Part shown: piece by piece, positions 1 through 64,000 of the stretch
Layout: each line of letters begins with the position of its first letter
How positions within the stretch are numbered: the first letter of the stretch is position 1
NCBI GenBank assembly: GCA_030765645.1
Contig: JAVCCE010000040.1
Span: 1-64,000, forward strand
From: Candidatus Hinthialibacter antarcticus
Lineage (GTDB): Bacteria > Hinthialibacterota > Hinthialibacteria > Hinthialibacterales > Hinthialibacteraceae
Direction of reading: 5' to 3'
Length of the DNA: 64,000 nt
Notes under the pieces: generated by a model
Database searches by the model: none
What the model saw: the letters and a program-made list of their open reading frames with translations, nothing else
Told to the model about the DNA's origin: nothing
Made by a program: the position numbers and the translations under genes

Positions 1-120
1 AAAGCCAAAGTAATCAGTCATCGTTGCTATGGATTCAGGACGGCGAAAACCTACATCCTGGCTCTTTATCATGGACTCGGTAATCTTCCTGAACCCAAAC
101 TCGTGCACAAATTCTTGTGA
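1..120 (+). mobile_element. C-terminal remnant of a transposase (ISL3-like)
   Basis: The window opens inside an open frame that ends with TGA at 118-120. It encodes 39 residues including HRCYGFRTAKTYILALYHGL and ends LVHKFL. The pattern (K-V-I-S-H-R-x-Y-G-F-R-T) resembles the conserved C-terminal end of ISL3-family DDE transposases. The rest of the gene lies outside the window, so I cannot say whether the element is intact. The family assignment is from memory of the motif only. Confidence 0.6.
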
Positions 121-178
121 GGAGCCAAAAATATATTAGATCAAAATTTTGGAGCATAGCGAAAGTGATTTGAAGATT

Positions 179-285
179 ATGGATACGAAAACGATTCAAA
201 CGAAAAACTCACAGCCAGCGTCGTTTCATATCAATCGGCGCCGTTTTATTCAAACCGAAGCGGCAAGCATCGCCATGTCTTCACT
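179..285 (+). pseudogene. N-terminal stub of a Tat-exported protein, cut by IS21 remnant
   Basis: From ATG at 179 the frame reads a leader with INRRRFIQTEAASIAMSSL, which is a twin-arginine signal (RRRF) followed by the start of a hydrophobic stretch. The frame then runs into DNA belonging to the IS21-like remnant on the other strand near 281-290 and loses meaning. Tat leaders like this precede sulfatases, Gfo/Idh-type oxidoreductases and similar exported enzymes, but nothing left identifies the mature protein. It is read as a gene beheaded by insertion. Confidence 0.5.
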
Positions 286-560
286 TCATGCGAATGTAGT
301 CCCGCACAATCTCTTCATACGGTTCTACCGTACTGCGCATATGGCGGGGACGCGTGGGGGGAATCAGGGCTTGTCCCAATTCTTCCAATGAAGGTAATGG
401 TTTGGCGGCATCCAAAAAACCATGTTCAGACGCTAAACGACGGTATTTCTTGACCGTATTCTTAGACATTTGCAGGGTGCGGGATATCGTACGGGGTCCC
501 CTCTCCCTGTCGAAAACGGTAGATCAATTCCCGAATTTCATTCATATGCAGTTTCTCCAT
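281..560 (-). mobile_element. IS21-like IstA transposase remnant (frameshifted, truncated)
   Basis: Read on the minus strand from ATG at 558-560, the first frame gives MEKLHMNEIRELIYRFRQG. The reading then shifts frame near 490 (a run of G) to continue TISRTLQMSKNTVKKYRRL and on to YEEIVRDYIRMK, where it stops at about 281. This is the N-terminal helix-turn-helix of an IS21-family IstA transposase. Only about 90 of the usual roughly 500 residues remain and no IstB is present, so the element is dead. Confidence 0.7.
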
Positions 561-633
561 GACCCCCTCCACATCCTCTTGGATATGGAGACTTTGACCG
601 TCTGTGGGGTTTAAACCAGACGACCGGACAGGT

Positions 634-713
634 GGGTCACACTGGGTGAACATGTGTGGGTCACTCCGCCGGTCATTGACGGGTCACACTGGATGACTAC
701 GGGCGGGTCATAC
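634..713 (-). repeat. IS21-type terminus with four regularly spaced GGGTCA repeats
   Basis: GGGTCAC/GGGTCAT units start at 634, 658, 681 and 705, spaced 23-24 bp, just outside the start of the IstA remnant. IS21-family ends are known to carry multiple direct repeats where the transposase binds, which fits the position. No matching second end is visible in the window. Confidence 0.55.
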
Positions 714-750
714 TACTGCGGCAAATGACAACAAGTCGCATATAATAAGA

Positions 751-808
751 AACCCCGCCAACCAATCCTGGGGCTACTCAGGTCGCAGACCAGGTTCACG
801 GCGGGGTT
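751..808. repeat. Long inverted repeat (stem-loop) downstream of the integrase
   Basis: AACCCCGCC at 751-759 pairs perfectly with GGCGGGGTT at 800-808. The 40-nt interior contains smaller stems (CCTG/CAGG and GGTC-gca-GACC). It could be an IS end, a bidirectional terminator or part of an attachment region. It lies between the IS21 terminus and the integrase 3' end. No T-run follows either arm, which weakens the terminator reading. Confidence 0.4.
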
Positions 809-936
809 CCCCTAAATCAAGCGACATCGTGAACCCTGAGTCGATCACTGATAGCGCCGCTGATTCTTGGATATCATATCTTGTCGTTTTTTAAACATCA
901 ATTTATAAGTCGGCTGTGTTGTGATTAATTGTATTC

Positions 937-2121
937 TCAAGCCGACTTTTCTTGTTTGATCTTTTGCAGGCTGATGATTTTATCACCGGTCTGGTTTATT
1001 GCTTCGCGAATAGGATCATCTTTGAAGCGGGCGTAGACGGTTTCAGTCACTCGAATCGAACGATGGCCGATGGCTTTTGAGGCGATCTCGAGCGGTATCT
1101 TGTCATTCGCCATGTACGATACGAATGTTCTGCGAAGATCATGAATTCTCAAGTCATCAATTCCAGCGCGTTTTTTTATTCGCCTCCAAGGTATGTCCAT
1201 ATTAACACTTGGCTGGCCCACTTTAGTTGGACTGGGGAACACAAAGAGGTTATCTACCAAGCGAGGAATTTCATTCAATACTCTTATTGAATGATCAGAC
1301 AGAGGCTTTGTCTCTGAGTAGCCGCTTTTGGTATCCGCGAAATAAACTGAAGATTTTTTGAAATCAATTTGAGACCATTTCAGATTTTGGAGTTCGCCTT
1401 TTCTCATTCCTGTTAAGATCAATAAAGTGAAGAAAGATCGATAATAGATATTTGGGTCTTCACTGATTGCATTCAACAGTTTCAGAAATTCATCACCATC
1501 GCTAAGCCATCTTTCACGAGGCTTTTCTTTGTACTTTTCAACGTCACGGCATGGATTAATATGTGTCTCAGGCAGATAGTCTGCCCCCCTGCCGAATTCA
1601 AACAATTTGCTAAGTAATGCCAAGATTCGATTGGCCTCATACGGTGATTTTATGCCAATCTCACGATGTTTTTTCATAATATCAGAGCGCTTCAATGACA
1701 GCGCTGCCCTTTTACCGGTACGGGGTAAAACATGGCTGTTAATTCTTCGTCCGTCTTCTTTCCAAGACTTCTTTCGCGGTTTAGCGTATTCAGCCATGTA
1801 GTAAATACAAAGTTGCTCTATGGTCAATAAACGCTCTTTGTTTTTCTTCTTTTGTTCGATTGGATCAACACCGCCAGCTATATCACCAAATTTCTCTTTG
1901 GCGACGTTTCGGGCTTTGACCAGCGAGACTTTTGGAAACTGACCTATAGTCATAAATCTCTGCTTGCTTCCGCAGCGGTATTGAATTATCCACGACTTTG
2001 AATTTGTCGGATGAATGCGAAGTCCAAAGCCTTGGACTTGGTCATCCCAGATTATGTATGTGCCCTTTTTATCTTTGGGGGATTCCGTTCGTAGAAGTTC
2101 TTTCATTGTGAATTTGGGCAT
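937..2121 (-). CDS. Tyrosine recombinase / phage-type integrase
   Basis: This 394-residue protein has the layout of P4-like integrases. An N-terminal DUF4102-type arm-binding domain (KGTYIIWDDQVQGFGLRI, residues about 18-35) is followed by a SAM-like core-binding domain (about 95-190) and a catalytic domain. Catalytic residues visible are Arg in LILTGMRKGEL (about 240), His-Leu-Arg-Arg in RIHDLRRTF (about 328), His in GHRSIRVT (about 352) and Tyr in VYARF (about 362). The start follows a plausible purine-rich GGAG upstream (the + strand shows ctcctgg near 2131). No neighbouring tRNA or att repeat is visible, so the element it mobilises is not delimited; the adjacent IS debris suggests an old integration site. 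Confidence 0.9.
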   Translation of the reverse strand: MPKFTMKELLRTESPKDKKGTYIIWDDQVQGFGLRIHPTNSKSWIIQYRCGSKQRFMTIGQFPKVSLVKARNVAKEKFGDIAGGVDPIEQKKKNKERLLTIEQLCIYYMAEYAKPRKKSWKEDGRRINSHVLPRTGKRAALSLKRSDIMKKHREIGIKSPYEANRILALLSKLFEFGRGADYLPETHINPCRDVEKYKEKPRERWLSDGDEFLKLLNAISEDPNIYYRSFFTLLILTGMRKGELQNLKWSQIDFKKSSVYFADTKSGYSETKPLSDHSIRVLNEIPRLVDNLFVFPSPTKVGQPSVNMDIPWRRIKKRAGIDDLRIHDLRRTFVSYMANDKIPLEIASKAIGHRSIRVTETVYARFKDDPIREAINQTGDKIISLQKIKQEKSA

Positions 2122-2397
2122 CTTATTAAACTCCTGGGAATCATAATCAGTTTGTTGTTACTCACGAAATAACGAGGCTAGACAGTATGAATTCTATTTG
2201 CAGAAAATATCTGATTACAACAACTCTTTTTTAGTAATAGCATTAAATTATGCTCTTTATACATTCGGCTACTTGTCTTTGACTTGCTTCCTAATCGGTG
2301 TTGGTTTTGCCTTTTGGGCAGTTTCTATTTTATCTACCGCCCAACTCGGTGCATAACCAACGGCGCGGGCATATCGTCTTCGATCACATAAAATATA
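2122..2397. other. Intergenic region between integrase and norB
   Basis: About 275 bp with no supportable gene. A minus-strand frame ending at 2269 encodes a short tail (ARAVGYAPSWAVDKIETAQK) that could be the end of a decayed gene, but it has no start and no recognisable domain. The 3' end of the norB transcript is marked by the terminator at 2398-2432. Confidence 0.4.
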
Positions 2398-2432
2398 AAA
2401 TTGGTGAGCAACTTTTCGCTGCTCACCAATTT
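2398..2432 (-). terminator. Rho-independent-type hairpin after norB
   Basis: AAATTGGTGAGCA (2398-2410) and TGCTCACCAATTT (2420-2432) form a perfect 13-bp stem with a 9-nt loop. It lies 30 bp beyond the norB stop codon on the minus strand, and a T-rich tract follows on that strand (complement of aaaatataaaa). Confidence 0.75.
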
Positions 2433-2461
2433 CAAATGAATCAATGATGCCTTGGAATTTT

Positions 2462-4729
2462 TTATTTGAACTCTATTTTGGCGGTTTTGTCGATTGACCA
2501 ACCTGCTTTCAAACCGAAAACAAACCATGCGAGAGCAAAAATTCCGATAGCGAATATTGTGTCGCCAATGACGCGCAACCAGCGCAACGTATCCATGAGA
2601 GGCGTACCCATGAATTCCGCCGAACGCGCATACCACATTCCATATTCTATGCTCGCTTGGGTTTGCATTAAGCCGCGAGGTAAATCAGACAACAGGACCA
2701 TCAAGGCAAGGCCGATATTAATAGACCAGAACCCAAAAGCCAGCCATTTGGTTTTCCATTGCTGTCTTGAGGCCATCCCTCTTAAACAGAATAGCATGAG
2801 GCCAATTCCCAGAATTCCATACACGCCAAACAGGGCGGTATGTCCATGCACCGCTGTTGTGTTTAATCCCTGCATATAATACAGAGCGATAGGCGGATTG
2901 ATGAGAAATCCGAATAAACCGGCGCCAACCAAATTCCAGAATGCAACCGCAATAAAACAATAAATTGGCCACTTGTAATCTTTGATCCATTCTTTGGCGC
3001 GGCTGAGTTCCAGATTTTCATACGCTTCAAATCCAATTAACACCAATGGGACAACTTCGAGAGCGCTGAAAGTCGCGCCCAGAGCCAGGATTGCAGTTGG
3101 CGTTCCTGTAAAATACAGGTGATGGAATGTCCCGATGATTCCGCCGGATAGAAATATGATGCAGGAAAATAAAACGGCGGCAGTTGCTGTTGTAACGCGA
3201 AGCAACCCCATGCGCGTGAATAAAAACGCAATCACGACGGTCGCAAACACTTCAAAGAACCCTTCCACCCAAAGGTGGATGACCCACCAGCGCCAGTATT
3301 CCGCAATCGCGAGATGAGTTTGGCGCCCCCACATAAAGCCCGCGCAGTAAAATAATGCGATTGCCAGGCTGGAGATGAAGAAAAGCACCAGCAGGTGGCG
3401 GTTGGCGCCGGGTTGTCTGAGCGCCGGCCAAAGTGCACGACCCATTAATCCAAGCCAGACGAACAAGCCGACGCAGAGAAATATCTGCCAGAAACGGCCT
3501 AAATCAACATATTCATATCCTTGATGCCCAAACCAGAAGTTGGCGACCAAGCCCATTTCCTGTCTCGTTCCATACCATGTTCCAAATAGCGTTCCGCCAA
3601 CAATAATCACCAGGCAGATAAAAAGAAAATTCACTCCCGCCCGTTGGAATTTTGGTTCATGGCCTGATACGGCGGGTGCGACAAATAAACCCGTCGCCAG
3701 CCAGGCGGTTGCGATCCAGAATATCGCCAGTTGCGTGTGCCAGGTTCGTGTTACTGCGTAAGGCAGATACTCCGCTAGTGGAAATCCATAAAAGCCGGAG
3801 CCTTCTACGCCATAATGGGCGGTGACAATGCCCATGATTATCTGCAAAACGACCAATGCCATCACGACCCAGAAATATTTTAACGTCGCCATCATTGATG
3901 GGGTTGGGTTCAATCCCAAAAGCGGGTCCTGGTCAGGTAGAGGATCATCATCTTCGGGTTGGTGTTTTAAGGTGGCGTTATACCAGACCAGGGCGCCGAT
4001 GCCTGCTAACAAAACGACGACGCTGATGATGGACCAGAACAAAATTGCTGTGGTGGGTTGATTGTCAATAAGTGGTTCCGGCGGCCAATTATTCGTATAG
4101 GTAATCTCGCTGCCGGGGCGATTGGTTGCGCAGGCCCAAGCGGTCCAAAAGAAGAACGCATTCATCATTGCCTGACGCTCAGGGTCTTTGATCACTTTGG
4201 CTTGCAGGGCGTAGGCTTCCCGCAATTCACTCAACGATGGATCGCCGCCGAACAGTTTTGCATAGTGGTCTGAGACGGCCGCTATGGCTTGAGCCCGCAA
4301 TGGAGAAACGACCAATTGGTTGGTATCTTGATTAAAGGTATTCGCGCGTAATTCATTTTTTAACCGGGCTTGCAAACCGGCCATTTGGACAGAGTCGAGG
4401 TCTTTATAAGACGCGCTTCCTAATTCATTGTTGCTCCAAAAATCCAAAATCCATTCCGATTCACGGTGCAGCCAATCCGCCGACCAGTCAGGCGCTTGAT
4501 ATGATCCGTGGCCCCATATACTTCCCATTTGATGGCCGCCGGTCGACTGCCATATATTCTGTCCATCCCGAATGTCTTGCCCAGTGAATAGAACGGTTCC
4601 TTCCGTTGTAATCACTTGGTCAGGGATTGGCGGGGCTTGACGATAGATTTCGTATCCGTAATAGCCTAAGACTGCGAATGAGGCGATGTTGACAATGGCA
4701 AGAGCAAACCACAGTTTCTTGTAATTCAT
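2462..4729 (-). CDS. norB: Quinol-dependent nitric oxide reductase (qNOR)
   Basis: A 755-residue single-subunit NO reductase reducing 2 NO to N2O with quinol electrons at the cytoplasmic membrane. The N-terminus has one TM helix and a large periplasmic domain (about 40-215), the cytochrome c-like extension of qNOR without a CXXCH heme motif. About 12 further TM helices follow. Visible ligands are the heme His in TWHTQLAIFW, HLWVEGFFEVF (His plus the Glu residues near FeB), the His pair in GTFHHLYFTG, and HGHTALFGVYG binding both hemes b. ATG at 4729 is chosen because TGGAGG lies 7 nt upstream; the longer TTG start would swallow that RBS. It lies 33 bp after the hemerythrin gene, so it is cotranscribed with it and probably detoxifies NO, since no nirS or nirK is present here. 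Confidence 0.95.
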   Translation of the reverse strand: MNYKKLWFALAIVNIASFAVLGYYGYEIYRQAPPIPDQVITTEGTVLFTGQDIRDGQNIWQSTGGHQMGSIWGHGSYQAPDWSADWLHRESEWILDFWSNNELGSASYKDLDSVQMAGLQARLKNELRANTFNQDTNQLVVSPLRAQAIAAVSDHYAKLFGGDPSLSELREAYALQAKVIKDPERQAMMNAFFFWTAWACATNRPGSEITYTNNWPPEPLIDNQPTTAILFWSIISVVVLLAGIGALVWYNATLKHQPEDDDPLPDQDPLLGLNPTPSMMATLKYFWVVMALVVLQIIMGIVTAHYGVEGSGFYGFPLAEYLPYAVTRTWHTQLAIFWIATAWLATGLFVAPAVSGHEPKFQRAGVNFLFICLVIIVGGTLFGTWYGTRQEMGLVANFWFGHQGYEYVDLGRFWQIFLCVGLFVWLGLMGRALWPALRQPGANRHLLVLFFISSLAIALFYCAGFMWGRQTHLAIAEYWRWWVIHLWVEGFFEVFATVVIAFLFTRMGLLRVTTATAAVLFSCIIFLSGGIIGTFHHLYFTGTPTAILALGATFSALEVVPLVLIGFEAYENLELSRAKEWIKDYKWPIYCFIAVAFWNLVGAGLFGFLINPPIALYYMQGLNTTAVHGHTALFGVYGILGIGLMLFCLRGMASRQQWKTKWLAFGFWSINIGLALMVLLSDLPRGLMQTQASIEYGMWYARSAEFMGTPLMDTLRWLRVIGDTIFAIGIFALAWFVFGLKAGWSIDKTAKIEFK

Positions 4730-4762
4730 TATTTCCTCCAATTAAATTAAATATGTACTGAA

Positions 4763-5371
4763 TTAGTTGTGGTTGCATCCACACCCGCACGAACTGTCTT
4801 GCGCCTCTTTTACGATAGAGACGTTGTAATGAGTGGCAAGAGTGTTTGCCAGCGCGATATACGATTCATGCACACCTTCGCCTATTTCTTTTTCTTCAAC
4901 ATGGGTAAATGAATTCATCATGTCTGCGCACGCTTTTTCATCGAGCGCTTCATCCGCCATTGGAAACAGACAATGGTCTTCTTTCTGAATGTGTTCTCTC
5001 AGAAGATGTATATAACCTTCCGCATTTCTGACAAAATTGTCCAATGCGTCCTCGTTTCCCTTTGCCGCTTCAGGAGTCGATTCAAACATATTTTTAACAA
5101 AATTGCGGCCTTGATCATGCTCATAAAACATGACTCCAGTCGGCCCTCCATCACGGGCAAATCCACGCGCTTCCAAAGCAGGAAACAAGTGTCCTTCTTC
5201 TTTTCCATGATGGCACTTGTCGGCAAAATTTCTGAAAAAATCAATTGCTTGAAAGGCGCGCTCTTCATCCAGAATTTTTTCGCTGGCGGCTTGTTGGGCC
5301 ATGGCCTCCAGGCAGTTTAAGACCTGTTCGATGATGCGGTGTTCTTGCATTAATAATTCGGTGGCTTTCAT
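4763..5371 (-). CDS. Hemerythrin-like (HHE) protein, probable NO/iron-stress repair factor
   Basis: A 202-residue soluble protein with two hemerythrin HHE-type helix pairs: EHRIIEQ near residue 9, CHHGKEEGHLFPALE near 55-70, then YEHDQG, LLREHIQKEDHCLFPMAD near 125-145. The His/Glu spacing fits a non-heme di-iron site. The tail ends in CGCGCNHN, an extra Cys-rich metal-binding patch. ATG at 5371 is preceded by AAGGAGAG, so the longer upstream frame is not used. In other bacteria such proteins (YtfE/DnrN-like, though those carry an extra N-terminal domain) are induced by NO and act with NorB. Here it is the first gene of the norB operon under a palindromic operator. Confidence 0.85.
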   Translation of the reverse strand: MKATELLMQEHRIIEQVLNCLEAMAQQAASEKILDEERAFQAIDFFRNFADKCHHGKEEGHLFPALEARGFARDGGPTGVMFYEHDQGRNFVKNMFESTPEAAKGNEDALDNFVRNAEGYIHLLREHIQKEDHCLFPMADEALDEKACADMMNSFTHVEEKEIGEGVHESYIALANTLATHYNVSIVKEAQDSSCGCGCNHN

Positions 5372-5388
5372 AATTGCTCTCCTTAAAT

Positions 5389-5412
5389 CGTATAACAGCA
5401 TGTTGTTATACG
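5389..5412. promoter_or_regulatory. Palindromic operator candidate before hemerythrin-norB
   Basis: CGTATAACA-N6-TGTTATACG is a perfect 9-bp inverted repeat located 17 bp upstream of the hemerythrin start codon, where a -10 or transcription start would lie. The upstream neighbour is an Rrf2 regulator. The related, less perfect palindrome in front of that regulator (5867-5886) supports a common operator. The regulator-site link is inferred. Confidence 0.65.
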
Positions 5413-5429
5413 TAATTGGCCTAATTTTT

Positions 5430-5849
5430 TCACAACGTGTTGATGACATTGTGGTCTTGTATTAAATCTGCGATGGACGTGTTTGTAACAAATTTCATAT
5501 ACTGATTTCGCACTTTATCCCATTTTGCATGGAGCGCGCATGGGTTTTCGTCTGAGCATTGATGGCGTCCCAAAAAGCACCCATTCCAACGGTCGATGTG
5601 GTCGATAGGGTTAATAATATCCAGCAGCGAAATTTTCTTGGGGTCTTTCGCCAATCGAAACCCGCCTCCCATACCTTTTTGTGAAATGACATAGCCTTCA
5701 CGCGAAAACATTTGAAGCAATTTGCCCAGGTAATTTCGCGGCGCTCCAATACTGTCCGCAATCGCGCCTGCCCCTGCGTAGGCGCCTTCGGGAAGTTCCG
5801 CCAGCGTTACCATCGCTTTAATCGCATGAATGCCGGTTTTTGAGATCAT
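5430..5849 (-). CDS. Rrf2-family regulator, NsrR-like (probable NO sensor)
   Basis: A 139-residue Rrf2 transcription factor. The winged helix occupies residues 1-80, with IGAPRNYLGKLLQMFSREG as recognition helix and GMGGGFRLAKDP as wing. Three cysteines in CFLGRHQCSDENPC (about 94-107) are positioned as the Fe-S ligands of NsrR/IscR. ATG at 5849 is preferred because AGGTGG precedes it. NsrR-type proteins lose their cluster with NO and release DNA. The location upstream of the hemerythrin and qNOR genes and the shared palindromes argue that it represses this operon and itself. IscR-like iron-sulfur control remains possible. Confidence 0.85.
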   Translation of the reverse strand: MISKTGIHAIKAMVTLAELPEGAYAGAGAIADSIGAPRNYLGKLLQMFSREGYVISQKGMGGGFRLAKDPKKISLLDIINPIDHIDRWNGCFLGRHQCSDENPCALHAKWDKVRNQYMKFVTNTSIADLIQDHNVINTL

Positions 5850-5866
5850 TGACCACCTGTTAAAAT

Positions 5867-5886
5867 GTAATAACATGTCATTATAC
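5867..5886. promoter_or_regulatory. Imperfect palindrome upstream of the Rrf2 gene
   Basis: TAATAACATGTCATTA (5868-5883), centred on ACATGT and extended by GT/AC on the flanks, lies 18 bp upstream of the regulator's ATG. It shares ATAACA..CATG..TTATACG with the operator at 5389-5412, so autoregulation is likely. The 130 bp from here to moaC contains no convincing gene. Confidence 0.5.
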
Positions 5887-6018
5887 GATTACAAGAAAAA
5901 GCGTCAAGTGAAAAGTGTGAAAATTACAATTTTTGGAGGCTTCGCTGGAAACGTAGTAAAAAAATTGAATAAGGATAAAACTAGAAATCTAAAATTGAAG
6001 AAAGCGATTGGTTAAATC

Positions 6019-6516
6019 ATGCAAACACCATTTACGCATATTTCACCGGAAGGCGAAGCCAGGATGGTCAATGTCGGGGCCAAGGCCGCTGCGAAGCGGA
6101 GCGCTGTCGCTGAAGCCTGGGTAACGGTCGGGCCTGCCGTGTCAGAAATATTACACAAACAAGTCGGCCTTACCAAAGGGAATGTGATCGAAACCGCGCG
6201 GCTGGCTGGTATCATGGGAGCGAAGCGCACTGCCGATTTAATTCCGTTATGCCATCCTCTCGCCATTGAAGTGGTGGACGTTAAAGCGGAACTCATCAAA
6301 GACCGTATCCGCATCCGGTGCCGGGTTGAGTGTGAAGCGAAAACGGGCGTGGAGATGGAAGCCATGACAGCAGCGTCCATCGCGGCGCTGACTGTTTATG
6401 ATATGGTAAAGTCCGCCGAAAAAGGCGTTGAAATCGGGCCGATCCGGTTGCTTGAAAAACATGGCGGCAAATCAGGAGACTGGTTTAGAGAGGCGGATAA
6501 AAATGGGGACGATTGA
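6019..6516 (+). CDS. moaC: Cyclic pyranopterin monophosphate synthase MoaC
   Basis: A 165-residue enzyme that, after MoaA, rearranges the 3',8-cyclo-GTP intermediate to cyclic pyranopterin monophosphate in molybdenum cofactor synthesis. Family hallmarks are MVNVGAKAAAKRSAVAEAWV near the N-terminus, KGNVIETARLAGIMGAKRT, LIPLCHPL (about 75), CRVECEAKTGVEMEAM and the active-site lysine region KSAEKGVEIGPIRLLEKHGGKSG near the end. Length is normal for the family. Its end overlaps the next gene by 14 bp. It heads a two-gene plus-strand unit converging on moeA. Confidence 0.95.
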   Translation: MQTPFTHISPEGEARMVNVGAKAAAKRSAVAEAWVTVGPAVSEILHKQVGLTKGNVIETARLAGIMGAKRTADLIPLCHPLAIEVVDVKAELIKDRIRIRCRVECEAKTGVEMEAMTAASIAALTVYDMVKSAEKGVEIGPIRLLEKHGGKSGDWFREADKNGDD

Positions 6517-7441
6517 ATGTCTCTGCATCAGTGAAGCGAAGGGGACGACAAAAACCGCACGCGACCATGTCGAGCTAAAAGCGGCGCATGGAATTGTAGG
6601 GGACGCCCATGCCGGGCCTTGGCACCGCCAAGTGAGCATTCTGGCCAACGAAGATATCGAAACAATCCGAAAAAAAGGGCTTCCTGATCTGGCTCCCGGC
6701 GCCTTCGCTGAAAATATTATTGTCAATGGAGTTGATCTCTCAACGCTGGGGTTAGGTTCGAGGTTGCAACTGGGCGGGCAAGTTGCGCTGTCGATTACGC
6801 AAATTGGAAAAGTATGCCATTCGCGATGCCAGATTTTCCACAAAACTGGCGATTGCATCATGCCGCGGCTTGGCCTGTTTGCCCGGGTTGAACAGGGCGG
6901 CAGTCTTGAGCGAGGCGCACAAGTGACGGTTCAAAAACACATTGACCGCTCTTGTTTTCAATGCGTCGTTTTGACGATCAGCGACCGTTGTTCGACTGGC
7001 GAAACGGTTGATACGGCGGGGCCAGCCGTTGAGAAAATACTTTTGGATAATCTGACGGCCAATATTTATCGTCGAACCATTCTTCCTGATGAGCAGGACC
7101 AAATTGAAAACTCATTGAAGCATTATGCGGACGGACACTCAATCGATTTAGTCTTCACCGTCGGCGGGACGGGGTTCAGTCCGCGTGATGTGACCCCGGA
7201 AGCGACAAGAAACGTAGTCGAACGGCTAACGCCGGGTTTAAATGAAGCGATGAGGGCCGCCTCGTTGCAGATTACGCCGCGCGCAATGCTTTCCCGGGCG
7301 GTTTCTGGCATCAGGCGCTCGACGCTGATTGTCAACCTCCCGGGGTCAAAGCGGGCCGCCGAAGAAAACCTGAGAACGATTCTTCCCGCTTTGTCGCATG
7401 GACTCTTGAAACTACGAGGCGACCCAAGCGATTGCGGTTAA
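6503..7441 (+). CDS. MOSC domain-MogA/MoaB fusion protein
   Basis: A 312-residue two-domain protein. Residues about 1-150 form a MOSC domain (HGIVGDAHAGPWHRQVSIL, FAENIIVNGVDL, Cys-containing GKVCHSRCQIF), a sulfur-carrier fold related to the Moco sulfurase C-terminus. Residues about 155-305 form a MogA/MoaB domain (VLTISDRCSTGETVDTAGP, VFTVGGTGFSPRDVTPEAT), which adenylylates molybdopterin before metal insertion. ATG at 6503 follows GAGGCGG; the longer frame would overlap moaC further. The overlap implies translational coupling with moaC. Fusions of these two domains are known in several anaerobes. Confidence 0.9.
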   Translation: MGTIECLCISEAKGTTKTARDHVELKAAHGIVGDAHAGPWHRQVSILANEDIETIRKKGLPDLAPGAFAENIIVNGVDLSTLGLGSRLQLGGQVALSITQIGKVCHSRCQIFHKTGDCIMPRLGLFARVEQGGSLERGAQVTVQKHIDRSCFQCVVLTISDRCSTGETVDTAGPAVEKILLDNLTANIYRRTILPDEQDQIENSLKHYADGHSIDLVFTVGGTGFSPRDVTPEATRNVVERLTPGLNEAMRAASLQITPRAMLSRAVSGIRRSTLIVNLPGSKRAAEENLRTILPALSHGLLKLRGDPSDCG

Positions 7442-7479
7442 CGCAGCGCGATTGAAAGCGTATCCGGGAGCATTCTTCG

Positions 7480-8694
7480 TTATGACGGCCATTGCTTCCA
7501 GGGACGAAATTCAACAACAGCGCCTGCTTGGATTTGCCGGGCGTCTTTAGGGACCAACAGAGCGCCGTCCGCCCGTCCGCTGGCGGCGATATCGGCGGAA
7601 CTTTGCGACTCTACTGGTTCAACGCAAAGATTAGGGCCGTCGAAATGCAAGCGTCCCAACACAAAGCGAAGGCGGTCACCCTTGCTCTCGACCGGATTCG
7701 CCAGGACGGCCTGGAATACATGACGGCATTGTTCAATGGGGCGCCCCGCCATTCGCCGGAGGGCAGGCAGCACCAGTTCGTGCAACCCCGTCATTGCGCT
7801 GAGTGGGTTGCCCGGTAAGCCAAAGATACATTGGTTTTTGCCTGCGGTCGCAAATAACTGGGGTTTGCCGGGCTTCATTGCGACGCCGTGAAAACGAACC
7901 CGCCCCCCCGTTTGTTCAATCGCTTCTTTCACAAAATCGTAGCGCCCTTTTGAAACGCCGCCCGTCAGAATAATCACGTCGTGTTTTTTTAAATTGCGTT
8001 GAATGGCGGCTTTAATTTTTGATAATGAGTCTGGGACAATTTGAAATTGGCTTTCAAAACGCCATTCTTGCAACGCAGCCTGTAACATCGGCCCGTTTGA
8101 ATTTCGCGTTTCGTATGGCTTAACCGACTCATTTGCGCTTCGAAGTTCTTCGCCAGTGCATAAGACCATGATTTTAGGAAAGCGTATGACGGAAACCGAT
8201 GCGGCCCCGACGGCTGCGCAGACTCCAATCTGAGGTGAACCGATTGGTTCGCCTTTGGGCAGCAAGACTTCTCCCCGGGCGGCGTTTTCTCCGCGTTGAA
8301 AGATGTTTGCATTGGGCGGGATTTTTCCCCGGACAATAACGTGATCTTGTTCATCGGAACACTGTTCAACTATGGCGACAGCGTCGGCGCCTTTTGGCAG
8401 CATCGCTCCGGTATAGATTCTCGCCGCCTGGCCTTTGCGGATGATGACGTCTGGTTTGTTTCCAGCGGCGCACTCGCCAATGATTGCCAGGCGGCAGGTT
8501 TCCGTTGACGCATCCTGCGCCTGGATTGCATACCCATCCATCGCTGAAAGATTGACGGGCGGCAGGTCCCGGTCTGCTTTGATCGGCCTGGCGAGCGTCA
8601 TGCCCAGGGAGTTGCTGAGATCGACGATTTGCGACGGGAGAGGTTTTACCGCCTGCATGACAGCCTGATAGGCTTGATCGGGTGAAATCAACAT
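7480..8694 (-). CDS. moeA: Molybdopterin molybdenumtransferase MoeA
   Basis: A 404-residue enzyme inserting molybdate into adenylylated molybdopterin. It shows the N-terminal MoeA linker domain with LPPVNLSAMDGYAIQ (about 45-60), the central domain with GAMLPKGADAVAIVEQ, a MoCF_biosynth domain with VLCTGEEL, ILTGGVSKGRYDFVKEA and FGLPGNPLSAM, and the C-terminal beta-barrel. It lies 4 bp downstream of the MobB-MobA fusion on the minus strand, so both form one operon, convergent with moaC-MOSC. AAAGG lies upstream of the ATG. Confidence 0.95.
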   Translation of the reverse strand: MLISPDQAYQAVMQAVKPLPSQIVDLSNSLGMTLARPIKADRDLPPVNLSAMDGYAIQAQDASTETCRLAIIGECAAGNKPDVIIRKGQAARIYTGAMLPKGADAVAIVEQCSDEQDHVIVRGKIPPNANIFQRGENAARGEVLLPKGEPIGSPQIGVCAAVGAASVSVIRFPKIMVLCTGEELRSANESVKPYETRNSNGPMLQAALQEWRFESQFQIVPDSLSKIKAAIQRNLKKHDVIILTGGVSKGRYDFVKEAIEQTGGRVRFHGVAMKPGKPQLFATAGKNQCIFGLPGNPLSAMTGLHELVLPALRRMAGRPIEQCRHVFQAVLANPVESKGDRLRFVLGRLHFDGPNLCVEPVESQSSADIAASGRADGALLVPKDARQIQAGAVVEFRPWKQWPS

Positions 8695-8698
8695 AAAG

Positions 8699-9751
8699 TC
8701 AGCCTTTCAATTTTTGTAGCGCGGATTCCCATTCATCCGGCGTATTGCAATTTGTCCAGGCGTCGCGGTGCTCGTAGGGAATATCAACCGTTTTGATTTT
8801 GGGATGATTGGCGACCCAGTGAAGAGAGTAGTCTGATTCAACAATTCGTTCTTCAAATAATACGCGCATCGGCGGTTCATAGAGTGCGCCGAGAGGATGT
8901 ACGCCCCGCTCGTCTTTTGGCAACACCGCCCACACGCCCGTTCGCCTTTGTTCAATCAGCCATTGGAGCGCGGCCCTGGTCATTAAGGGCATGTCGCACG
9001 CTAAAAACAACCAGCCCGATTTGCGGTCCCACCGCATTGCAGATAATAGGCCCGCCAACGGGCCTTGAGCATCGCGGGCGTCGGGAACGGTCAAACCGGA
9101 GTACCCCGGTTGTTCGCCAATCAGAACCGTCGCGGCGGTTTGAGCACTAGATGCGGTTTGTCGCAAATGGTCTACCAACGATACATCGTTCATCTGCAAC
9201 GCGTATTTATCGCGTCCCATTCGCTTGCTTTTTCCACCGATTAGAATTCCTGCGTTAAGAGCAAGCGCGGCCCATTCATTTTGGAGCCGCTCAAAAATGA
9301 TCTGTTCACATCGGTCTAAGCGCGCTTCATCAAACGGTATGGAGGCAATCACATTTTCGAGATTATCTGGCGGTTGTTTTCCATCGGGGTGTGCAAGCCA
9401 GAGTTTTGGCCAGGGCGAACTTTTATGGCCTTCGAGCAAAAAAATATCAGCCGTCGCGGCATTTGATTCAATCAACCCTTTTATGGATACTGGTGAATTC
9501 GCCTTCATCCGTAAAAAGAGTTGTTCGTTGTCATGGGCAATGACGGCGTGTGCGCCTGCCTGCCAAAAACGGCCGGTATCTTTTTGGGGAGAGTCGAGTT
9601 TTAAGTGGTGAGAATCATGCTTGACGATTCCAACCAGAAGGCCCCGGTTTTGCAATCGACCGATCAGCCGTTCCAGCACCCAGGTTTTGCCCGAGCCGCT
9701 CCACCCGCAGATCGCAATACTATGAGGCCATGAGGATTGAGTCGTTGACAT
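8699..9751 (-). CDS. MobB-MobA fusion: Moco guanine dinucleotide synthesis
   Basis: A 350-residue fusion. Residues about 1-165 are MobB-like, with a P-loop in GWSGSGKTWVLERLIGRL, GIVKHDSHH and LLEGHK. Residues about 170-350 are MobA-like nucleotidyltransferase, with GILIGGKSKRMGRDKYAL, PDARDAQGPLAGLLSAM and FLACDMPLM. MobA transfers GMP from GTP to Mo-molybdopterin to make MGD, the cofactor form needed by the NarG enzyme encoded 7 kb away. The MobB half binds GTP and is thought to assist. Its start is divergent from moaA. Confidence 0.92.
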   Translation of the reverse strand: MSTTQSSWPHSIAICGWSGSGKTWVLERLIGRLQNRGLLVGIVKHDSHHLKLDSPQKDTGRFWQAGAHAVIAHDNEQLFLRMKANSPVSIKGLIESNAATADIFLLEGHKSSPWPKLWLAHPDGKQPPDNLENVIASIPFDEARLDRCEQIIFERLQNEWAALALNAGILIGGKSKRMGRDKYALQMNDVSLVDHLRQTASSAQTAATVLIGEQPGYSGLTVPDARDAQGPLAGLLSAMRWDRKSGWLFLACDMPLMTRAALQWLIEQRRTGVWAVLPKDERGVHPLGALYEPPMRVLFEERIVESDYSLHWVANHPKIKTVDIPYEHRDAWTNCNTPDEWESALQKLKG

Positions 9752-9804
9752 GGAAAGATTCTAGAGTAGATTTTTTATGTTTCCAAGACAGCAGAACGGC
9801 TAAA

Positions 9805-9832
9805 TTGCATTAGAGTGCGCACCCGCTACAAT
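9805..9832 (+). promoter_or_regulatory. Candidate sigma70-type promoter of moaA
   Basis: TTGCAT (9805-9810) and TACAAT (9827-9832) are separated by 16 bp, 34 bp upstream of the preferred moaA start at 9867. It lies in the 115-bp divergent region between mobBA and moaA. No Moco riboswitch-like structure was recognised there. Confidence 0.5.
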
Positions 9833-9866
9833 AACCGGGGCTGTATTAATGCTCGAAAGGGACTCG

Positions 9867-10865
9867 ATGGAATCACAGTGCGGGCGTTCTTCACTGGTTG
9901 ACCGTTTTGGTAGGTCGCATACTTACCTGCGCGTTTCGGTTACGGACCGATGCAACTTCCGTTGCATTTATTGTATGCCGAAAAAAGGCGCCCAACTGTC
10001 GCCGCGAAGTGAAATTCTCACCTTTGATGAGATTGAACGAGTGGTGCGTTTATTTTCTCAAGTTGGTATTTCCAAAGTCCGTTTTACCGGCGGCGAGCCG
10101 TTAGTCAGAAAAAACGTCACCGAGCTGATAGCCAATGTTCGTCGAATTCAAACCATAGAGACGATCGGCGTCACCACCAATGGCGTGTTGTTGAACCAAT
10201 ACGCTGCCGCTCTCAAAGAAGCAGGAGTTGACTTACTGAACGTGAGTTTAGATTCGCTTGATGAGAAGCGGTTTCAATTTCTCAGCGGGTCGCAAAATCT
10301 CAAAGATGTTCTCGCTGGAATACACGCAGCGTTAAAAATCGGCTTTAAACAAGTTAAGTTAAATGTCGTCATCATCAAAGAAGTCAATGAAGAAGAACTC
10401 TGTGGTTTTATTGATTACTTTCATGGATATCCTATCGAACTGCGTTTCATTGAATACATGCCGTTTTTAAAACAGAAATGGGACGAATCGCATCTCGTAC
10501 CCTGGACAATCATGCGGGACAGAATTCAAAAGCAATACGATCTGGCGCCGATGGAATCTGCTCACCCCGTTTCAGTCGCAAAGTTATTTCAGATTCAGGG
10601 AAGCGAACTTCGCGTTGGCTTTATCTCGACAATGAGCGAGCATTATTGCAACGATTGCAACCGCCTGCGCCTGATGGCGGACGGGTCGATCAAATCGTGT
10701 TTATTCAAAACGCCTGAGAGCAATATTCGAGACTTATTGCGCTCGAGGGCGAGCGATAGAGAAATACAAGCCTTAATTGCGTCAGTGGTCGAAACCAAGA
10801 CGCTTGCGCGGCCGCCGATAGACCCGGCCTCGCCGAATTCGCCGATGGTCAAAATCGGTGGCTAA
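9867..10865 (+). CDS. moaA: GTP 3',8-cyclase MoaA (radical SAM)
   Basis: A 332-residue radical SAM enzyme starting Moco synthesis from GTP. The SAM cluster motif is CNFRCIYCMP (about 22-31), with FTGGEPLVRKN behind it. The C-terminal second [4Fe-4S] site is HYCNDCNRLRLMADGSIKSC, and the protein ends in Gly-Gly, the conserved tail needed for catalysis in MoaA. ATG at 9867 is preferred over 9849 because AAAGGGA lies 7 nt upstream. It is a single-gene unit divergent from mobBA. Confidence 0.95.
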   Translation: MESQCGRSSLVDRFGRSHTYLRVSVTDRCNFRCIYCMPKKGAQLSPRSEILTFDEIERVVRLFSQVGISKVRFTGGEPLVRKNVTELIANVRRIQTIETIGVTTNGVLLNQYAAALKEAGVDLLNVSLDSLDEKRFQFLSGSQNLKDVLAGIHAALKIGFKQVKLNVVIIKEVNEEELCGFIDYFHGYPIELRFIEYMPFLKQKWDESHLVPWTIMRDRIQKQYDLAPMESAHPVSVAKLFQIQGSELRVGFISTMSEHYCNDCNRLRLMADGSIKSCLFKTPESNIRDLLRSRASDREIQALIASVVETKTLARPPIDPASPNSPMVKIGG

Positions 10866-10981
10866 ACCTGCCTGTTTTTCCTACATCCTATTCATTGCTC
10901 CCCAATGATTTATCTCTGTTAAGTCATTCTCTCATTCTCATTTTTTATTTTCACTATTTTGATTAATTACTAGAAAAGTGC

Positions 10982-11011
10982 TTGACAATGTATTTGATTG
11001 TGGATTAAACT
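10982..11011 (+). promoter_or_regulatory. Candidate promoter of the nitrate-respiration operon
   Basis: A perfect -35 TTGACA (10982-10987) is followed after 18 bp by TAAACT (11006-11011; four of six matches to the -10 consensus). It precedes the palindrome at 11023-11037 and the first gene of the long operon, placing the palindrome at or just after the transcription start, as expected for a repressor site. Confidence 0.5.
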
Positions 11012-11022
11012 GCAATAAATCA

Positions 11023-11037
11023 GATAATACTTATCTC
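11023..11037. promoter_or_regulatory. Palindromic operator candidate AGATAA-TAC-TTATCT
   Basis: A perfect 6-bp inverted repeat with 3-bp spacer sits between the candidate promoter and the start of the second Rrf2 gene. It differs from the palindromes at 5389 and 5867, so it may be the private autoregulatory site of this regulator. The binding is inferred from position only. Confidence 0.45.
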
Positions 11038-11043
11038 TATTAT

Positions 11044-11508
11044 ATGACTATGCTAAATCAAACGACTGAAATTTCGATAAAAACTTTGATTTATTTAACT
11101 TTAAGAACTTTAGACGCCCCTGTGTCTCCTAAAGTTCTTGCTGAGGAATTAAATGAATCTCCCTCGTATTTGGCAAAAATCACGGGTCTTTTGGTGAAAG
11201 CGGGCATCTTGCGCGCTCATCGCGGCGTAAGCGGCGGCGTAACCCTGTTCAGACAACCAGAAGATGTGACCTTGCTCGAAATTGTTGAAGCGTGCCAGGG
11301 GAAATTATTAGGGGATTACTGCAAAGAAACCGATCAGATTGAAGATACATGCGGGTTTCATCAGGCAATGTATCAAGTGCATAAATCAACGACTGAGATT
11401 CTTAATCAATGGAAATTGTCTGATTTGGCGCGAAAGCCTGATGCGGTTGAACATTCGGATTGCCGTATGTTGGGCGTTTGTCCAAAAGCGGCAATCTTAA
11501 AGCGATAG
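11044..11508 (+). CDS. Rrf2-family transcriptional regulator, leading the nar operon
   Basis: About 154 residues. The winged helix reads LAEELNESPSYLAKITGLLVKAG with wing RGVSGGVTLFRQPEDV. Three cysteines (EACQGKLLGDYC and DTCGFH, about residues 80-105) may bind a cluster although their spacing is wider than in NsrR/IscR, and two more Cys follow (DCRMLGVCPKA). The start is uncertain: ATG at 11044 and 11050 both lack a clear RBS, and a frame opens further upstream at 10978. The next gene begins 15 bp after its stop, so it is the first gene of the respiratory operon and probably an NO- or redox-responsive regulator of it. Confidence 0.82.
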   Translation: MTMLNQTTEISIKTLIYLTLRTLDAPVSPKVLAEELNESPSYLAKITGLLVKAGILRAHRGVSGGVTLFRQPEDVTLLEIVEACQGKLLGDYCKETDQIEDTCGFHQAMYQVHKSTTEILNQWKLSDLARKPDAVEHSDCRMLGVCPKAAILKR

Positions 11509-11523
11509 GGAGCGTTAGCGCAA

Positions 11524-13431
11524 ATGGAAAACACTTTTCCATCCAATGTGACTGTCCCCAATTTTGAGTATTGGCGCGAGCAGATCAAATGCCAAAATGC
11601 TTGTCCTGTCCACACTGATGCGCGTGGGTATATTCGCGCCATTGCCGATGGAAACGAAGAGTTGGCGTACTTAATTGCGCGCGGACCGAATCCGTTGGCG
11701 TCGATCTGCGGAAAGATATGCGGCGCCCCCTGCGAAGAAGCCTGTCGGAGGGGCGATTACGATGAACCCATTTCGATCCGTCAATTAAAGAATTATGTGT
11801 GTGAAAAATTCGGGCCTGAATCCTCGCCCGATGCTCCTGCGCGGTTAATTGAATTTTTGAAGGAAGCCGCAAGCAAACACCCGTCCCGGCAATGCCAAGG
11901 TCAGAACGAACTGCTGCCGATGTTGCAATCTCTCATGCAATCAGAAATTCAACCGGTGAATAATGCGAGCGTGGGCATTATCGGCAGCGGGCCTGCTGGT
12001 TTGGCTGCAGCCCATGATCTCGCCTTGTTGGGTTTTCAGGTAACCATTTACGAAATGGAGCCGGTGTTGGCGGGGATGTTGACCGTCGGCGTACCGGAAT
12101 ACCGGCTGCCGCGCGAAGTGATCGAAGCGGAAGTGAATGTTATTTTGGCTATGGGCGTGACAGCGGTCACGAATTGTTGTGTTGGTAAGGACATTACATT
12201 TTCCGAATTAAGAGTACGGCACAATGCGGTTATTGTCGCGGTCGGCGCCAAAAAATCCCGGCCGCTGCCGATCCCCGGCGCGAACGCCCCCGGCGTCTAC
12301 GGCGGCGTTGAGTTTCTGCGAGAAGTTTGTCTGGGGCGCTTTCCTCAGATGGGCAGACGGGTGGTCGTCATCGGCGGCGGCAATGTTGCTTATGACGTTG
12401 GTCGTACTGTCTTGCGCCAAATATCCATTGACGCTGCACGAACAGCAAGACGCTCACCGGGCGTCGGTGAAGTGCATTTATGCTCATTGGAATCGTTAGA
12501 CGAGATGCCTGCGGATGACGTTGAAATTATTGAGGGAGACGAAGAAGGCATCAAACGGTTAAACAGTTTAGGGCCATCAGAAATTATTGTTGATGACTCA
12601 GGTAAGGTCATCGGCGTTGAATTCAAAAAATGTGTACGCGTGTTCAATGAAAAAGGACGTTTCGATCCTCTTTTTAATGAAAACGATATTCATATTATTG
12701 AATGCGATTCGGTGCTGGTTTCGATCGGACAGCAATTTGACTTGTCGTTTATTGATCCTATACGTCACGGCTTGAAGCTGCTGCCGAACGGCGCGTTGGA
12801 GTGCAACTCCATCGATGGAAAAACCAAGAGCCCGGATGTGTATGTCGCGGGCGACCTCGCCTACGGTACAAAACTTCTGATCCATGCGGTGGCATCGGGC
12901 AAATCGGTTGCGCGAGCGATTTACGCTTCAGTCACAGGTCAAACTTTATCGCAACGTCAAACAGAACTCCACTTTCCTTTAACGAATTACTACCGCGAAG
13001 AAAGTTTTGAAAAACAGCCGCGAGTGGAGCCGCACAAAACGTCTGTCGCTGAACGCTTACAGTCTCAATCAAAAGTGGTGGAACAATCGCTTACCCAGGA
13101 ACAGGCGCGATGTGAGGCGGGCCGTTGCCTGGATTGTGGAATTAACACGATTTTTGACGGTGAAAAATGTATTTTGTGCGGGGGCTGCGTAGATGTCTGT
13201 CCCGAACGGTGTCTTCGAATTGTTTCTGCGTCGCGCTTGGCGGACGGAGAAGACATTGGGGCGGTGTTAGACAATCAGTTGCAAGATTTCCCAATGGAGC
13301 AAGCCTCCGCCATCATTAAAGATGAAACGATTTGTATTCGCTGCGCCTTATGCGCAGAGCGGTGCCCAACGGGCGCCATCACTATGGAACGCTTTCATTT
13401 CGAGGTGAATTCATCATGTCAGACCGTTTAG
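11524..13431 (+). CDS. GltD-like FAD/NAD(P) oxidoreductase with N- and C-terminal Fe-S domains
   Basis: A 635-residue cytoplasmic iron-sulfur flavoprotein. The N-terminal Fer4_20 domain has CQNACPVHTDARGYI and ICGKICGAPCEEACRRG (about 20-80). FAD is bound by IGSGPAGLAAAHDLALLGF (about 150), and a nucleotide site shows VVIGGGNVAYDVGRTVLRQ (about 280). The C-terminus carries CLDCGI, a ferredoxin motif CILCGGCVDVCPERC and a second CIRCALCAERCPTGA. The architecture is that of the glutamate synthase small subunit plus a 2[4Fe-4S] ferredoxin. No large glutamate synthase subunit is nearby, so its role is more likely electron transfer from NAD(P)H into the membrane complex encoded next. It overlaps the Rieske gene by 16 bp. 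Confidence 0.85.
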   Translation: MENTFPSNVTVPNFEYWREQIKCQNACPVHTDARGYIRAIADGNEELAYLIARGPNPLASICGKICGAPCEEACRRGDYDEPISIRQLKNYVCEKFGPESSPDAPARLIEFLKEAASKHPSRQCQGQNELLPMLQSLMQSEIQPVNNASVGIIGSGPAGLAAAHDLALLGFQVTIYEMEPVLAGMLTVGVPEYRLPREVIEAEVNVILAMGVTAVTNCCVGKDITFSELRVRHNAVIVAVGAKKSRPLPIPGANAPGVYGGVEFLREVCLGRFPQMGRRVVVIGGGNVAYDVGRTVLRQISIDAARTARRSPGVGEVHLCSLESLDEMPADDVEIIEGDEEGIKRLNSLGPSEIIVDDSGKVIGVEFKKCVRVFNEKGRFDPLFNENDIHIIECDSVLVSIGQQFDLSFIDPIRHGLKLLPNGALECNSIDGKTKSPDVYVAGDLAYGTKLLIHAVASGKSVARAIYASVTGQTLSQRQTELHFPLTNYYREESFEKQPRVEPHKTSVAERLQSQSKVVEQSLTQEQARCEAGRCLDCGINTIFDGEKCILCGGCVDVCPERCLRIVSASRLADGEDIGAVLDNQLQDFPMEQASAIIKDETICIRCALCAERCPTGAITMERFHFEVNSSCQTV

Positions 13432-13886
13432 CCCCTAAACCGATTCCAAGACGTGATTGGCTTGGATTGACCGGACTCTGGGCCGCCGGATTCGCCATTT
13501 TCAGTTCGATGGTTGGAATGGCGCGTTTGCCCAAGCCGCGCGTGACCCCGGAGGCTTCCAGTATTTTCAGAATTGGCAGCCCGACGGAACTTCCGGTGGG
13601 CAGCGAAAAGGTGATTGCAGACATCAACATGCGCGTCATCTCTACGCCGCAGGGAATCGCAGCGATGTCATTGATTTGCACTCATCTGGGCTGCATTGTT
13701 CAACCCTCTACTCAAGGTTTTGTTTGCCCATGTCACGGCTCGAAATTTGATCGTGATGGAAACGTAAAAGGTGGGCCTGCGCCAAGGCCATTGATGTGGA
13801 ACCAGGTATCTCAAGCGGCGAGCGGCGAATTGATTGTCGATACCTCTGTTGAAGTAGAAGCCGGACAATTCTATCAAATCGTTTAA
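13416..13886 (+). CDS. Rieske [2Fe-2S] protein
   Basis: A 156-residue Rieske protein with an N-terminal membrane/Tat-like anchor (IPRRDWLGLTGLWAAGFAIF, about 9-28) and a C-terminal Rieske fold. Cluster ligands are CTHLGC (about 90) and CPCHGSKF (about 107), the paired Cys-His boxes of bc1-type proteins, including the disulfide cysteines. ATG at 13416 is preceded by GAGG; the upstream frame extension is shadow within the previous gene. With the next gene it forms the core of a quinol-oxidising Rieske/cytochrome b complex. Rieske and cytochrome b genes next to periplasmic Nar are also known from haloarchaeal nar operons. Confidence 0.92.
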   Translation: MSDRLAPKPIPRRDWLGLTGLWAAGFAIFSSMVGMARLPKPRVTPEASSIFRIGSPTELPVGSEKVIADINMRVISTPQGIAAMSLICTHLGCIVQPSTQGFVCPCHGSKFDRDGNVKGGPAPRPLMWNQVSQAASGELIVDTSVEVEAGQFYQIV

Positions 13887-13897
13887 GGGGAAGAGCA

Positions 13898-15445
13898 ATG
13901 TCCAGCACCGGATTTCAACTTTTTTGGACAAATTTAAAAACATTGCCACAATCATTTCACCATGCGGTGTTTCGTCATGGTGCGCCAACGTCTGACCGCG
14001 CCCGTTCGCAATCCGTCTTCTCTAATTTTTTCTTGCACATACATTCGGCAAGGGTCCGGCCCCATTCATTGAAACTTACGACCACCTGGGGATTGGGCGT
14101 TTCTCTGATCGCTCAGTTCGTCATTTTGTCGGTAACCGGCATTCTACTGATGGTGTATTACAAGCCGTCTATTGATATGGCTTACGATTCGATTAAAGAC
14201 ATTCATTACGTTGTTCCAACCGGGCGTTTTCTTCGCAACATCCATCGTTGGGCGGCCCATTTGATGGTCTTTACGGTAATCTTGCACATGGCGCGGGTGT
14301 TTTACACCGCCGCTTATAAATCGCCGCGTGAATTTAATTGGCTGCTAGGCATGGTGTTATTTATTTTAACGCTTGCATTGTCTTTTACCGGCTACTTGCT
14401 GCCCTGGGACCAGTTGGCTTATTGGGCGATTACGATTGGCGCCAACATTGCCGCTTCACCGAATGAGTTAGTGTATGCGTTGGGGCTGCCTTCTTCGATG
14501 AATGTTGGAGACCTGCAGAAAGAACTACTGCTTGGGTCTTCAACCGTCGGTCAAGACGCTTTGATCCGCTTTTATATGCTACATGTCGTTGTGCTTCCTA
14601 TCGCACTCGCCGTACTGGCTGCCGTTCATATCTGGCGCATCCGAAAAGACGGCGGCTTGGCGAACCCGAATGGAACGCTTTCACCAACAGGAAAAGGCGT
14701 TGGGACATCAACCCCAGAACTTCAGAGCGCCAAAAGTGCGCCTACAAAAACCTATGGCTTAATGTGTCTCGTGAAAGACAAATCGCCGCAGACGGATGCA
14801 AATCCTGACGAAACGGCGCCCAGTTGGCCCTATTTGTTACGAGCGGAACTATTGGTTTTCATGGTTGTGATGTTGGTCTGCGTACTGTTGGGATTATTAT
14901 TTGACGCTCCATTGACCGAACCTGCCAACCCAAGCGTACCGGAGAACCCTGCGAAAGCGCCTTGGTATTTTCTTGGCTTACAGGAGATGGTTTCTTATTC
15001 CGCCTTTGTTGGCGGGATGCTGGTTCCGTCCATTGTTATTTTTGGTTTGGCGATGATTCCGTTTCTTGATAAAGAATCTGAGCCGGGCGGCGTTTGGTTC
15101 ACTAGAATGGAAGGTCGGCGGATTGCGTATTTGTCCGTATTGTTCGGCTCGTTATGCGCCGTAGCAGCGGTGGCGTTTCCCGTTTCGTTCGGCTGGTTGC
15201 GCGAATGGTTTCCTTCGATTCCGCAATTGTTCATTATCATTATCAACCCCGGAAGTTTATTGACGGCGGCTTACGCTGGCTGGTCTTTGTATATCCTTCA
15301 TACCACCAAATCGACCCGGATGAGCGCGATTGCTTTGTTCACTTGTTTTCTGGTGGGCTTTATCATTTTGACTTATGTTGGCACCTATTTGCGTGGGCCG
15401 AACTGGGCCTTCTATTGGAGCCAGTCACAGTGGCCTAAGCATTAA
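13898..15445 (+). CDS. Cytochrome b (bc1/b6f type, full-length b plus subunit IV-like part)
   Basis: A 515-residue membrane protein. The N-terminal four-helix cytochrome b part binds two hemes b through His pairs in the helices around FLRNIHRWAAHLMVF and FYMLHVVVLPIALAVLAAVHIW. The Qo-side glycine/proline pattern SFTGYLLPWDQLAYWA is present. After a polar linker (about 270-310) a C-terminal b6f subunit IV-like part follows, with the quinol-site sequence PWYFLGLQEM. The long linker and extra C-terminal helices (about 395-505) are unusual. It accepts electrons from quinol together with the Rieske protein and probably passes them to the hexaheme cytochrome encoded next. Confidence 0.92.
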   Translation: MSSTGFQLFWTNLKTLPQSFHHAVFRHGAPTSDRARSQSVFSNFFLHIHSARVRPHSLKLTTTWGLGVSLIAQFVILSVTGILLMVYYKPSIDMAYDSIKDIHYVVPTGRFLRNIHRWAAHLMVFTVILHMARVFYTAAYKSPREFNWLLGMVLFILTLALSFTGYLLPWDQLAYWAITIGANIAASPNELVYALGLPSSMNVGDLQKELLLGSSTVGQDALIRFYMLHVVVLPIALAVLAAVHIWRIRKDGGLANPNGTLSPTGKGVGTSTPELQSAKSAPTKTYGLMCLVKDKSPQTDANPDETAPSWPYLLRAELLVFMVVMLVCVLLGLLFDAPLTEPANPSVPENPAKAPWYFLGLQEMVSYSAFVGGMLVPSIVIFGLAMIPFLDKESEPGGVWFTRMEGRRIAYLSVLFGSLCAVAAVAFPVSFGWLREWFPSIPQLFIIIINPGSLLTAAYAGWSLYILHTTKSTRMSAIALFTCFLVGFIILTYVGTYLRGPNWAFYWSQSQWPKH

Positions 15446-15506
15446 TGTTCGTTGTTAAATCGAAAAAAAGCGCCGGTTGCGGCTTACTAAGATTCGAGGT
15501 TCAGCC

Positions 15507-17015
15507 ATGGATGTGAATAACATCAAACAGATGGATCAAAAAGTAAAATGGGCGCTTGTCATCGTCAGTCTGTTGACTTTGGCGGTTTTAATTATCGCTG
15601 CCGTATCCGAGAATGTGCTCGCTTCCTGGCGCATGATACGTCTTGGCTATGTCGGGATATTGAATGAACAAGCGACCGATGAGCGCGGTCGGGCCATTGC
15701 CGACCAATTTGAAATACGGATCGTACAAAACTATCTCCCGACTTTAGAAGCCGTCGACCGTTGCGTTACATGCCATCCTGGCATTGACGATCCCCGAATG
15801 ATAGACGAGAAACAACCTTACAAGGCGCACTCTGGCGAATATCTGACTCAACATCCTCCCGAAAATTATGGTTGTACCATTTGTCACCGGGGGCAGGGTC
15901 GCGCCCTGGTGTTTGAAGAGGCAAAGGGTGAAGAGAGCCATTGGGATTATCCACTCTTACCGATCAATTTAACTCAATCCGCTTGTGGGTTGTGCCACTC
16001 GTCGGATGAAGTCAAAGACCGGGGCGGCGAACTCTACGCGCTGGGCAAAGAACTCTTTACGGATAAAGGTTGTTATTCATGCCACAACCTGCGCGGTGTG
16101 GGCGGCAACATGGGGCCTGCATTGGACCCGATTGGATTAAAAATCAAACAGATGCTCCCTATGGTCAATGTCGAAGGGCCGCATACGCTCCCGCAATGGC
16201 TGAAAGAACATTTTGAAGATCCGCAGAAAATCGTCGTCGGCAGCCAGATGAAACCGCCGCAGCTGAGCGGAGAAGAAATTGAAGCGTTGACGACGTATAT
16301 GCTGTCATTGCAAGAGCGTGAAATCTCACGCGCCTATTTGACGGCGGGAAAATTGTTGGAACTGTACAAACAAGAACATCCCGAACCTGCCTCCGGCGAA
16401 GAACTTTATGTGCGTTATTGCTCTAGTTGTCATGACACGGGCGAATATGCGCGGTACGACAAGTTCTATCAGAAATTTTTCCCAGCGGTTCGCGGTAGTG
16501 TGTATGTACAGATAGCCTCTAGAGATTATTTAAAACAAAACATTGCGCAGGGGCGTCCTGGAACATTGATGCCTGCTTGGGAGAAAAACTCCGGTGGATT
16601 AACGGAAAGTGAAATTGACCGGATCATTGACTATATGCTGGATGTGCAAATTCCCGAACATGAGAAGTTAGATGCTCGAATGGTGCAAGGAACGCAAGAC
16701 CCGGCCTTCAAAGTAATTGGAGATCAGGCGCGTGGAAAAAAACTGTTTACCAAACATTGTTCGGCCTGCCATTTATCAACTTTGGCGCCGGATTTATTCA
16801 ACGCCACGTTCCAACAGTCTGCTACGGACGGGTTTGTTTTTACGACGATATTGAAGGGCCGTGAAAATACTCCTATGCCAGGATTCTTTGCACCCGGCAA
16901 AGGGGGAATGGGACCGGACGATATCTCTGATTTAACGGCCTATATCCGCAACGCTGCTCAGGCGCCTTCTCAGTCAGGACTCACATTCGCCTTACCGACC
17001 AATAACAAGGACTAA
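15507..17015 (+). CDS. Membrane-anchored hexaheme c-type cytochrome
   Basis: A 502-residue protein with an N-terminal TM anchor (WALVIVSLLTLAVLIIAAVS, about 16-35) and a periplasmic region. Six c-heme motifs are visible: CVTCH, CTICH, CGLCH, CYSCH, CSSCH and CSACH. The last three lie in mono-heme cytochrome c-like modules with Met ligands likely in the segments after each motif. ATG at 15507 has GAGG upstream. Lying between cytochrome b and narG, it is the obvious electron carrier from the Rieske/b complex to the periplasmic NarGH. Confidence 0.9.
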   Translation: MDVNNIKQMDQKVKWALVIVSLLTLAVLIIAAVSENVLASWRMIRLGYVGILNEQATDERGRAIADQFEIRIVQNYLPTLEAVDRCVTCHPGIDDPRMIDEKQPYKAHSGEYLTQHPPENYGCTICHRGQGRALVFEEAKGEESHWDYPLLPINLTQSACGLCHSSDEVKDRGGELYALGKELFTDKGCYSCHNLRGVGGNMGPALDPIGLKIKQMLPMVNVEGPHTLPQWLKEHFEDPQKIVVGSQMKPPQLSGEEIEALTTYMLSLQEREISRAYLTAGKLLELYKQEHPEPASGEELYVRYCSSCHDTGEYARYDKFYQKFFPAVRGSVYVQIASRDYLKQNIAQGRPGTLMPAWEKNSGGLTESEIDRIIDYMLDVQIPEHEKLDARMVQGTQDPAFKVIGDQARGKKLFTKHCSACHLSTLAPDLFNATFQQSATDGFVFTTILKGRENTPMPGFFAPGKGGMGPDDISDLTAYIRNAAQAPSQSGLTFALPTNNKD

Positions 17016-17019
17016 CATC

Positions 17020-19869
17020 ATGACGAAACCAGACCAGACGCAATCCACGGGTGTTTTAATAAACCGACGGAATATGCTTCGCTTGGGCGGAGGGCTTGGC
17101 GTCGGGGCGTTGCTGACTTCTGTATCCCATTCGGCGTTGCAGGAATTTGACATCATTAACGCCGATCCGCTGAAAGAATACGCCTACCGGGGGTGGGAAG
17201 ATTTATACCGCGAACAATTTACCTGGGACCGCGTCGTCCGCTCAACGCACTCGGCCAACTGCACGGGGTCTTGTTCCTGGAAAGTCTATGTAAAAGACGG
17301 CGTCATGTTGCGCGAAGAACAAGCCGCTGACTATCCGCGCATCAGTGAAGACCTTCCTGATTATAATCCGCGCGGCTGCCAGAAGGGCGCATGTTTTGTT
17401 GAATACGTTTATGGCGCCCAGCGCCTGAAATATCCGCTGATTCGAACCGGCGAGCGCGGCGAAGGAAAGTGGCGGCGCGCCAGTTGGGATGAAGCGCTTG
17501 AATACGTCGCGGAAAAAGTCGTCGATAATATTTATAATTATGGCCCTGACACCAATACGTTTTTCTCTGTTATCCCCGCCATGTCGCCAGTTTCATTCAG
17601 CGCTGGTTCCCGGTTTGCGCAATATGTGGGAGGCGTGTTCTGTTCTTTCTATGACTGGTACTGCGACCTGCCGCCGGGAGAGCCGATTACCTGGGGCGTA
17701 CAGACCGAATCGTGCGAATGCGCAGACTGGTTTAATTCAAAATATATCGTCTTGTGGGGCAGCAACATCAACCAAACCCGCATCCCCGACGCTCATTATG
17801 CGTGGGAGGCGCGCTACAACGGCGCCAAAGTCGTCTGCATCTCACCCGATTACAACAGCAGCGCAATTCATTGCGATCAATATATCCGCGTCAATCCAGG
17901 CAGCGACGCGATACTGGCGATGGCGGTTTGCCGGTATCTAATTGAGAATGATTTATGTGATACTCCTTACATTAAAGAACAAACGGATATGCCGTTATTG
18001 GTTCGGTTGGACACAAACCGCTTTTTGCGCGCATCCGACCTGGGCGCGGGCGACGAACAAGCCGAGTCGCAATTCTTCGTATGGGATTCAAAATCACAAA
18101 AGCCGGTTGCGCTGCCGGGTTGTATGGGCAGTGAAAAGAAAAACCTGCTGCTGGGTGAAATTGATCCAGAACTTCGGGGCCAATGGACTGTCCAACTGGA
18201 GAACGGTGAATCCTGCGAAGTGACCACCGTGTTTAATCAATTAGGCGTTCTGCTGAAAGACCCGATTTATTCACTGCAAGGCGCCGCGCAACACTGTGGG
18301 ATTGACGAGCAGGATTTGCAAACATTTTTCAATGATTTTGCTACCCGCAAGCCTGCCATGATTATTCACGGGGCGGGAACGAACCATTGGTACCACAATG
18401 ACCTGTTGAACCGGGCGATGATTCTTGTCGTTGCGCTGACTGGCAATGTCGGAAAGAACGGCGGCGGGTTTAACCATTACGTCGGACAAGAGCGCATTTG
18501 GCCTGAACACGGGTTCAAGACGTTGGCCTTCCCAGAGGGCGCCAAAAAACAGCGCTTCCAGAATATGACGATGTGGACCTATTGCCATTCTAAGCAAAAC
18601 GACCCTCATCTGATTAACGGCAAACTGGTTGAAGAGTATATTTTGGATTCTGTCCGCAATGGTTGGATGCCGCTATGGCCAAAGAATGATTGGGCGGCGT
18701 TACAGCCCGAACAGATGCACGACCTCCCGCGAAAGCCCCGCTCGTTATTTGTGTGGCGCGCTAACTATTTGAACCAGGCCAAAGGCAACGAAGCCATATT
18801 GCGTTCTCTCTGGAAAGATTTAGACCTGATCGTCGATATCAACTACCGTATGGATACGACCGCGCTGTATAGCGACGTGGTCCTTCCGGCTTCGTCCTAC
18901 TATGAAAAAACCGATTTGAATTCGACCGATTGCCATTCCTACATGCACCCGTTTTCGAAAGTGCTTGATCCATTATATGAATCGAAAACCGATTGGGATA
19001 TTTTTGGCGCGCTGTCGAAAAAAGTCGCTGAAGTCGTGAAGCGAAAAGGGTTGCAGCCGTTTCAAGATGAAGAGTTGGATTGGGAGAGAGATTTAACGAA
19101 ACTTTATGAAAATTGGACATCGGATGGGGCAATTACAACGGATGAAGACGCGTGTAATCATATTTTATCTAATTCGCCCGAAACCGAAGGCATGACCTAC
19201 CATAACATCCAGAGCGGCCCTAAGCGCTTTGTTAAAATTGATGAAGAAGCGTGGAACAGCGATATTGAAGAAGGCCGCGCTTATACGCCATTTACTCACC
19301 AAATCGAGAAAAAACGACCCTGGCGTACATTGACGGGCAGGCAGCAATTTTATATTGACCACCCCTGGTATCTTGATCTGGAAGAGCAACTGCCCGTTCA
19401 TAAAGAGCCGCAAGACGACCCCGAATTTCCCTATTATTGGAACACGCCGCACGGTCGGTGGTCGATCCATTCTACCTGGCGGGACAACCGCTACATGCTG
19501 CGTTTGCAGCGTGGGTTGCCCATCGTATATATTCACCCCGATGACGCAAATCAAAAGCAAATTAAAGACAACGATTGGGTGCGGGTGTTTAACGACCAGG
19601 GCGAGACCGTGGTGAAGTGTAAAATTCTTCCCGGCGAAAAGAAACGCCGCTTGACGATGTACCATGGATGGGAAAAGTTCCTTGGATTTCAAGAGGGCGG
19701 TTGGCAGTCGCTGACCTACATCAAAATCAAACCAACACAGTTAATTGGACACTATGGCCACCTTAATTTCAAATTGAATTATTGGGGGCCGACGGGCAGT
19801 AACCGCGATATTAAAGTCAACATGGAACGCTATGACGGGCCCATTGCGGGCTTTGAACCATCGGCGTAA
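17020..19869 (+). CDS. narG: Periplasmic respiratory nitrate reductase alpha subunit
   Basis: A 949-residue Mo-bisMGD enzyme of the NarG/NxrA group (type II DMSO reductase family). A twin-arginine leader (NRRNMLRLGGGLGVGALL) marks export, so the active site faces the periplasm, unlike E. coli NarG. The FS0 cluster motif is HSANCTGSCSWKVYVKDG (His-x3-Cys-x3-Cys). The Mo-ligand Asp lies in YDWYCDLPPGEPITWG, matching NarG. Cofactor-binding segments such as WGSNINQTRIPDAHY and the C-terminal molybdopterin-binding domain are present. Nitrate reduction is the default reading; nitrite oxidation or chlorate/selenate reduction cannot be excluded from sequence alone. It starts 4 bp after the cytochrome c gene. 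Confidence 0.93.
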   Translation: MTKPDQTQSTGVLINRRNMLRLGGGLGVGALLTSVSHSALQEFDIINADPLKEYAYRGWEDLYREQFTWDRVVRSTHSANCTGSCSWKVYVKDGVMLREEQAADYPRISEDLPDYNPRGCQKGACFVEYVYGAQRLKYPLIRTGERGEGKWRRASWDEALEYVAEKVVDNIYNYGPDTNTFFSVIPAMSPVSFSAGSRFAQYVGGVFCSFYDWYCDLPPGEPITWGVQTESCECADWFNSKYIVLWGSNINQTRIPDAHYAWEARYNGAKVVCISPDYNSSAIHCDQYIRVNPGSDAILAMAVCRYLIENDLCDTPYIKEQTDMPLLVRLDTNRFLRASDLGAGDEQAESQFFVWDSKSQKPVALPGCMGSEKKNLLLGEIDPELRGQWTVQLENGESCEVTTVFNQLGVLLKDPIYSLQGAAQHCGIDEQDLQTFFNDFATRKPAMIIHGAGTNHWYHNDLLNRAMILVVALTGNVGKNGGGFNHYVGQERIWPEHGFKTLAFPEGAKKQRFQNMTMWTYCHSKQNDPHLINGKLVEEYILDSVRNGWMPLWPKNDWAALQPEQMHDLPRKPRSLFVWRANYLNQAKGNEAILRSLWKDLDLIVDINYRMDTTALYSDVVLPASSYYEKTDLNSTDCHSYMHPFSKVLDPLYESKTDWDIFGALSKKVAEVVKRKGLQPFQDEELDWERDLTKLYENWTSDGAITTDEDACNHILSNSPETEGMTYHNIQSGPKRFVKIDEEAWNSDIEEGRAYTPFTHQIEKKRPWRTLTGRQQFYIDHPWYLDLEEQLPVHKEPQDDPEFPYYWNTPHGRWSIHSTWRDNRYMLRLQRGLPIVYIHPDDANQKQIKDNDWVRVFNDQGETVVKCKILPGEKKRRLTMYHGWEKFLGFQEGGWQSLTYIKIKPTQLIGHYGHLNFKLNYWGPTGSNRDIKVNMERYDGPIAGFEPSA

Positions 19870-19905
19870 CGCAGCAGTCCATTCGACAGATGAAAGGGAC
19901 GAACA

Positions 19906-21090
19906 ATGTCTGAACATCAATATGCAATGGTGATGGATTTAAATAAATGCATCGGCTGCCAAACGTGCACGATGGGTTGCAAAAAACAATGGACTGACCG
20001 CGACGGTACAAGTTATATGTACTGGAACAATGTGGAAACTCAGCCCGGGCGAGGATATCCCAAAAATTGGGATTCGATCGGCGGCGGTTTTGACAGCCGA
20101 CGCAATCTTCGACCTTCGCCGCTGCCGCCAAAAGAAGATTACGGCGAAGCCTACGACTATGATTACAACCAGCGGTTGTTCAAGGGCGGAAACAAGCCGG
20201 TGATGCCCCACAAGCCGCCGACCTACGGGCCGAATTGGGACGAAGATGTGGGAGGGATGGATACGACCAATCCATATTTCTTCTATCTTCCGCGCATCTG
20301 CAATCACTGCACGCACCCCGCTTGCGTAGAATCGTGCCCGCGCAAGGCGATCTACAAACGCACCGAAGACGGCATTGTGGTCATCGATCAAGAACGATGC
20401 AACGGATACCGCTATTGCATAAAATCGTGTCCGTACAAAAAAATCTATTTCAACGAAGTTACGGGGAAAAGCGAGAAATGTATTTTCTGTTATCCGCGCC
20501 TTGAAAAAGGCGTGGTCAATGCGTGCGCGGCGCAGTGCCCCGGGCGAATTCGCTTTGTCGGGTTGTTGGATGACCCTGACTCTCCGGTCCATAAACTGGT
20601 CGTAAAATATAAAGTGGCGCTTGGCTTGTTTCCTGAAAAAGGGACGCACCCGAATGTCTACTATATCCCGCCGTTTAACCCGCCCAAGGATGGCAAAGCC
20701 AACGGTCGCGTATTGGATGATCCGCGCTTGCCGTTAGATTACTTGAAATATTTATTTGGACCAAAAGTACTAAAGGTAATTCAGTTCCTTGAAAATGAAT
20801 TAGTGAACTCTCAAAATGGCGAGGTCAGCGAAGTGTTACAGCTCCTGATCGGACGGTCTGGCGAGACACGATACCGCATCGTTCCCAAAACGGTGAGCGA
20901 GTCGACGCCGGCTGACGTGAAACAACAGGTTGATTCGATTCAAAGCGGTTCGGATTTGACCCTGATGGGGACGCCGCCGATAATCGGGCTTAACCAAGGC
21001 TCCCGCACAACGCCCTGTAACACAGACCAGAAAAACACCGCTGAATGCAGTTCGTGCGCGCTTCAATCAAACTGCGACAACATTGGATGA
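19906..21090 (+). CDS. narH: Nitrate reductase beta subunit, four Fe-S clusters
   Basis: A 394-residue electron-transfer subunit exported with NarG by the hitchhiker route (no own signal). Cluster motifs in order are CIGCQTCTMGC, CNHCTHPACVESCP, CNGYRYCIKSCP and CIFCYPRLEKGVVNACAAQC. In the third, Tyr takes the place of the second Cys (Trp in E. coli NarH), so one cluster should be [3Fe-4S]. The tail (350-394) ends with CSSCALQSNC, extra cysteines of unknown use. It lies 36 bp after narG with AAAGGGACG upstream of the ATG. Confidence 0.93.
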   Translation: MSEHQYAMVMDLNKCIGCQTCTMGCKKQWTDRDGTSYMYWNNVETQPGRGYPKNWDSIGGGFDSRRNLRPSPLPPKEDYGEAYDYDYNQRLFKGGNKPVMPHKPPTYGPNWDEDVGGMDTTNPYFFYLPRICNHCTHPACVESCPRKAIYKRTEDGIVVIDQERCNGYRYCIKSCPYKKIYFNEVTGKSEKCIFCYPRLEKGVVNACAAQCPGRIRFVGLLDDPDSPVHKLVVKYKVALGLFPEKGTHPNVYYIPPFNPPKDGKANGRVLDDPRLPLDYLKYLFGPKVLKVIQFLENELVNSQNGEVSEVLQLLIGRSGETRYRIVPKTVSESTPADVKQQVDSIQSGSDLTLMGTPPIIGLNQGSRTTPCNTDQKNTAECSSCALQSNCDNIG

Positions 21091-21121
21091 AGGCCTCAGG
21101 CCGGAAGAGGAGATGTTCTCC

Positions 21122-21979
21122 ATGAAACAATACATTCTGCTGGTTTTAATCGCCGGAATATTCACCGCATCGCTTTATGCGGCGGATGAAAATGGCGCGA
21201 TTGTGATCCCCGTTGACGCTGCCGCTTCGACGACCGGGATCGACGATTTATATAATCTGAACCACCCGGCCTGGGCGCAGGCGAAAGAGACGGCGCTTCA
21301 TTTTCATCGTACGCCGCCTCTTTATAACGACGGCCCCTATGACGACGGCGAACGCCCCGTCGCTTCGGTGCGCTTCATTCGGTTTAGCGACAAGACGCTG
21401 GTTTTGCGTCTTGAGTGGAGCGACTCGACTGCCGATCAGTTTGAACAAGGCGTTCGCTATCCAGACGCGGGCGAATCCCACGTTTACAAAACGCATACGT
21501 CAAACACCAATCAATTCGGCGATTCCGCTTGTTTGATGGCGCCGAAGTCTAAAACGCCAATGCCAGCGTATCCGTCTATGATGATGGGCGATATAGCCAA
21601 CCCGGTTGACCTGTTTTTCTGGCAGGCGGGCAGAGGATTTTCATTATTGCAGGCGCATGGGCGCGCATCGACAGCGGCAGCGGCAGCGCAAACGCAAACA
21701 CAAACACAAACACAAACACAAACACAAACACAAACACAAACACAAACACAAACACAAACACAAACACAAACACAAACACAAACACAAACACAAACACAAA
21801 CACAAACAGAACAAGCACTGAATGGGAAAAGTTTCCGCCAGGAGAATGGCTGGGCCGTTATTTTTGTTTTGCCTGACCTCTCCGCTTCCACTCCCGTTTG
21901 TTTTGCCATTTGGGATGGAGCGAAACAACAGCGGGACGGTTTGAAATACTATAGCCTCTGGTACGAGATTCAATCATGA
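21122..21979 (+). CDS. Heme b-binding gamma subunit (ethylbenzene dehydrogenase-type) with a Gln-Thr repeat
   Basis: A 285-residue exported protein with a Sec signal (MKQYILLVLIAGIFTASLYA). The body resembles the EbdC/DdhC/NarI-like periplasmic gamma subunits of type II DMSO reductases: HPAWAQA, VRFIRFSDKTLVLRLEW, YPSMMMGDIANPVDLFFWQAG (a Met here is a likely heme ligand) and the late ENGWAVIFVLPDL strand. Between the last two lies a 40-residue (Gln-Thr)20 tract encoded by a hexamer repeat, where relatives have an ordinary loop. ATG at 21122 has GAGGAG upstream. It replaces the membrane NarI in this system and should receive electrons from the cytochrome c. Its stop overlaps the chaperone gene start. 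Confidence 0.82.
   Translation: MKQYILLVLIAGIFTASLYAADENGAIVIPVDAAASTTGIDDLYNLNHPAWAQAKETALHFHRTPPLYNDGPYDDGERPVASVRFIRFSDKTLVLRLEWSDSTADQFEQGVRYPDAGESHVYKTHTSNTNQFGDSACLMAPKSKTPMPAYPSMMMGDIANPVDLFFWQAGRGFSLLQAHGRASTAAAAAQTQTQTQTQTQTQTQTQTQTQTQTQTQTQTQTQTQTQTQTEQALNGKSFRQENGWAVIFVLPDLSASTPVCFAIWDGAKQQRDGLKYYSLWYEIQS
21689..21808 (+). repeat. Hexanucleotide microsatellite (CAAACA)19 inside the gamma-subunit gene
   Basis: Nineteen perfect tandem copies of CAAACA fill 21695-21808, preceded by one degenerate copy (CAAACG, 21689-21694). A short GCGGCA-rich stretch encoding poly-Ala lies just before it. The hexamer codes Gln-Thr in the gene's frame and leaves the other frames open too, so unit gain or loss changes protein length without a frameshift. 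Confidence 0.97.
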
Positions 21980-22641
21980 AATTGCCATCTAACTTTGAGC
22001 AAAACGAATCCATTTTGAATGACTCATTGCCGTTTGCCTTCCTCCATGATTTATTCCGGTACCCAACCAGCGCTCAGTGGGAATGGATAACCCAGACGGA
22101 CGTGCGGACTGCTTTAGGCGCATTATTCCAACAATATGGAATAACCAACGATCAGGACGCAAATCTATATCCAGCGTCTTATGAAGAATATGAAGAGTCT
22201 TTCATTCGATTGTTCGAAGTGGGCGCGCCATGCCCTGATTGTCCGTTGATCGAATCTCATTGGAACAAGAAAGACCCGACGCCCAAGGTTCTGCATGAGA
22301 ATATTTTGTTTTACAAAGCCTTCGGATTGCGATTGAAAAAGGAAGCGGAAGAAACCGCGGACCACCTGCGGTTTCAGTTGGAGTTTTATCGGCATCTAAC
22401 CGCTTTGGCAGCCGAAACGGCTGACAGTCCTGAACGCGCCGACCATTATCAACAAATCATGCAGGCAAGAAGGGATTACTTACAACGGCATCTTTTAAAT
22501 TGGGTGCCCCTTGCCGTCGAGAAGGCCATTGAAACCGCTCCCGAATCTTGTTTTGCGAATTGGATGCGCCTGCTGGGCGCTTGCGTCGCCGATCAATTTA
22601 ATCTGGTCGACCAGGAAATGCAGAATGGACCACTTGAATGA
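21976..22641 (+). CDS. narJ: NarJ/TorD-family chaperone for the molybdoenzyme
   Basis: A 221-residue all-helical cytoplasmic protein of the TorD/DmsD/NarJ superfamily. Supporting features are the N-terminal LPFAFLHDLFRYPT, the central YEEYEESFIRLFEVGAPCPDCPLIESHW and DHLRFQLEFYRHLTALAAE. Such chaperones bind the Tat leader and insert Moco before export. ATG overlaps the stop of the gamma subunit (4 bp), and its own stop overlaps the next gene. The position directly after alpha, beta and gamma matches dmsABCD-like and ebd/ddh operons. Confidence 0.85.
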   Translation: MKLPSNFEQNESILNDSLPFAFLHDLFRYPTSAQWEWITQTDVRTALGALFQQYGITNDQDANLYPASYEEYEESFIRLFEVGAPCPDCPLIESHWNKKDPTPKVLHENILFYKAFGLRLKKEAEETADHLRFQLEFYRHLTALAAETADSPERADHYQQIMQARRDYLQRHLLNWVPLAVEKAIETAPESCFANWMRLLGACVADQFNLVDQEMQNGPLE

Positions 22642-22823
22642 CATGGAACTGCAAACATGACATCAACGGCTTTTGCGAGAAACGAAAGAAACTCTGCGCG
22701 CCAGATAGTAAAGGCTGCGTTTTGCATAAGCGATTCAAGTTTGTAGAAATCAACAACCCAAAATCAATGCCAACGGCCCAAAAGGCGACCAAGACGCAAA
22801 TAGACTTAACTGACGAAACCTGA
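22638..22823 (+). CDS. Small Cys-rich protein of the nar operon, unknown function
   Basis: Sixty-one residues starting on the ATGA overlap with narJ. Four cysteines occur as C-x7-C-x6-C-x6-C within NCKHDINGFCEKRKKLC and GCVLHKRFKF (residues 5-34), followed by a polar Thr/Lys-rich tail. The pattern suggests a single Fe-S cluster or zinc site. Translational coupling to narJ argues that it is real and acts in assembly of the nitrate reductase. I do not recognise a named family. Confidence 0.65.
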   Translation: MTWNCKHDINGFCEKRKKLCAPDSKGCVLHKRFKFVEINNPKSMPTAQKATKTQIDLTDET

Positions 22824-22898
22824 GTTTGCAACAGCGATTCTGCCTTCACAAGCGCGTGACGGTTCGCAGACAGAAACTTCCAGATTAACAGCTACGGG

Positions 22899-25199
22899 AT
22901 GTTGAAGCGGATGAGTGACAGCGTAACTACAATAAAAGTTGATACGGCCCGCGAGTGGTCATCCTGGTTGACTTGTCTGACAGTGGGGATTCTTCTGTAT
23001 GAATCAATCACTGGATTTGCCATTCTATTTCTGCCCTTCAGCCTGTTTAACCAATTCTCCGTCCTGTTGCATACATTGATTGGCTTGATCTCATTTCTGC
23101 CGACTGCGTGGTATTCATACACTCATTGGAAAGTTCGGAGAGTGGGGAGTTTAAGCCACTATCAGGTTGTTGGTTATGGGACGTTTATTTCTCTATTTAT
23201 TTGCTTTGCCAGCGGCGTTGTTTTGACGCTTCAAGCCGCCTTTGGCCGCCGCATCGACGCATTCTGGGATATGGTGCACATTGGGTCGAGCATTGTGTTC
23301 TTCCTGCTGATGACGCTTCATATCATGACATTAGTTTTTCGTAGCGCTGGCGGGTTGAATTTAAATAATACGGGAGACGCGAAGGTTCGCTTTTATGTTC
23401 GTTCTTCGGTCAGTTGCGTAGCGCTGTGTCTTGTTACGTTCGCTTCGTTGTTATTGTATCCCAGCCAGCAATGGAACCAGCCGTTTTCTCCTGACTATGA
23501 TTGGCGCTTTGGCGAAGACCGCCCGTTTGCTCCGAGCTTAGCCCGCGTCGATTACAATGGACGCGAGACCGAAATTGTGAGCGCGGTGATGGAGCAATTG
23601 GAACCAGCCAAACGGGAAGCCTTTTCTCAAGCGTACCGTAACCACGAACGCGCGCGTCTTGGCTTGTATCAGCAAGTGACCAACAGCCTGAGCGATAGCA
23701 ATGCGCCCGCAAATGTTCGAGAGAAATTTGAAGAGCGATTTTCTGACTATACCAAGTTTGTAAGCCAGTGGGGCGCCGTCGATCCAGAATTGCTCGCTGG
23801 TTCGAGCCGGTGCGGGACCTCTGGGTGTCATGATGATATTTACCAGGAATGGGCGCCTAGCGCCCATCGGTATTCGGCCCTCGATCAGATGTTTCAAAAA
23901 ACGCAAGAATTCATGGCGGTTGAAACCAGCCCGGAGCAAACGCGCTATTGCGCAGGCTGCCACGATCCGATTTCGCTATTCGGCGGGGCAAAGAATAAAT
24001 CAAACATTACCTTGAGCGCAAAAGGCTCAGATGAAGGCATCTCGTGCGTAGTCTGTCATAGTATCGTACAAGCAGATACGCAAGGAAACGCTGATTATAC
24101 GCTTCAACTTCCGGTCCCGTATTTGTTTGAAAAATACGACGATGCGGCGTCGTCATGGATCAGTGATTTTTTAATTCGCTCTTATCCACGCCATCATGTC
24201 GAATCATATTCGAGAACGCTTTATAAATCCGCAGAGTATTGCGGGGCCTGTCACAAGCAATACATCGACAAAGAAGTCAATACTGATATTGGTCGCGTTC
24301 AAGGCCAGAACCAGTACGATAGTTGGCGAAAGAGCCATTGGTATGACGAAGAAAATCCTGACAATACCATCACATGCCGTGAATGCCACATGCCCTTACA
24401 AGCAAGCGATGACCCGTCGTCCGGCGACCCGTATGACTTCAACCGAAACCGGAATGACCAGAAGCATCGCAGCCACCGGTTTCTTGCATCCAATCAATAT
24501 ATCCCGGTATTTCATCAACTGCCGGATGCAGACCTCCACGTTCAATTGACTGAGGATTGGCTGCGCGGAGAGATCGAGATTCCTGAAATCGCAGATCGTT
24601 GGGTGACAGGGCCGGTCGTTGAAATGGAAATCCAAGCGCCCAAGCGCGTTAAACCAGGCGACGAAATTCACATCCAAGTGCTTTTGGTGAATAACAAAAC
24701 CGGGCACGACTTTCCAACAGGCCCGTTAGATATGATCGAATCATGGCTGGAACTGATTGTTAGCGATGAGCGCGGTGAAGTCAGATACCACGCAGGCGCC
24801 ATTGATGATGGAGGAGATGTGCTCGAACCGCCTCTTATATTCAAAGCAGACGGCTTTGACCGCAAAGGAGAATTAATTGACCGCCATAATTTATGGGACA
24901 TGGTAGGCGCCCGATACAAGCGGGCAATGTTTCCCGGCGTGTCTGACGCAGTCAATATCTCGATGTTATGCCCTGAGACGTCTGTGAAATCTACCGCATC
25001 TTCACCAGAGCGCTCCGGCGAGTTTGATGTCCTCATTCCCCAGTCATCAGAAAAAAGCGCATTACATGTGACCGCAATCCTTTGGTATCGAAAAGCCAAT
25101 GCGGCTTTTCTGAAACGCATTTATGGGATCGATACGGAATTCCGGTCTCCCGCTACCGATATTTCCCGCGCAAGCGCCGTGATTGAGATTGATGCGTAA
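22899..25199 (+). CDS. Fused membrane cytochrome b and pentaheme cytochrome c
   Basis: A 766-residue protein. Residues about 15-185 hold four TM helices with His residues suited to heme b (LLHTLIGLISFLPTAW, WDMVHIGSSIVFFLLMTLHIM). The periplasmic remainder has c-heme motifs CGTSGCH (a CX4CH variant), CAGCH, CVVCH, CGACH and CRECH, in the style of cytochrome c554/multiheme Cytochrome_C554-type proteins, and ends in a beta-rich domain (about 560-766). It could be a quinol dehydrogenase passing electrons to nitrogen oxides or to NarGH. The start could also be the internal ATG at 22911. It overlaps the next gene by 8 bp. Confidence 0.82.
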   Translation: MLKRMSDSVTTIKVDTAREWSSWLTCLTVGILLYESITGFAILFLPFSLFNQFSVLLHTLIGLISFLPTAWYSYTHWKVRRVGSLSHYQVVGYGTFISLFICFASGVVLTLQAAFGRRIDAFWDMVHIGSSIVFFLLMTLHIMTLVFRSAGGLNLNNTGDAKVRFYVRSSVSCVALCLVTFASLLLYPSQQWNQPFSPDYDWRFGEDRPFAPSLARVDYNGRETEIVSAVMEQLEPAKREAFSQAYRNHERARLGLYQQVTNSLSDSNAPANVREKFEERFSDYTKFVSQWGAVDPELLAGSSRCGTSGCHDDIYQEWAPSAHRYSALDQMFQKTQEFMAVETSPEQTRYCAGCHDPISLFGGAKNKSNITLSAKGSDEGISCVVCHSIVQADTQGNADYTLQLPVPYLFEKYDDAASSWISDFLIRSYPRHHVESYSRTLYKSAEYCGACHKQYIDKEVNTDIGRVQGQNQYDSWRKSHWYDEENPDNTITCRECHMPLQASDDPSSGDPYDFNRNRNDQKHRSHRFLASNQYIPVFHQLPDADLHVQLTEDWLRGEIEIPEIADRWVTGPVVEMEIQAPKRVKPGDEIHIQVLLVNNKTGHDFPTGPLDMIESWLELIVSDERGEVRYHAGAIDDGGDVLEPPLIFKADGFDRKGELIDRHNLWDMVGARYKRAMFPGVSDAVNISMLCPETSVKSTASSPERSGEFDVLIPQSSEKSALHVTAILWYRKANAAFLKRIYGIDTEFRSPATDISRASAVIEIDA

Positions 25200-27009
25200 A
25201 CCAAAGCTAACCAGAAGCCGCCGCCAATTTCATCTGATCGTGTGGAGTATCCTGACGGGGTGCATCGTAATTGGAGCGCCGATTTTCCTGTATTGGATTT
25301 ATCAACCTGCCGATTCTGTCTTCGATCCGTATGGAGAAAAAATTGACGGAATTACTAACGTCCACCTTCAAGAGAGCGATAATACAGCGCCAGAAATCCA
25401 ATTTGATGAGGTCGCTGAAAAATCAGGCATTGTATTTCATCATTTTCCATTTGAACGGAATTCCTACATTGTTGAAGACATGGGGGCTGGGCTGGCATGG
25501 GGCGATTATGATGGCGACGGTGACGAAGACCTTTTTCTCGTGAACTTTTCAGCGCCATTTAATGGACAACAATCAGAGCCGTCTTCAGGCGCTACACATG
25601 CGCTTTATCAAAATCAAGGAGACGGGACCTTCGTCGATGTCAGCAAAGAATACGGAGTTGATTTGTCTTCGTATGGCATGGGCGCCGCCTGGGGTGATTT
25701 TGATAATGATGGCGATTTAGATTTGTACGTCACGAATATTGGCTCAAACCTTCTCTTTCAAAACAATGGAAATGGCGGCTTCACAGAAATCGCAAAAAAT
25801 GTCGGCCTAGATGATGACCGCTTTGGGGCCGGGTGCATGTGGGGCGACTATAACCGTGACGGCTGGATCGATTTATATGTTTGCAACTATGTGGATTTTG
25901 TATTTCGTGAAGGGGATGTCAAACGCAAATCAAAATTCAACCGGCTGGAATATCCCCATACGTTGAATCCCTCTTCATACGCATCGCAACCCAATCGGCT
26001 CTATCGGAATAATGGGGATGGAACTTTCACGGATGTCGCAGAATCTGTAGGCGTTGATAACCCGGAAGGGAGAAGCCTTGCAGTTTCGTGGACCGATTTT
26101 GATCTGGACGGCTATGTGGATTTGTACATTGCGAACGATGTTTCCAGCAATGCGATGTATCGAAATATGGGTAACGGAACGTTCGAAGACGTCAGTTCGA
26201 GATCGCTGACTGCTGACTACCGGGGCGCGATGGGCATTGCGGTCGGCGACTATGATCGCGACGCCGATCTTGATCTTTTTATTACGCATTGGCTCGCGCA
26301 AGAAAATGCGCTCTATCAAAATATGATGTTTTTTATGGGCATGAAACAAGACGCCGATCAGGCGTTGTTTTTTACGGATGTTGCCGATGAGTTTGGGCTG
26401 GGGCAAATTTCGTTAGATATGGTTGGGTGGAGCACGTCGTTTATTGACTTTGACAATGACGGCTGGCTGGATTTATGGATTTCTAATGGAAATACGCTTG
26501 AACAACTGGATGAGGTGAAGCGATTAAAGCCTCAAGCCATATTGTTATTTCATCAACAGCCAGAAAAGGGATTTTATGAAATCGGCGCCAAGGCATGTGA
26601 TGCATTATCTATACCGACTGTTACGCGAGGCGGCGCCTTTGCCGATTATAACGCCGATGGACGGATTGATTTTGCGTTGCAACAACATGGAGAATCACCG
26701 CTGTTGTTTCTGAATACCACCCAGAATACGCATAACTGGATTCAAATCGAATTAAAACAGAATAAGTATAATACTCAGGCGTTGGGCGCGAGAGTTATTC
26801 TAAAAACAAACGATGGGCTGCAACTGCAACAAGTCGGTTCACAGGCGTCTTATTTATCTCAAAACCAAAACATTCTACATTTTGGTTTAGGGGAAAACGA
26901 TGCAATCAATGAAATTCAAATTTTCTGGCCGGATGGACGCGAAGAAATAATCCGCGAAGTGGATGGCATCAACCAAAAACTAACTATCATTCATGAGCCA
27001 GAATATTAA
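25192..27009 (+). CDS. ASPIC/UnbV-type FG-GAP/VCBS beta-propeller protein
   Basis: About 605 residues with an N-terminal TM anchor (FHLIVWSILTGCIVIGAPIF). Repeated Asp-rich calcium loops follow: GDYDGDGDEDLFL, GDFDNDGDLDLYV, GDYNRDGWIDLYV, TDFDLDGYVDLYI, GDYDRDADLDLFI, IDFDNDGWLDLWI. The C-terminus (about 520-605) has the ASPIC/UnbV signature (NTHNWIQIELKQNKYNTQALGARV, FGLGENDAINEIQIFWPDG). These are surface or periplasmic binding propellers. The start overlaps the stop of the cytochrome gene, so it is the last gene of the respiratory operon; its connection with respiration is unknown. Confidence 0.85.
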   Translation: MRKPKLTRSRRQFHLIVWSILTGCIVIGAPIFLYWIYQPADSVFDPYGEKIDGITNVHLQESDNTAPEIQFDEVAEKSGIVFHHFPFERNSYIVEDMGAGLAWGDYDGDGDEDLFLVNFSAPFNGQQSEPSSGATHALYQNQGDGTFVDVSKEYGVDLSSYGMGAAWGDFDNDGDLDLYVTNIGSNLLFQNNGNGGFTEIAKNVGLDDDRFGAGCMWGDYNRDGWIDLYVCNYVDFVFREGDVKRKSKFNRLEYPHTLNPSSYASQPNRLYRNNGDGTFTDVAESVGVDNPEGRSLAVSWTDFDLDGYVDLYIANDVSSNAMYRNMGNGTFEDVSSRSLTADYRGAMGIAVGDYDRDADLDLFITHWLAQENALYQNMMFFMGMKQDADQALFFTDVADEFGLGQISLDMVGWSTSFIDFDNDGWLDLWISNGNTLEQLDEVKRLKPQAILLFHQQPEKGFYEIGAKACDALSIPTVTRGGAFADYNADGRIDFALQQHGESPLLFLNTTQNTHNWIQIELKQNKYNTQALGARVILKTNDGLQLQQVGSQASYLSQNQNILHFGLGENDAINEIQIFWPDGREEIIREVDGINQKLTIIHEPEY

Positions 27010-27051
27010 ATGAATGGCCTATTTGATGCAGTCGAAGACAGAACAACACGG

Positions 27052-27106
27052 CTTTATAGTCGTTGCCAGAAATCTGTGCGGATTGAGTTTTCATAACTGT
27101 ATCTAG
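27052..27106 (-). repeat. Repeat family C, truncated copy (reverse orientation)
   Basis: The complement of 27052-27106 matches the right-hand part of the family C repeat at 28132-28239 (GATACAGTTA..AAACTCAATC, then TCTGGCAAC and CTATAAAG). It is cut off where the IS5-like remnant starts, about 27107. Confidence 0.65.
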
Positions 27107-27109
27107 TCG

Positions 27110-27425
27110 ATCCTGAAAAAGTGTTGTTTCAAATTTTCATTGATGTTTAGAAGACGACTTGTCCTCTAATGGTTTTCGCTTGGTTGTGAAATCTCATGTT
27201 GAAGGCAGCAATCCTTTGACGCAAATACTGAAAAAGGGCAAAAAGAGCCCGCTGTATGCGCAGTTTGACCAAAATCAAATGTTAGTTCCAACCGCAGGCG
27301 CACAGGATCGCATTGATACATAGTCGCCAAGCGTCCCCTTTAGGTCGTTTCTGTCCAATCGGCTGCTTTGTTTGATGTGCCCGATTGTGGTCTCAATCGC
27401 CGAGCGTCTTTTCATCCACTTTTTC
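27110..27425 (-). mobile_element. IS5-family transposase remnant (C-terminal part, frameshifted)
   Basis: Minus-strand translation from 27425 gives KKWMKRRSAIETTIGHIKQSSRLDRNDLKG, then after a frameshift INAILCACGWN, a stop, and LILVKLRIQRALFALF. This is the DDE catalytic-Glu region and tail typical of IS5-group transposases (R-S-A-I-E-x-x-I-G-H-x-K). It has internal stops and no 5' part, so it is inactive. It abuts the broken esterase gene at about 27425, which it interrupted. Confidence 0.75.
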
Positions 27426-27750
27426 AACGATTGAACGAAACACCTTGTTCTTTTAGATAGCGGTCGTCGGTACAGAGTAAAACTGCGAGTTGAGCGCCAG
27501 CAGAATGTCCACCAACGATGACTCGTTTAGGATCGCCACCATAGCCAGCAATATGTCTGTGCACCCACCCAAACGCTTTGGCAACGTCGCGAATCAGAAC
27601 ATCCATCTCCACGTTGGGTAAGAGACGATAGTTTGTCGCGACGAAGACCATTCCGCGCTCCGTCAACACTTTGGGTTTCAGCGCCACATCGCTCTTATCA
27701 CCAGTTTGCCATCCGCCGCCGTATATCTTGGCACAGAGGGAAGCGCAAAT
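27425..27750 (-). pseudogene. Alpha/beta-hydrolase (esterase) fragment
   Basis: The minus strand encodes [18 protein letters not shown], then [19 protein letters not shown], and the nucleophile elbow [20 protein letters not shown], ending where the IS5 remnant begins. The oxyanion-hole motif is degraded (usual HGGGW appears as YGGGW) and a stop blocks the frame upstream near 27760. It is a lipase/esterase of the BD-FAE or alpha/beta-hydrolase-3 type that lost both ends. Confidence 0.7.
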
Positions 27751-27886
27751 TCACCACCCTACATTGGGTGTAATAGATGTGACAAACGAAAACCCGGTTT
27801 TCTTAAAGATTGAAAACTAACAGCATAACGTCAGTTTGCATACACATCCATGTAATCATGACTTCCGGCAAAGCCGGAGGGTTACT

Positions 27887-27912
27887 CTTTTTTAATTAAT
27901 CTTCCGAAATTT
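27887..27912 (+). repeat. Left 26-bp direct repeat flanking family A copy 1
   Basis: The 26 bases here are identical to 28100-28125. The pair brackets the family A element at 27954-28100 with about 40 bp of extra flank on the left. It could be a long target duplication or a recombination footprint. The unit begins CTTTTTTAATTAATC. Confidence 0.75.
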
Positions 27913-27953
27913 GAGTGCTTTTTTATAAGTTGAATTGAGGTTTCGCTTCGTGA

Positions 27954-28100
27954 GGCATGGGTACAACTCTGCTCGCTTCAGTGCGGGCTTTCAGGCCCTT
28001 ACGCACAGGCGCTCCCAGAGTCGCACCCATGCCGGAATACGTTTTAGGAATCAAAATCATGGCCATCCATCAATGTAGGTACTCATTTACCGGATGAACC
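27954..28100 (+). repeat. Repeat family A, copy 1 (hairpin plus tail)
   Basis: The outer stem GGCATGGGT (27954-27962) pairs with ACCCATGCC (28025-28033). The conserved core has CGCTTCAGTGCGGGC and TACGCACAGGCGC, with an inner stem GTGCG/CGCAC. A non-hairpin tail runs to 28100 (GGAATACG..., CATCAATGTAGG, ACCGGATGAACC) and recurs at 34427-34602 and 60611-60800. It is intergenic, between the esterase remnant and the RND gene. Confidence 0.85.
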
Positions 28101-28125
28101 TTTTTTAATTAATCTTCCGAAATTT
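28100..28125 (+). repeat. Right 26-bp direct repeat flanking family A copy 1
   Basis: Identical to 27887-27912, beginning at the last base of the family A tail. The sequence then continues into a family C repeat at 28132. Confidence 0.75.
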
Positions 28126-28131
28126 TATCCG

Positions 28132-28239
28132 TTTAGAGCGTTTGACAAAATACCGTGCGTAAAGCGCGCCCGTAGGGCTCAGCGATAGATACAGTTACGG
28201 AAACTCAATCCGCACATAATTCTGGCAACCACTATAAAA
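28132..28239 (+). repeat. Repeat family C, full-length copy
   Basis: About 108 bp starting TTTAGAGCG and ending CTGGCAACCACTATAAAA. It is near-identical to 57245-57353. Shorter, internally deleted or truncated relatives lie at 27052, 53925 and 60317. It sits in the 1.3-kb gene-poor stretch downstream of the RND gene stop (28305). Confidence 0.85.
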
Positions 28240-28304
28240 CATACTGCAACCACCTGATGCAGTATTAGAAATTGTGAGAAATCTAAAATCTCGAATTTTG
28301 TTTT

Positions 28305-31300
28305 TCAGGCGCTTTCTTTTTGCGTTCTGCAGCCAAATTTAGCGTACAATGCAGGCATGAAAAACAGATTCAATACAGTAGAAGTAATTAGCCCCCACAC
28401 GATGACAAGCGCCATGGGATATTCAATTTCATACCCAGGTTGCAAACCACCGATCACGATTGGAAGCAACGCTAACGCAGTTGTTAAAGCAGTCATCAAA
28501 ATTGGAGCCAAGCGTTCTTCGGCTCCGCGAATAACCAACGGTACGCCGAAAGGCATTTTTTCTTCATCTTCTAAATAGCGATAATGGCTTATTAGCATGA
28601 TGCCGTTCCGGGCGGCGATGCCCAATACAGTAACAAAACCGACAAGTGATCCCAGAGATAAAACGCCCCCTCCAGCAAATGCTCCCATGACGCCGCCGAT
28701 TAAAGCAAAAGGCAATGTCAGAAAGATTAAACAGACCAAACGGATCGACTGAAAATCGGTATAAAGAAGAACAAGGATCCCCATAATTGCCAGCGCGGTT
28801 AGAGCAAACAAGCGTTGTTTTGATTCCTGACGGGCCGCAAATTCACCCAGAAATTCAGGATGATATTCTAAGGGGAAATTATATCCCTTTACTTGTTGCT
28901 CAACGTCTCGAGCGACACTGCCGAGATCGCGTCCTTCTACATTGCAAGTAACATCAATATAGCGAGAAGCGCCTTCACGTTTGATCAGGTTTGGCATGTC
29001 GCCGATATAGACATCTGCTAAATCTTTAAGTGGGATATAAGCGCCTTGGGGCGTTTCGATTAATAAGTTTCGCAGCGATGATAAATCATTACGTATTCGC
29101 TCGCTGCCGCGAACAACGACTTCTACTATTTTTTGGCCTTCATATAGTTCTCCAACCTTGTGACCATGAACTAAGGTCGTGACCGAACGCCGGATGTCGC
29201 CAGGGGAAAGGTTGAAGCGCTTCGCCATTTCCGGGCGCAGTTTCACTTTGATTTGAGGCACGAGAACTTGCTGTTCTACTTTTAAATCTCGGATGCCATT
29301 CACATCAGAAATGACTCCTGCGACGCCTTCAGCCGTCTCTCTTAATTCTGCCAGATCAGGGCCGTAAATTCGCACAACAATGCTGGCGCTGGCTCCGGTT
29401 AACACTTCTTTGATGCGTTCACTCAAATATGTGAGCACGTCCCGATATAACCCGGGATAGCCATAAACCACTTCTTCTACTTTTGCCAGTGTGGTTTTGT
29501 AGTCAGCCTCAGGCGCAATGCTGATCCATAATTCCGTAAAATTCGGCCCAACGACTTCATCGGCGACTTCGGCGCGACCAATGTGAGAACCAAAATTTCT
29601 GACGCCGGGAATCGCCCGCAGTTCTTTGCTGACGCGAATGGTTAAGCGGTTCATTGCGTCGAGCGAGGTCCCGGGTTTTTCAACCCAATGCATCAAGAAA
29701 TCCCGTTCTTGAAATTTCGGAAAAAATTCTTCTCCTAAATTGGGTACGGCTATCGCCGCTCCAATCATGGCAATCACTAAAAATACGACAACCAGGGATG
29801 GACGCGAAACCGTCATTGGCAGGACTGAGCGATAGATGCGCTTTAAGACCGAAGTGAGCGGAGGGTCTTCATTTTCATGTTTCACTTGAGGCAGAAGCAT
29901 GAGAGACAACGCCGGCGTCACGGTAAGCGCCACAATCAACGACGCTAAAATGGCAAGCACATAAGAAAAGGCGAGCGGTTTAAAGAACGCCCCCGCTAGG
30001 CCCTCTAAGAAAAATACCGGAAGAAAAACAAGAATAACAATCAGGCTCGCATACACGATTGCGCTTCGTACTTCGAGAGAGGCTTTCAGAACAACCCAAA
30101 ACGAGGAATCGGGATTCCCTGCCTTTGCATTTAACCGAAGACGACGTGCGATGTTTTCCACATCAATAATGGCGTCATCGACAACAGAGCCTAATGCGAT
30201 TACCAGCCCTGCAATGACCATGGTGTTGATGGTTTCGCCTTGGTGGTGAATGACAAGCATGGCTGCGATTAGAGACAACGGAATCGCAAGCGCGCTGATT
30301 AACGCTGCTCTCCAATTAAATAAAAATGCAACCAGAACAATGACGACCAGTACGCAGCCAATCAACAGAGCGTGCGATAAATTTGTTAACGCGGTTTCAA
30401 TAAATGTGGCGGGGCGAAATATAGTTGAATCAACAAGAACATCGCCTAAGCCAGGGCGCAACGTTTCAAGAACGGCTTCAACCTGCCGCGTGACATTGAG
30501 AGTATTTCCCCACGGGTACATTTCGACGATTAATAATAATCCCGGGCCATCGTTTATAATAGCGTCGCCAATCGGCGGCGGGAAACCGATTTCAACCTTA
30601 GCGACGTCGCCCAAACGAATCGGCGCTCCGTCTTGAAATTTGATTAATGAATTTGCTAGGTCTTCTGTATTTTTAATTGGTGAATCATGGAAAATCGCCA
30701 ATCTTTGGTTGGGCGTATCCAGAAAACCACCAGCGCCTAACGTGGTAATATCTTGTGCGGCAGTGATGACGGAGTCTAATGGAATGTTATGTAAGCGAAG
30801 TTGTTCAGGTTCGACAATGATTTGATATTGCCTGTCCCGCTGTCCCCAAATCGCGATATTCGCTACGCCGGGCAATGCCATCAAACGTGGCCGGATGGTC
30901 CATTTGGCCAGTTCCGTCATGTCCATCTGAGATAATGTGTCAGATGACATTCCAATTTTCATGACGCGGCTGGTTGACGAAAGAGGGGGAAGAATGACGG
31001 GAGCGCGGGCAACCGCAGGAAGACGTTCTAACTCAGCGGTGAGCCGTTCCTGAACCAGGTGATGCGCCGTATTCAGGTTTGTGCCTTTTTCAAAAAATAA
31101 TGTGATTGACGAAAGCCCAAGGACGGATTTAGACCGGAGTTTTGTAACCAGCGGTGTTCCATTCAGCGCATTTTCTAAAGGAAGAGTAACAAGGCTATCG
31201 ACTTCTTCTACGGAAAGCCCCGGCGCTTCGGTTTGAATTTCAACCCGTGGAGGAGCGAATTCTGGAAACACATCCAGACGAGTATCTTTGGCTGTGCGAA

Positions 31301-31394
31301 TGCCGACGATGATTAAAACGACGGCCAATGCGAGCACAAGCACGCGCATTTCAAGAGCTGTAGTGATGAGCCATTTCATCATGGCGAAAAACAC
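28305..31394 (-). CDS. RND efflux pump, heavy-metal (CusA/CzcA-like) subgroup
   Basis: A 1029-residue inner-membrane RND transporter with the usual 12 TM helices and two periplasmic loops. The N-terminal [20 protein letters not shown] and [14 protein letters not shown] match the HME branch. TM4 carries [19 protein letters not shown], whose Asp/Glu residues form the proton relay. The substrate is not certain: Cu/Ag or divalent metals by family, but the Met triad of CusA was not located. It lies 12 bp after the membrane-fusion gene. No outer-membrane TolC partner lies nearby. Confidence 0.92.
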
Positions 31395-31406
31395 CTATAA
31401 GGATAA

Positions 31407-32573
31407 TTATTTACTGTTTCCAAACTCTGTTCCAAACAATTCCGCAGCTCCATCGGTAACCAACTGGGTTCCTGGCTTTGGGCCGGAAGCGATCACTGCA
31501 TCCTCGTCCTTCACAAATAACACTTCGATTCGGCTTCTTTGATACGTGTGTTCGCTCAACTTTTCATATACCCAAGCGTCGCCATGAATGTCATACAAAA
31601 CGGACGACCAAGGCACTGTTGAATTCTCTTCATTCCCTTTTAATTCCAGGCTGACTGATACGCGCTGTCCGGTGCGAAACTGGCTTTGCAGATTAACCAT
31701 TTCATAAAAAAGGTTAATCGTCACTGAATCGGGGTTTGCAGATGGAGGAGCGGATATGGAGTGGGCCAAGGTTGTTGATTTGCCCGGAAAGTCAGACACA
31801 TTTCCGACATGCGCCATCGCTTCGGATTGAATCCGTTCAACATCGCCAACATACACTGGGACGCGAACCCAGACTGTTTCATTATTGAGTATTTCAAATA
31901 ACGGCGCGCCAGCCGCAACCGATTGTCCGACGGCAACGAACAGATTTTGTAAGATACCATCATCAGGCGAGAGGATTACATTGGATTGAAGCGTTCCGGC
32001 TTCTGCATCAAGGTTCGTACGGGAAAGCAATGAAAGCCTGGCTTGCGCAGACGATAATTCTTCTTCCGCGAGGCGTAATTTGGCTTTTGCGTCATCAACC
32101 GCCCGGGCGTTGCCTACTTTATCTTCCAGAAGTTGTTCTGTTCGGTTCAATTCAATTTTTGCGGCGTTGATCTTAACTTTGGCGCTTTCGACTTGTCCTT
32201 GCGCTTCAATACGGGTTGAAGCGAGCGAGGCGTTGGCTTCGGCGAGCCTAACTCTTTCTGAGGGAGTTAATACATCTCGTTCAGGCGTCAACAATGGTAG
32301 ATACGCAAGAACCGCCTGCCCTTTCGCGACGAGGCTTCCAGGTTTTGGAATTTCGCTTTCGGGCGGCGGTTGAATTTCGCCGTTAAACGGCGCAGTAACG
32401 GAAATTAAGCGGCCCGGTGGAGTAAGAATTTCCCCATTGTAAGTTTGGCGCCGATTGACGGGTTTTACTTCAACAGGATGAGTAACGATGCCTAGCCTCT
32501 CTTCGGCTTCAGGCGTTAGAGTTATATTTGCCAAGTTGCTTTCATTGGTATACTGGTTTACTTGAGCTGGCAC
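31407..32573 (-). CDS. RND membrane-fusion (HlyD/CusB-like) protein lacking an N-terminal anchor
   Basis: A 388-residue adaptor with TYNGEILTPPGRLISVTAPFNGEIQ (beta-barrel/lipoyl half), an alpha-hairpin (about 115-185) rich in Ala/Glu/Arg, and a C-terminal membrane-proximal domain. The only in-frame start, a GTG at 32573, lies inside the 3' end of the glycosyltransferase gene, with a stop codon just upstream. The protein therefore begins MPAQVNQYTNESNL with no signal peptide, lipobox or TM helix. Either export uses an unusual route, the 5' end was lost, or an assembly error is present. It pairs with the RND gene downstream. Confidence 0.85.
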   Translation of the reverse strand: MPAQVNQYTNESNLANITLTPEAEERLGIVTHPVEVKPVNRRQTYNGEILTPPGRLISVTAPFNGEIQPPPESEIPKPGSLVAKGQAVLAYLPLLTPERDVLTPSERVRLAEANASLASTRIEAQGQVESAKVKINAAKIELNRTEQLLEDKVGNARAVDDAKAKLRLAEEELSSAQARLSLLSRTNLDAEAGTLQSNVILSPDDGILQNLFVAVGQSVAAGAPLFEILNNETVWVRVPVYVGDVERIQSEAMAHVGNVSDFPGKSTTLAHSISAPPSANPDSVTINLFYEMVNLQSQFRTGQRVSVSLELKGNEENSTVPWSSVLYDIHGDAWVYEKLSEHTYQRSRIEVLFVKDEDAVIASGPKPGTQLVTDGAAELFGTEFGNSK

Positions 32574-34224
32574 TGAGTGTTTTTAGGTTATAACAACCAA
32601 CTGTCGGACAGGTTGATGAGAGCATAAAATACCGCGACTGCCTGTGTTGTATATCCTCATTGCTTTTCGCAACAGCCATCCCCAAAGGCAAGTCGCTTCT
32701 TAAAACTAATTTATAGTCATCAAATAATTCATCCGTTTGATTTAAGAAGTCAATACTAGCTTTTCTTTTCATGCTTTTACTTAAAATAAAATAATCTCTA
32801 TCTATGTCATTCAATGCAGTCGAAATAACTTCACTTTCCGGGCTATGGACCATGTTAATTTGGCCATGCGTATAGAATGACATTGTGTATCCGTTTTTAC
32901 CAATATAATACAATTCAGGTTGTTCTTGATTTTCAGATAAATCTTGAAATTTAGAGATGATTTTTTGTTGTTCGGCGTGTTTTTGCAATAATGCATTGCT
33001 GAAGACGCCGAGCGAAAGACACAAGACAGGCACAATAAGAACAGCCAGAACCAACACTTGATTGCTTAAAAATAAGACGCCATTTTCTGAAGAGTTTCTT
33101 AAGCGAAACGGTTGGGCGTCCATTCCATTTTTTCGAAGCACTAAATGAAAAACCCACACCGCAAGTATCGCAAATGGAGGCAAGGAAGGCAGCGCATAGG
33201 TAAACACGATATTGCGCGCGAAACAAAAGAACACAAGCGGCGTAATGAACCAAGCGAGAAGATACCAACTCCAGATATCATTAAAAACTTGAAAAAACTT
33301 CATTCCCTTCATTCGTAACCAGGCCAGCGCCGCAATGAACAGAATGCTCCAGGGCATGGTATCAATTAAGGCATAAACCAATATTGTTCCACGCGCGCGC
33401 TTATGGCCGCTGCCATATAAGTCACCTTCCCAGCCTGCAACGAAAAAGCGCTTAAAATGCTCCCCCACAAAATAGTAATCGAGAAATCCAGGCGTCCTGA
33501 ATTCAGCCATTACATGCCATGGAACTGCGATGAGGGAAGTCAACAAAAAACCAGTGACTAAAGGAAACCTCTTTATAGCGTTACGCCATTCGGAAGACAG
33601 GACTACGCCAACAAAAACTGGCAGAATAATAAATACGATTCCGATGAGTCCTTTTGATAATACGCTGAGACCAATCCCCGCAAAAAAACAATATGCCCAA
33701 ACATTGCGCAACCCTTTAGCCTGACTCTGCATTGCAAAGGCGAATGAGACCAGTGAAAATGTTATCGAAAACACGAGTGGAATATCGGTTAAAACAGCGC
33801 CGGACATCATAAAAAATAATGCAGTCGTTGACAGGACAATCGAACAGTAGACGCCAAACAACCGGCCTTTTAACAGTTCGCCGAGTTTGAAAGTGAGTAA
33901 AACGGCAAGAACACATAACAGAAACGATGGAAGCCGCGTACTAAATATTGTGGCTCCAAAGACCGAGATGCTCATTGCATTCAGCCAGAATAATAGAGGC
34001 GGCTTCCCCCAGAATGGCGTCCCGACTTCAATTTGTGGAGTGACCCAATCATTTTCGGACACCATGTTTCTCGAAACTTCGGCGTATCGTCCTTCGGAAG
34101 GATGAAACAAAGGCAAATCGATAATCAGATATAACCGAGCAATTATTAAAAAACAAAATATAGAAACAACAATCACGTAAGGTAATTTCTCGGCTCCAAA
34201 AAAATTTCTATTATTCATCATCAA
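32542..34224 (-). CDS. GT83/ArnT-like lipid A glycosyltransferase (polyprenyl-phosphate sugar)
   Basis: A 560-residue membrane protein with about 12 TM helices in the N-terminal 450 residues. The first periplasmic loop has LPLFHPSEGRYAEVSRNMV, the Asp/Glu-Arg-Tyr motif of the PMT/ArnT superfamily, with WVTPQIEVGTPFWGKPPLLFW following, very like ArnT. The C-terminal soluble part (440-540) is typical of the family. ArnT enzymes modify lipid A phosphates and lower sensitivity to cationic peptides. Here it is the first gene of an operon with an RND efflux pump, under a PhoB-like box. Confidence 0.85.
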   Translation of the reverse strand: MMMNNRNFFGAEKLPYVIVVSIFCFLIIARLYLIIDLPLFHPSEGRYAEVSRNMVSENDWVTPQIEVGTPFWGKPPLLFWLNAMSISVFGATIFSTRLPSFLLCVLAVLLTFKLGELLKGRLFGVYCSIVLSTTALFFMMSGAVLTDIPLVFSITFSLVSFAFAMQSQAKGLRNVWAYCFFAGIGLSVLSKGLIGIVFIILPVFVGVVLSSEWRNAIKRFPLVTGFLLTSLIAVPWHVMAEFRTPGFLDYYFVGEHFKRFFVAGWEGDLYGSGHKRARGTILVYALIDTMPWSILFIAALAWLRMKGMKFFQVFNDIWSWYLLAWFITPLVFFCFARNIVFTYALPSLPPFAILAVWVFHLVLRKNGMDAQPFRLRNSSENGVLFLSNQVLVLAVLIVPVLCLSLGVFSNALLQKHAEQQKIISKFQDLSENQEQPELYYIGKNGYTMSFYTHGQINMVHSPESEVISTALNDIDRDYFILSKSMKRKASIDFLNQTDELFDDYKLVLRSDLPLGMAVAKSNEDIQHRQSRYFMLSSTCPTVGCYNLKTLSASSSKPVYQ

Positions 34225-34291
34225 ACTCTTCTCTGAATATATTTCGAATTATTAATAGTGATTAACAACCAGTTGTTTTTATTCAAGAATG

Positions 34292-34326
34292 ATTGTAATA
34301 CATGCAACATTACAGGAAGATTACAG
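34292..34326 (-). promoter_or_regulatory. Pho-box-like promoter of the glycosyltransferase-RND operon
   Basis: On the minus strand CTGTAAT-cttc-CTGTAAT (34326-34309) is a 7-4-7 direct repeat with 11-bp period. After 11 bp comes TACAAT (34297-34292), a good -10. In Pho-regulon promoters an 18-bp 7-4-7 box lies 10-11 bp before the -10 and replaces the -35. The start codon at 34224 leaves a leader of about 60 nt. Confidence 0.7.
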
Positions 34327-34426
34327 GTGGATTAAAAAACACGTTTTTCAGTTCGAGGGGGATGGAAGTAATGGAGGCTGAATGCTTTAATTGCGCTATG
34401 TCGATGGTTAAATGTAGTGAATTATC

Positions 34427-34602
34427 GGCATGGGTGCAACTCTGCTCGCTTCAGTGCGGGCTTACAGGCTCTTATACACAGGCGCTCCCAGAGTTACATA
34501 CATACCTTATTTAGTATGTCAGTTTTTGATATACAGGAATACGTTTTCGTAATCAAAATCTTGACCATCCATCAATGTAGGTACACAATTACCGGATGAA
34601 CC
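34427..34602 (+). repeat. Repeat family A, copy 2
   Basis: GGCATGGGTGCAACTCTG opens the hairpin, and the core CGCTTCAGTGCGGGC is intact. The right arm is decayed (AGAGTTACATACATACC). The shared tail (ATACGTTTTCG, CATCAATGTAGG, ACCGGATGAACC) ends 4 bp before the histidine kinase stop codon at 34607. The remaining bases of the 34225-34606 gap hold only the operon promoter. Confidence 0.8.
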
Positions 34603-34606
34603 ATCG

Positions 34607-35983
34607 TTACTGGATGGGCAACGTAAAATAAAATTCACTTCCTACATCAGGCGTGGAAGCGACCTCTAATTTGCCGCTGTGAGCGCGCGCAACCGATAAG
34701 GCCAGACTGAGACCGAGTCCGTTTCCCGGTTGAGCCCGGCTTTTGCTGCCGCGGTAAAATCGCTGAAAAATCTTTTCACGGTCATCATCGCTTATTCCGA
34801 TCCCCGTATCTTTTACCATAACAACGCATTCGTTACTGCGCTGTACTAATTCTATCCAGATTTCTCCGCCAGGCCTAGTATATTTGACTGCATTATCAAC
34901 CAGATTTGCGATAGAACGTTGAATCATTCGTCGGTTTCCATAGACTTGAACGGCGCCATTTACTTTGGTATGAAGACGAATTTTTTTATCTTCAGCAACC
35001 GGGGCGAAACACTCAGCGGCAATCGAGACAATTTGGTTTATGTCAAATGATTCTGATTCAAGAGTCTCTAAATTAGATTCTAGTTCAGAAATATCGAGCA
35101 TCGTATTAATGATGTGAAGAAGTATGTCGCACTCTTCGATGACGTCTTCACAAATTGCTGCACAATCGTCAGAGACATTCTCATGACAAATCCACTGTTC
35201 TGCGAGTCCGCGCATGCGCGCCAAAGGGCTGCGCAGATCGTGGGCAATATTATCATTGACCTCTTTCATTTCATTCATCAATTGCTGGTTAGCGTCTGCC
35301 ATGCGGTTAAACGCTTTACCCAATGACTCAAGTTCAATTCCATATTGCGAAACAGGAACGCGTTGTTCAAAGCGCCCTTGTGAAATATGGTTCGCAGTAT
35401 TGGTTACATCGTTGATGCCCTTCACCGCGTAATGTGAAATGCTGCGCCCAACGATGATCCCGGCAAGGATGATGCATGAGACAATAACGATTGACAAAAA
35501 CTGAATGAAATTCAATAGCGCCAATTGATCGTCAATAATGAAACCAATTTGTATTACTACACCGTTAGGCCCTCTTGATGAAATTATTTTGGCGGTATGG
35601 CCCGATTCGACAAAATGAATTGTTTCGATCTGATGATCACCTTGGCTATCATCAGTAGACAAAAAACCGTCAATTACACTCATCTGCCAAACAGAATCAT
35701 CATAAAAACTATAAATGGATTGTCCGTTAACATACCAACGAAACAACATCTCAGACGGGTCGTCCGATTTAAAGTCATCATCAAAATAGTGTAAAGCCGC
35801 GTCTCTTGATTCCATCTCAATGATTCCAAGATATTCGTCTATGTCATCCTGTAATTCGTCGTCGATCTGTGTATGAATAAATCGGGCGATCGAAACATTT
35901 AACAATGCAAAGCCGATGATTGATGTAAATACGATCACGACCGCATAGGAAAATGCAATTTTAAATGAAAGAGTATTAAACAT
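34607..35983 (-). CDS. Sensor histidine kinase (CusS/PhoQ-like)
   Basis: A 458-residue membrane kinase: TM1 (about 7-30), a periplasmic sensor domain (about 31-165), TM2 (about 168-190), HAMP (about 190-240), the H-box VNDNIAHDLRSPLARMRG (about 255), and a HATPase domain with NLVDNAVKYT, VKDTGIGIS and GNGLGLSLA. ATG at 35983 overlaps the regulator gene by 8 bp; the longer frame upstream is inside that gene and not expected. The periplasmic part is acidic (DDELQDDIDEYLG, DDDFKSDD), which resembles cation-sensing kinases, but the signal is unknown. Confidence 0.92.
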   Translation of the reverse strand: MFNTLSFKIAFSYAVVIVFTSIIGFALLNVSIARFIHTQIDDELQDDIDEYLGIIEMESRDAALHYFDDDFKSDDPSEMLFRWYVNGQSIYSFYDDSVWQMSVIDGFLSTDDSQGDHQIETIHFVESGHTAKIISSRGPNGVVIQIGFIIDDQLALLNFIQFLSIVIVSCIILAGIIVGRSISHYAVKGINDVTNTANHISQGRFEQRVPVSQYGIELESLGKAFNRMADANQQLMNEMKEVNDNIAHDLRSPLARMRGLAEQWICHENVSDDCAAICEDVIEECDILLHIINTMLDISELESNLETLESESFDINQIVSIAAECFAPVAEDKKIRLHTKVNGAVQVYGNRRMIQRSIANLVDNAVKYTRPGGEIWIELVQRSNECVVMVKDTGIGISDDDREKIFQRFYRGSKSRAQPGNGLGLSLALSVARAHSGKLEVASTPDVGSEFYFTLPIQ

Positions 35984-36662
35984 TGCTTTGAGGGTCCTCG
36001 AACACATAACCGACGCCACGAATCGTCTTGATGAGCCTTTCGTTATGTCCATCGTTGAGTTTGCCGCGCATACGGCACATGGTTGCCTCAACCACATTCG
36101 TCTGTGGATCAAAATAGTAATCCCACACTTGGTCCATAATCATTGTTCTTGACACGACGCGGCCTTTGTTTCTCATCAAATATTCAAGCAGAGTAAACTC
36201 ACGGTTGTTGAGGTCGATACGCTGTCCATTTCTTGTAACGATATGCTTGGAGCGGTCGAGATTGACATCGCCAATCTCAAGGGTGGTCGCATCCGTCTGC
36301 CCAGTTGAGCGGCGCACCAAGGCGCGAATGCGTTCAAGTAACTCAGTAAACGAAAAAGGTTTCACCAAGTAGTCGTCGCCTCCGACCCGTAAACCTTTCA
36401 CACGGTCATCAATTTCACGTTTAGCGCTTAGAAATAGAATCGGCGTGTTGATATTTTTGTTTCGGGCCTGTTCAACAATTTCATAGCCATTCATTTCAGG
36501 AAGCAGAATGTCAACCACGGCGGCGTCATAAGGATTGTCGATCAAATAGTGATAGCCATAAGCACCATTGTCGCAATGGTCTACCGTGAACCCCGCTTCT
36601 TTAAAGCCATTGATCATAAATGAGGCTATCTTTTTATCGTCTTCAATTAGTAATATACGCAT
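35976..36662 (-). CDS. OmpR/PhoB-family response regulator
   Basis: A 228-residue regulator. The receiver domain (1-118) has the acidic pair in LLIEDD, phospho-acceptor Asp in AAVVDILLPEMNGYE, Ser/Thr switch in LFLSAKREIDDRV and Lys in DDYLVKPFS. The winged helix (about 128-225) contains LNNREFTLLEYLMRNKGRVVSR and VVEATMCRMRGKL. It is closest in feel to CusR/CopR. Its own promoter carries the direct repeat also found in front of the GT83-MFP-RND operon, suggesting autoregulation plus control of that operon. Confidence 0.93.
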   Translation of the reverse strand: MRILLIEDDKKIASFMINGFKEAGFTVDHCDNGAYGYHYLIDNPYDAAVVDILLPEMNGYEIVEQARNKNINTPILFLSAKREIDDRVKGLRVGGDDYLVKPFSFTELLERIRALVRRSTGQTDATTLEIGDVNLDRSKHIVTRNGQRIDLNNREFTLLEYLMRNKGRVVSRTMIMDQVWDYYFDPQTNVVEATMCRMRGKLNDGHNERLIKTIRGVGYVFEDPQSNV

Positions 36663-36725
36663 TTCACTTGCTCGACAAAATTTAATTTTTACTCACTTGA
36701 TTAACCACTCGCTTTTCAAAAGATA

Positions 36726-36759
36726 ATTATATGACAGTAAGATTACAACAACATTACAA
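36726..36759 (-). promoter_or_regulatory. Pho-box-like promoter of the two-component operon
   Basis: On the minus strand TTGTAAT-gttg-TTGTAAT (36759-36742) is a 7-4-7 direct repeat. Exactly 10 bp later stands a perfect -10 TATAAT (36731-36726). No -35 is needed in this promoter class. The leader to the regulator ATG at 36662 is about 57 nt. The arrangement duplicates that at 34292-34326. Confidence 0.75.
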
Positions 36760-37206
36760 ATTCAAAATAAAAATTTTGATCCAGATGTTCCATTTTTTTG
36801 TTCTTCCGTATATTAGATATTTTTTTATATAAATTGAATTGAGATTTAGCTGCATTTGGCATCAAATTCGCGGCGATATATCAAAGTAAATACGTCTTAG
36901 ACGAATGAACCATAAATCTCATCATTATGCGCCTGAAGATGAGCATAAATCATGGTTGTTCGAGGCTCACATTGTTCTTGCGCTAATGAGTAAATCTTGT
37001 AGGAATAAGAATGATTCAGAATCTCGAAAGAAACGAGTAAAGCCAGTTATACTATCCTAATACAATTCTATGCAATTCTCATTTTGTCTACGTTTTTTTT
37101 CATTTTGATAAAATACTGCCTGGCATATTCTAAAATTCATCAAATGCGTTCATTCGCTCACAACGCAGAAGAATTAAACCTAAAAATATAAAGATCAGAG
37201 AGTTAT
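36760..37206. other. Intergenic region between two-component and ArsR genes
   Basis: AT-rich DNA with no gene. A stretch at about 36824-36915 resembles the left flank of family A copy 1 (TATAAATTGAATTGAGATTTAGCTG compared in short segments) and ends GAATGAACC, so it may be a decayed family A copy that lost its hairpin. Nothing else stands out. Confidence 0.35.
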
Positions 37207-37240
37207 AAAAAAGAAAAAGGCGGTGAGGACATCACCGCCT
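37207..37240 (-). terminator. Terminator of the arsR-family gene
   Basis: AGGCGGTGA (37218-37226) and TCACCGCCT (37232-37240) form a perfect 9-bp stem with a 5-nt loop. On the minus strand it is followed by TTTTTCTTTTTT (complement of 37207-37217). It lies 30 bp beyond the gene's stop. Confidence 0.85.
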
Positions 37241-37269
37241 ATCAAAAGAAAAATGGTATGTAGGGCTTT

Positions 37270-37629
37270 CTAACCAATGGCTCTGCGCAATTTTTCGTAC
37301 TCCGCGAAATCATCGCGAAGCGTCTGACAAACGGTTTCACAAATTTCAAAAACCATATTGTTGCTCACTTGATATAAAACTTTGGTGCCGTCACGGCGAA
37401 ATATCACTAAGCCCGCTTTGTGAAGAGCGTTCAAATTTGCTGAGGCGGTACCGTGTTTCAGGCCGGCTTTTTCAGCGATATCGCTAACGCTAAGTTCTTG
37501 TTCTTTCAGCAAATGCAATATCTTAAGGCGTGTGGGTTCAGACATTGCTTTAAACCGCTGCGCAATCAACTCAAAGAGGTCTTCGTTCATTTGCATGGTG
37601 CATGTCTCCGGTTTTTCCAAAACGATCAT
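37270..37629 (-). CDS. ArsR/SmtB-family transcriptional regulator
   Basis: A 119-residue winged-helix repressor: LIAQRFKAMSEPTRLKILHLLKEQELSVSDIAEKAGLKHGTASANLNALHKAGLVIFRRDGTKVLYQV covers helices 2-5 and the wing in consecutive segments. An N-terminal Cys (PETCTMQM) and two C-terminal Cys (EICETVCQTL) could sense metal, sulfane sulfur or redox state. ATG at 37629 is preferred because GGAGTGG precedes it. It is divergent from a CoA-disulfide reductase/rhodanese gene, whose relatives are often controlled by persulfide-sensing ArsR proteins, so sulfide response is a reasonable guess. Confidence 0.85.
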   Translation of the reverse strand: MIVLEKPETCTMQMNEDLFELIAQRFKAMSEPTRLKILHLLKEQELSVSDIAEKAGLKHGTASANLNALHKAGLVIFRRDGTKVLYQVSNNMVFEICETVCQTLRDDFAEYEKLRRAIG

Positions 37630-37694
37630 GTCTGATGCCACTCCATTGAAACAGGATTTACTTTTAGCAGCGCGCTGTTCAACCACACATCAAC

Positions 37695-37711
37695 ATAGTC
37701 ATTTTGACTAT
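37695..37711. promoter_or_regulatory. Palindrome ATAGTCA-TTT-TGACTAT upstream of the ArsR-family gene
   Basis: A perfect 7-bp inverted repeat with a 3-bp spacer located 66 bp before the ArsR-family start, in the divergent region toward the CoA-disulfide reductase gene. ArsR-type repressors bind such short AT-rich palindromes at their own promoters. Confidence 0.5.
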
Positions 37712-38082
37712 CAACCCCATAGTGCTTGGGATTTCTATTACTTTTTTGCAAAACTGAAAATCTTTTCTTCTATACTGCAATGGTTGTACAAAAAGCAAGA
37801 TGTTTGCCATTATGTCTTTTCGTCTCAAAAAAATAATCTTTGGGAGATCCCATGCAATATTTCATCCCATCTGATTTTTACATTTCCCTCAAGAATTTTT
37901 CATTCAAATGGTTTTTTGTTAGACAGACACTTTAAATTTATAGGCATATACCCATATCTTTCTTGAAAGAATTAGTTGCTATTTACTCATAACAGCGGTA
38001 CGTTCAATTCACACGCGTCCGTCGAATATGGGCCGGATTGGCGTATGATGAAACCATCTGATTCTTTAGGGAGACTTCAACG
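37712..38082. other. Divergent intergenic region before the CoA-disulfide reductase gene
   Basis: About 370 bp, AT-rich on the left. I see no gene or second operator. AGGGAG lies 8 nt before the downstream ATG at 38083. The distance is longer than needed for a simple divergent promoter pair. Confidence 0.35.
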
Positions 38083-39771
38083 ATGAATGCAGCAAAACAG
38101 AGGAAAATTGTTGTGATCGGGGCTGTCGCTGGTGGAGCCAAAAGCGCCGCCAAAGCGAGACGGCAAGACCCGTATGCTGAAATTACTATTTATACGGATG
38201 AAGAATATATTTCGTATGCTGGCTGCGGAGAACCGTATTACATTGCGGATGAAATCAAAGACAAAAAACAACTCCTGGCGCGAACGCCTGAGCAATTTGA
38301 CGAAAATATGGACATTCAAGTCCACACCAGCCATCGCGTCACCAAAATTGATCCCAAAAAGAAAGTCGTTGTCGTCAAAGCGTTAAAAGAAAATAAAGAA
38401 TTTGAAGCGCCGTATGACGCGCTCGTCATTGCGACGGGAGCGAGGCCCTTTATCCCGCCAATTCCAGGCCGCGAGCTGCCCGGCGTTTATCAATTGCGAA
38501 CGATCCCCGACACGCTTGCGATTCGTGAAAAAGTAGATAGCGGAACCGTAAAACGCGCGGTGGTCGTCGGCGGGGGGTATATCGGCCTGGAAATGGTCGA
38601 GAGCCTGACTGCGCGCGGCATTCAGGTCACCGTCATTGAACGGTTGCCTCAACTGGCGCCTCCTTACGATGAAGACGTTGCCAAGCATATCAACAATGAA
38701 TTGCTCAAACACGGCATTGGGGTGCGCCTCAATGAATCCGTTGAGGAAATCATCGGCTCGCCGGAAACAGGCGTCCGCGCGGTAAAGGCAGGCGGCGAGA
38801 TCATCGAAACCGACCTGGTGCTGCTTTCGGTTGGAATTCGACCAAATGTCGAACTCGCCAAAGACGCGGGGATATTGACAGGCCCCACCGGAGCGATTCA
38901 GGTCGATAAGCGCATGGAGACGAGCATCACAGATATCTTTGCGGCAGGCGACTGCGCGGAGACCTTTCATCAAATTACAGAGAAACCAGTTTGGATCGCG
39001 CTGGGTTCGACGGCGAATAAAATGGGGCGCATCGTCGGCATCAATATCACCGGAGGCAACGCGAAATTCGCCGGGGTTCTTGGGACTTCAATCTTCCGTG
39101 TCTTTGGCCTGAACGTCGCGGGTACGGGATTGATCGAACGCGACGCAATCAAGGAAGGCTATGATATCGAAGTCGCGGTCGTTCCCGGCGGCGACCGGCC
39201 CCATTATATGCCTGACGCAAAGCGCGTCATCATTAAACTGATCGCCTCCAAAAGCAATCGGCGCGTTTTAGGCGCCCAAGTGTGGGGCGATGGAAAAGTC
39301 GATAAAACCATCGACACCATCGCGACAGCCATTCAGTTCAAAGCGACCGTCGATGACTTACAGCAGTTAGACCTCGCCTATGCGCCGCCGTTCGCGCCTG
39401 CGCTTGGCAACCCGATTGTCGCCGCCAATGTATTGATGAACAAACTTGACGGCTCCACCGAAGGCGTCTTACCCGGCAAAGTCATCGAGCAGAAAGAGGC
39501 GAAAGACGATTTTGTGTTTCTTGATGTTCGCGGACCGAAAATCATGAAAGAAGTTTGCTTTGAAGATTGCGAAAACATCCCGATGAAAGATTTGCGCAAG
39601 CGTTGCGAAGAACTGCCGCGCGACAAAGAGATTATTACGTCGTGCAACATCGGGTTGAACGCCGCGCTGGCGTACCGCGTCTTGAAAAGCAACGGCTTTG
39701 AAAAAATCAAATATATGGACGGCGGCATAACGGCGTTTCCTGAACCCAAGCGCGGCCCAGCGGCGGAATAG
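38083..39771 (+). CDS. CoA-disulfide reductase-type FAD/NADH oxidoreductase fused to rhodanese
   Basis: A 562-residue flavoprotein. The FAD site is VVIGAVAGGAKSAAKARR. The redox-active Cys lies in SYAGCGEPYYI, as in CoA-disulfide reductase and Npsr rather than a CxxxxC pair. The NAD site is AVVVGGGYIGLEMVESL, with the second FAD motif DIFAAGDCAE. The dimerisation domain occupies about 330-450. A C-terminal rhodanese domain (about 470-555) keeps its catalytic Cys in SCNIGLNAALAYRVL. Such fusions reduce CoA persulfide/polysulfide or CoA disulfide. A sulfur or redox-stress function is likely, fitting the divergent ArsR regulator. Confidence 0.9.
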   Translation: MNAAKQRKIVVIGAVAGGAKSAAKARRQDPYAEITIYTDEEYISYAGCGEPYYIADEIKDKKQLLARTPEQFDENMDIQVHTSHRVTKIDPKKKVVVVKALKENKEFEAPYDALVIATGARPFIPPIPGRELPGVYQLRTIPDTLAIREKVDSGTVKRAVVVGGGYIGLEMVESLTARGIQVTVIERLPQLAPPYDEDVAKHINNELLKHGIGVRLNESVEEIIGSPETGVRAVKAGGEIIETDLVLLSVGIRPNVELAKDAGILTGPTGAIQVDKRMETSITDIFAAGDCAETFHQITEKPVWIALGSTANKMGRIVGINITGGNAKFAGVLGTSIFRVFGLNVAGTGLIERDAIKEGYDIEVAVVPGGDRPHYMPDAKRVIIKLIASKSNRRVLGAQVWGDGKVDKTIDTIATAIQFKATVDDLQQLDLAYAPPFAPALGNPIVAANVLMNKLDGSTEGVLPGKVIEQKEAKDDFVFLDVRGPKIMKEVCFEDCENIPMKDLRKRCEELPRDKEIITSCNIGLNAALAYRVLKSNGFEKIKYMDGGITAFPEPKRGPAAE

Positions 39772-39835
39772 GACATACATAGAATAAATTCTGGTTCTTC
39801 CGTAAAGTTGATACTCTTTTTATCTCTTTGCATCT

Positions 39836-39865
39836 GGCATGGGTACAACTCTGCTCGCTTCAGTG
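39836..39865 (+). repeat. Repeat family A, copy 3 (left part only)
   Basis: The 30 bases from GGCATGGGTACAACTCTG to CTTCAGTG match the start of copy 1, then stop abruptly in the core where a family B element begins at 39866. Confidence 0.75.
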
Positions 39866-39938
39866 CCAATGTCATTGACTTAAGACTTTTAGCCCCCCTT
39901 TTTAAGGGGGGCCGGCGCTGAAAGCGCCAGGGGGGATT
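39866..39938 (+). repeat. Repeat family B, copy 1
   Basis: It begins CCAATGTCATTGACTTAAG, followed by TTTTAGCCCCCC, a run of A/T, AAGGGGGG and the stem GGCGCT-gaa-AGCGCC. The complement of this unit is found at 60507-60580. The right end is not clear; sequence to about 40032 (ending CCTTGGCTTGCCACCC) shares short motifs with 50260-50290, 50508-50530 and 60424-60443. Confidence 0.7.
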
Positions 39939-40035
39939 CGGGCGCAACACGTTGCACCCCTACAGGGCTGATATTTTTGATTTCGTTGCATCAAGGTCGG
40001 CCCTCACTTCGCGACGCCTTGGCTTGCCACCCAAA

Positions 40036-40065
40036 GAAAAAGGGGCGGAAAATTTCCGCCCCTTT
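40036..40065. terminator. Bidirectional hairpin terminator
   Basis: AAAGGGGCGGAAA pairs with TTTCCGCCCCTTT around a very short loop. T-rich tracts follow on both strands (complement of aaagaaaa, and cccctttctt). It ends the minus-strand CBM9-like gene, whose stop is at 40094. Confidence 0.8.
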
Positions 40066-40093
40066 CTTATTGCTAGACTGATATGAATTACGC

Positions 40094-42238
40094 TTAATAG
40101 AGTCCCCACTCGGCTACAGGAGAATCATTCGGCAGCAGTTGCATTAATGCCCAACCGGCTTCATCATTGTACGCTTCAAAGACAGTTCCCGCTTCATTTG
40201 TCGAATGGAACCCCCATTTACCCGTACGGGCGCCGCCGCCAACTTCGCTGTCATTCATCAGAATTTCAAAACCAACAATATCACGGTCTGACGGCGCCAT
40301 GACGGCTTCTTTGTTGAGTTGATATTCAACAACATACCCCGTACCGTCATCGCGAACGCGGGCGCCGTAATTCCACAGGCTGCCGTTCGATGAATTAAAG
40401 AACCCATCTCCTTCAACAGCAGCCGGAGCGCTATCGCCTCCAGGCAAGTGTCCATCTCCGGTAACGGTGCATTGAATGCCAAATGGCGTATCGCGGGGCG
40501 TTGAGCGTGACAGATTTCCGTCAAGGAAGACTTCAATGCTGTCATTCTGCCAAGCGTCTGTCTCATTTTCAAAAAACGCCAAGTTTGAATCAGTAATATC
40601 ACACGCAACATAAATGGCGTCGTTGTCATGCAAGAGATAGAAGGTTACGTTCTGCTCGTCTGCGGAGTATTCGTTGCCAGATATATGTACGCCTGGCGCG
40701 ACATTACCGTCAGCGGTGTCATGGTTAAAGTTATAAGACATGGCGCCAGCGTATTCATCAGAGCCAATCAGGCCGTCTAAAACGATATCATTTGACGTGA
40801 ATGGACATTCGACGCGGGAATCCCACAACGCGGGAGAAATGAAGAAAATCGAATCGTCGCCGCGAGTCGCGATTCCGCCGACCGTACCGGAAAATGCGAC
40901 GGATTGATTGGCGCTTTGAGGTGCGGTGATTTTGTAAGAAAAGGTTTTGGAGCCATTGGCGAGATTTACGGACCAATTGATGGCGCCGCCGACAAATGTT
41001 CCACCGTCGCTGATGTCACTGACTGTCCAACCCGCTGGCGTGTTTTCGATGATTTCATAATCTTGTGCATCGCCTTCCGCCGTGACGGTTAAATTAACAT
41101 CAAAGGATTCGCCGCCTTGGAAGGAACTTGAAGAAATTGCGCGCTCGCCCAATACAAAGGTTGTCGCGAGACCAAAGCGCAGGTTATCAATATAGACGCT
41201 GCCGGACGGAGAGGCGTCCATCTGGGTGATGAAACTCAGGCGAATCCAACCATTGGGATCGTTTAACGCGGCAAGGTGCGGGGACATATTGACATCCCAA
41301 GCAAGAGTGCGCCAATCATCTTTATTCGTTACGCCGCGAATTCCATAAGCAACATATCCACCGCTGCTGGATTCGAGCACAAATTGAAAATTATGCCAGG
41401 TTCCCGCAAAATCAGCGCTCATACGAACATCGACGGACACGTCAACGACCTTGTCCCATTGGTCAAAATCAGGCGCGGAGTTGATGGACTCAACCGGGCG
41501 TTTCCAGTTGCCGGGCATGATGGATTCCATGTAGTCGGAACCTTCCGACGGGTCGACAATGGCGTCGCCCATCATTAAGTCGACGGCGTCCACGGCGCGG
41601 ATGGTCCAGCCTTGTGGGTATCCAGTGGCAGAATCCGCCTGGTTGAAGCCGTAGACGAGTTCTTCACGGACGCCGGGAGTATTGCCGGGACGGACGCCGT
41701 AAATATCATCAATATAAAATTTCCCTGTTGCGCCATTGTCAGCGCCGGGGTTCCAAACAAAACGCAATTGGTTAAATGCTGAAAAACTTTCGGCGCTTAC
41801 ACGGTCAATCGGCAAAACAACGTGGTGCCATTCGCCTGCGGTCGCAACGGACGGAGAGCCGAGTTCGGATCCGTCTTGCGTCATCACTCGCATGGTGAAA
41901 TTGCCTGATTGATGCGGGGTGGAATCTTCCAGAAAATAAATCCAAAAGTGAAGTTCCCTCATCCCTGTCATGTCGACGGCAGTGGGGAAATTAATTGTCG
42001 TCGTAGTCCAAGCGCCTAGACTGGTGTCATATTCGCCAAATAGCGCGTTTACGCCCTCATGACGCGGGACGTCGTCAAATTCAGAGTCGTCAACCAATGA
42101 ATAGATGATCGTGCCCCCGGTGATGGTGACATCAATATCCGTCTCAAAATTATTGATATCGACCCTTTGATCTTCTGCCGCAAACGCTGCGCTTGCGGTG
42201 ATGAGTAATGCAATCATAAATCCATTCAGTTTCTTCAT
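40094..42238 (-). CDS. Secreted multidomain protein with CBM9-like C-terminal domain
   Basis: A 714-residue exported protein with a Sec signal (MKKLNGFMIALLITASAAFA). Residues 25-190 and 195-360 look like jelly-roll carbohydrate-binding domains (TMRVMTQDGSELG, GKFYIDDIYG, VYIDNLRFG). Residues about 370-470 resemble a DUF11/CARDB-like beta domain, and about 480-700 a CBM9-type fold (IVLDGLIGSDEYAGAM, IYVACDITDSNL, DSIEVFLDGN). It ends NDSPVAEWGLY, almost the same tail as the CotH protein at 57515. RBS and start are clear (GGAGG upstream). Function beyond carbohydrate or surface binding is unknown. Confidence 0.75.
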   Translation of the reverse strand: MKKLNGFMIALLITASAAFAAEDQRVDINNFETDIDVTITGGTIIYSLVDDSEFDDVPRHEGVNALFGEYDTSLGAWTTTTINFPTAVDMTGMRELHFWIYFLEDSTPHQSGNFTMRVMTQDGSELGSPSVATAGEWHHVVLPIDRVSAESFSAFNQLRFVWNPGADNGATGKFYIDDIYGVRPGNTPGVREELVYGFNQADSATGYPQGWTIRAVDAVDLMMGDAIVDPSEGSDYMESIMPGNWKRPVESINSAPDFDQWDKVVDVSVDVRMSADFAGTWHNFQFVLESSSGGYVAYGIRGVTNKDDWRTLAWDVNMSPHLAALNDPNGWIRLSFITQMDASPSGSVYIDNLRFGLATTFVLGERAISSSSFQGGESFDVNLTVTAEGDAQDYEIIENTPAGWTVSDISDGGTFVGGAINWSVNLANGSKTFSYKITAPQSANQSVAFSGTVGGIATRGDDSIFFISPALWDSRVECPFTSNDIVLDGLIGSDEYAGAMSYNFNHDTADGNVAPGVHISGNEYSADEQNVTFYLLHDNDAIYVACDITDSNLAFFENETDAWQNDSIEVFLDGNLSRSTPRDTPFGIQCTVTGDGHLPGGDSAPAAVEGDGFFNSSNGSLWNYGARVRDDGTGYVVEYQLNKEAVMAPSDRDIVGFEILMNDSEVGGGARTGKWGFHSTNEAGTVFEAYNDEAGWALMQLLPNDSPVAEWGLY

Positions 42239-42396
42239 GCTGCCTCCTCCAAGATGGTATTCCTGTGCCCTAGACGCACATAAATGTAATAATCCTTAGG
42301 AAAATATATCACGTCAAGTGATGATTTATGATAAAAAAAAACAAATCTATATTTACGGCTCCATCAACACAATTACTTTCATCCCGTAAGAAACCT

Positions 42397-42425
42397 TTGT
42401 CTGAATTAGACCGACAATGTATAGT
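42397..42425 (+). promoter_or_regulatory. Candidate sigma70-type promoter of the PqaA-family gene
   Basis: TTGTCT (42397-42402), 17 bp spacer, TATAGT (42420-42425). It lies 44 bp upstream of the chosen start codon in the 220-bp divergent region. Confidence 0.6.
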
Positions 42426-42468
42426 GTAGAATTATGCTCAGAAATCGAGCGAGGAGGATGGATTGATT

Positions 42469-43845
42469 ATGATGTCTCGAGGATCGTTTTATACTGTTGG
42501 TTGGAAGTTAAGCCTATGCGTAGGGATTCTGATGATTGGATTTTGCGTACAAGCCGCGGAGAAAGCGTCCGGCGCACTCGACGCTTACGTTGAAAAAGAA
42601 GACGGGAAATTTGCCTGGGAAATTCATGAGACCGCGAAGTTAGACGGTGTTACGGTTTATGACTTGACTCTAACCTCGCAACAATGGCGCGAGTATCTCT
42701 GGAAACATCAACTGACCTTGTTCGTTCCAGACAAAATGCTTTCCGGCAAAACCGCGTTGCTTTTTGTTACCGGCGGTTCCATCAAAAACGGCGTCGTCAA
42801 TCGCAGCTCGCTAACAGGCGGGGACGCGGAGCGATTTTCTCAACTGGCGATGGCCTGCGGAGCGCCAGCCGCTGTGTTGAAACAAACGCCCAATCAGCCA
42901 TTGTTTGGGGATATGCATGAAGACGAAATTATTTCACATACGTTTGACCAATATTTAAAGTCAAACGATCCCGAATGGCCGTTGCTCTTGCCGATGGTAA
43001 AAAGCGCCGTCAAAGCAATGGACGCATTAACGGAATTGTCGAAGAAGGAAATGAAAGAGCCAATTGAAAAATTTGTCATATCCGGCGGTTCAAAACGGGG
43101 TTGGACCACCTGGCTCACCGGCGCCTATGATAGCACCCATGAAAAACGCGTCGCCGCCATCGCCCCCATGGTGATTGACGTATTAAACATGAAACCACAG
43201 ATGGATTATCAACTCGTTGCGTGGGACGAATACAGCGTTCAAATTCAGGACTACACCGAAAAAGGCATTCAGCAAAAGATGTCGACCGATGAAGGCGCCG
43301 ATCTATTGGCCATCGTTGACCCGTATTACTACCGGGACCGATTGACCATGCCGAAATTGATCTTCATTGGCTGCAACGATCCTTACTGGCCGGTTGACGC
43401 CATCAAATTTTATTGGGACGACTTAAAGGGCGAAAAGTATATTCACTATGTCCCCAACGCTGGACACGATCTTGGCGGCGGCGAACAAGCCATCCGGGCG
43501 CTTGCGGGATTTTTTGCGGAAACCGCGCACGGCAAAAAACATCCGAAGGTCGAATGGAAACTGACCACTGGCGACGGCAAAGCAGGCTTAACGGTTTCTT
43601 CTGAAGCACCTGCTCAAGCGATTCGCGTCTGGTTCGCTACGTCAAGCGACCGCGATTTCCGCAACAACTTGTGGCAGTCGCAGAAAATGAAAGCGGATTC
43701 GTATACAACGACGATCCCGATTCCCTACCCCAAAAAAGGCTATCTGGCGGCCTATGGCGAAGTCGAATTTCAAAGCGAAGCAAGCGGCGAGTATACCAAG
43801 ACGACCCGCATGTTTGTGTTTGACGCCAACGGCTCCGTCGACTAA
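42469..43845 (+). CDS. PhoPQ-activated pathogenicity-related (PqaA-type) alpha/beta-hydrolase, secreted
   Basis: About 458 residues. An N-terminal signal (LCVGILMIGFCVQAAE) is followed by a PhoPQ_related domain: LDAYVEKEDGKFAWEIHET, nucleophile elbow FVISGGSKRGWTTWL (Ser about 205), acid and His in IFIGCNDPYW and YVPNAGHDLGGG. A C-terminal beta domain follows (about 360-458). The GAGGAGG RBS favours ATG at 42469 over the upstream TTG. The family is named from Salmonella PqaA and is widespread in environmental bacteria; its substrate is unknown. Confidence 0.88.
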   Translation: MMSRGSFYTVGWKLSLCVGILMIGFCVQAAEKASGALDAYVEKEDGKFAWEIHETAKLDGVTVYDLTLTSQQWREYLWKHQLTLFVPDKMLSGKTALLFVTGGSIKNGVVNRSSLTGGDAERFSQLAMACGAPAAVLKQTPNQPLFGDMHEDEIISHTFDQYLKSNDPEWPLLLPMVKSAVKAMDALTELSKKEMKEPIEKFVISGGSKRGWTTWLTGAYDSTHEKRVAAIAPMVIDVLNMKPQMDYQLVAWDEYSVQIQDYTEKGIQQKMSTDEGADLLAIVDPYYYRDRLTMPKLIFIGCNDPYWPVDAIKFYWDDLKGEKYIHYVPNAGHDLGGGEQAIRALAGFFAETAHGKKHPKVEWKLTTGDGKAGLTVSSEAPAQAIRVWFATSSDRDFRNNLWQSQKMKADSYTTTIPIPYPKKGYLAAYGEVEFQSEASGEYTKTTRMFVFDANGSVD

Positions 43846-43870
43846 TTGCTTCTTTCATATTCAAATAGAA

Positions 43871-43904
43871 ACGCCCCGGTAATAATTCTCCGGGGCGTTT
43901 TTTT
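43871..43904 (+). terminator. Terminator after the PqaA-family gene
   Basis: ACGCCCCGG (43871-43879) pairs with CCGGGGCGT (43890-43898), loop 10 nt, followed by a T-run to 43904. It lies 25 bp after the stop codon. A few bases further, GCACCCATGCC (about 43939) matches the end of a family A hairpin and may be a relic. Confidence 0.9.
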
Positions 43905-44014
43905 GTTTCTAATCAATACGAGAGACGTTGTATTGTAGCACCCATGCCAACATTGGCTTATTGAATTGATTGTATATGACAGATTTTCGTAGCGGAATGC
44001 TTTTGAAATGCTTT

Positions 44015-44584
44015 CTAATTCGTCACAGTTTGAAACTCTGGCGTGTTTTTATTCAGCGAGTCGAGTTCATCAAGCGAAATATATTTCATTTCACTCACTG
44101 AGCCGTACTCGTATTCGCCGTTACGGGTGATTAATGCGGCCGAACCGTCTTTACGCGTAATGAGTCCCGCTTTTTGGTTTCCCAGTTCAGTCATAAACGT
44201 CAGACTCGGGCCGTCTGCCCCAAGCCCAAAAGCGGCTTGGCGAAACCCTCGGGCGTCATACAAATGAAATCCGGGGTCGCCTTTTGCGTTTGCAATCGCC
44301 AAGCGAGGCAGTCCAGCGTCATTAAGAAAGGCCATCATGCTAATCCCGTTTTGCGTACGCATTTCCATACGGTTAACGCCGCTCGAGTCGGTGAGCACAA
44401 ACTTGTCGGCTTGCACAACTTTGCCTGGAATCACGCGCAAACCAAACGCGCTGGCAAAAAGGATCGTCGTAACAAGCGTTAAAATGGCAAATGTAACCAG
44501 AAACATTTTTCGCTGGCGTTTATTGCTCTTTTCCAACTGCACAACCCGGTCCAACAACATTGCTTCAAACATTGTATTGCTCAT
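44015..44584 (-). CDS. Membrane-anchored protein with short beta repeats, unknown function
   Basis: A 189-residue protein with a cytoplasmic coiled start (LLDRVVQLEKSNKRQRK), one TM helix (FLVTFAILTLVTTILFASAF, about 29-48) and an extracytoplasmic part. That part has four similar units around residues 60-160: FVLTDSSGVNRMEM, AFLNDAGLPRLAI, HLYDARGFRQAAFG and LITRKDGSAALIT. This suggests a small beta-solenoid or stacked hairpins. I recognise no named family. It lies alone between a terminator and the HAD gene. Confidence 0.7.
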   Translation of the reverse strand: MSNTMFEAMLLDRVVQLEKSNKRQRKMFLVTFAILTLVTTILFASAFGLRVIPGKVVQADKFVLTDSSGVNRMEMRTQNGISMMAFLNDAGLPRLAIANAKGDPGFHLYDARGFRQAAFGLGADGPSLTFMTELGNQKAGLITRKDGSAALITRNGEYEYGSVSEMKYISLDELDSLNKNTPEFQTVTN

Positions 44585-44722
44585 ACCAACTACCCTCTCG
44601 TTTTCAAAATTTGGACTCTGGGAGGGACATCACAAAAAAGAAACGACATACAGGTGATATTATCTCATACGCATTAAACTGTCCGAAGATTCAATTTTTT
44701 TTTCTTATTTTCGCTCATCTCT

Positions 44723-45511
44723 TCAAGCCGCGCTGCGTTCGCGAAGTTCTACTTCGAGCAGATCGACAACGGAGTTAATCACAATGTCAGGGCGGTAAGC
44801 GTATTTGACCAGGTCTTCTTTTTTGGTTCCGCCGCTGAGAACCAGCGCCGTGCGGTAGCCCATCAAGACGCCGCCAAGGATATCGGTTTCCATGGTATCG
44901 CCGATCATGGTGGTTTGTCCGGCGGTGAGGCCCATTTCTTTCCGCGCAGCGCGCATCATGATGGGGCTGGGTTTGCCGACGCTGAACGCTTCGAAGCCGG
45001 TAGCTTTTTCCAGCATGGCGACGATGGCGCCGCAACCGGGGCGTAGTCCATTTTGGGTTGGGCAGTTGGGGTCGATGTTAGTCGCGATCAGTTTGGAGCC
45101 TTTCATAATCATGCGCACAGCCGCTTCGATCATTTCCATGTTGAAGGTACGGCCTTCACCGACGACGACGTAGTCAGGGTCGTGGTCAACGATGGAATAG
45201 CCCACGCTGTGCAGCGCTTGCAATAGCCCGCCTTCACCGATGACGTAAGCGGTGCCATTGGGTTTTTGTTGCGCCAGAAAATGTGCGGTCGCATCCGCGC
45301 AGGTATAGATGTGCTTTTCGGTTACGTTGATTCCCATACGCTGTATTTTTGTCGCAACGTCACGCCGGGTGCGTTGGCTGTTATTGGTCAAGAATAAAAA
45401 CGGAATGTTTTGTTTGGTCAGTTCGTTTATGAACTTGTCTGAACCGGGGATCAATTCGCTGCCGCGATAGATCACGCCGTCCATGTCGATTAGATATCCG
45501 CGAGTCATCAT
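44723..45511 (-). CDS. HAD-IIA phosphatase (NagD/AraL-like)
   Basis: A 262-residue phosphatase of the HAD superfamily with a C2a cap. Motif I is LIDMDGVIYRGSEL (nucleophile and acid/base Asp), motif II LFLTNNSQRTRR, motif III Lys near VGKPSPIMM and motif IV MIGDTMETDILGG. NagD-type enzymes hydrolyse nucleotide or sugar phosphates and p-nitrophenyl phosphate. A strong GAGGAGAAAG RBS precedes the ATG. The substrate cannot be read from sequence. Confidence 0.9.
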   Translation of the reverse strand: MMTRGYLIDMDGVIYRGSELIPGSDKFINELTKQNIPFLFLTNNSQRTRRDVATKIQRMGINVTEKHIYTCADATAHFLAQQKPNGTAYVIGEGGLLQALHSVGYSIVDHDPDYVVVGEGRTFNMEMIEAAVRMIMKGSKLIATNIDPNCPTQNGLRPGCGAIVAMLEKATGFEAFSVGKPSPIMMRAARKEMGLTAGQTTMIGDTMETDILGGVLMGYRTALVLSGGTKKEDLVKYAYRPDIVINSVVDLLEVELRERSAA

Positions 45512-46083
45512 TTCTTTCTCCTCAACTTTTTTTCATTTCATCTCTTTTATTTGATTTGTACATAATGCGAGCATTGTGCCAACTTGCCGAATTCAAATCG
45601 GAACAACGATGAAAAAAGGCGGATGGTTGATCGAAAAATGGATCGACTCGTCAAGCACTTATTGAGACAAAAATCACTCGCTCGAGTTTTCTCTAATGGC
45701 TTAATTTTATGAAGTTATACTTGACTTAATCCATTAGAAATCAAATTCCAGCACTATTAAATCTCTTCGAGAACATTAAGTGAAATCCGTAGCAAATCTC
45801 ATTAAAAACTCACGTTATATTACCATTAGGTTGCAAAAAAGGCTTACATTACAGTCACAATGTTCAAAATATTATTTCACATATTAAGGATGTGTTCAGA
45901 AATTGACCACTTGCAAATAATTTAAGGGAACTCTGTTTCAAAACGGCGCACCGCCATCTCAATAATGAGAATCGAATATGAGATTTCGCGTTAAAACGCC
46001 TTTGAACTAAACATAAACGTGGTTTTTCAGTAGGATATTACTATCGGCTGTTCAATCTCAAGACAATTTAAGGAAATCGTACG
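45512..46083. other. Intergenic region, no feature recognised
   Basis: About 570 bp of AT-rich sequence between divergent genes. I found no repeat-family copy, terminator hairpin or convincing ORF. AAGGAAA precedes the methyltransferase start at 46084. Confidence 0.4.
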
Positions 46084-46725
46084 ATGAATACCATTCAATT
46101 TCGCATTGGATACTTTGTGCTTTCGTTGATTCTTTGTTTAGCCGTCGCTGCGCAAGAGAAGCACCAGTACAACCCCGAGCAGTTTGAAAAAGGTGAGCGC
46201 AGTGAATGGCAACAAGTTGACAAAGTGATCGAGGCCTTGCAACTCAAGCCAGGGATGCGCGTTGCCGACATTGGCGGCGGGTCGGGATATTTCTCGCGTC
46301 CAATTGCAAAAGCGGTCGGAGAAAAAGGCGTCGTGTATATCTGTGACCTGGCGGTCAACCTGATGGAGTTTCTTCAAGACAAAGCCAAAGAAGAAAACCT
46401 ACATAATATCGTCACGGTGTTGGCCGCGATGGACCGACCCATGCTACCGCCGAAAAGCGTTGACCTGATTTTCTTTTGCAACACCAATCATCACTTGAGC
46501 AACCGGGTGGAATACTACCAGGGGCTGCATTCTCTGCTGCGAGACGGCGGACGCATCGCGGTGGTTGATTGGAACAAGAAAGACCAGAAGGTCGGCCCGC
46601 CTGCAAGCCACAATCACGCGAGAGTAGACATGATTTCTGAAATGAAAGAGGCAGGCTTTATTGTCGCTCGAGAAGAAACATTTTTGGACTATCAATACTT
46701 TGTCTTCTTTGAACCAGCGAAGTAG
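46084..46725 (+). CDS. Exported class I SAM-dependent methyltransferase
   Basis: A 213-residue Rossmann methyltransferase. The SAM site is MRVADIGGGSGYFSRPIAKAVG (motif I, about 60-80, given here split from its neighbours), YICDLAVNLMEFL is motif post I, and LIFFCNTNHHLSNRVEYYQ follows. It is preceded by an apparent Sec signal (IGYFVLSLILCLAVAAQ) with Ala-x-Ala-like cleavage near residue 23. Periplasmic SAM methyltransferases with this fusion occur in several environmental bacteria, although SAM is not expected there, so the target is puzzling. It is about 100 bp upstream of phnW and could be cotranscribed. Confidence 0.8.
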   Translation: MNTIQFRIGYFVLSLILCLAVAAQEKHQYNPEQFEKGERSEWQQVDKVIEALQLKPGMRVADIGGGSGYFSRPIAKAVGEKGVVYICDLAVNLMEFLQDKAKEENLHNIVTVLAAMDRPMLPPKSVDLIFFCNTNHHLSNRVEYYQGLHSLLRDGGRIAVVDWNKKDQKVGPPASHNHARVDMISEMKEAGFIVAREETFLDYQYFVFFEPAK

Positions 46726-46823
46726 ACAAACAATGTTCATTAAATCCGAACAGTTGTAAGGATGGGGTTCACGCCAAGACTCGATATAATTGGTATTCTG
46801 AATTTTCTTAGGAGGCGCATTGA

Positions 46824-47957
46824 ATGCTACCCATTGATGGTTGGAAAGATAAAATTTTATTCACGCCCGGCCCGTTAACGACCAGCCGGACGGTCAAGCA
46901 AGCGATGCTGAAAGATTTAGGCTCGCGTGATTTTGCGTTTATCGAAACCGTACGTGAATTGCGCACTGAATTGCTTCGCTTAGGCCAAGTTGAAGGCAAA
47001 GGCTACGAAGCCATCCCCATGCAAGGCAGCGGGACATTCGGTTTGGAATCCGTGCTGGCGACAGGCGTCCCGCCGGACGGGAAGTTATTGGTCGTCATCA
47101 ACGGCGCCTACGGAAAGCGCATCGCCCAAATGGCGAAGACGCTCAAGATCGAAACCAGCGTTTTAGAATACCCCGAAGATCAAACACCAGTCGTTGCGGA
47201 CGTCGCGAAAGCGCTCGACGACGACCCGGCGATATCAATGGTCGAAATGGTTTCCTGCGAAACCACTACGGGAATCTTCAACCCCGTTGAAGAAATCGGG
47301 GTGGTTTGCAAAGAACGCGGCAAAGTATATTTCGTCGACGCAATGAGCAGTTTCGGCGCCGTACCATTAGATATTGCCAAAGCGAACATTGATTACCTGG
47401 TGTCATCGGCGAACAAGTGCATCGAAGGCGTGCCGGGATTTTCGTTCGTCATTGCCAAAAAAGAAACGCTGATTAAAACCGAAGGCTGGGCGCGCAGCAT
47501 GAGCTTTGACCTGCTGGCGCAATGGAAAGGCCTTGAAGCCAATGGGCAGTTTCGCTTCACGCCGCCGACCCATACCATCCTCGCGTTTCGCCAAGCATTA
47601 AGAGAACTCGAACAAGAAGGCGGCGTCGAAGGACGCGGCGCCCGTTACCGTAATAACTACGAAACCTTAGTCGCAGGAATGCGCGCGATGGGTTTTGTGG
47701 AATATCTGAAACCGGAACTGCAAGGCTATATTATTACGTCGTTCCGCTTTCCGGCGCATCCAAATTTTGATTTCAACCGCTTCTATGAATTGCTGAATGA
47801 AAAAGACCAGGTGATTTATCCCGGCAAAGTCAGCAACGCCGACTGTTTCCGCATCGGCAACATCGGGCGTATTTGCGCGGCGGACGTAAAAACGCTGCTG
47901 GCGTCGATTCAAGAAACCATGAAAGAAATGAATATAGAGTTACCCCTGAAAGGGTAA
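46824..47957 (+). CDS. phnW: 2-aminoethylphosphonate:pyruvate transaminase PhnW
   Basis: A 377-residue fold-type I PLP enzyme that converts 2-aminoethylphosphonate and pyruvate to phosphonoacetaldehyde and alanine. Hallmarks are ILFTPGPLTTSRTVKQAML at the N-terminus, MQGSGTFGLESVL, VDAMSSFGAVPLDI with the PLP-binding Asp, and Schiff-base Lys in SSANKCIEGVPGFSF (about 194). A strong AGGAGG stands 8 nt before the ATG, and a TATAAT about 40 bp upstream may be its -10. It leads a three-gene operon. Confidence 0.93.
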   Translation: MLPIDGWKDKILFTPGPLTTSRTVKQAMLKDLGSRDFAFIETVRELRTELLRLGQVEGKGYEAIPMQGSGTFGLESVLATGVPPDGKLLVVINGAYGKRIAQMAKTLKIETSVLEYPEDQTPVVADVAKALDDDPAISMVEMVSCETTTGIFNPVEEIGVVCKERGKVYFVDAMSSFGAVPLDIAKANIDYLVSSANKCIEGVPGFSFVIAKKETLIKTEGWARSMSFDLLAQWKGLEANGQFRFTPPTHTILAFRQALRELEQEGGVEGRGARYRNNYETLVAGMRAMGFVEYLKPELQGYIITSFRFPAHPNFDFNRFYELLNEKDQVIYPGKVSNADCFRIGNIGRICAADVKTLLASIQETMKEMNIELPLKG

Positions 47958-47976
47958 CCCCACAGGAGAGATTGTA

Positions 47977-48807
47977 ATGGATTTGGTTTTTCGCCGTTCG
48001 TATGTCGGGCCGCTGAAAGCGGCAATCTTTGATTGGGCCGGGACCACGGTCGACTATGGTTGTTTTGCTCCGGCGGTCGTGTTTCAGGAAGTCTACAAAA
48101 AACACGGCGTTGATATTTCAATGGCGCAGGCGCGCGAACCGATGGGCGCCGCTAAACGCTTGCACATCAAAATGATTTCACAAATGGAAACCATCGCCGC
48201 CGCCTGGCAGGCCGCGCATGGTTCGCCCTGCAGCGAAGCGGACATTGATGTGATGTACCAGGAATTCATTCCCATGCAGCTCAAGTGCATTCTTGACTAT
48301 AACGACCTCATCCCCGGGACGAACGAGTGCATGCACCTGTTGCGCAATCGCGGCATGAAGATTGGCGCAACCACTGGATACAACGGCGCCATGATGAAAG
48401 CCGTCGCCGATGACGCCAAACTGCGCGGCTATGAGCCTGACTTGTCGGTCTGCGCGGATGACGTCCCTGCAGGGCGCCCCTCGCCTTGGATGGCGATCAA
48501 AGCGGCGATGGAATTAGAGGTCTATCCGTTCGAAGCCATCGTCAAAGTGGGCGACACCGTGCCCGACATCGACGAAGGCGTCAACGGCGGCATGTGGTCG
48601 GTCGGCGTGGTCACCAGCGGAAACGAAATCGGCATGACCCCGCAAGAAATCCGCATGGCGGACCCATGCGCGTTCAAAGCCAAACACGCCAAAGCCTCGC
48701 TGAAACTGGCGCAAGCAGGCGCTCATTATGTAATCGACAGCATCGCCGACCTGATGCCCGTCATCGACGACATTAACGCCCGACTCGCCCGTGGAGAAAA
48801 ACCTTAA
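47977..48807 (+). CDS. phnX: Phosphonoacetaldehyde hydrolase (phosphonatase) PhnX
   Basis: A 276-residue HAD enzyme splitting phosphonoacetaldehyde into acetaldehyde and phosphate. The nucleophile motif is AIFDWAGTTVDYG. The cap-domain Lys forming the Schiff base lies in EPMGAAKRLHIKMI, which is specific to phosphonatase. HAD motif II is IGATTGYNG and the Mg site VKVGDTVPDIDEG. Length fits the family. It starts 19 bp after phnW with GGAGAG upstream and overlaps the next gene. Confidence 0.95.
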   Translation: MDLVFRRSYVGPLKAAIFDWAGTTVDYGCFAPAVVFQEVYKKHGVDISMAQAREPMGAAKRLHIKMISQMETIAAAWQAAHGSPCSEADIDVMYQEFIPMQLKCILDYNDLIPGTNECMHLLRNRGMKIGATTGYNGAMMKAVADDAKLRGYEPDLSVCADDVPAGRPSPWMAIKAAMELEVYPFEAIVKVGDTVPDIDEGVNGGMWSVGVVTSGNEIGMTPQEIRMADPCAFKAKHAKASLKLAQAGAHYVIDSIADLMPVIDDINARLARGEKP

Positions 48808-48811
48808 TCAA

Positions 48812-50182
48812 ATGAAAAAAGATAACGACATCGCGCATTTGAAATCTGAAGGCGACCTCAATCTGGGCCAGCGGCGCCAGACATGGCAAGACGACCACCT
48901 GGATGACGAGACGCGCCAATGGTTGCAGCGCGATGCGGATTGCTTCTTGCACCAATCGCTTTCGACGCCCTGCCTCAACATGCTAAGCGGATGTGAAGGC
49001 CTTTCGATTGAAGACATGCAAGGCCGACAGTACATGGACTTCCACGGCAATAACGTCCATCAGGTCGGCTTTAGCCATCCCCGCGTGATCGACGCGATCA
49101 AGAAGCAACTCGATGACATGCCGTTTTGTACGCGGCGGTATTCAAACATCCCTGCCATTGAACTGGCCGAAAAACTCACCGCGCTGGCGCCGGGCGACCT
49201 CAACCGCGTCTTGTTTGCGCCGGGCGGTACGGCGGCGATTGGCATGGCGCTGAAGTTGGCGCGCGCCGCAACCGGACGACATAAAACCGTTTCGATGTGG
49301 GACTCGTTTCACGGCGCCTCGCTGGATGCGATCTCGGTGGGCGGCGAGGCAATTTTCCGGTCGAATATCGGCCCGCTGATGCCGGGCGGCGAGCACGTTC
49401 CTCCGCCGGACGAGTATCATTGCATTTGGGGCTGCGAGGGAAAATGCAACCTGAAATGCGCTGACTATATTGAGTACGTCCTTGAAAAAGAAGGCGACGT
49501 GGCAGCGGTCATCGCCGAGACGGTGCGCTGTACGCCGTTTATCCCGCCGAAAGAATACTGGCAGGCAGTCCGCGCCGCTTGCGACAAGCACGGCGCGTTG
49601 TTGATCCTGGATGAAATCCCTACGTGCCTAGGGCGCACCGGAAAAATGTTTGTCGTCGAACATTTCGACATCGTTCCTGACATGCTGGTCATCGGTAAAG
49701 GACTGGGCGGCGGCATCTTCCCGTTGGCGGCGCTGCTGGCGCGTGAGGAACTCAACGTCTCATCAAAAATTGCGTTGGGGCATTATACGCATGAAAAAAA
49801 CCCGGTCGCCTGCGCCGCCGCCAAAGCGGCGATTGATGTGATCGAAGAAGAGAAACTTTGCGAAAACGCGCTCACTGTCGGCGAACATGCGTTGAAGCGT
49901 ATGCGCTCCATGATGGACAAGCACCCGCTGATCGGCGACGTACGAGGGCTGGGTCTGCTGCTTGGAATCGAACTGGTCAAAGACCGGGCGACCAAAGAAA
50001 AAGCGGCGGACGAAGCCGAAGCGATTATGTACAAAGCGCTTTCCAAAGGGCTGAGTTTTAAACTCACCATGAGCAGCGTATTGACGCTCACGCCCGCGTT
50101 GACCATCACCATCGAAGAGATGGACAAAGCGCTCGACATCATCGAAGAATGTTTGGTCGAAGTGGAACGCGGCGAGTTTTAG
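48812..50182 (+). CDS. Class III PLP enzyme, PbfA-like (hydroxy-AEP ammonia-lyase candidate)
   Basis: About 456 residues (463 from the overlapping GTG at 48791). Aminotransferase class III fold: FAPGGTAAIGMALKLARA, HGASLDAISVGG, DEIPTCLGRTGKMF with the PLP Asp nearby, Schiff-base Lys in VIGKGLGGGIFPLAAL (about 300) and ALGHYTHEKNPVACAAA. A Cys cluster (CIWGCEGKCNLKC) is unusual. Directly following phnW and phnX, it matches the genomic position of PbfA, a PLP lyase reported to turn (R)-1-hydroxy-2-aminoethylphosphonate into phosphonoacetaldehyde, so that PhnX can act. A transaminase with another amine is the alternative. Its 3' end is duplicated at 50458-50490. Confidence 0.82.
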   Translation: MKKDNDIAHLKSEGDLNLGQRRQTWQDDHLDDETRQWLQRDADCFLHQSLSTPCLNMLSGCEGLSIEDMQGRQYMDFHGNNVHQVGFSHPRVIDAIKKQLDDMPFCTRRYSNIPAIELAEKLTALAPGDLNRVLFAPGGTAAIGMALKLARAATGRHKTVSMWDSFHGASLDAISVGGEAIFRSNIGPLMPGGEHVPPPDEYHCIWGCEGKCNLKCADYIEYVLEKEGDVAAVIAETVRCTPFIPPKEYWQAVRAACDKHGALLILDEIPTCLGRTGKMFVVEHFDIVPDMLVIGKGLGGGIFPLAALLAREELNVSSKIALGHYTHEKNPVACAAAKAAIDVIEEEKLCENALTVGEHALKRMRSMMDKHPLIGDVRGLGLLLGIELVKDRATKEKAADEAEAIMYKALSKGLSFKLTMSSVLTLTPALTITIEEMDKALDIIEECLVEVERGEF

Positions 50183-50296
50183 CCCCCCTCCATTTTTTTA
50201 AGGCAGAAGGATTCAGATTGACATCAAGGGCTGTGGCCCTGCCTGCGGCAGGCAGGTTCGCTTCACTCAGCCTTGCCATTGCCACCCAGCATGATC

Positions 50297-50386
50297 CCAA
50301 GGGCTTGTGTACGTCTCTCTTCGCTTCAGTGCGGGCTTTCAGGCCCTTTTGCACAGGCGCTCACAGAGGCGCACACAAGCCCTTGG
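50297..50386 (+). repeat. Repeat family A, copy 4 (hairpin with a different outer stem)
   Basis: CCAAGGGCTTGTG (50297-50309) pairs with CACAAGCCCTTGG (50374-50386), unrelated in sequence to the GGCATGGGT/ACCCATGCC stem of copies 1 and 2. The core CGCTTCAGTGCGGGC, TTTCAGGCCC, GCACAGGCGCTC is kept. The tail seen in copies 1, 2 and 5 is missing. Confidence 0.8.
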
Positions 50387-50457
50387 AGCAATCAGTTTCA
50401 TTCTATGGGCTGCTTGACTTGAATTCACCTGCCCTTTGCTGGACATAATTCAAAAAC

Positions 50458-50490
50458 TGTTTGGTCGAAGTGGAACGCGGGGAGTTCTGA
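50458..50490 (+). repeat. Second copy of the 3' end of the PbfA-like gene
   Basis: These 33 bp match 50150-50182 (TGTTTGGTCGAAGTGGAACG, then GAGTT and a stop) with three substitutions. The two copies flank the family A element and its neighbours. Confidence 0.85.
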
Positions 50491-50530
50491 TTCCAAGGGC
50501 TGCCCTTCGGCCTTGCCCTTGCCACCCAGC

Positions 50531-51091
50531 CTACAACTCAAAGAAAATTTTGACGGCGATAAGAAGTAAGAGAATGCTGCCGCCGAATTCTACAATGCGT
50601 CCATACACCGCACGAAGTTTGCGGCCTAGATGCAATCCCGCCAGCGTCATGCCGCCCGCGAATAAACCAATCACAAAACTCGGCGCCCAAGGAGTGATTT
50701 CGAGAACGCCGAATGCGATTCCGACCGCCAGCGCATCAATGCTGGTCGCGATTGATAATGTCACCAGATACCAGCCGCGCGAGAGGTCAGTGCTTGCGTC
50801 GCGGTGGTCAGGCCAAAGCGCTTCTTTCATGGTATGCAGGGAGATAACGAAGAGGATGCCGGAGGCGATCCAATGATGCCATGAATATACCCAGTCCGCT
50901 GCAATACGGCCCATGCCCCAGCCAATAATCGCCATAAGCATTTGAAACAGACCGAAGTGCCAGCCTAAGCGAAAAGACTGACCGCGATAGCGTTCACCGG
51001 CGCCAACGCTTAGCGCAACAGAAAAGGCGTCGCATCCCAGCGCAAAGGCAATCACCGCGATGGAATACGGACCGACGGAAGATAAATCCAT
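50531..51091 (-). CDS. mntP: Manganese efflux pump MntP
   Basis: A 186-residue six-TM exporter. Two homologous halves carry the Asp-rich repeats: FALGCDAFSVALSVGAG (TM1) and SIATSIDALAVGIAFGVL (TM4), whose Asp residues bind Mn2+ in the family. Length and topology fit MntP exactly. I looked upstream for a yybP-ykoY Mn riboswitch and did not find one. The gene start is 40 bp after a mini-ORF on the same strand. Confidence 0.93.
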   Translation of the reverse strand: MDLSSVGPYSIAVIAFALGCDAFSVALSVGAGERYRGQSFRLGWHFGLFQMLMAIIGWGMGRIAADWVYSWHHWIASGILFVISLHTMKEALWPDHRDASTDLSRGWYLVTLSIATSIDALAVGIAFGVLEITPWAPSFVIGLFAGGMTLAGLHLGRKLRAVYGRIVEFGGSILLLLIAVKIFFEL

Positions 51092-51133
51092 TCAATAACA
51101 ACTCATTCATTATAAGATTAATCAAAACAAATA

Positions 51134-51232
51134 TTATACTCCGCCAGTGCAAATCGACGCAGCGAATAAAAGAAAAAGCGCGAGCAGAATGATTTTGAAA
51201 AAATGATGGTGATGATCGGCCCTGACAACCAT
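51134..51232 (-). CDS. Mini membrane protein with a His4 N-terminus
   Basis: A 32-residue ORF: MVVRADHHHHFF followed by one TM helix, KIILLALFLLFAASICTG, and a stop. GGAGG lies 5 nt before the ATG at 51232, a strong argument that it is translated. It sits between the prepilin gene and mntP, all on the minus strand. The His cluster could bind metal at the membrane face. No family is known to me, and it is too short for statistics. Confidence 0.5.
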   Translation of the reverse strand: MVVRADHHHHFFKIILLALFLLFAASICTGGV

Positions 51233-51282
51233 AACGTCCTCCATCAAATACGGGTGACTGGCTGAATAGAGTATAGACCGAA

Positions 51283-51870
51283 TTAGAAATTATTTTGATA
51301 TTGGGTTTCTCCGCCCGTATACGGCATATCGCCTGCGCTGACCAAGCCGTTGGTGCCATCGTAAATCACGACGGCGTCTGGCGCGATGAGTTCCCTCGCC
51401 CAGTTTTCGACGTTTAATCCTTTGTTGGGGAACATATCCGGCCCCACGCTATTTATGGTGTAGCAGTTCCAGCGGTAACTTTCAGAGAAACATTGGTGGT
51501 TGCGGTAATTATACGAAAAGCGCATGATTTCGTCGTCGTATCCTTGCGCGCCTTGCTGGTCGATGAAGGGGTCTCTCATCGAAAGAGTGATGTACGGCAC
51601 AGGCGTACTTAATGGAATCAGGCGATAGGTAATTGAATGATAACGGCTAGGAAAATCATAGCCGTCGAACCAGGGAAAACCATTGTTGTCGAGATTGTAC
51701 ATTTCAATCGCCGTCGAGAGGCTGCGCATGTCGCCATGAACCCGCGCAACTTTGGCGCGAATTTGCGCTTGTAAGAAATTCGGGACGGCAATCGCCGCCA
51801 GAATGCCGATGATTGCAACAACGATCAGAAGTTCAATTAAAGTGAATCCACGCTGACAGCGGTTACGCAT
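51283..51870 (-). CDS. Type IV prepilin-like / GspG-like pseudopilin
   Basis: A 195-residue protein with a class III leader RNRCQRG^FTLIELLIVVAIIGILAAIAVP, cleaved before Phe by prepilin peptidase. The globular part starts RAKVARVHGDMRSLSTAIEMYNLDNNGFP, a GspG-like pattern, and ends with glycine-rich VIYDGTNGLVSAGDMPYTGG. It resembles the many solitary prepilins of planctomycete-like genomes. AAGGA lies upstream of ATG 51870. No pilus or secretion genes are adjacent. Confidence 0.88.
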   Translation of the reverse strand: MRNRCQRGFTLIELLIVVAIIGILAAIAVPNFLQAQIRAKVARVHGDMRSLSTAIEMYNLDNNGFPWFDGYDFPSRYHSITYRLIPLSTPVPYITLSMRDPFIDQQGAQGYDDEIMRFSYNYRNHQCFSESYRWNCYTINSVGPDMFPNKGLNVENWARELIAPDAVVIYDGTNGLVSAGDMPYTGGETQYQNNF

Positions 51871-52083
51871 GATGAAATCCTTATGATGGTTTGAATAAGG
51901 GAACAACGCCGAATATCTAAACAATAGCAAAAAAAACCATTGAGGGAATTGCAATATTACGAATTCACAAAAAAATAATACTGACAAGATCGGTGTGGGT
52001 ATGGTTATCTATTTATTCCAAACATGGTGACAAATCACTGAAAATACAGGAAACTATAAGTAACTGTGATCTAATTAGGGAGA

Positions 52084-53922
52084 ATGCGTATTATGTTTGC
52101 AATGACTTTAACGCAACGACATCTTCTAGCCGCACTCGCCGTTATCTGCCTCACAACGTCGCTCGCCTTTGGCGCGGCTTCGACTTTGCGCAGCGAAGGG
52201 ACCGTTGACGGCGCCATGAGAAAGTGGCACCGGGTGTCGGTAACTTTCGACGGCCCCAAGGCCAGCGAGTCAGGAAAGGTGAATCCGTTTCTTGATTACC
52301 GCATGACAGTGACATTCATCAAAGGACCTCGGCGCATCGCGATCCCAGGCTTTTTCGCCGCCGACGGCAACGCCGCCGAAAGCAGCGCGAAGTCGGGCGA
52401 TCAATGGCGCACTTATTTCACGCCGGATGAAGAAGGCTTGTGGCGCTATGAAGTTTCGTTTCGCAAAGGGGCGCGCGTTGCGTTATCGCTTGACCCCGAA
52501 GCAGGCGAACCGGATGGCTTCGACGGCGCAAAGGGCGCATTCAAAATTGCTCCGACGGACAAAGGCGGGCGCGACCTGCGCGGCAAGGGCGCGTTGCGAT
52601 ACAACGGAACGCGCTATCTGCAATTTGCCGAAACGGGCGCCTATTATCTCAAAGGCGGCGCCGACAGCCCCGAAAACTTTTTAGCTTATGAAGATTTTGA
52701 CGACACCTTTCGCATCGCGACCAATCCACGCAAAGGCGAAGCGCAAGCGAACCTGAAGATTCATCAATACGCACCTCATCAAAACGACTGGCGCGAAAGC
52801 GACCCCGTCTGGAAGAAAAACAAAGGCAAGAACATCATCGGCGCGTTGAATTACCTTTCAGACATGGGAATGAATAGCGTGTATTTTCTGACCATGAACG
52901 TCGCAGGAGACGGCAAAGATGTGTGGCCGTGGACGGGGCCGGATGAGCGCATGCGATTTGATTGCAGCAAACTCGACCAGTGGGAAATCGTGTTTTCACA
53001 CATGGACTACTTAGGCCTGGCCATGCACGTCATCACCCAGGAAACCGAAAACGACCAACTGCTTGACGGCGGCGACTTGGGCGCGGAACGCAAACTGTAC
53101 TACCGTGAACTAATCGCGCGTTTCGCCCACCACCCCGCCATCGTGTGGAATTTCGGCGAAGAGAATACCAACACCGTAGAACAATTGAAAGCATTCGGCG
53201 ATTATTTCGACAGCGTGGACCCCTACAAGCATCCCCGCGTAGTCCATACGTACCCCAATCAATATGACAAAGTCTATACGCCTTTGCTGGGCGGAGGCTG
53301 GGTGCAAGGCCCTTCGCTGCAAATGGGCGACCAAAAGAAAGTCCATTCGGAGACATTGAAATGGGTGAAGCGCTCCAGCGAAGCCAAAGCGCAATGGTTC
53401 GTCTGCCTAGACGAAATCGGCCCTGCGAATACTGGCGTCAAACCTGACGCGGACGACCCCCACCATAATGATGTTCGCTATCATTCGTTATGGGGAAACC
53501 TGATGGCGGGCGGCGCGGGATGTGAATGGTACTTTGGCTATAAGTTCGCGCACAATGATTTGAATTGCGAAGACTGGCGTTCCCGCGATACGATGTGGAA
53601 GCAAACGCGATATGCGCTTGATTTTTTTGAACGCCAACTTCCATTCACCGAAATGCAATCCTCCGATGATTTAAGCCCGGATCAAGATGATTATGTGTTT
53701 GCAAAAGAAGGCGAGGTATACGCCGTCTATGCGCCGAAGTCCGAAAAAATTGAACTGACCTTGCCCGAAGGCGCCTATTCGGTGCAGTGGTTTAATCCAC
53801 GCGAAGGCGGACCGCTGCAAAGCGGGTCAATCGAAAGCATCAACGGTCCGGGGGTGCAAACATTAGGAACACCGCCCAGCGATCCCCAAAAAGATTGGGC
53901 CGTATTGGTGAATAAGAAATAG
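52084..53922 (+). CDS. Secreted DUF5060 / glycoside hydrolase-like protein with collagen-binding C-terminus
   Basis: A 612-residue exported protein (signal LLAALAVICLTTSLAFGAAS). DUF5060 occupies about 35-135 (VSVTFDGPKASESGKVNPFLDYRM in part, WRTYFTPDEEGLWRYEVSF). A TIM-barrel-like catalytic region follows (about 180-520), with YLQFAETGAYYLKGGADSPE, FGEENTNT (a Glu pair that could be catalytic) and CLDEIGPANTG. A small C-terminal beta domain like the putative collagen-binding domain (AVYAPKSEKIELTLPEGAY) ends it. RBS GGGAG precedes the ATG. Probably acts on an extracellular polysaccharide. Confidence 0.82.
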   Translation: MRIMFAMTLTQRHLLAALAVICLTTSLAFGAASTLRSEGTVDGAMRKWHRVSVTFDGPKASESGKVNPFLDYRMTVTFIKGPRRIAIPGFFAADGNAAESSAKSGDQWRTYFTPDEEGLWRYEVSFRKGARVALSLDPEAGEPDGFDGAKGAFKIAPTDKGGRDLRGKGALRYNGTRYLQFAETGAYYLKGGADSPENFLAYEDFDDTFRIATNPRKGEAQANLKIHQYAPHQNDWRESDPVWKKNKGKNIIGALNYLSDMGMNSVYFLTMNVAGDGKDVWPWTGPDERMRFDCSKLDQWEIVFSHMDYLGLAMHVITQETENDQLLDGGDLGAERKLYYRELIARFAHHPAIVWNFGEENTNTVEQLKAFGDYFDSVDPYKHPRVVHTYPNQYDKVYTPLLGGGWVQGPSLQMGDQKKVHSETLKWVKRSSEAKAQWFVCLDEIGPANTGVKPDADDPHHNDVRYHSLWGNLMAGGAGCEWYFGYKFAHNDLNCEDWRSRDTMWKQTRYALDFFERQLPFTEMQSSDDLSPDQDDYVFAKEGEVYAVYAPKSEKIELTLPEGAYSVQWFNPREGGPLQSGSIESINGPGVQTLGTPPSDPQKDWAVLVNKK

Positions 53923-53924
53923 AA

Positions 53925-53972
53925 TTATAGTGGTTGCCAGAATTACGCACATATTTTTGACAAACGCTCTAA
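53925..53972 (-). repeat. Repeat family C, internally deleted copy
   Basis: The complement joins the left end (TAGAGCGTTTG) directly to the right end (TAATTCTGGCAACCACTATAA) of the family C unit; about 60 internal bases are missing. It lies between the DUF5060 and ThuA genes, 3 bp after the former's stop. Confidence 0.75.
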
Positions 53973-53988
53973 TCGAAAGGGTGCGAAT

Positions 53989-54759
53989 ATGAACTGGGGA
54001 AAAATAGTAGGAACCATGATTTGCCTCTGCCTGCTTTCTCAAAGCGTGTGGGCGAAGTCGGTCTTTATCGTTGCGGATGAATGGCCGCAAATGGACGTGC
54101 TCGAAGCATTCTTTGAAGAGAATGGATACACCGTTGACCGTGCAGAGCAAGACAAGATGCCCGACTCACTCGCCAAGTATGACGGCGTGGTCGAGTTTAT
54201 CCACGGCGCGATGGAAGACGAAACCGCAGCGAAATTAATCGACTACGCCAATCAGGGCGGACGCTTAATCGTTATTCATCACGGCATTTCATCCAAAAAA
54301 AAACAGACCAAAGGCTGGTATGAATTTCTCGGCGTCGATCTCGATGGACGCGAAGGCATTCCGAAGCGCTATGTTTGGAGGCATGACATTGAGTTGATTT
54401 TTGTGAACCTTCAACCGGAGCACTACATCACTTCGCACAACGTCCAATACAACCATATAATCGACTATCTTCCTTCTGACCAACCCAGCCCCGCGCAGAC
54501 GCTGCCCGCGATTGTGTTTAAAGATTCGGAAGTGTTTCTGAACCACCAGTTTACTGACGGACGAGAGAAAACGGTGCTGTTCGGCTTTACGTACATCGAC
54601 CCCGATAACGGAAAAACCTATATGCAAGACCGCTCGGGATGGTTCAAACGGCGCGGCAAGGGCTGGGCGTTTTATTTTCAACCCGGACATTCCGAAAGCG
54701 ATTTTCAACATAAAAGCTACTGCCAAATCTTACTAAACTGTTTAACCTATAAACCATGA
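53989..54759 (+). CDS. Secreted ThuA-like glutamine amidotransferase-fold protein
   Basis: A 256-residue protein with a Sec signal (VGTMICLCLLSQSVWAKS). The ThuA/class I amidotransferase-like fold shows YDGVVEFIHGAMED, GGRLIVIHHGIS in the position of the nucleophile turn (no Cys), and VLFGFTYIDPDNGKTYMQDR, PGHSESDF near the end. ThuA proteins are linked to carbohydrate metabolism in planctomycetes and Bacteroidetes. It overlaps the next gene by 4 bp (ATGA), so both are cotranslated. Confidence 0.8.
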   Translation: MNWGKIVGTMICLCLLSQSVWAKSVFIVADEWPQMDVLEAFFEENGYTVDRAEQDKMPDSLAKYDGVVEFIHGAMEDETAAKLIDYANQGGRLIVIHHGISSKKKQTKGWYEFLGVDLDGREGIPKRYVWRHDIELIFVNLQPEHYITSHNVQYNHIIDYLPSDQPSPAQTLPAIVFKDSEVFLNHQFTDGREKTVLFGFTYIDPDNGKTYMQDRSGWFKRRGKGWAFYFQPGHSESDFQHKSYCQILLNCLTYKP

Positions 54760-56084
54760 AACTCAAAACACTCTCTCTCTCCCTATTCGCCCTTTCCCTG
54801 CTCTGCGTTTTATTTGCGCAGGGCGAAGACAAAGTGTTGCGCAAGGTACCGGTTGCCTTAGGGCTGGCGGCGCACCCCGTTAACGGCGGCGACTGCCTGA
54901 TTTCTGACGACGAGTTTCAGTACATTGCTTTTTATGACGCTGACCATCAGATGACTGTCGGCAAACGCAAACTGAGCGAGACGGAATGGGAATTTGCGAA
55001 ACTTCCCGAAACCGTCGGTTGGGACACGCACAACAAAGTCGTCATTTTTCAAGACAATGACGGTTACCTGCATGTCACAGGCAATATGCACAACCACCCG
55101 CTGAATTATTTCCAAACGAAAAAGCCGCAGGATATTCAAACCTTTGAAACCATCGACCGTTGGACAGGCTTTAAAGAAGACCGGGTTTGTTACCCTAACC
55201 TAACGCAAATGTCTGACGGAACCATTCTGATGATGCACCGCTTTGGCGGCAGCGGAAACGGGATGCGCATTCTAAAACAATATGATGAAAAGACGCAAAC
55301 CTGGTCCGGCCCGGAACATCCCATCACCAACGGCATGGATCGCAAACCCACTTGCAACGCCTACCCCATTGGTAGAATGCAAGAAGACAACAACGGCGTG
55401 TTGCATTTCGCCTGGTGTTGGCGAGAGACGCCGGACGTGTTGACGAATTTTGACATCTGCTATGCCAAAAGCCTTGATAAAGGCCTGACTTGGCTCTCAT
55501 GGAACGGAAAGCCGTTTGACCTTCCCATCACGCCTGAAAACGCCGAGGTGGTGGATCCGATCCCACAGAAAACAGGCTTGATGAACGGCGGGTCACACAT
55601 CCTTGATGACGCGGGCAATCCATATATTGGTTATACGCGTTTTGATAAAAACGGATGCAACCAGTTGTTCGTTGCAACGCCGGATGACGAAAAATGGAAC
55701 ATCATTCAAATCACCGACTGGCAGGAAACCATTCAATTTGAAGGGCGCGGTTCGATCCCCAAATCGCCGCCCACGCCGTCGCTTCGCTGGAAAGACGGCA
55801 ACCTGCACATTCGCTATGGGTACTCATTGGTCAAACCGTCTCAGGGAGTCATGATTGTAACGCGCGAAGAATTGCTAGACTCAAAACCCGGCAGCCTTAC
55901 TGTTCAGCCGCCGCAAACGTCAAGTTTGAATATTCCCAGCGTTCGCGCCGTCAATCGCGGGCCTTTACCGGAGGGCCAAGTCCATTACATGCAACAACAA
56001 GTTGCACGCGCCAATCGCGACCGTAAACCGGAATCGCCTAAATCGCCAACGATGGTCTATGTCGTGGAGACATTTCAAGATTAA
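54756..56084 (+). CDS. Secreted BNR-4 repeat beta-propeller (possible polysaccharide lyase)
   Basis: A 442-residue exported protein (LSLSLFALSLLCVLFAQG signal). The BNR_4 pattern is clear: YIAFYDADHQMTVGKRKL, WDTHNKVVIFQDNDGYLHV, GNMHNHPLNYF, LTQMSDGTILMMHRFG, DEKTQTWSG and HFAWCWRETPD. BNR_4 propellers include ulvan lyase-like PL24/PL25 enzymes and others with unknown activity. The His-rich NMHNHPLNY is a candidate active-site segment. It is translationally coupled to ThuA. Confidence 0.82.
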   Translation: MKLKTLSLSLFALSLLCVLFAQGEDKVLRKVPVALGLAAHPVNGGDCLISDDEFQYIAFYDADHQMTVGKRKLSETEWEFAKLPETVGWDTHNKVVIFQDNDGYLHVTGNMHNHPLNYFQTKKPQDIQTFETIDRWTGFKEDRVCYPNLTQMSDGTILMMHRFGGSGNGMRILKQYDEKTQTWSGPEHPITNGMDRKPTCNAYPIGRMQEDNNGVLHFAWCWRETPDVLTNFDICYAKSLDKGLTWLSWNGKPFDLPITPENAEVVDPIPQKTGLMNGGSHILDDAGNPYIGYTRFDKNGCNQLFVATPDDEKWNIIQITDWQETIQFEGRGSIPKSPPTPSLRWKDGNLHIRYGYSLVKPSQGVMIVTREELLDSKPGSLTVQPPQTSSLNIPSVRAVNRGPLPEGQVHYMQQQVARANRDRKPESPKSPTMVYVVETFQD

Positions 56085-56138
56085 TTGTAGTATAATTTTA
56101 GCCACACAAAATTGAACTGCGCTTTCTAAAAAAAACTC

Positions 56139-57188
56139 ATGAGACGAACGAGCATCAAAGAAGATATCAACGAATCATGGCTCATTGCCCCTGAAGGCGA
56201 AAATTATGTTATCACCGCCGAATTGCGTTCGACGACGGGCATGAATATGACTTTTGCAACAGAAGACGACTTGATCATCGGCTGTCAGGTGCTTGGTTGC
56301 CCGAATGACATCCCGCCTGGCCCTCCAGAGCAGATGCAAGACGCAATTGATTCGCACCCGAAGAAAATTCATGGCGAAGTCATCCGTGAAGACGGAGACC
56401 TTGTTTATAAAATTCGAGTCGGTAGCGAAGACCAATCGCAAAACACCCAAAACAAGAATCAACTCAATCATGTTTTTAAAGAAGCGGGATTTCGTTTAAC
56501 GGTGGAAGCGCATGGCTGGATGAACATGACGCAATTCATCAAACTCATCAATCATATTAAAATGCGCGCTGTTGGCGCCCTACGGATTTTGCTGGACTTC
56601 AGCGCCGTAGAAGATATGCCGCCTACGGCGCCTGCGCTCATACGTGATTTGATCAAACATTTTGCGCGCAACCACCGTATAACCGCAGTGGTTGGTTGTG
56701 AAAAACATTGCACAAAAATGGCCTCGCAACTGCCCAGCAGCCGTTACATTCACATGTTTCAATCCAGCGACGAGGCCGAGCGTTTTTTTCAACAAGACCC
56801 GATTCGAATTTTAATCGTTGAAGACGACCCCGCAACACAAGCATTCATTGCCGCCTTTTTAGAAGAGCGCGGTTTGAAACCGACTTGTGTTGGCAGCGCA
56901 GAAGAAGGGATCGAATCCTCTCAAGCCGAGCGTCCTGATTTGATTCTGATGGATATTCATTTGCCAGGGATGAGCGGATTAGACGCCATACTTCAAATTC
57001 GGAAAGACATCAATTTATGTAAAATAGCCATTATTATTCTTACAGGCGGCGCAAGCGAAGGCGCCGTTTTGGCCGGGCGCAAAGCTGGCATCAACGGATA
57101 TTTTCTGAAACCGTTTCATCCAAAAAAATTCGCGGAAACAATATTCAAAGCGCTTGAAGATGTTTTTGAAGAAGAAGATTTGCCGTAA
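56139..57188 (+). CDS. STAS-like plus response-regulator receiver protein
   Basis: A 349-residue protein without DNA-binding domain. Residues 1-110 have no recognised fold. Residues about 115-220 resemble a STAS/SpoIIAA-like domain (RLTVEAHGWMNMTQFIKLI, LRILLDFSAVEDMPPTAP). Residues about 226-342 form a REC domain: ILIVEDDPATQAFI, phospho-acceptor Asp in DLILMDIHLPGMSGLD, Thr in IIILTGGASEGAV, Lys in NGYFLKPFHPKKF. The order suggests a partner-switching or stress-signal output controlled by phosphorylation. A TATAAT at 56091-56096 may be its -10. No kinase is adjacent. Confidence 0.8.
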   Translation: MRRTSIKEDINESWLIAPEGENYVITAELRSTTGMNMTFATEDDLIIGCQVLGCPNDIPPGPPEQMQDAIDSHPKKIHGEVIREDGDLVYKIRVGSEDQSQNTQNKNQLNHVFKEAGFRLTVEAHGWMNMTQFIKLINHIKMRAVGALRILLDFSAVEDMPPTAPALIRDLIKHFARNHRITAVVGCEKHCTKMASQLPSSRYIHMFQSSDEAERFFQQDPIRILIVEDDPATQAFIAAFLEERGLKPTCVGSAEEGIESSQAERPDLILMDIHLPGMSGLDAILQIRKDINLCKIAIIILTGGASEGAVLAGRKAGINGYFLKPFHPKKFAETIFKALEDVFEEEDLP

Positions 57189-57244
57189 TTGTGTATCAAT
57201 ATCGGAATGAAGTGGTTATCTGTTCCATTTCTTCGATCCAAGCA

Positions 57245-57353
57245 GTTTAGAGCGGTTGTCATATCCTGTGCGTAAAGCGCGCCCGTAGGGCTCAGCGATA
57301 GATACAGTTACGAAAACTCAATCTGCACATAATTCTGGCAACTACTATAAAAC
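57245..57353 (+). repeat. Repeat family C, second full-length copy
   Basis: Near-identical to 28132-28239, sharing GTAAAGCGCGCCCGTAGGGC and CAGCGATAGATACAGTTACG with a few substitutions. It lies between the STAS-REC gene and the candidate small RNA locus. Confidence 0.85.
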
Positions 57354-57375
57354 ATCCAAAAACCCTACATATTTG

Positions 57376-57505
57376 TCACATAGACTATATTTTTCCTACA
57401 TATATGTTGTATAGTATCTATGCTTTAAAATGAGTAACCAGACAGGCATCGAACGAGAGATGTCTGATGCTTCTACGCCCCGGTTTTACCGGGGCGATTT
57501 TTTTT
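57376..57505 (+). ncRNA. Candidate small RNA locus with promoter-like sequence and terminator
   Basis: TTGTCA near 57376 and TACATA 18 bp later, or TATAGT near 57412, could form a promoter. A hairpin CAGACA/TGTCTG follows (about 57440-57466), then a strong terminator at 57476-57505. No ORF fits. It might equally be only the terminator region of the upstream gene 190 bp away. Confidence 0.3.
57476..57505 (+). terminator. Plus-strand rho-independent terminator
   Basis: CGCCCCGGT (57476-57484) and ACCGGGGCG (57488-57496) with a 3-nt loop, followed by A and eight T. The T-run is on the plus strand only, so it terminates plus-strand transcripts and not the convergent CotH gene. Confidence 0.9.
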
Positions 57506-57514
57506 GTTTGCGTG

Positions 57515-60196
57515 TTAATTATGATGAAGCGACCATTCCATAACGGGCGAATCGCTCTGTAAATTCACAAAACGATAAACGCCTTCCGCCAACGAACCAT
57601 CTTCATGAGACGTTACCGCTAATCCCACGTAAATGCTCGCGCTCATGGGAACAGAAACTTCGTCGATCAGAACCCAGTCGGATTGTGCGGTATCAAAATA
57701 AAACGATTGAAAGATATCATTTTCACGAACAATGCGAATGCGGCCATCGTGACGGTCGCTAGGAACGCGAGCGGCGCTTGATGTGCTGAACGAAGTTTCG
57801 CCCTGCGCAAGGCGCCACTGGGAACTGATTTCCATGATTGATTCACGGATACGCACCGCAAAATTTTCAGCGTCTGAGGCGAGCGACTCCCGCGCCATTA
57901 GCATGACTTTGGCCCAGTCGCTTGTCCCATGATTTATAGCGTCGGCTTGAGCGTCGAAAACGAACGGCCCTTCAACCTGTTTGTATACGAAATGGAACTC
58001 ATCCTCCACGCCCCACACATCAACTCCACTGCCTGAGACGCGATATTCATTTATATCTTGACGATAGTTTGCTTGCCCAGCGGCCTCGACGTTGCCGATG
58101 TCGAGATTGCCTTCAAAGATACCAAGTTGAGCAGTCACAGGGATTGTTGGCGTCGGCGTGGGCGTTGGCGGCACAGTCGGAATTCGTGTGGGAGTCGCGG
58201 TCGGGGCGCCTCCCGGCGTTGGCGTTGGCAGCGGGACATCCGGCATCGGGGTCGGCGTCGGCGCATTCAAATACCCATAAATATGCTGACGGACCGTATC
58301 GGTGCGGCGATCAATAAATCGTTTGCCTGCTGCGATGGCTGAGTCAAACGTCTCGAGTGAACGGGTCGGGTCCCACCGTTCGCTCTCACGCGGCATGAAG
58401 GCACGCACCCGTTCGAGCAGTTCATCAAAGCGTTGATTGACATGCGAATTGCTTAATACAGTTGCAATATTATGCTCTAAGCGATCAAGAAAATATTGTT
58501 GGTATTCATCGCGGCGAAGCAATTTATCCAGCATCGTTCCTAACGTGCCGTTGTTGCTGCGCGCATTTTGAAATGCATTGGCGTTGATGGTCCCCATCAG
58601 TCCTCCGGCGCCAAACGACCATTCAATATCCCAAATGATAAAACGCCAGCGTCCATTTTCGCTGCTTTCACGCGCTGCATAGAAATTTTTTGTTGGCCAG
58701 TCGGTGTTGCTGACCCAGATATTAAGAATGTAATAGTCGGTCAATTGTTGGAGATCAACCATTTGTTGAATGGCCTGATAGTCGTCGTCATTGGTGAAGT
58801 TTGCGCGTTGAAGAAATGAACGCAACGATGACCATTCGCGAGGATCGCCCTCGGCGGTTTGTTCGTCTTTCACAACAATCCATTCGTCCGTCCCGTAGAA
58901 GGGTTCCAGCATGTCGCCTTCGACCCGCTCGCTAATGTTATAAAAGCCCCAGTATTCGCCATTGAGATAGAGGTCGGCAAAATCGCCGCGCGAATACGGC
59001 GCCCCCATATCGCCGGAAAGATTGCGACACAACTGGTCGTATACGTAGGTTGTCAGGTCGCGCTCGACCGGGCTCCAGTGTATCCAACTGTCGTTATAAC
59101 CCGCCCGCAATACCAATTTGTCGAAGGGCTTGGCGTCGAGCGCATCAGAAATCACCGGCGCATCCAGACGAGCGGGGCCATAGTCTGACCGGAAATATAA
59201 TCGAAACGATTTCTTCTCCGCCCGGTTTCGCGATGCGCCGCCGTGCATACGAATGCCTGCGTCTTCCGACGACAATAGCGTCCCCATTGGCGCGAAATAT
59301 TCCATGTGAACGGGACGTTCCCATGCGTCGCCGCTGGCGGTCGCGTTAGCATAGATGCCGATGTTTCTGTCCCACAAATTTTCTGGATTGGTTGAGAGAG
59401 AGAGAATGGGGCGGTCAATATTGTCACGGATTATATAGGTTTGGGTTGAAGTATGGCTCGGCAAAAATCCATCCAAATAGGTACGCGATCGCAAGACGAT
59501 TGTCTGGTTGATTGCAATCGGAGCGCTATAGAGTTGGCTTGTCTGCGTCGGCTCAGAGCCATCAACCGTGTAGCGAATTTCAGCATCGGGTTGAGGCGAG
59601 AGAAATTGTATCGTAACGGGAGCGTCATAGCGTCCTGCGGGAAGCGTTGCATCAGCAGGTTCTACGAACCCCATCGCCCCATTGTTCGAATTTCCTTGCC
59701 CGGGCGATGGGGGACTGAAATATCGCCATTGGGCCGGAACAGCGGGGTCGCGTCCATAGGAGACGTCGCGTTCTTGCAGTGGAAACGAAACGCGGTCGAG
59801 TAACACGCCGTTAGGCGCTGTCAGGCTGATGGTTTCACCGTCACGGTTTAAGCGAAAATTGGCGTGGAATTCATCTGCGCTATATGTGTTCAACCCTGTC
59901 GTATAGATCAATAAATAATCATCCGGCTGTAGAGTGAGAGAAGGCAACAGCCATTGAAACGGGATCAGCAAATCGTCCGACAGCGCATACCCAGTCAGAT
60001 CAAGCGCCGCATCGCCTGCATTATGCAGTTCGAGCCATTCCAACGGCGCGCCGTCTTGCGTTGTTGCGCTGGTTGACGCCAGCAGTTCGTTGATTTGTAT
60101 CTGCGAATACGACGCAGGAACGCTCGAGAATAATACTAAAAAAGCAATAACAAACACCCATCGACTGGAAGCCAGCCGTAATACGTTAAAATTCAT
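57515..60196 (-). CDS. Large secreted CotH-kinase/lamin-tail domain protein
   Basis: An 893-residue exported protein (signal WVFVIAFLVLFSSVPASYS). A lamin-tail domain covers about 32-150 (INELLASTSATTQDGAPLEW in part, WLELHNAGDAALDLTGYALSD), then a chitobiase-like domain (about 165-245; AEIRYTVDGSEPT). CotH kinase-like follows at about 265-640 (GIRMHGGASRNRAEKKSFRL, DLYLNGEYWGFYNISER, WRFIIWDIEWSFG). A Pro/Thr linker (TPTPTP repeats, 645-700) leads to a DUF1349-like concanavalin domain. It ends SDSPVMEWSLHHN, a tail shared with the 40094 protein. AAGGGGAG precedes the ATG. Confidence 0.88.
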   Translation of the reverse strand: MNFNVLRLASSRWVFVIAFLVLFSSVPASYSQIQINELLASTSATTQDGAPLEWLELHNAGDAALDLTGYALSDDLLIPFQWLLPSLTLQPDDYLLIYTTGLNTYSADEFHANFRLNRDGETISLTAPNGVLLDRVSFPLQERDVSYGRDPAVPAQWRYFSPPSPGQGNSNNGAMGFVEPADATLPAGRYDAPVTIQFLSPQPDAEIRYTVDGSEPTQTSQLYSAPIAINQTIVLRSRTYLDGFLPSHTSTQTYIIRDNIDRPILSLSTNPENLWDRNIGIYANATASGDAWERPVHMEYFAPMGTLLSSEDAGIRMHGGASRNRAEKKSFRLYFRSDYGPARLDAPVISDALDAKPFDKLVLRAGYNDSWIHWSPVERDLTTYVYDQLCRNLSGDMGAPYSRGDFADLYLNGEYWGFYNISERVEGDMLEPFYGTDEWIVVKDEQTAEGDPREWSSLRSFLQRANFTNDDDYQAIQQMVDLQQLTDYYILNIWVSNTDWPTKNFYAARESSENGRWRFIIWDIEWSFGAGGLMGTINANAFQNARSNNGTLGTMLDKLLRRDEYQQYFLDRLEHNIATVLSNSHVNQRFDELLERVRAFMPRESERWDPTRSLETFDSAIAAGKRFIDRRTDTVRQHIYGYLNAPTPTPMPDVPLPTPTPGGAPTATPTRIPTVPPTPTPTPTIPVTAQLGIFEGNLDIGNVEAAGQANYRQDINEYRVSGSGVDVWGVEDEFHFVYKQVEGPFVFDAQADAINHGTSDWAKVMLMARESLASDAENFAVRIRESIMEISSQWRLAQGETSFSTSSAARVPSDRHDGRIRIVRENDIFQSFYFDTAQSDWVLIDEVSVPMSASIYVGLAVTSHEDGSLAEGVYRFVNLQSDSPVMEWSLHHN

Positions 60197-60316
60197 ACCA
60201 AAACTCCCCTTATACTTAAACAGAAGTATAACAAAAAATCAGAGAACCATCATATAGACAGACTTATTATTTACATGATTGTAATGCAGAACTGAATATC
60301 CGACAAAGCGAGCGCT

Positions 60317-60368
60317 TTTTATAGTGGTTGCCAGAATTATGCGCATAATATTTTATCAAGCGCTCTAA
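60317..60368 (-). repeat. Repeat family C, internally deleted copy
   Basis: The complement reads the two ends of family C joined with the middle absent, as at 53925-53972 (TAGAGCGCTTG next to ATTCTGGCAACCACTATAA). It lies 120 bp upstream of the CotH gene start, in the 650-bp gene-free region 60197-60847. Confidence 0.75.
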
Positions 60369-60406
60369 CCACCGACAATCATGGCTGCGTTGCTGCGCTC
60401 GCGAAG

Positions 60407-60580
60407 GCAATGTCATTAACTTAAGGGGTGGCGAGCCAAGGCTGAATAAAATGAAGTCAGCCCTTGAAATATTGTTTGAATGTATCGCTTTATTTGTGCT
60501 GTTTTGAAATCCCCCCTGGCGCTTTCAGCGCCGTCCCCCCTTTTTAAGGGGGGCTAAAAGTCTAAAGTCAATAACATTGC
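60407..60580 (-). repeat. Repeat family B, copy 2 with inverted termini
   Basis: GCAATGTCATTAACTT at the left and AAAGTCAATAACATTGC at the right are an imperfect terminal inverted repeat. The right half is the complement of family B copy 1 (CCCCCCTGGCGCTTTCAGCG; GGGGGGCTAAAAGTC). The inner part contains GGTGGCGAGCCAAGGCTGAA. No coding potential, so it looks MITE-like. Confidence 0.7.
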
Positions 60581-60610
60581 TTGCGAAGACGCGTATGTAA
60601 ATTCATTTGT

Positions 60611-60800
60611 AAATGATGAGCCAAACAAAGCGTGGATTTGACTCTCTTCGCTTCAGTGCGGGCTTTCAGGCTCTTACGCACAGGCGCTCCCAGAGTTGCA
60701 CCCATGCCTCATTTGGGTTGTCATTTTTTGATATGCCGAAATACGTTTTCGTAATCAAAATCATGGCATCCATCAATGTAGTCAATTACCGGATGAATCA
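60611..60800 (+). repeat. Repeat family A, copy 5
   Basis: The core CGCTTCAGTGCGGGC, TTTCAGGCTC, TACGCACAGGCGC is intact. The right arm GAGTTGCACCCATGCC is like the other copies, while the left arm (CGTGGATTTGACTCT) has drifted. Extra pairing is possible between AAATGA..CCAAA (60611-60625) and TTTGG..TCATTT (60713-60727). The shared tail ends ACCGGATGAATC near 60799, 49 bp from the pbpC stop. Confidence 0.75.
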
Positions 60801-60847
60801 TTTTTATTGTAATTACGCTAACAAAACGGTTGCTGGATCGCGTCGGA

Positions 60848-63154
60848 TTATCGCGGCGCGGGCGTTGGGACGGAGACAGTAAAGATGACGGATTGCACGA
60901 TGCCGTCGGCTGACATGCAGGCAAGGCGGTGTTCGCCGTCGGTCAATGAAAGTAACATCGGGCGCTGCGGCGCCGAGCGCCCAAGATAGCGGTCGTTGAG
61001 ATACCAATCCAAATTGGTTTGCGCGTCTACTGAGGTTCGCAAGCGAATACGGTCGCCATTGTCTTCGCCGGTGAATACATATTCCGCGCCAGCCGCAGGC
61101 TCCAAAATACGCAGGTCTTCCCGGCGGTCGCTTCGAGTCGCCGCAAGTTCAGGAACCACAGGCGAACTGATTGACGCCAAGTCCCAGCCATGCGGCGATC
61201 CAGGCCAATGTTCGACGATTTGGCCCGGCTCTCCTGGATAGTGCATGTCGCACAAGCGGTTCAAATACTGTTCTCGCGGGAAGGTTTCGCTGCGCGTGTG
61301 CGGACACCAGCGCGTCATCGGCAACCCACTTAAGGCGCAGACTTCCACCGTACGCACATCGCCCGCCGCATCCGGCCAGGCGGGTTTTGATTGAATCGGC
61401 AATGAGCGAAACAATTGCGCCGCCAACGGCAAAGCGCTTTCGGCGCCCACCAGTTTTTTTGAAGGACGCGAATCGTTATTGCCCATCCATACGCCAACCA
61501 AATATTGCTGATTGAAAACAAAACACCAGGCGTCGCGGCGTCCGGGCGAGGTGCCCGTCTTGAAACACACTCGCGGCGCCGCATGGACGGTTTTCGCCAT
61601 CAGACCGAACAACTCGCGGGGCAAGGGCTGCTCGAGCATTTCATATAATTTTACGCACACGCCGCGCGGCAGTAGGCGCTGCGCAGGCTCCGTCGGGCTG
61701 TCAACCCGCACCTTCAACGGGCGCGACGCGCCCAGCGACGCCAACATACAATACGCAGACGCCAGTTCATCCAGCCGCGCTTCACAGCCGCCCAACACCA
61801 AACTTAAACCATAATGCTCTGGCGACCGCGTAAACGTGGTCACTCCAGCGGTGCGCATAAACTCATACGCAGGCGCAACGCCGATGCGCTGCAACAGCGT
61901 AACTGCGGGGATGTTGAGTGAATCCCTCAAGGCGTCGCTGGCGGAAATTAATCCCCGGTGTTCGAAATCAAAATTCTCGGGATGATAGCGCCCTTGGTCC
62001 CAAACGCCGTCGAACAAGGTTTCATTGGGATAGAGCAGATGTTCGCGCATGGCTAGCGCATACACGAACGGCTTCAAGGTCGAGCCGGGCGAACGCGCTG
62101 CGCGGGCGGCGTCGTACTGACCGTCGTAGCGCTTGTCCCAAAAATCGGCGGACCCTGCGCGGGCGAGAATTTCAGCGCTGGATACATCAATCACAATCGC
62201 CGCCGCGTTGGTAATTTCTCCCTGCGTTGAACGCACCACGCTTTGTAATGTACGCTCGACCTCACGTTGAATGTCACCGTCAAGCGTCGTTTGAATTGTC
62301 TCGCCCTGCGACAACTCGTTCTCCATACGCATGGCAAGATGAGGCGCGCGTTTGGGGAACGAATGGTTGCGCGCACCCAACGGTTCCGCAGCGTACCATT
62401 GGTATTCCGCCTCGGACAGATAGCCTTCTTCTTTCATGCGGTGCAAGACGAAATTGCGTCGCTGCCTGGCTTTTTTAACATTGCCAAAGGGCGAATACAC
62501 CGCGGGCGATTTTGGAATCGCCGCCAACAACGCCGCTTCGGAAACAGTCAGTTCTAAAGCGGGTTTACCAAAATAGCGCCGGGATGCGGCTTCGCATCCA
62601 ACCAAATTTCCACCGTACGGCGCCCAGTTCAAATAGGCAGCAAGAATGTCATCGCGTTTGGAATGCGCCTGCAGCCGAAGCGCCAGCAAGGCTTGCGAGA
62701 TTTTTCCATTCGGTCGTCCCTGACGGCGATTGCCGAGTTTGACAACCTGCATCGCCAAGGTGGATGCACCGGAAACCACCCGCCTCTGGGTCATGTTTTG
62801 CCAAGCGGCGCGCAATACGGAGATTGGATCAACGCCGGGATGATAGCCAAAACGCTGGTCTTCCACTGCGATGGTAGCCTGCGCCAAGTAAGGGCTGATT
62901 TGATCGAGAGAGCGTTCGATGCGCCATTCATCTTGCGGCGTCAAAAACGCATAGAGCAAGGCGCCGTTGCGATCAAGCATCTCACCGGAGGCGTCGCCCG
63001 CGATGAAGCGTTCGACGTTCATCGGCCAGAGAAACACCCACATCAAACATGAAATCGCGAACAGGCAGAGGCCTTGTACGGCGCGGCGGCGGCGCGACTC
63101 AAAAGCGGCGGCGCGATAAAATGTCCGGGCGATTTCTTGACCGAGTCTCGCCAT
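60848..63154 (-). CDS. pbpC: Penicillin-binding protein 1C
   Basis: A 768-residue bifunctional PBP. TM anchor at about 28-46. The GT51 domain (about 75-250) has TIAVEDQRFGYHPGVDP and ASTLAMQVVKL. The transpeptidase domain (about 300-560) has SxxK in RSPGSTLKPFVYAL, SxN in RDSLNIPAV and KTG in CFKTGTSPGRRDAW. A C-terminal BiPBP_C domain (about 690-768; LRTSVDAQTNLDWYLNDR, LLSLTDGEHRLACM) identifies it as PbpC. It starts 5 bp after the alpha-2-macroglobulin gene, the same order as yfhM-pbpC of E. coli. Confidence 0.95.
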   Translation of the reverse strand: MARLGQEIARTFYRAAAFESRRRRAVQGLCLFAISCLMWVFLWPMNVERFIAGDASGEMLDRNGALLYAFLTPQDEWRIERSLDQISPYLAQATIAVEDQRFGYHPGVDPISVLRAAWQNMTQRRVVSGASTLAMQVVKLGNRRQGRPNGKISQALLALRLQAHSKRDDILAAYLNWAPYGGNLVGCEAASRRYFGKPALELTVSEAALLAAIPKSPAVYSPFGNVKKARQRRNFVLHRMKEEGYLSEAEYQWYAAEPLGARNHSFPKRAPHLAMRMENELSQGETIQTTLDGDIQREVERTLQSVVRSTQGEITNAAAIVIDVSSAEILARAGSADFWDKRYDGQYDAARAARSPGSTLKPFVYALAMREHLLYPNETLFDGVWDQGRYHPENFDFEHRGLISASDALRDSLNIPAVTLLQRIGVAPAYEFMRTAGVTTFTRSPEHYGLSLVLGGCEARLDELASAYCMLASLGASRPLKVRVDSPTEPAQRLLPRGVCVKLYEMLEQPLPRELFGLMAKTVHAAPRVCFKTGTSPGRRDAWCFVFNQQYLVGVWMGNNDSRPSKKLVGAESALPLAAQLFRSLPIQSKPAWPDAAGDVRTVEVCALSGLPMTRWCPHTRSETFPREQYLNRLCDMHYPGEPGQIVEHWPGSPHGWDLASISSPVVPELAATRSDRREDLRILEPAAGAEYVFTGEDNGDRIRLRTSVDAQTNLDWYLNDRYLGRSAPQRPMLLSLTDGEHRLACMSADGIVQSVIFTVSVPTPAPR

Positions 63155-63158
63155 GATG

Positions 63159-64000
63159 TTATTTCACCTCGACCCGGGACCCCTTGGAGCGACCATTCAC
63201 CGCAGGGTCGTACATACACTCCGCCTGCGCGGGCGGTAGTTGATATACGCCCGGCGTGACGGCGCGAACGGCGTAATAAAAATGGTGCGTCCCTTTCGGC
63301 AATTGATTGAACGCCATCACGACGCGGTCGTCGCGAATGTCGAGATAGGACGGCGAGACGGCGCTCTCAAATTGCGCATTGCTAACGGTATTGGGGTCTA
63401 AGCGGGGGTTCTCTACTTCAAACCCGGCGGGCAGACGGTCGACCGCGATCACATTCTTCGCCTCTTGTTCGCACTCAATCGTAAAGGCGATGACGTAACT
63501 CCCACCGTGGTTGAATAACACCGCATCAAAGGGGTCGCCTTCGCTGGTATAAAATTGGCGGCTTACGGTCAAGCCTTCGCTAACGGGTTCATTCGAGATT
63601 TGTTGGGGAACGCCGCGCGTCGTACTATTCAAAAACAATTCGCTCTGCCCCGTATTGATAATGGTGTATGAAGCGCCAGCGCCTTCGAGTTTTCCCTGAT
63701 AGACTGCGTCGCCGCGAATCTCAGCAAACGCTCCGTTGGATGGTTCGATGCGCGCGGAGGCTCGATCCAAATCGCCCGAGCGTTCGCCGATGTATTCAGC
63801 CAATGCGGTAACGATAAACGCGGTTTCCTGGGTGGTGCCGTAGCGGTTGTTTTTTAAAAATTGGGTCAATCGTTGCGCGAGTTGAGCGCAGCGTTCGGGT
63901 TCGGCGCCGATTTGCTGCAACGCCATCAATTCGATGGCGCGATTGCGAATATCAGAATTAAGGTTGCCGTCTTGTTCAGAAACCAGGTACGGCTCAGCGG
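63159..64000 (-). CDS. Bacterial alpha-2-macroglobulin, C-terminal part (runs off the window)
   Basis: The minus-strand frame is open from the window edge to the stop at 63159, giving 280 C-terminal residues. Sequence such as NRYGTTQETAFIVTALAEYI, ARIEPSNGAFAEIRG and FVNSTTRG-like FLNSTTRGVPQQI, then LPKGTHHFYYAVRAVTPGVYQLPPAQAECMYDP in segments, matches the thioester-adjacent and receptor-binding end of YfhM-type periplasmic alpha-2-macroglobulins. The family traps proteases in the periplasm while PbpC repairs peptidoglycan. The bait region and the thioester CxEQ lie outside the window. Confidence 0.92.
   Translation of the reverse strand, partial: AEPYLVSEQDGNLNSDIRNRAIELMALQQIGAEPERCAQLAQRLTQFLKNNRYGTTQETAFIVTALAEYIGERSGDLDRASARIEPSNGAFAEIRGDAVYQGKLEGAGASYTIINTGQSELFLNSTTRGVPQQISNEPVSEGLTVSRQFYTSEGDPFDAVLFNHGGSYVIAFTIECEQEAKNVIAVDRLPAGFEVENPRLDPNTVSNAQFESAVSPSYLDIRDDRVVMAFNQLPKGTHHFYYAVRAVTPGVYQLPPAQAECMYDPAVNGRSKGSRVEVK

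Follow-up and report, generated by a model that had tools for sequence, protein, structure and literature searches.

An in-frame hexanucleotide array in the gene for a putative heme-b gamma subunit of Candidatus Hinthialibacter antarcticus

Genes around the array

The window analysed here is the whole stretch of 64,000 nucleotides at the beginning of contig JAVCCE010000040.1 of Candidatus Hinthialibacter antarcticus, and all positions refer to it. Its tandem array lies in a gene that we assign, from its sequence, to the heme-b (gamma) subunit of a type II DMSO-reductase-family molybdoenzyme of the EbdC/DdhC type, encoded alongside alpha, beta and chaperone genes as members of this family are (Table 1). 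The open reading frame (ORF) extends back to a TTG codon at its first position; the likelier start, as judged by eye, is the ATG at 21122, which has AGGAG upstream of it and is accompanied by a Sec-like signal (MKQYILLVLIAGIFTASLYA).

Table 1. Features of the enzyme operon and of the repeat array, in window coordinates
Feature	Positions	Strand	Basis
Rieske-like, cytochrome b and multi-heme cytochrome c genes	13332..17015	+	ORFs, families, motif
Catalytic molybdopterin alpha subunit, Tat-like N-terminus	17020..19869	+	TIGR03479, 1143 bits (cut-off 985)
Iron-sulfur beta subunit	19906..21090	+	TIGR03478, 490.5 bits (cut-off 480.7)
Gamma (heme b) subunit gene	21083..21979	+	ORF; PF09459, 40.1 bits (cut-off 33.3)
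5' adjoining stretch, ACA GCG GCA GCG GCA GCG	21671..21688	+	Codon view
Hexamer array, CAAACG + (CAAACA)19, encoding (Gln-Thr)20	21689..21808	+	Tandem Repeats Finder, unit count
Frayed 3' border, GAA CAA GCA	21809..21817	+	Codon view
Enzyme chaperone (delta)	21976..22641	+	PF02613 above cut-off; TIGR03482, 106 bits (below cut-off 152.3)

The initial annotation had named a heme-binding gamma subunit as the host of the array, and this is borne out by the PF09459 score, by matches of a profile built from the relatives to two proteins of solved structure and by a structural match to one of them. Nitrite oxidoreductase subunit C (NxrC, PDB 7B04 chain C) belongs to the same family by profile (E 1.7e-16); it has no repeat at the array site, and carries extra sequence between its two matched parts. 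EbdC, the gamma subunit of ethylbenzene dehydrogenase (PDB 2IVF chain C), shares family and fold by both profile and structure, lacks the repeat and has only about four extra residues at the insertion site. EbdC was also the best structural match (2ivf_C, E 6.6e-12) when the AlphaFold model of a relative free of the insert was used in a fold search; with the insert-containing model the fold search yielded no significant hit, apparently owing to the dominance of a predicted hairpin in that model. The TIGR03477 profile, which describes the heme-b subunit of the type II DMSO-reductase family, scored 79.6 bits against a cut-off of 169.85, its match being split by the insert. We consequently file the protein under PF09459 and suggest that it works like the TIGR03477 subunits, with no claim to membership of that subfamily. 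Plasmids searched with the first 193 residues yielded no hit. Ethylbenzene dehydrogenase itself was rejected as an identity for the enzyme, the equivalog models NF042978/79/80 scoring 424, 384 and 23.6 bits against cut-offs of 2000, 740 and 400.

A respiratory role for the enzyme is suggested by the genes just upstream of alpha, which have Cytochrome_B and cytochrome c family matches and include a Rieske-like protein assigned by eye from a CTHLGC...CPCHGS motif. The run from 13332 to 27009 comprises Rieske-like, cytochrome b and multi-heme cytochrome c genes, the alpha-beta-gamma-chaperone genes, a 766-aa protein and an FG-GAP/UnbV protein, and resembles a bc-type module for quinol oxidation attached to the putative molybdoenzyme. 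The 766-aa protein (22899-25199) has N-terminal membrane helices, seen by eye, a C-terminal multi-heme cytochrome c554-like part and a weak match to ExtKL-type cytochromes. Molybdenum cofactor genes (MoeA-like, a MobB/MobA-like fusion and MoaA-like, from motifs seen by eye) lie directly upstream of the enzyme operon at 7480-10865. MAGs that carry the labels of several phyla, Acidobacteria, Armatimonadota and Hydrogenedentota among them, contain close relatives of the alpha subunit (63-80%).

Sequence, frame and copy number of the array

Tandem Repeats Finder returned a single tandem array in the 64 kb window, with a period of 6, 20 copies, 99% matches, zero indels and a score of 233. A count of its units gives one CAAACG and then, head to tail, 19 CAAACA, so that the perfect portion is 114 bp long (21695-21808). 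The array is in frame with the ORF that ends at 21979 and lies within it, homology continues in the same frame on either flank, and the translation is Gln-Thr repeated 20 times; the position, purity and frame initially given for a (CAAACA)19 tract encoding (Gln-Thr)20 were thus all recovered. The pattern (CAAACA)4 has no other occurrence in the 5.15 Mb assembly and was absent from all 13 other genomes of the phylum that were searched. A chance origin of nineteen perfect copies is impossible.

The borders of the array are graded. The 5' adjoining stretch is mostly an alanine run containing a short (GCGGCA)2.5, and it passes into the array by single-base steps, while at the 3' border ACA-GAA is one substitution off the repeat unit. 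Read as codon pairs, the sequence is GCG-CAA, ACG-CAA, (ACA-CAA)n and ACA-GAA, each border unit differing from the next by a single substitution. Judging by how microsatellites are known to behave, a pure middle with frayed ends is what repeated strand slippage usually leaves. Slowing by rare codons was also considered: ACA makes up 14% of the Thr codons and CAA 60% of the Gln codons of the operon, ACA being a less-used yet not exceptional codon there.

Long pure microsatellites are known to cause phase variation in bacteria, mostly where three does not divide the unit length. Tetranucleotides are the case described in PMC2651432. The present array might be read as a contingency repeat switching the gamma gene on and off. 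A six-base unit, however, preserves the frame at every whole-unit change, as had been proposed from the sequence at the outset, the unit contains no stops, and the coding hexanucleotide repeats of Haemophilus influenzae were judged incapable of phase variation (PMC2651432). The chance that this reading is correct is negligible, a frame-switching contingency locus being ruled out by a 6-bp unit inside an ORF.

The copy number must be read in the light of the assembly method. Many pairs of contig ends in this genome have exactly 127 bp in common, as shared or overlapping sequence, which indicates de Bruijn assembly of short reads at k=127. Assemblies of this type resolve a repeat only if it is shorter than k (PMC6868369). 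The array could be an artefact in its length, the true array being longer, shorter or missing in most cells: the assembly is short-read, 120 bp is near the longest array that can be spanned at k=127, and assemblers discard length variants by bubble removal, so that any copy number is that of the assembled haplotype. Against this, the perfect run of 114 bp is below k and is therefore spanned without collapse by k-mers that must have included the whole array with its flanks, and contig C40 (109,866 bp) runs unbroken for 88 kb past the array. Furthermore, an array that did reach k broke its contig rather than collapsing: a (CTTGCTGTC)n array ends two contigs with 124-bp perfect runs, contigs C25 and C30 each beginning with 124 bp of this perfect 9-bp repeat in opposite orientation (L128:1-124, L133:1-124), as expected if the array was too long for k. 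In this genome repeats of about 127 bp or more would be expected only at contig ends. We consider an assembly artefact unlikely, and the assembled haplotype very probably has a genuine hexamer array of 19-20 units. It also follows that short-read genomes show arrays of this sort only up to the k-mer length, longer ones probably being missed at contig ends.

The insertion site and its predicted structure

Gamma relatives were located via the alpha subunit, and 30 of them, three from the same phylum, were aligned. None of the 30 has the repeat insert, which agrees with the earlier remark that so pure a repeat is unusual in a respiratory gene. The nearest relative is 60% identical along the whole length of the subunit and has GRATTEALSAELAGKSYR in place of the window's GRASTAAAAA-(QT)20-EQALNGKSFR, so that the insert lies just after the conserved GRAST motif. 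In the AlphaFold model of this insert-free relative the site is a loop between strands E182-188 and E203-207. The loop varies by only 0-4 residues among the relatives, and one of them (L015) has a small tandem duplication in it, APGF-APGT. From this variation, the duplication and the extra residues of EbdC at the same place we conclude that the loop is permissive, and that the window holds its extreme case.

The core of the protein is intact. The heme b of EbdC has a methionine and a lysine as its ligands and is the putative electron exit (PMC8840923). Every column that is invariant across the family alignment is kept, including Met139, and the RDGxKY motif retains its Lys275, in a nearly invariant column; both residues align with the family columns and are, by alignment, the candidate heme ligands. 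These observations bear on the idea that the gene is decaying and that the array marks a pseudogene. The sub-threshold TIGR03477 score and a large insert in a subunit could be taken as signs of decay, but the ORF is full-length, the operon order is intact, the conserved residues are retained with PF09459 above its cut-off, and the identity with the nearest relative extends from end to end. A pseudogene is consequently highly improbable.

In the AlphaFold model the insert takes the form of a long beta-hairpin, strands E192-209 and E213-230 (block pLDDT about 70-79). The alignment includes no sequence homologous to the insert, and such models are unreliable for pure repeats. The hairpin could hint at a structured arm, which would speak against a neutral product of slippage. 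A functional arm would be a (Gln-Thr)n hairpin contacting a partner cytochrome or a neighbouring subunit, with its reach adjusted by slippage. Such a role would agree with the modelled strands, which continue the fold, with the alternation of Thr and Gln, which is compatible with a beta strand, and with the position of the gamma subunit as electron exit in this class of enzymes (PMC8840923). The confidence of the hairpin is moderate only, however, for an insert without homologues in the alignment, and no arm is found at this site in any of the 30 relatives. A functional arm of this kind is unlikely, and it is very unlikely that slippage sets the length of a protruding hairpin so as to vary its reach for docking an electron-transfer partner, as a length-tuned contingency repeat. 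A tuning of loop length, as first proposed, is at most a possibility, in a loop that by nature varies little. If variation in length were found together with a phenotype, it would represent an unusual tuning by repeats that is quantitative rather than on/off.

Probable slippage and other repeats of the genome

The reading that we favour, and hold to be quite probable, is a recent in-frame expansion by slippage in a permissive loop of the gamma subunit, neutral or nearly so, with a copy number that likely differs between cells. A hexanucleotide microsatellite would have grown by strand slippage during replication within the gene of a periplasmic heme-b protein, adding about 40 Gln/Thr residues to a single loop that is probably exposed to solvent. 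Gain or loss of whole units would then shift the loop length by Gln-Thr pairs with the frame kept, and because the 6-bp unit is free of stops and maintains the frame, selection against expansion would be weak. That the expansion is recent, as had been suggested initially, is supported by the purity of the array and by its absence from the 30 relatives.

Loops of six bases are poorly handled by mismatch repair. The genome contains both mutS and mutL, and loss of mismatch repair was rejected as the cause of the array.

Coding hexamer repeats are a known kind of bacterial repeat, and this one is unusually long and pure. The in-frame hexanucleotide repeats of H. influenzae likewise have a six-base unit within an ORF and alter residues rather than the frame; they are few and length-invariant, being conserved or changed in sequence and not in length (PMC2651432), whereas here there are 19 perfect units. 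Low-complexity regions of prokaryotic proteins are likewise short-period amino-acid repeats attributable to slippage, but those most enriched in bacteria are rich in Pro, Gly and Ala (PMC6821194) and the present one is a Gln-Thr dipeptide. Nothing relevant on Gln-Thr repeats turned up in a search of the literature. The array offers a clean natural example, from an uncultured bacterium, of how long an in-frame coding microsatellite can become within a conserved metabolic protein, and it locates a permissive loop in the fold of the heme-b subunit.

Other repeats were surveyed in 2.60 Mb, or 51% of the assembly, so that the half outside the sample could hold arrays of other units. The sample contained only three perfect arrays of more than 20 bp: the hexamer, the 9-bp repeat of contigs C25 and C30, and a 17-bp repeat in contig C68. 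The 9-bp repeat, (CAGCAAGGA)n, is also coding, and specifies (Gln-Gln-Gly)n in a long protein unrelated to the gamma subunit, for which the part tested gave no Pfam match. Two other genera of the family (G003 and G005) have a non-repetitive linker at this site, and a third (G006) has at the same linker, again at a contig end, a 15-bp coding repeat (Gln-Gln-Gly-Gln-Gly)n (L226:1-110) that is independent of the (Gln-Gln-Gly)n array. Permissive linkers in this lineage have thus acquired in-frame coding arrays rich in Gln codons on more than one occasion.

Since the second array lies in an unrelated gene, the process that forms such arrays is not special to this enzyme, which suggests general slippage rather than something specific to respiration and counts further against a functional arm. 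Near-neutrality of the hexamer expansion is argued from this second array together with the tolerance of a variable loop. The 17-bp perfect repeat, with 6.3 copies of a unit that is not a multiple of three, stands at the end of its contig (L171:2915-3021).
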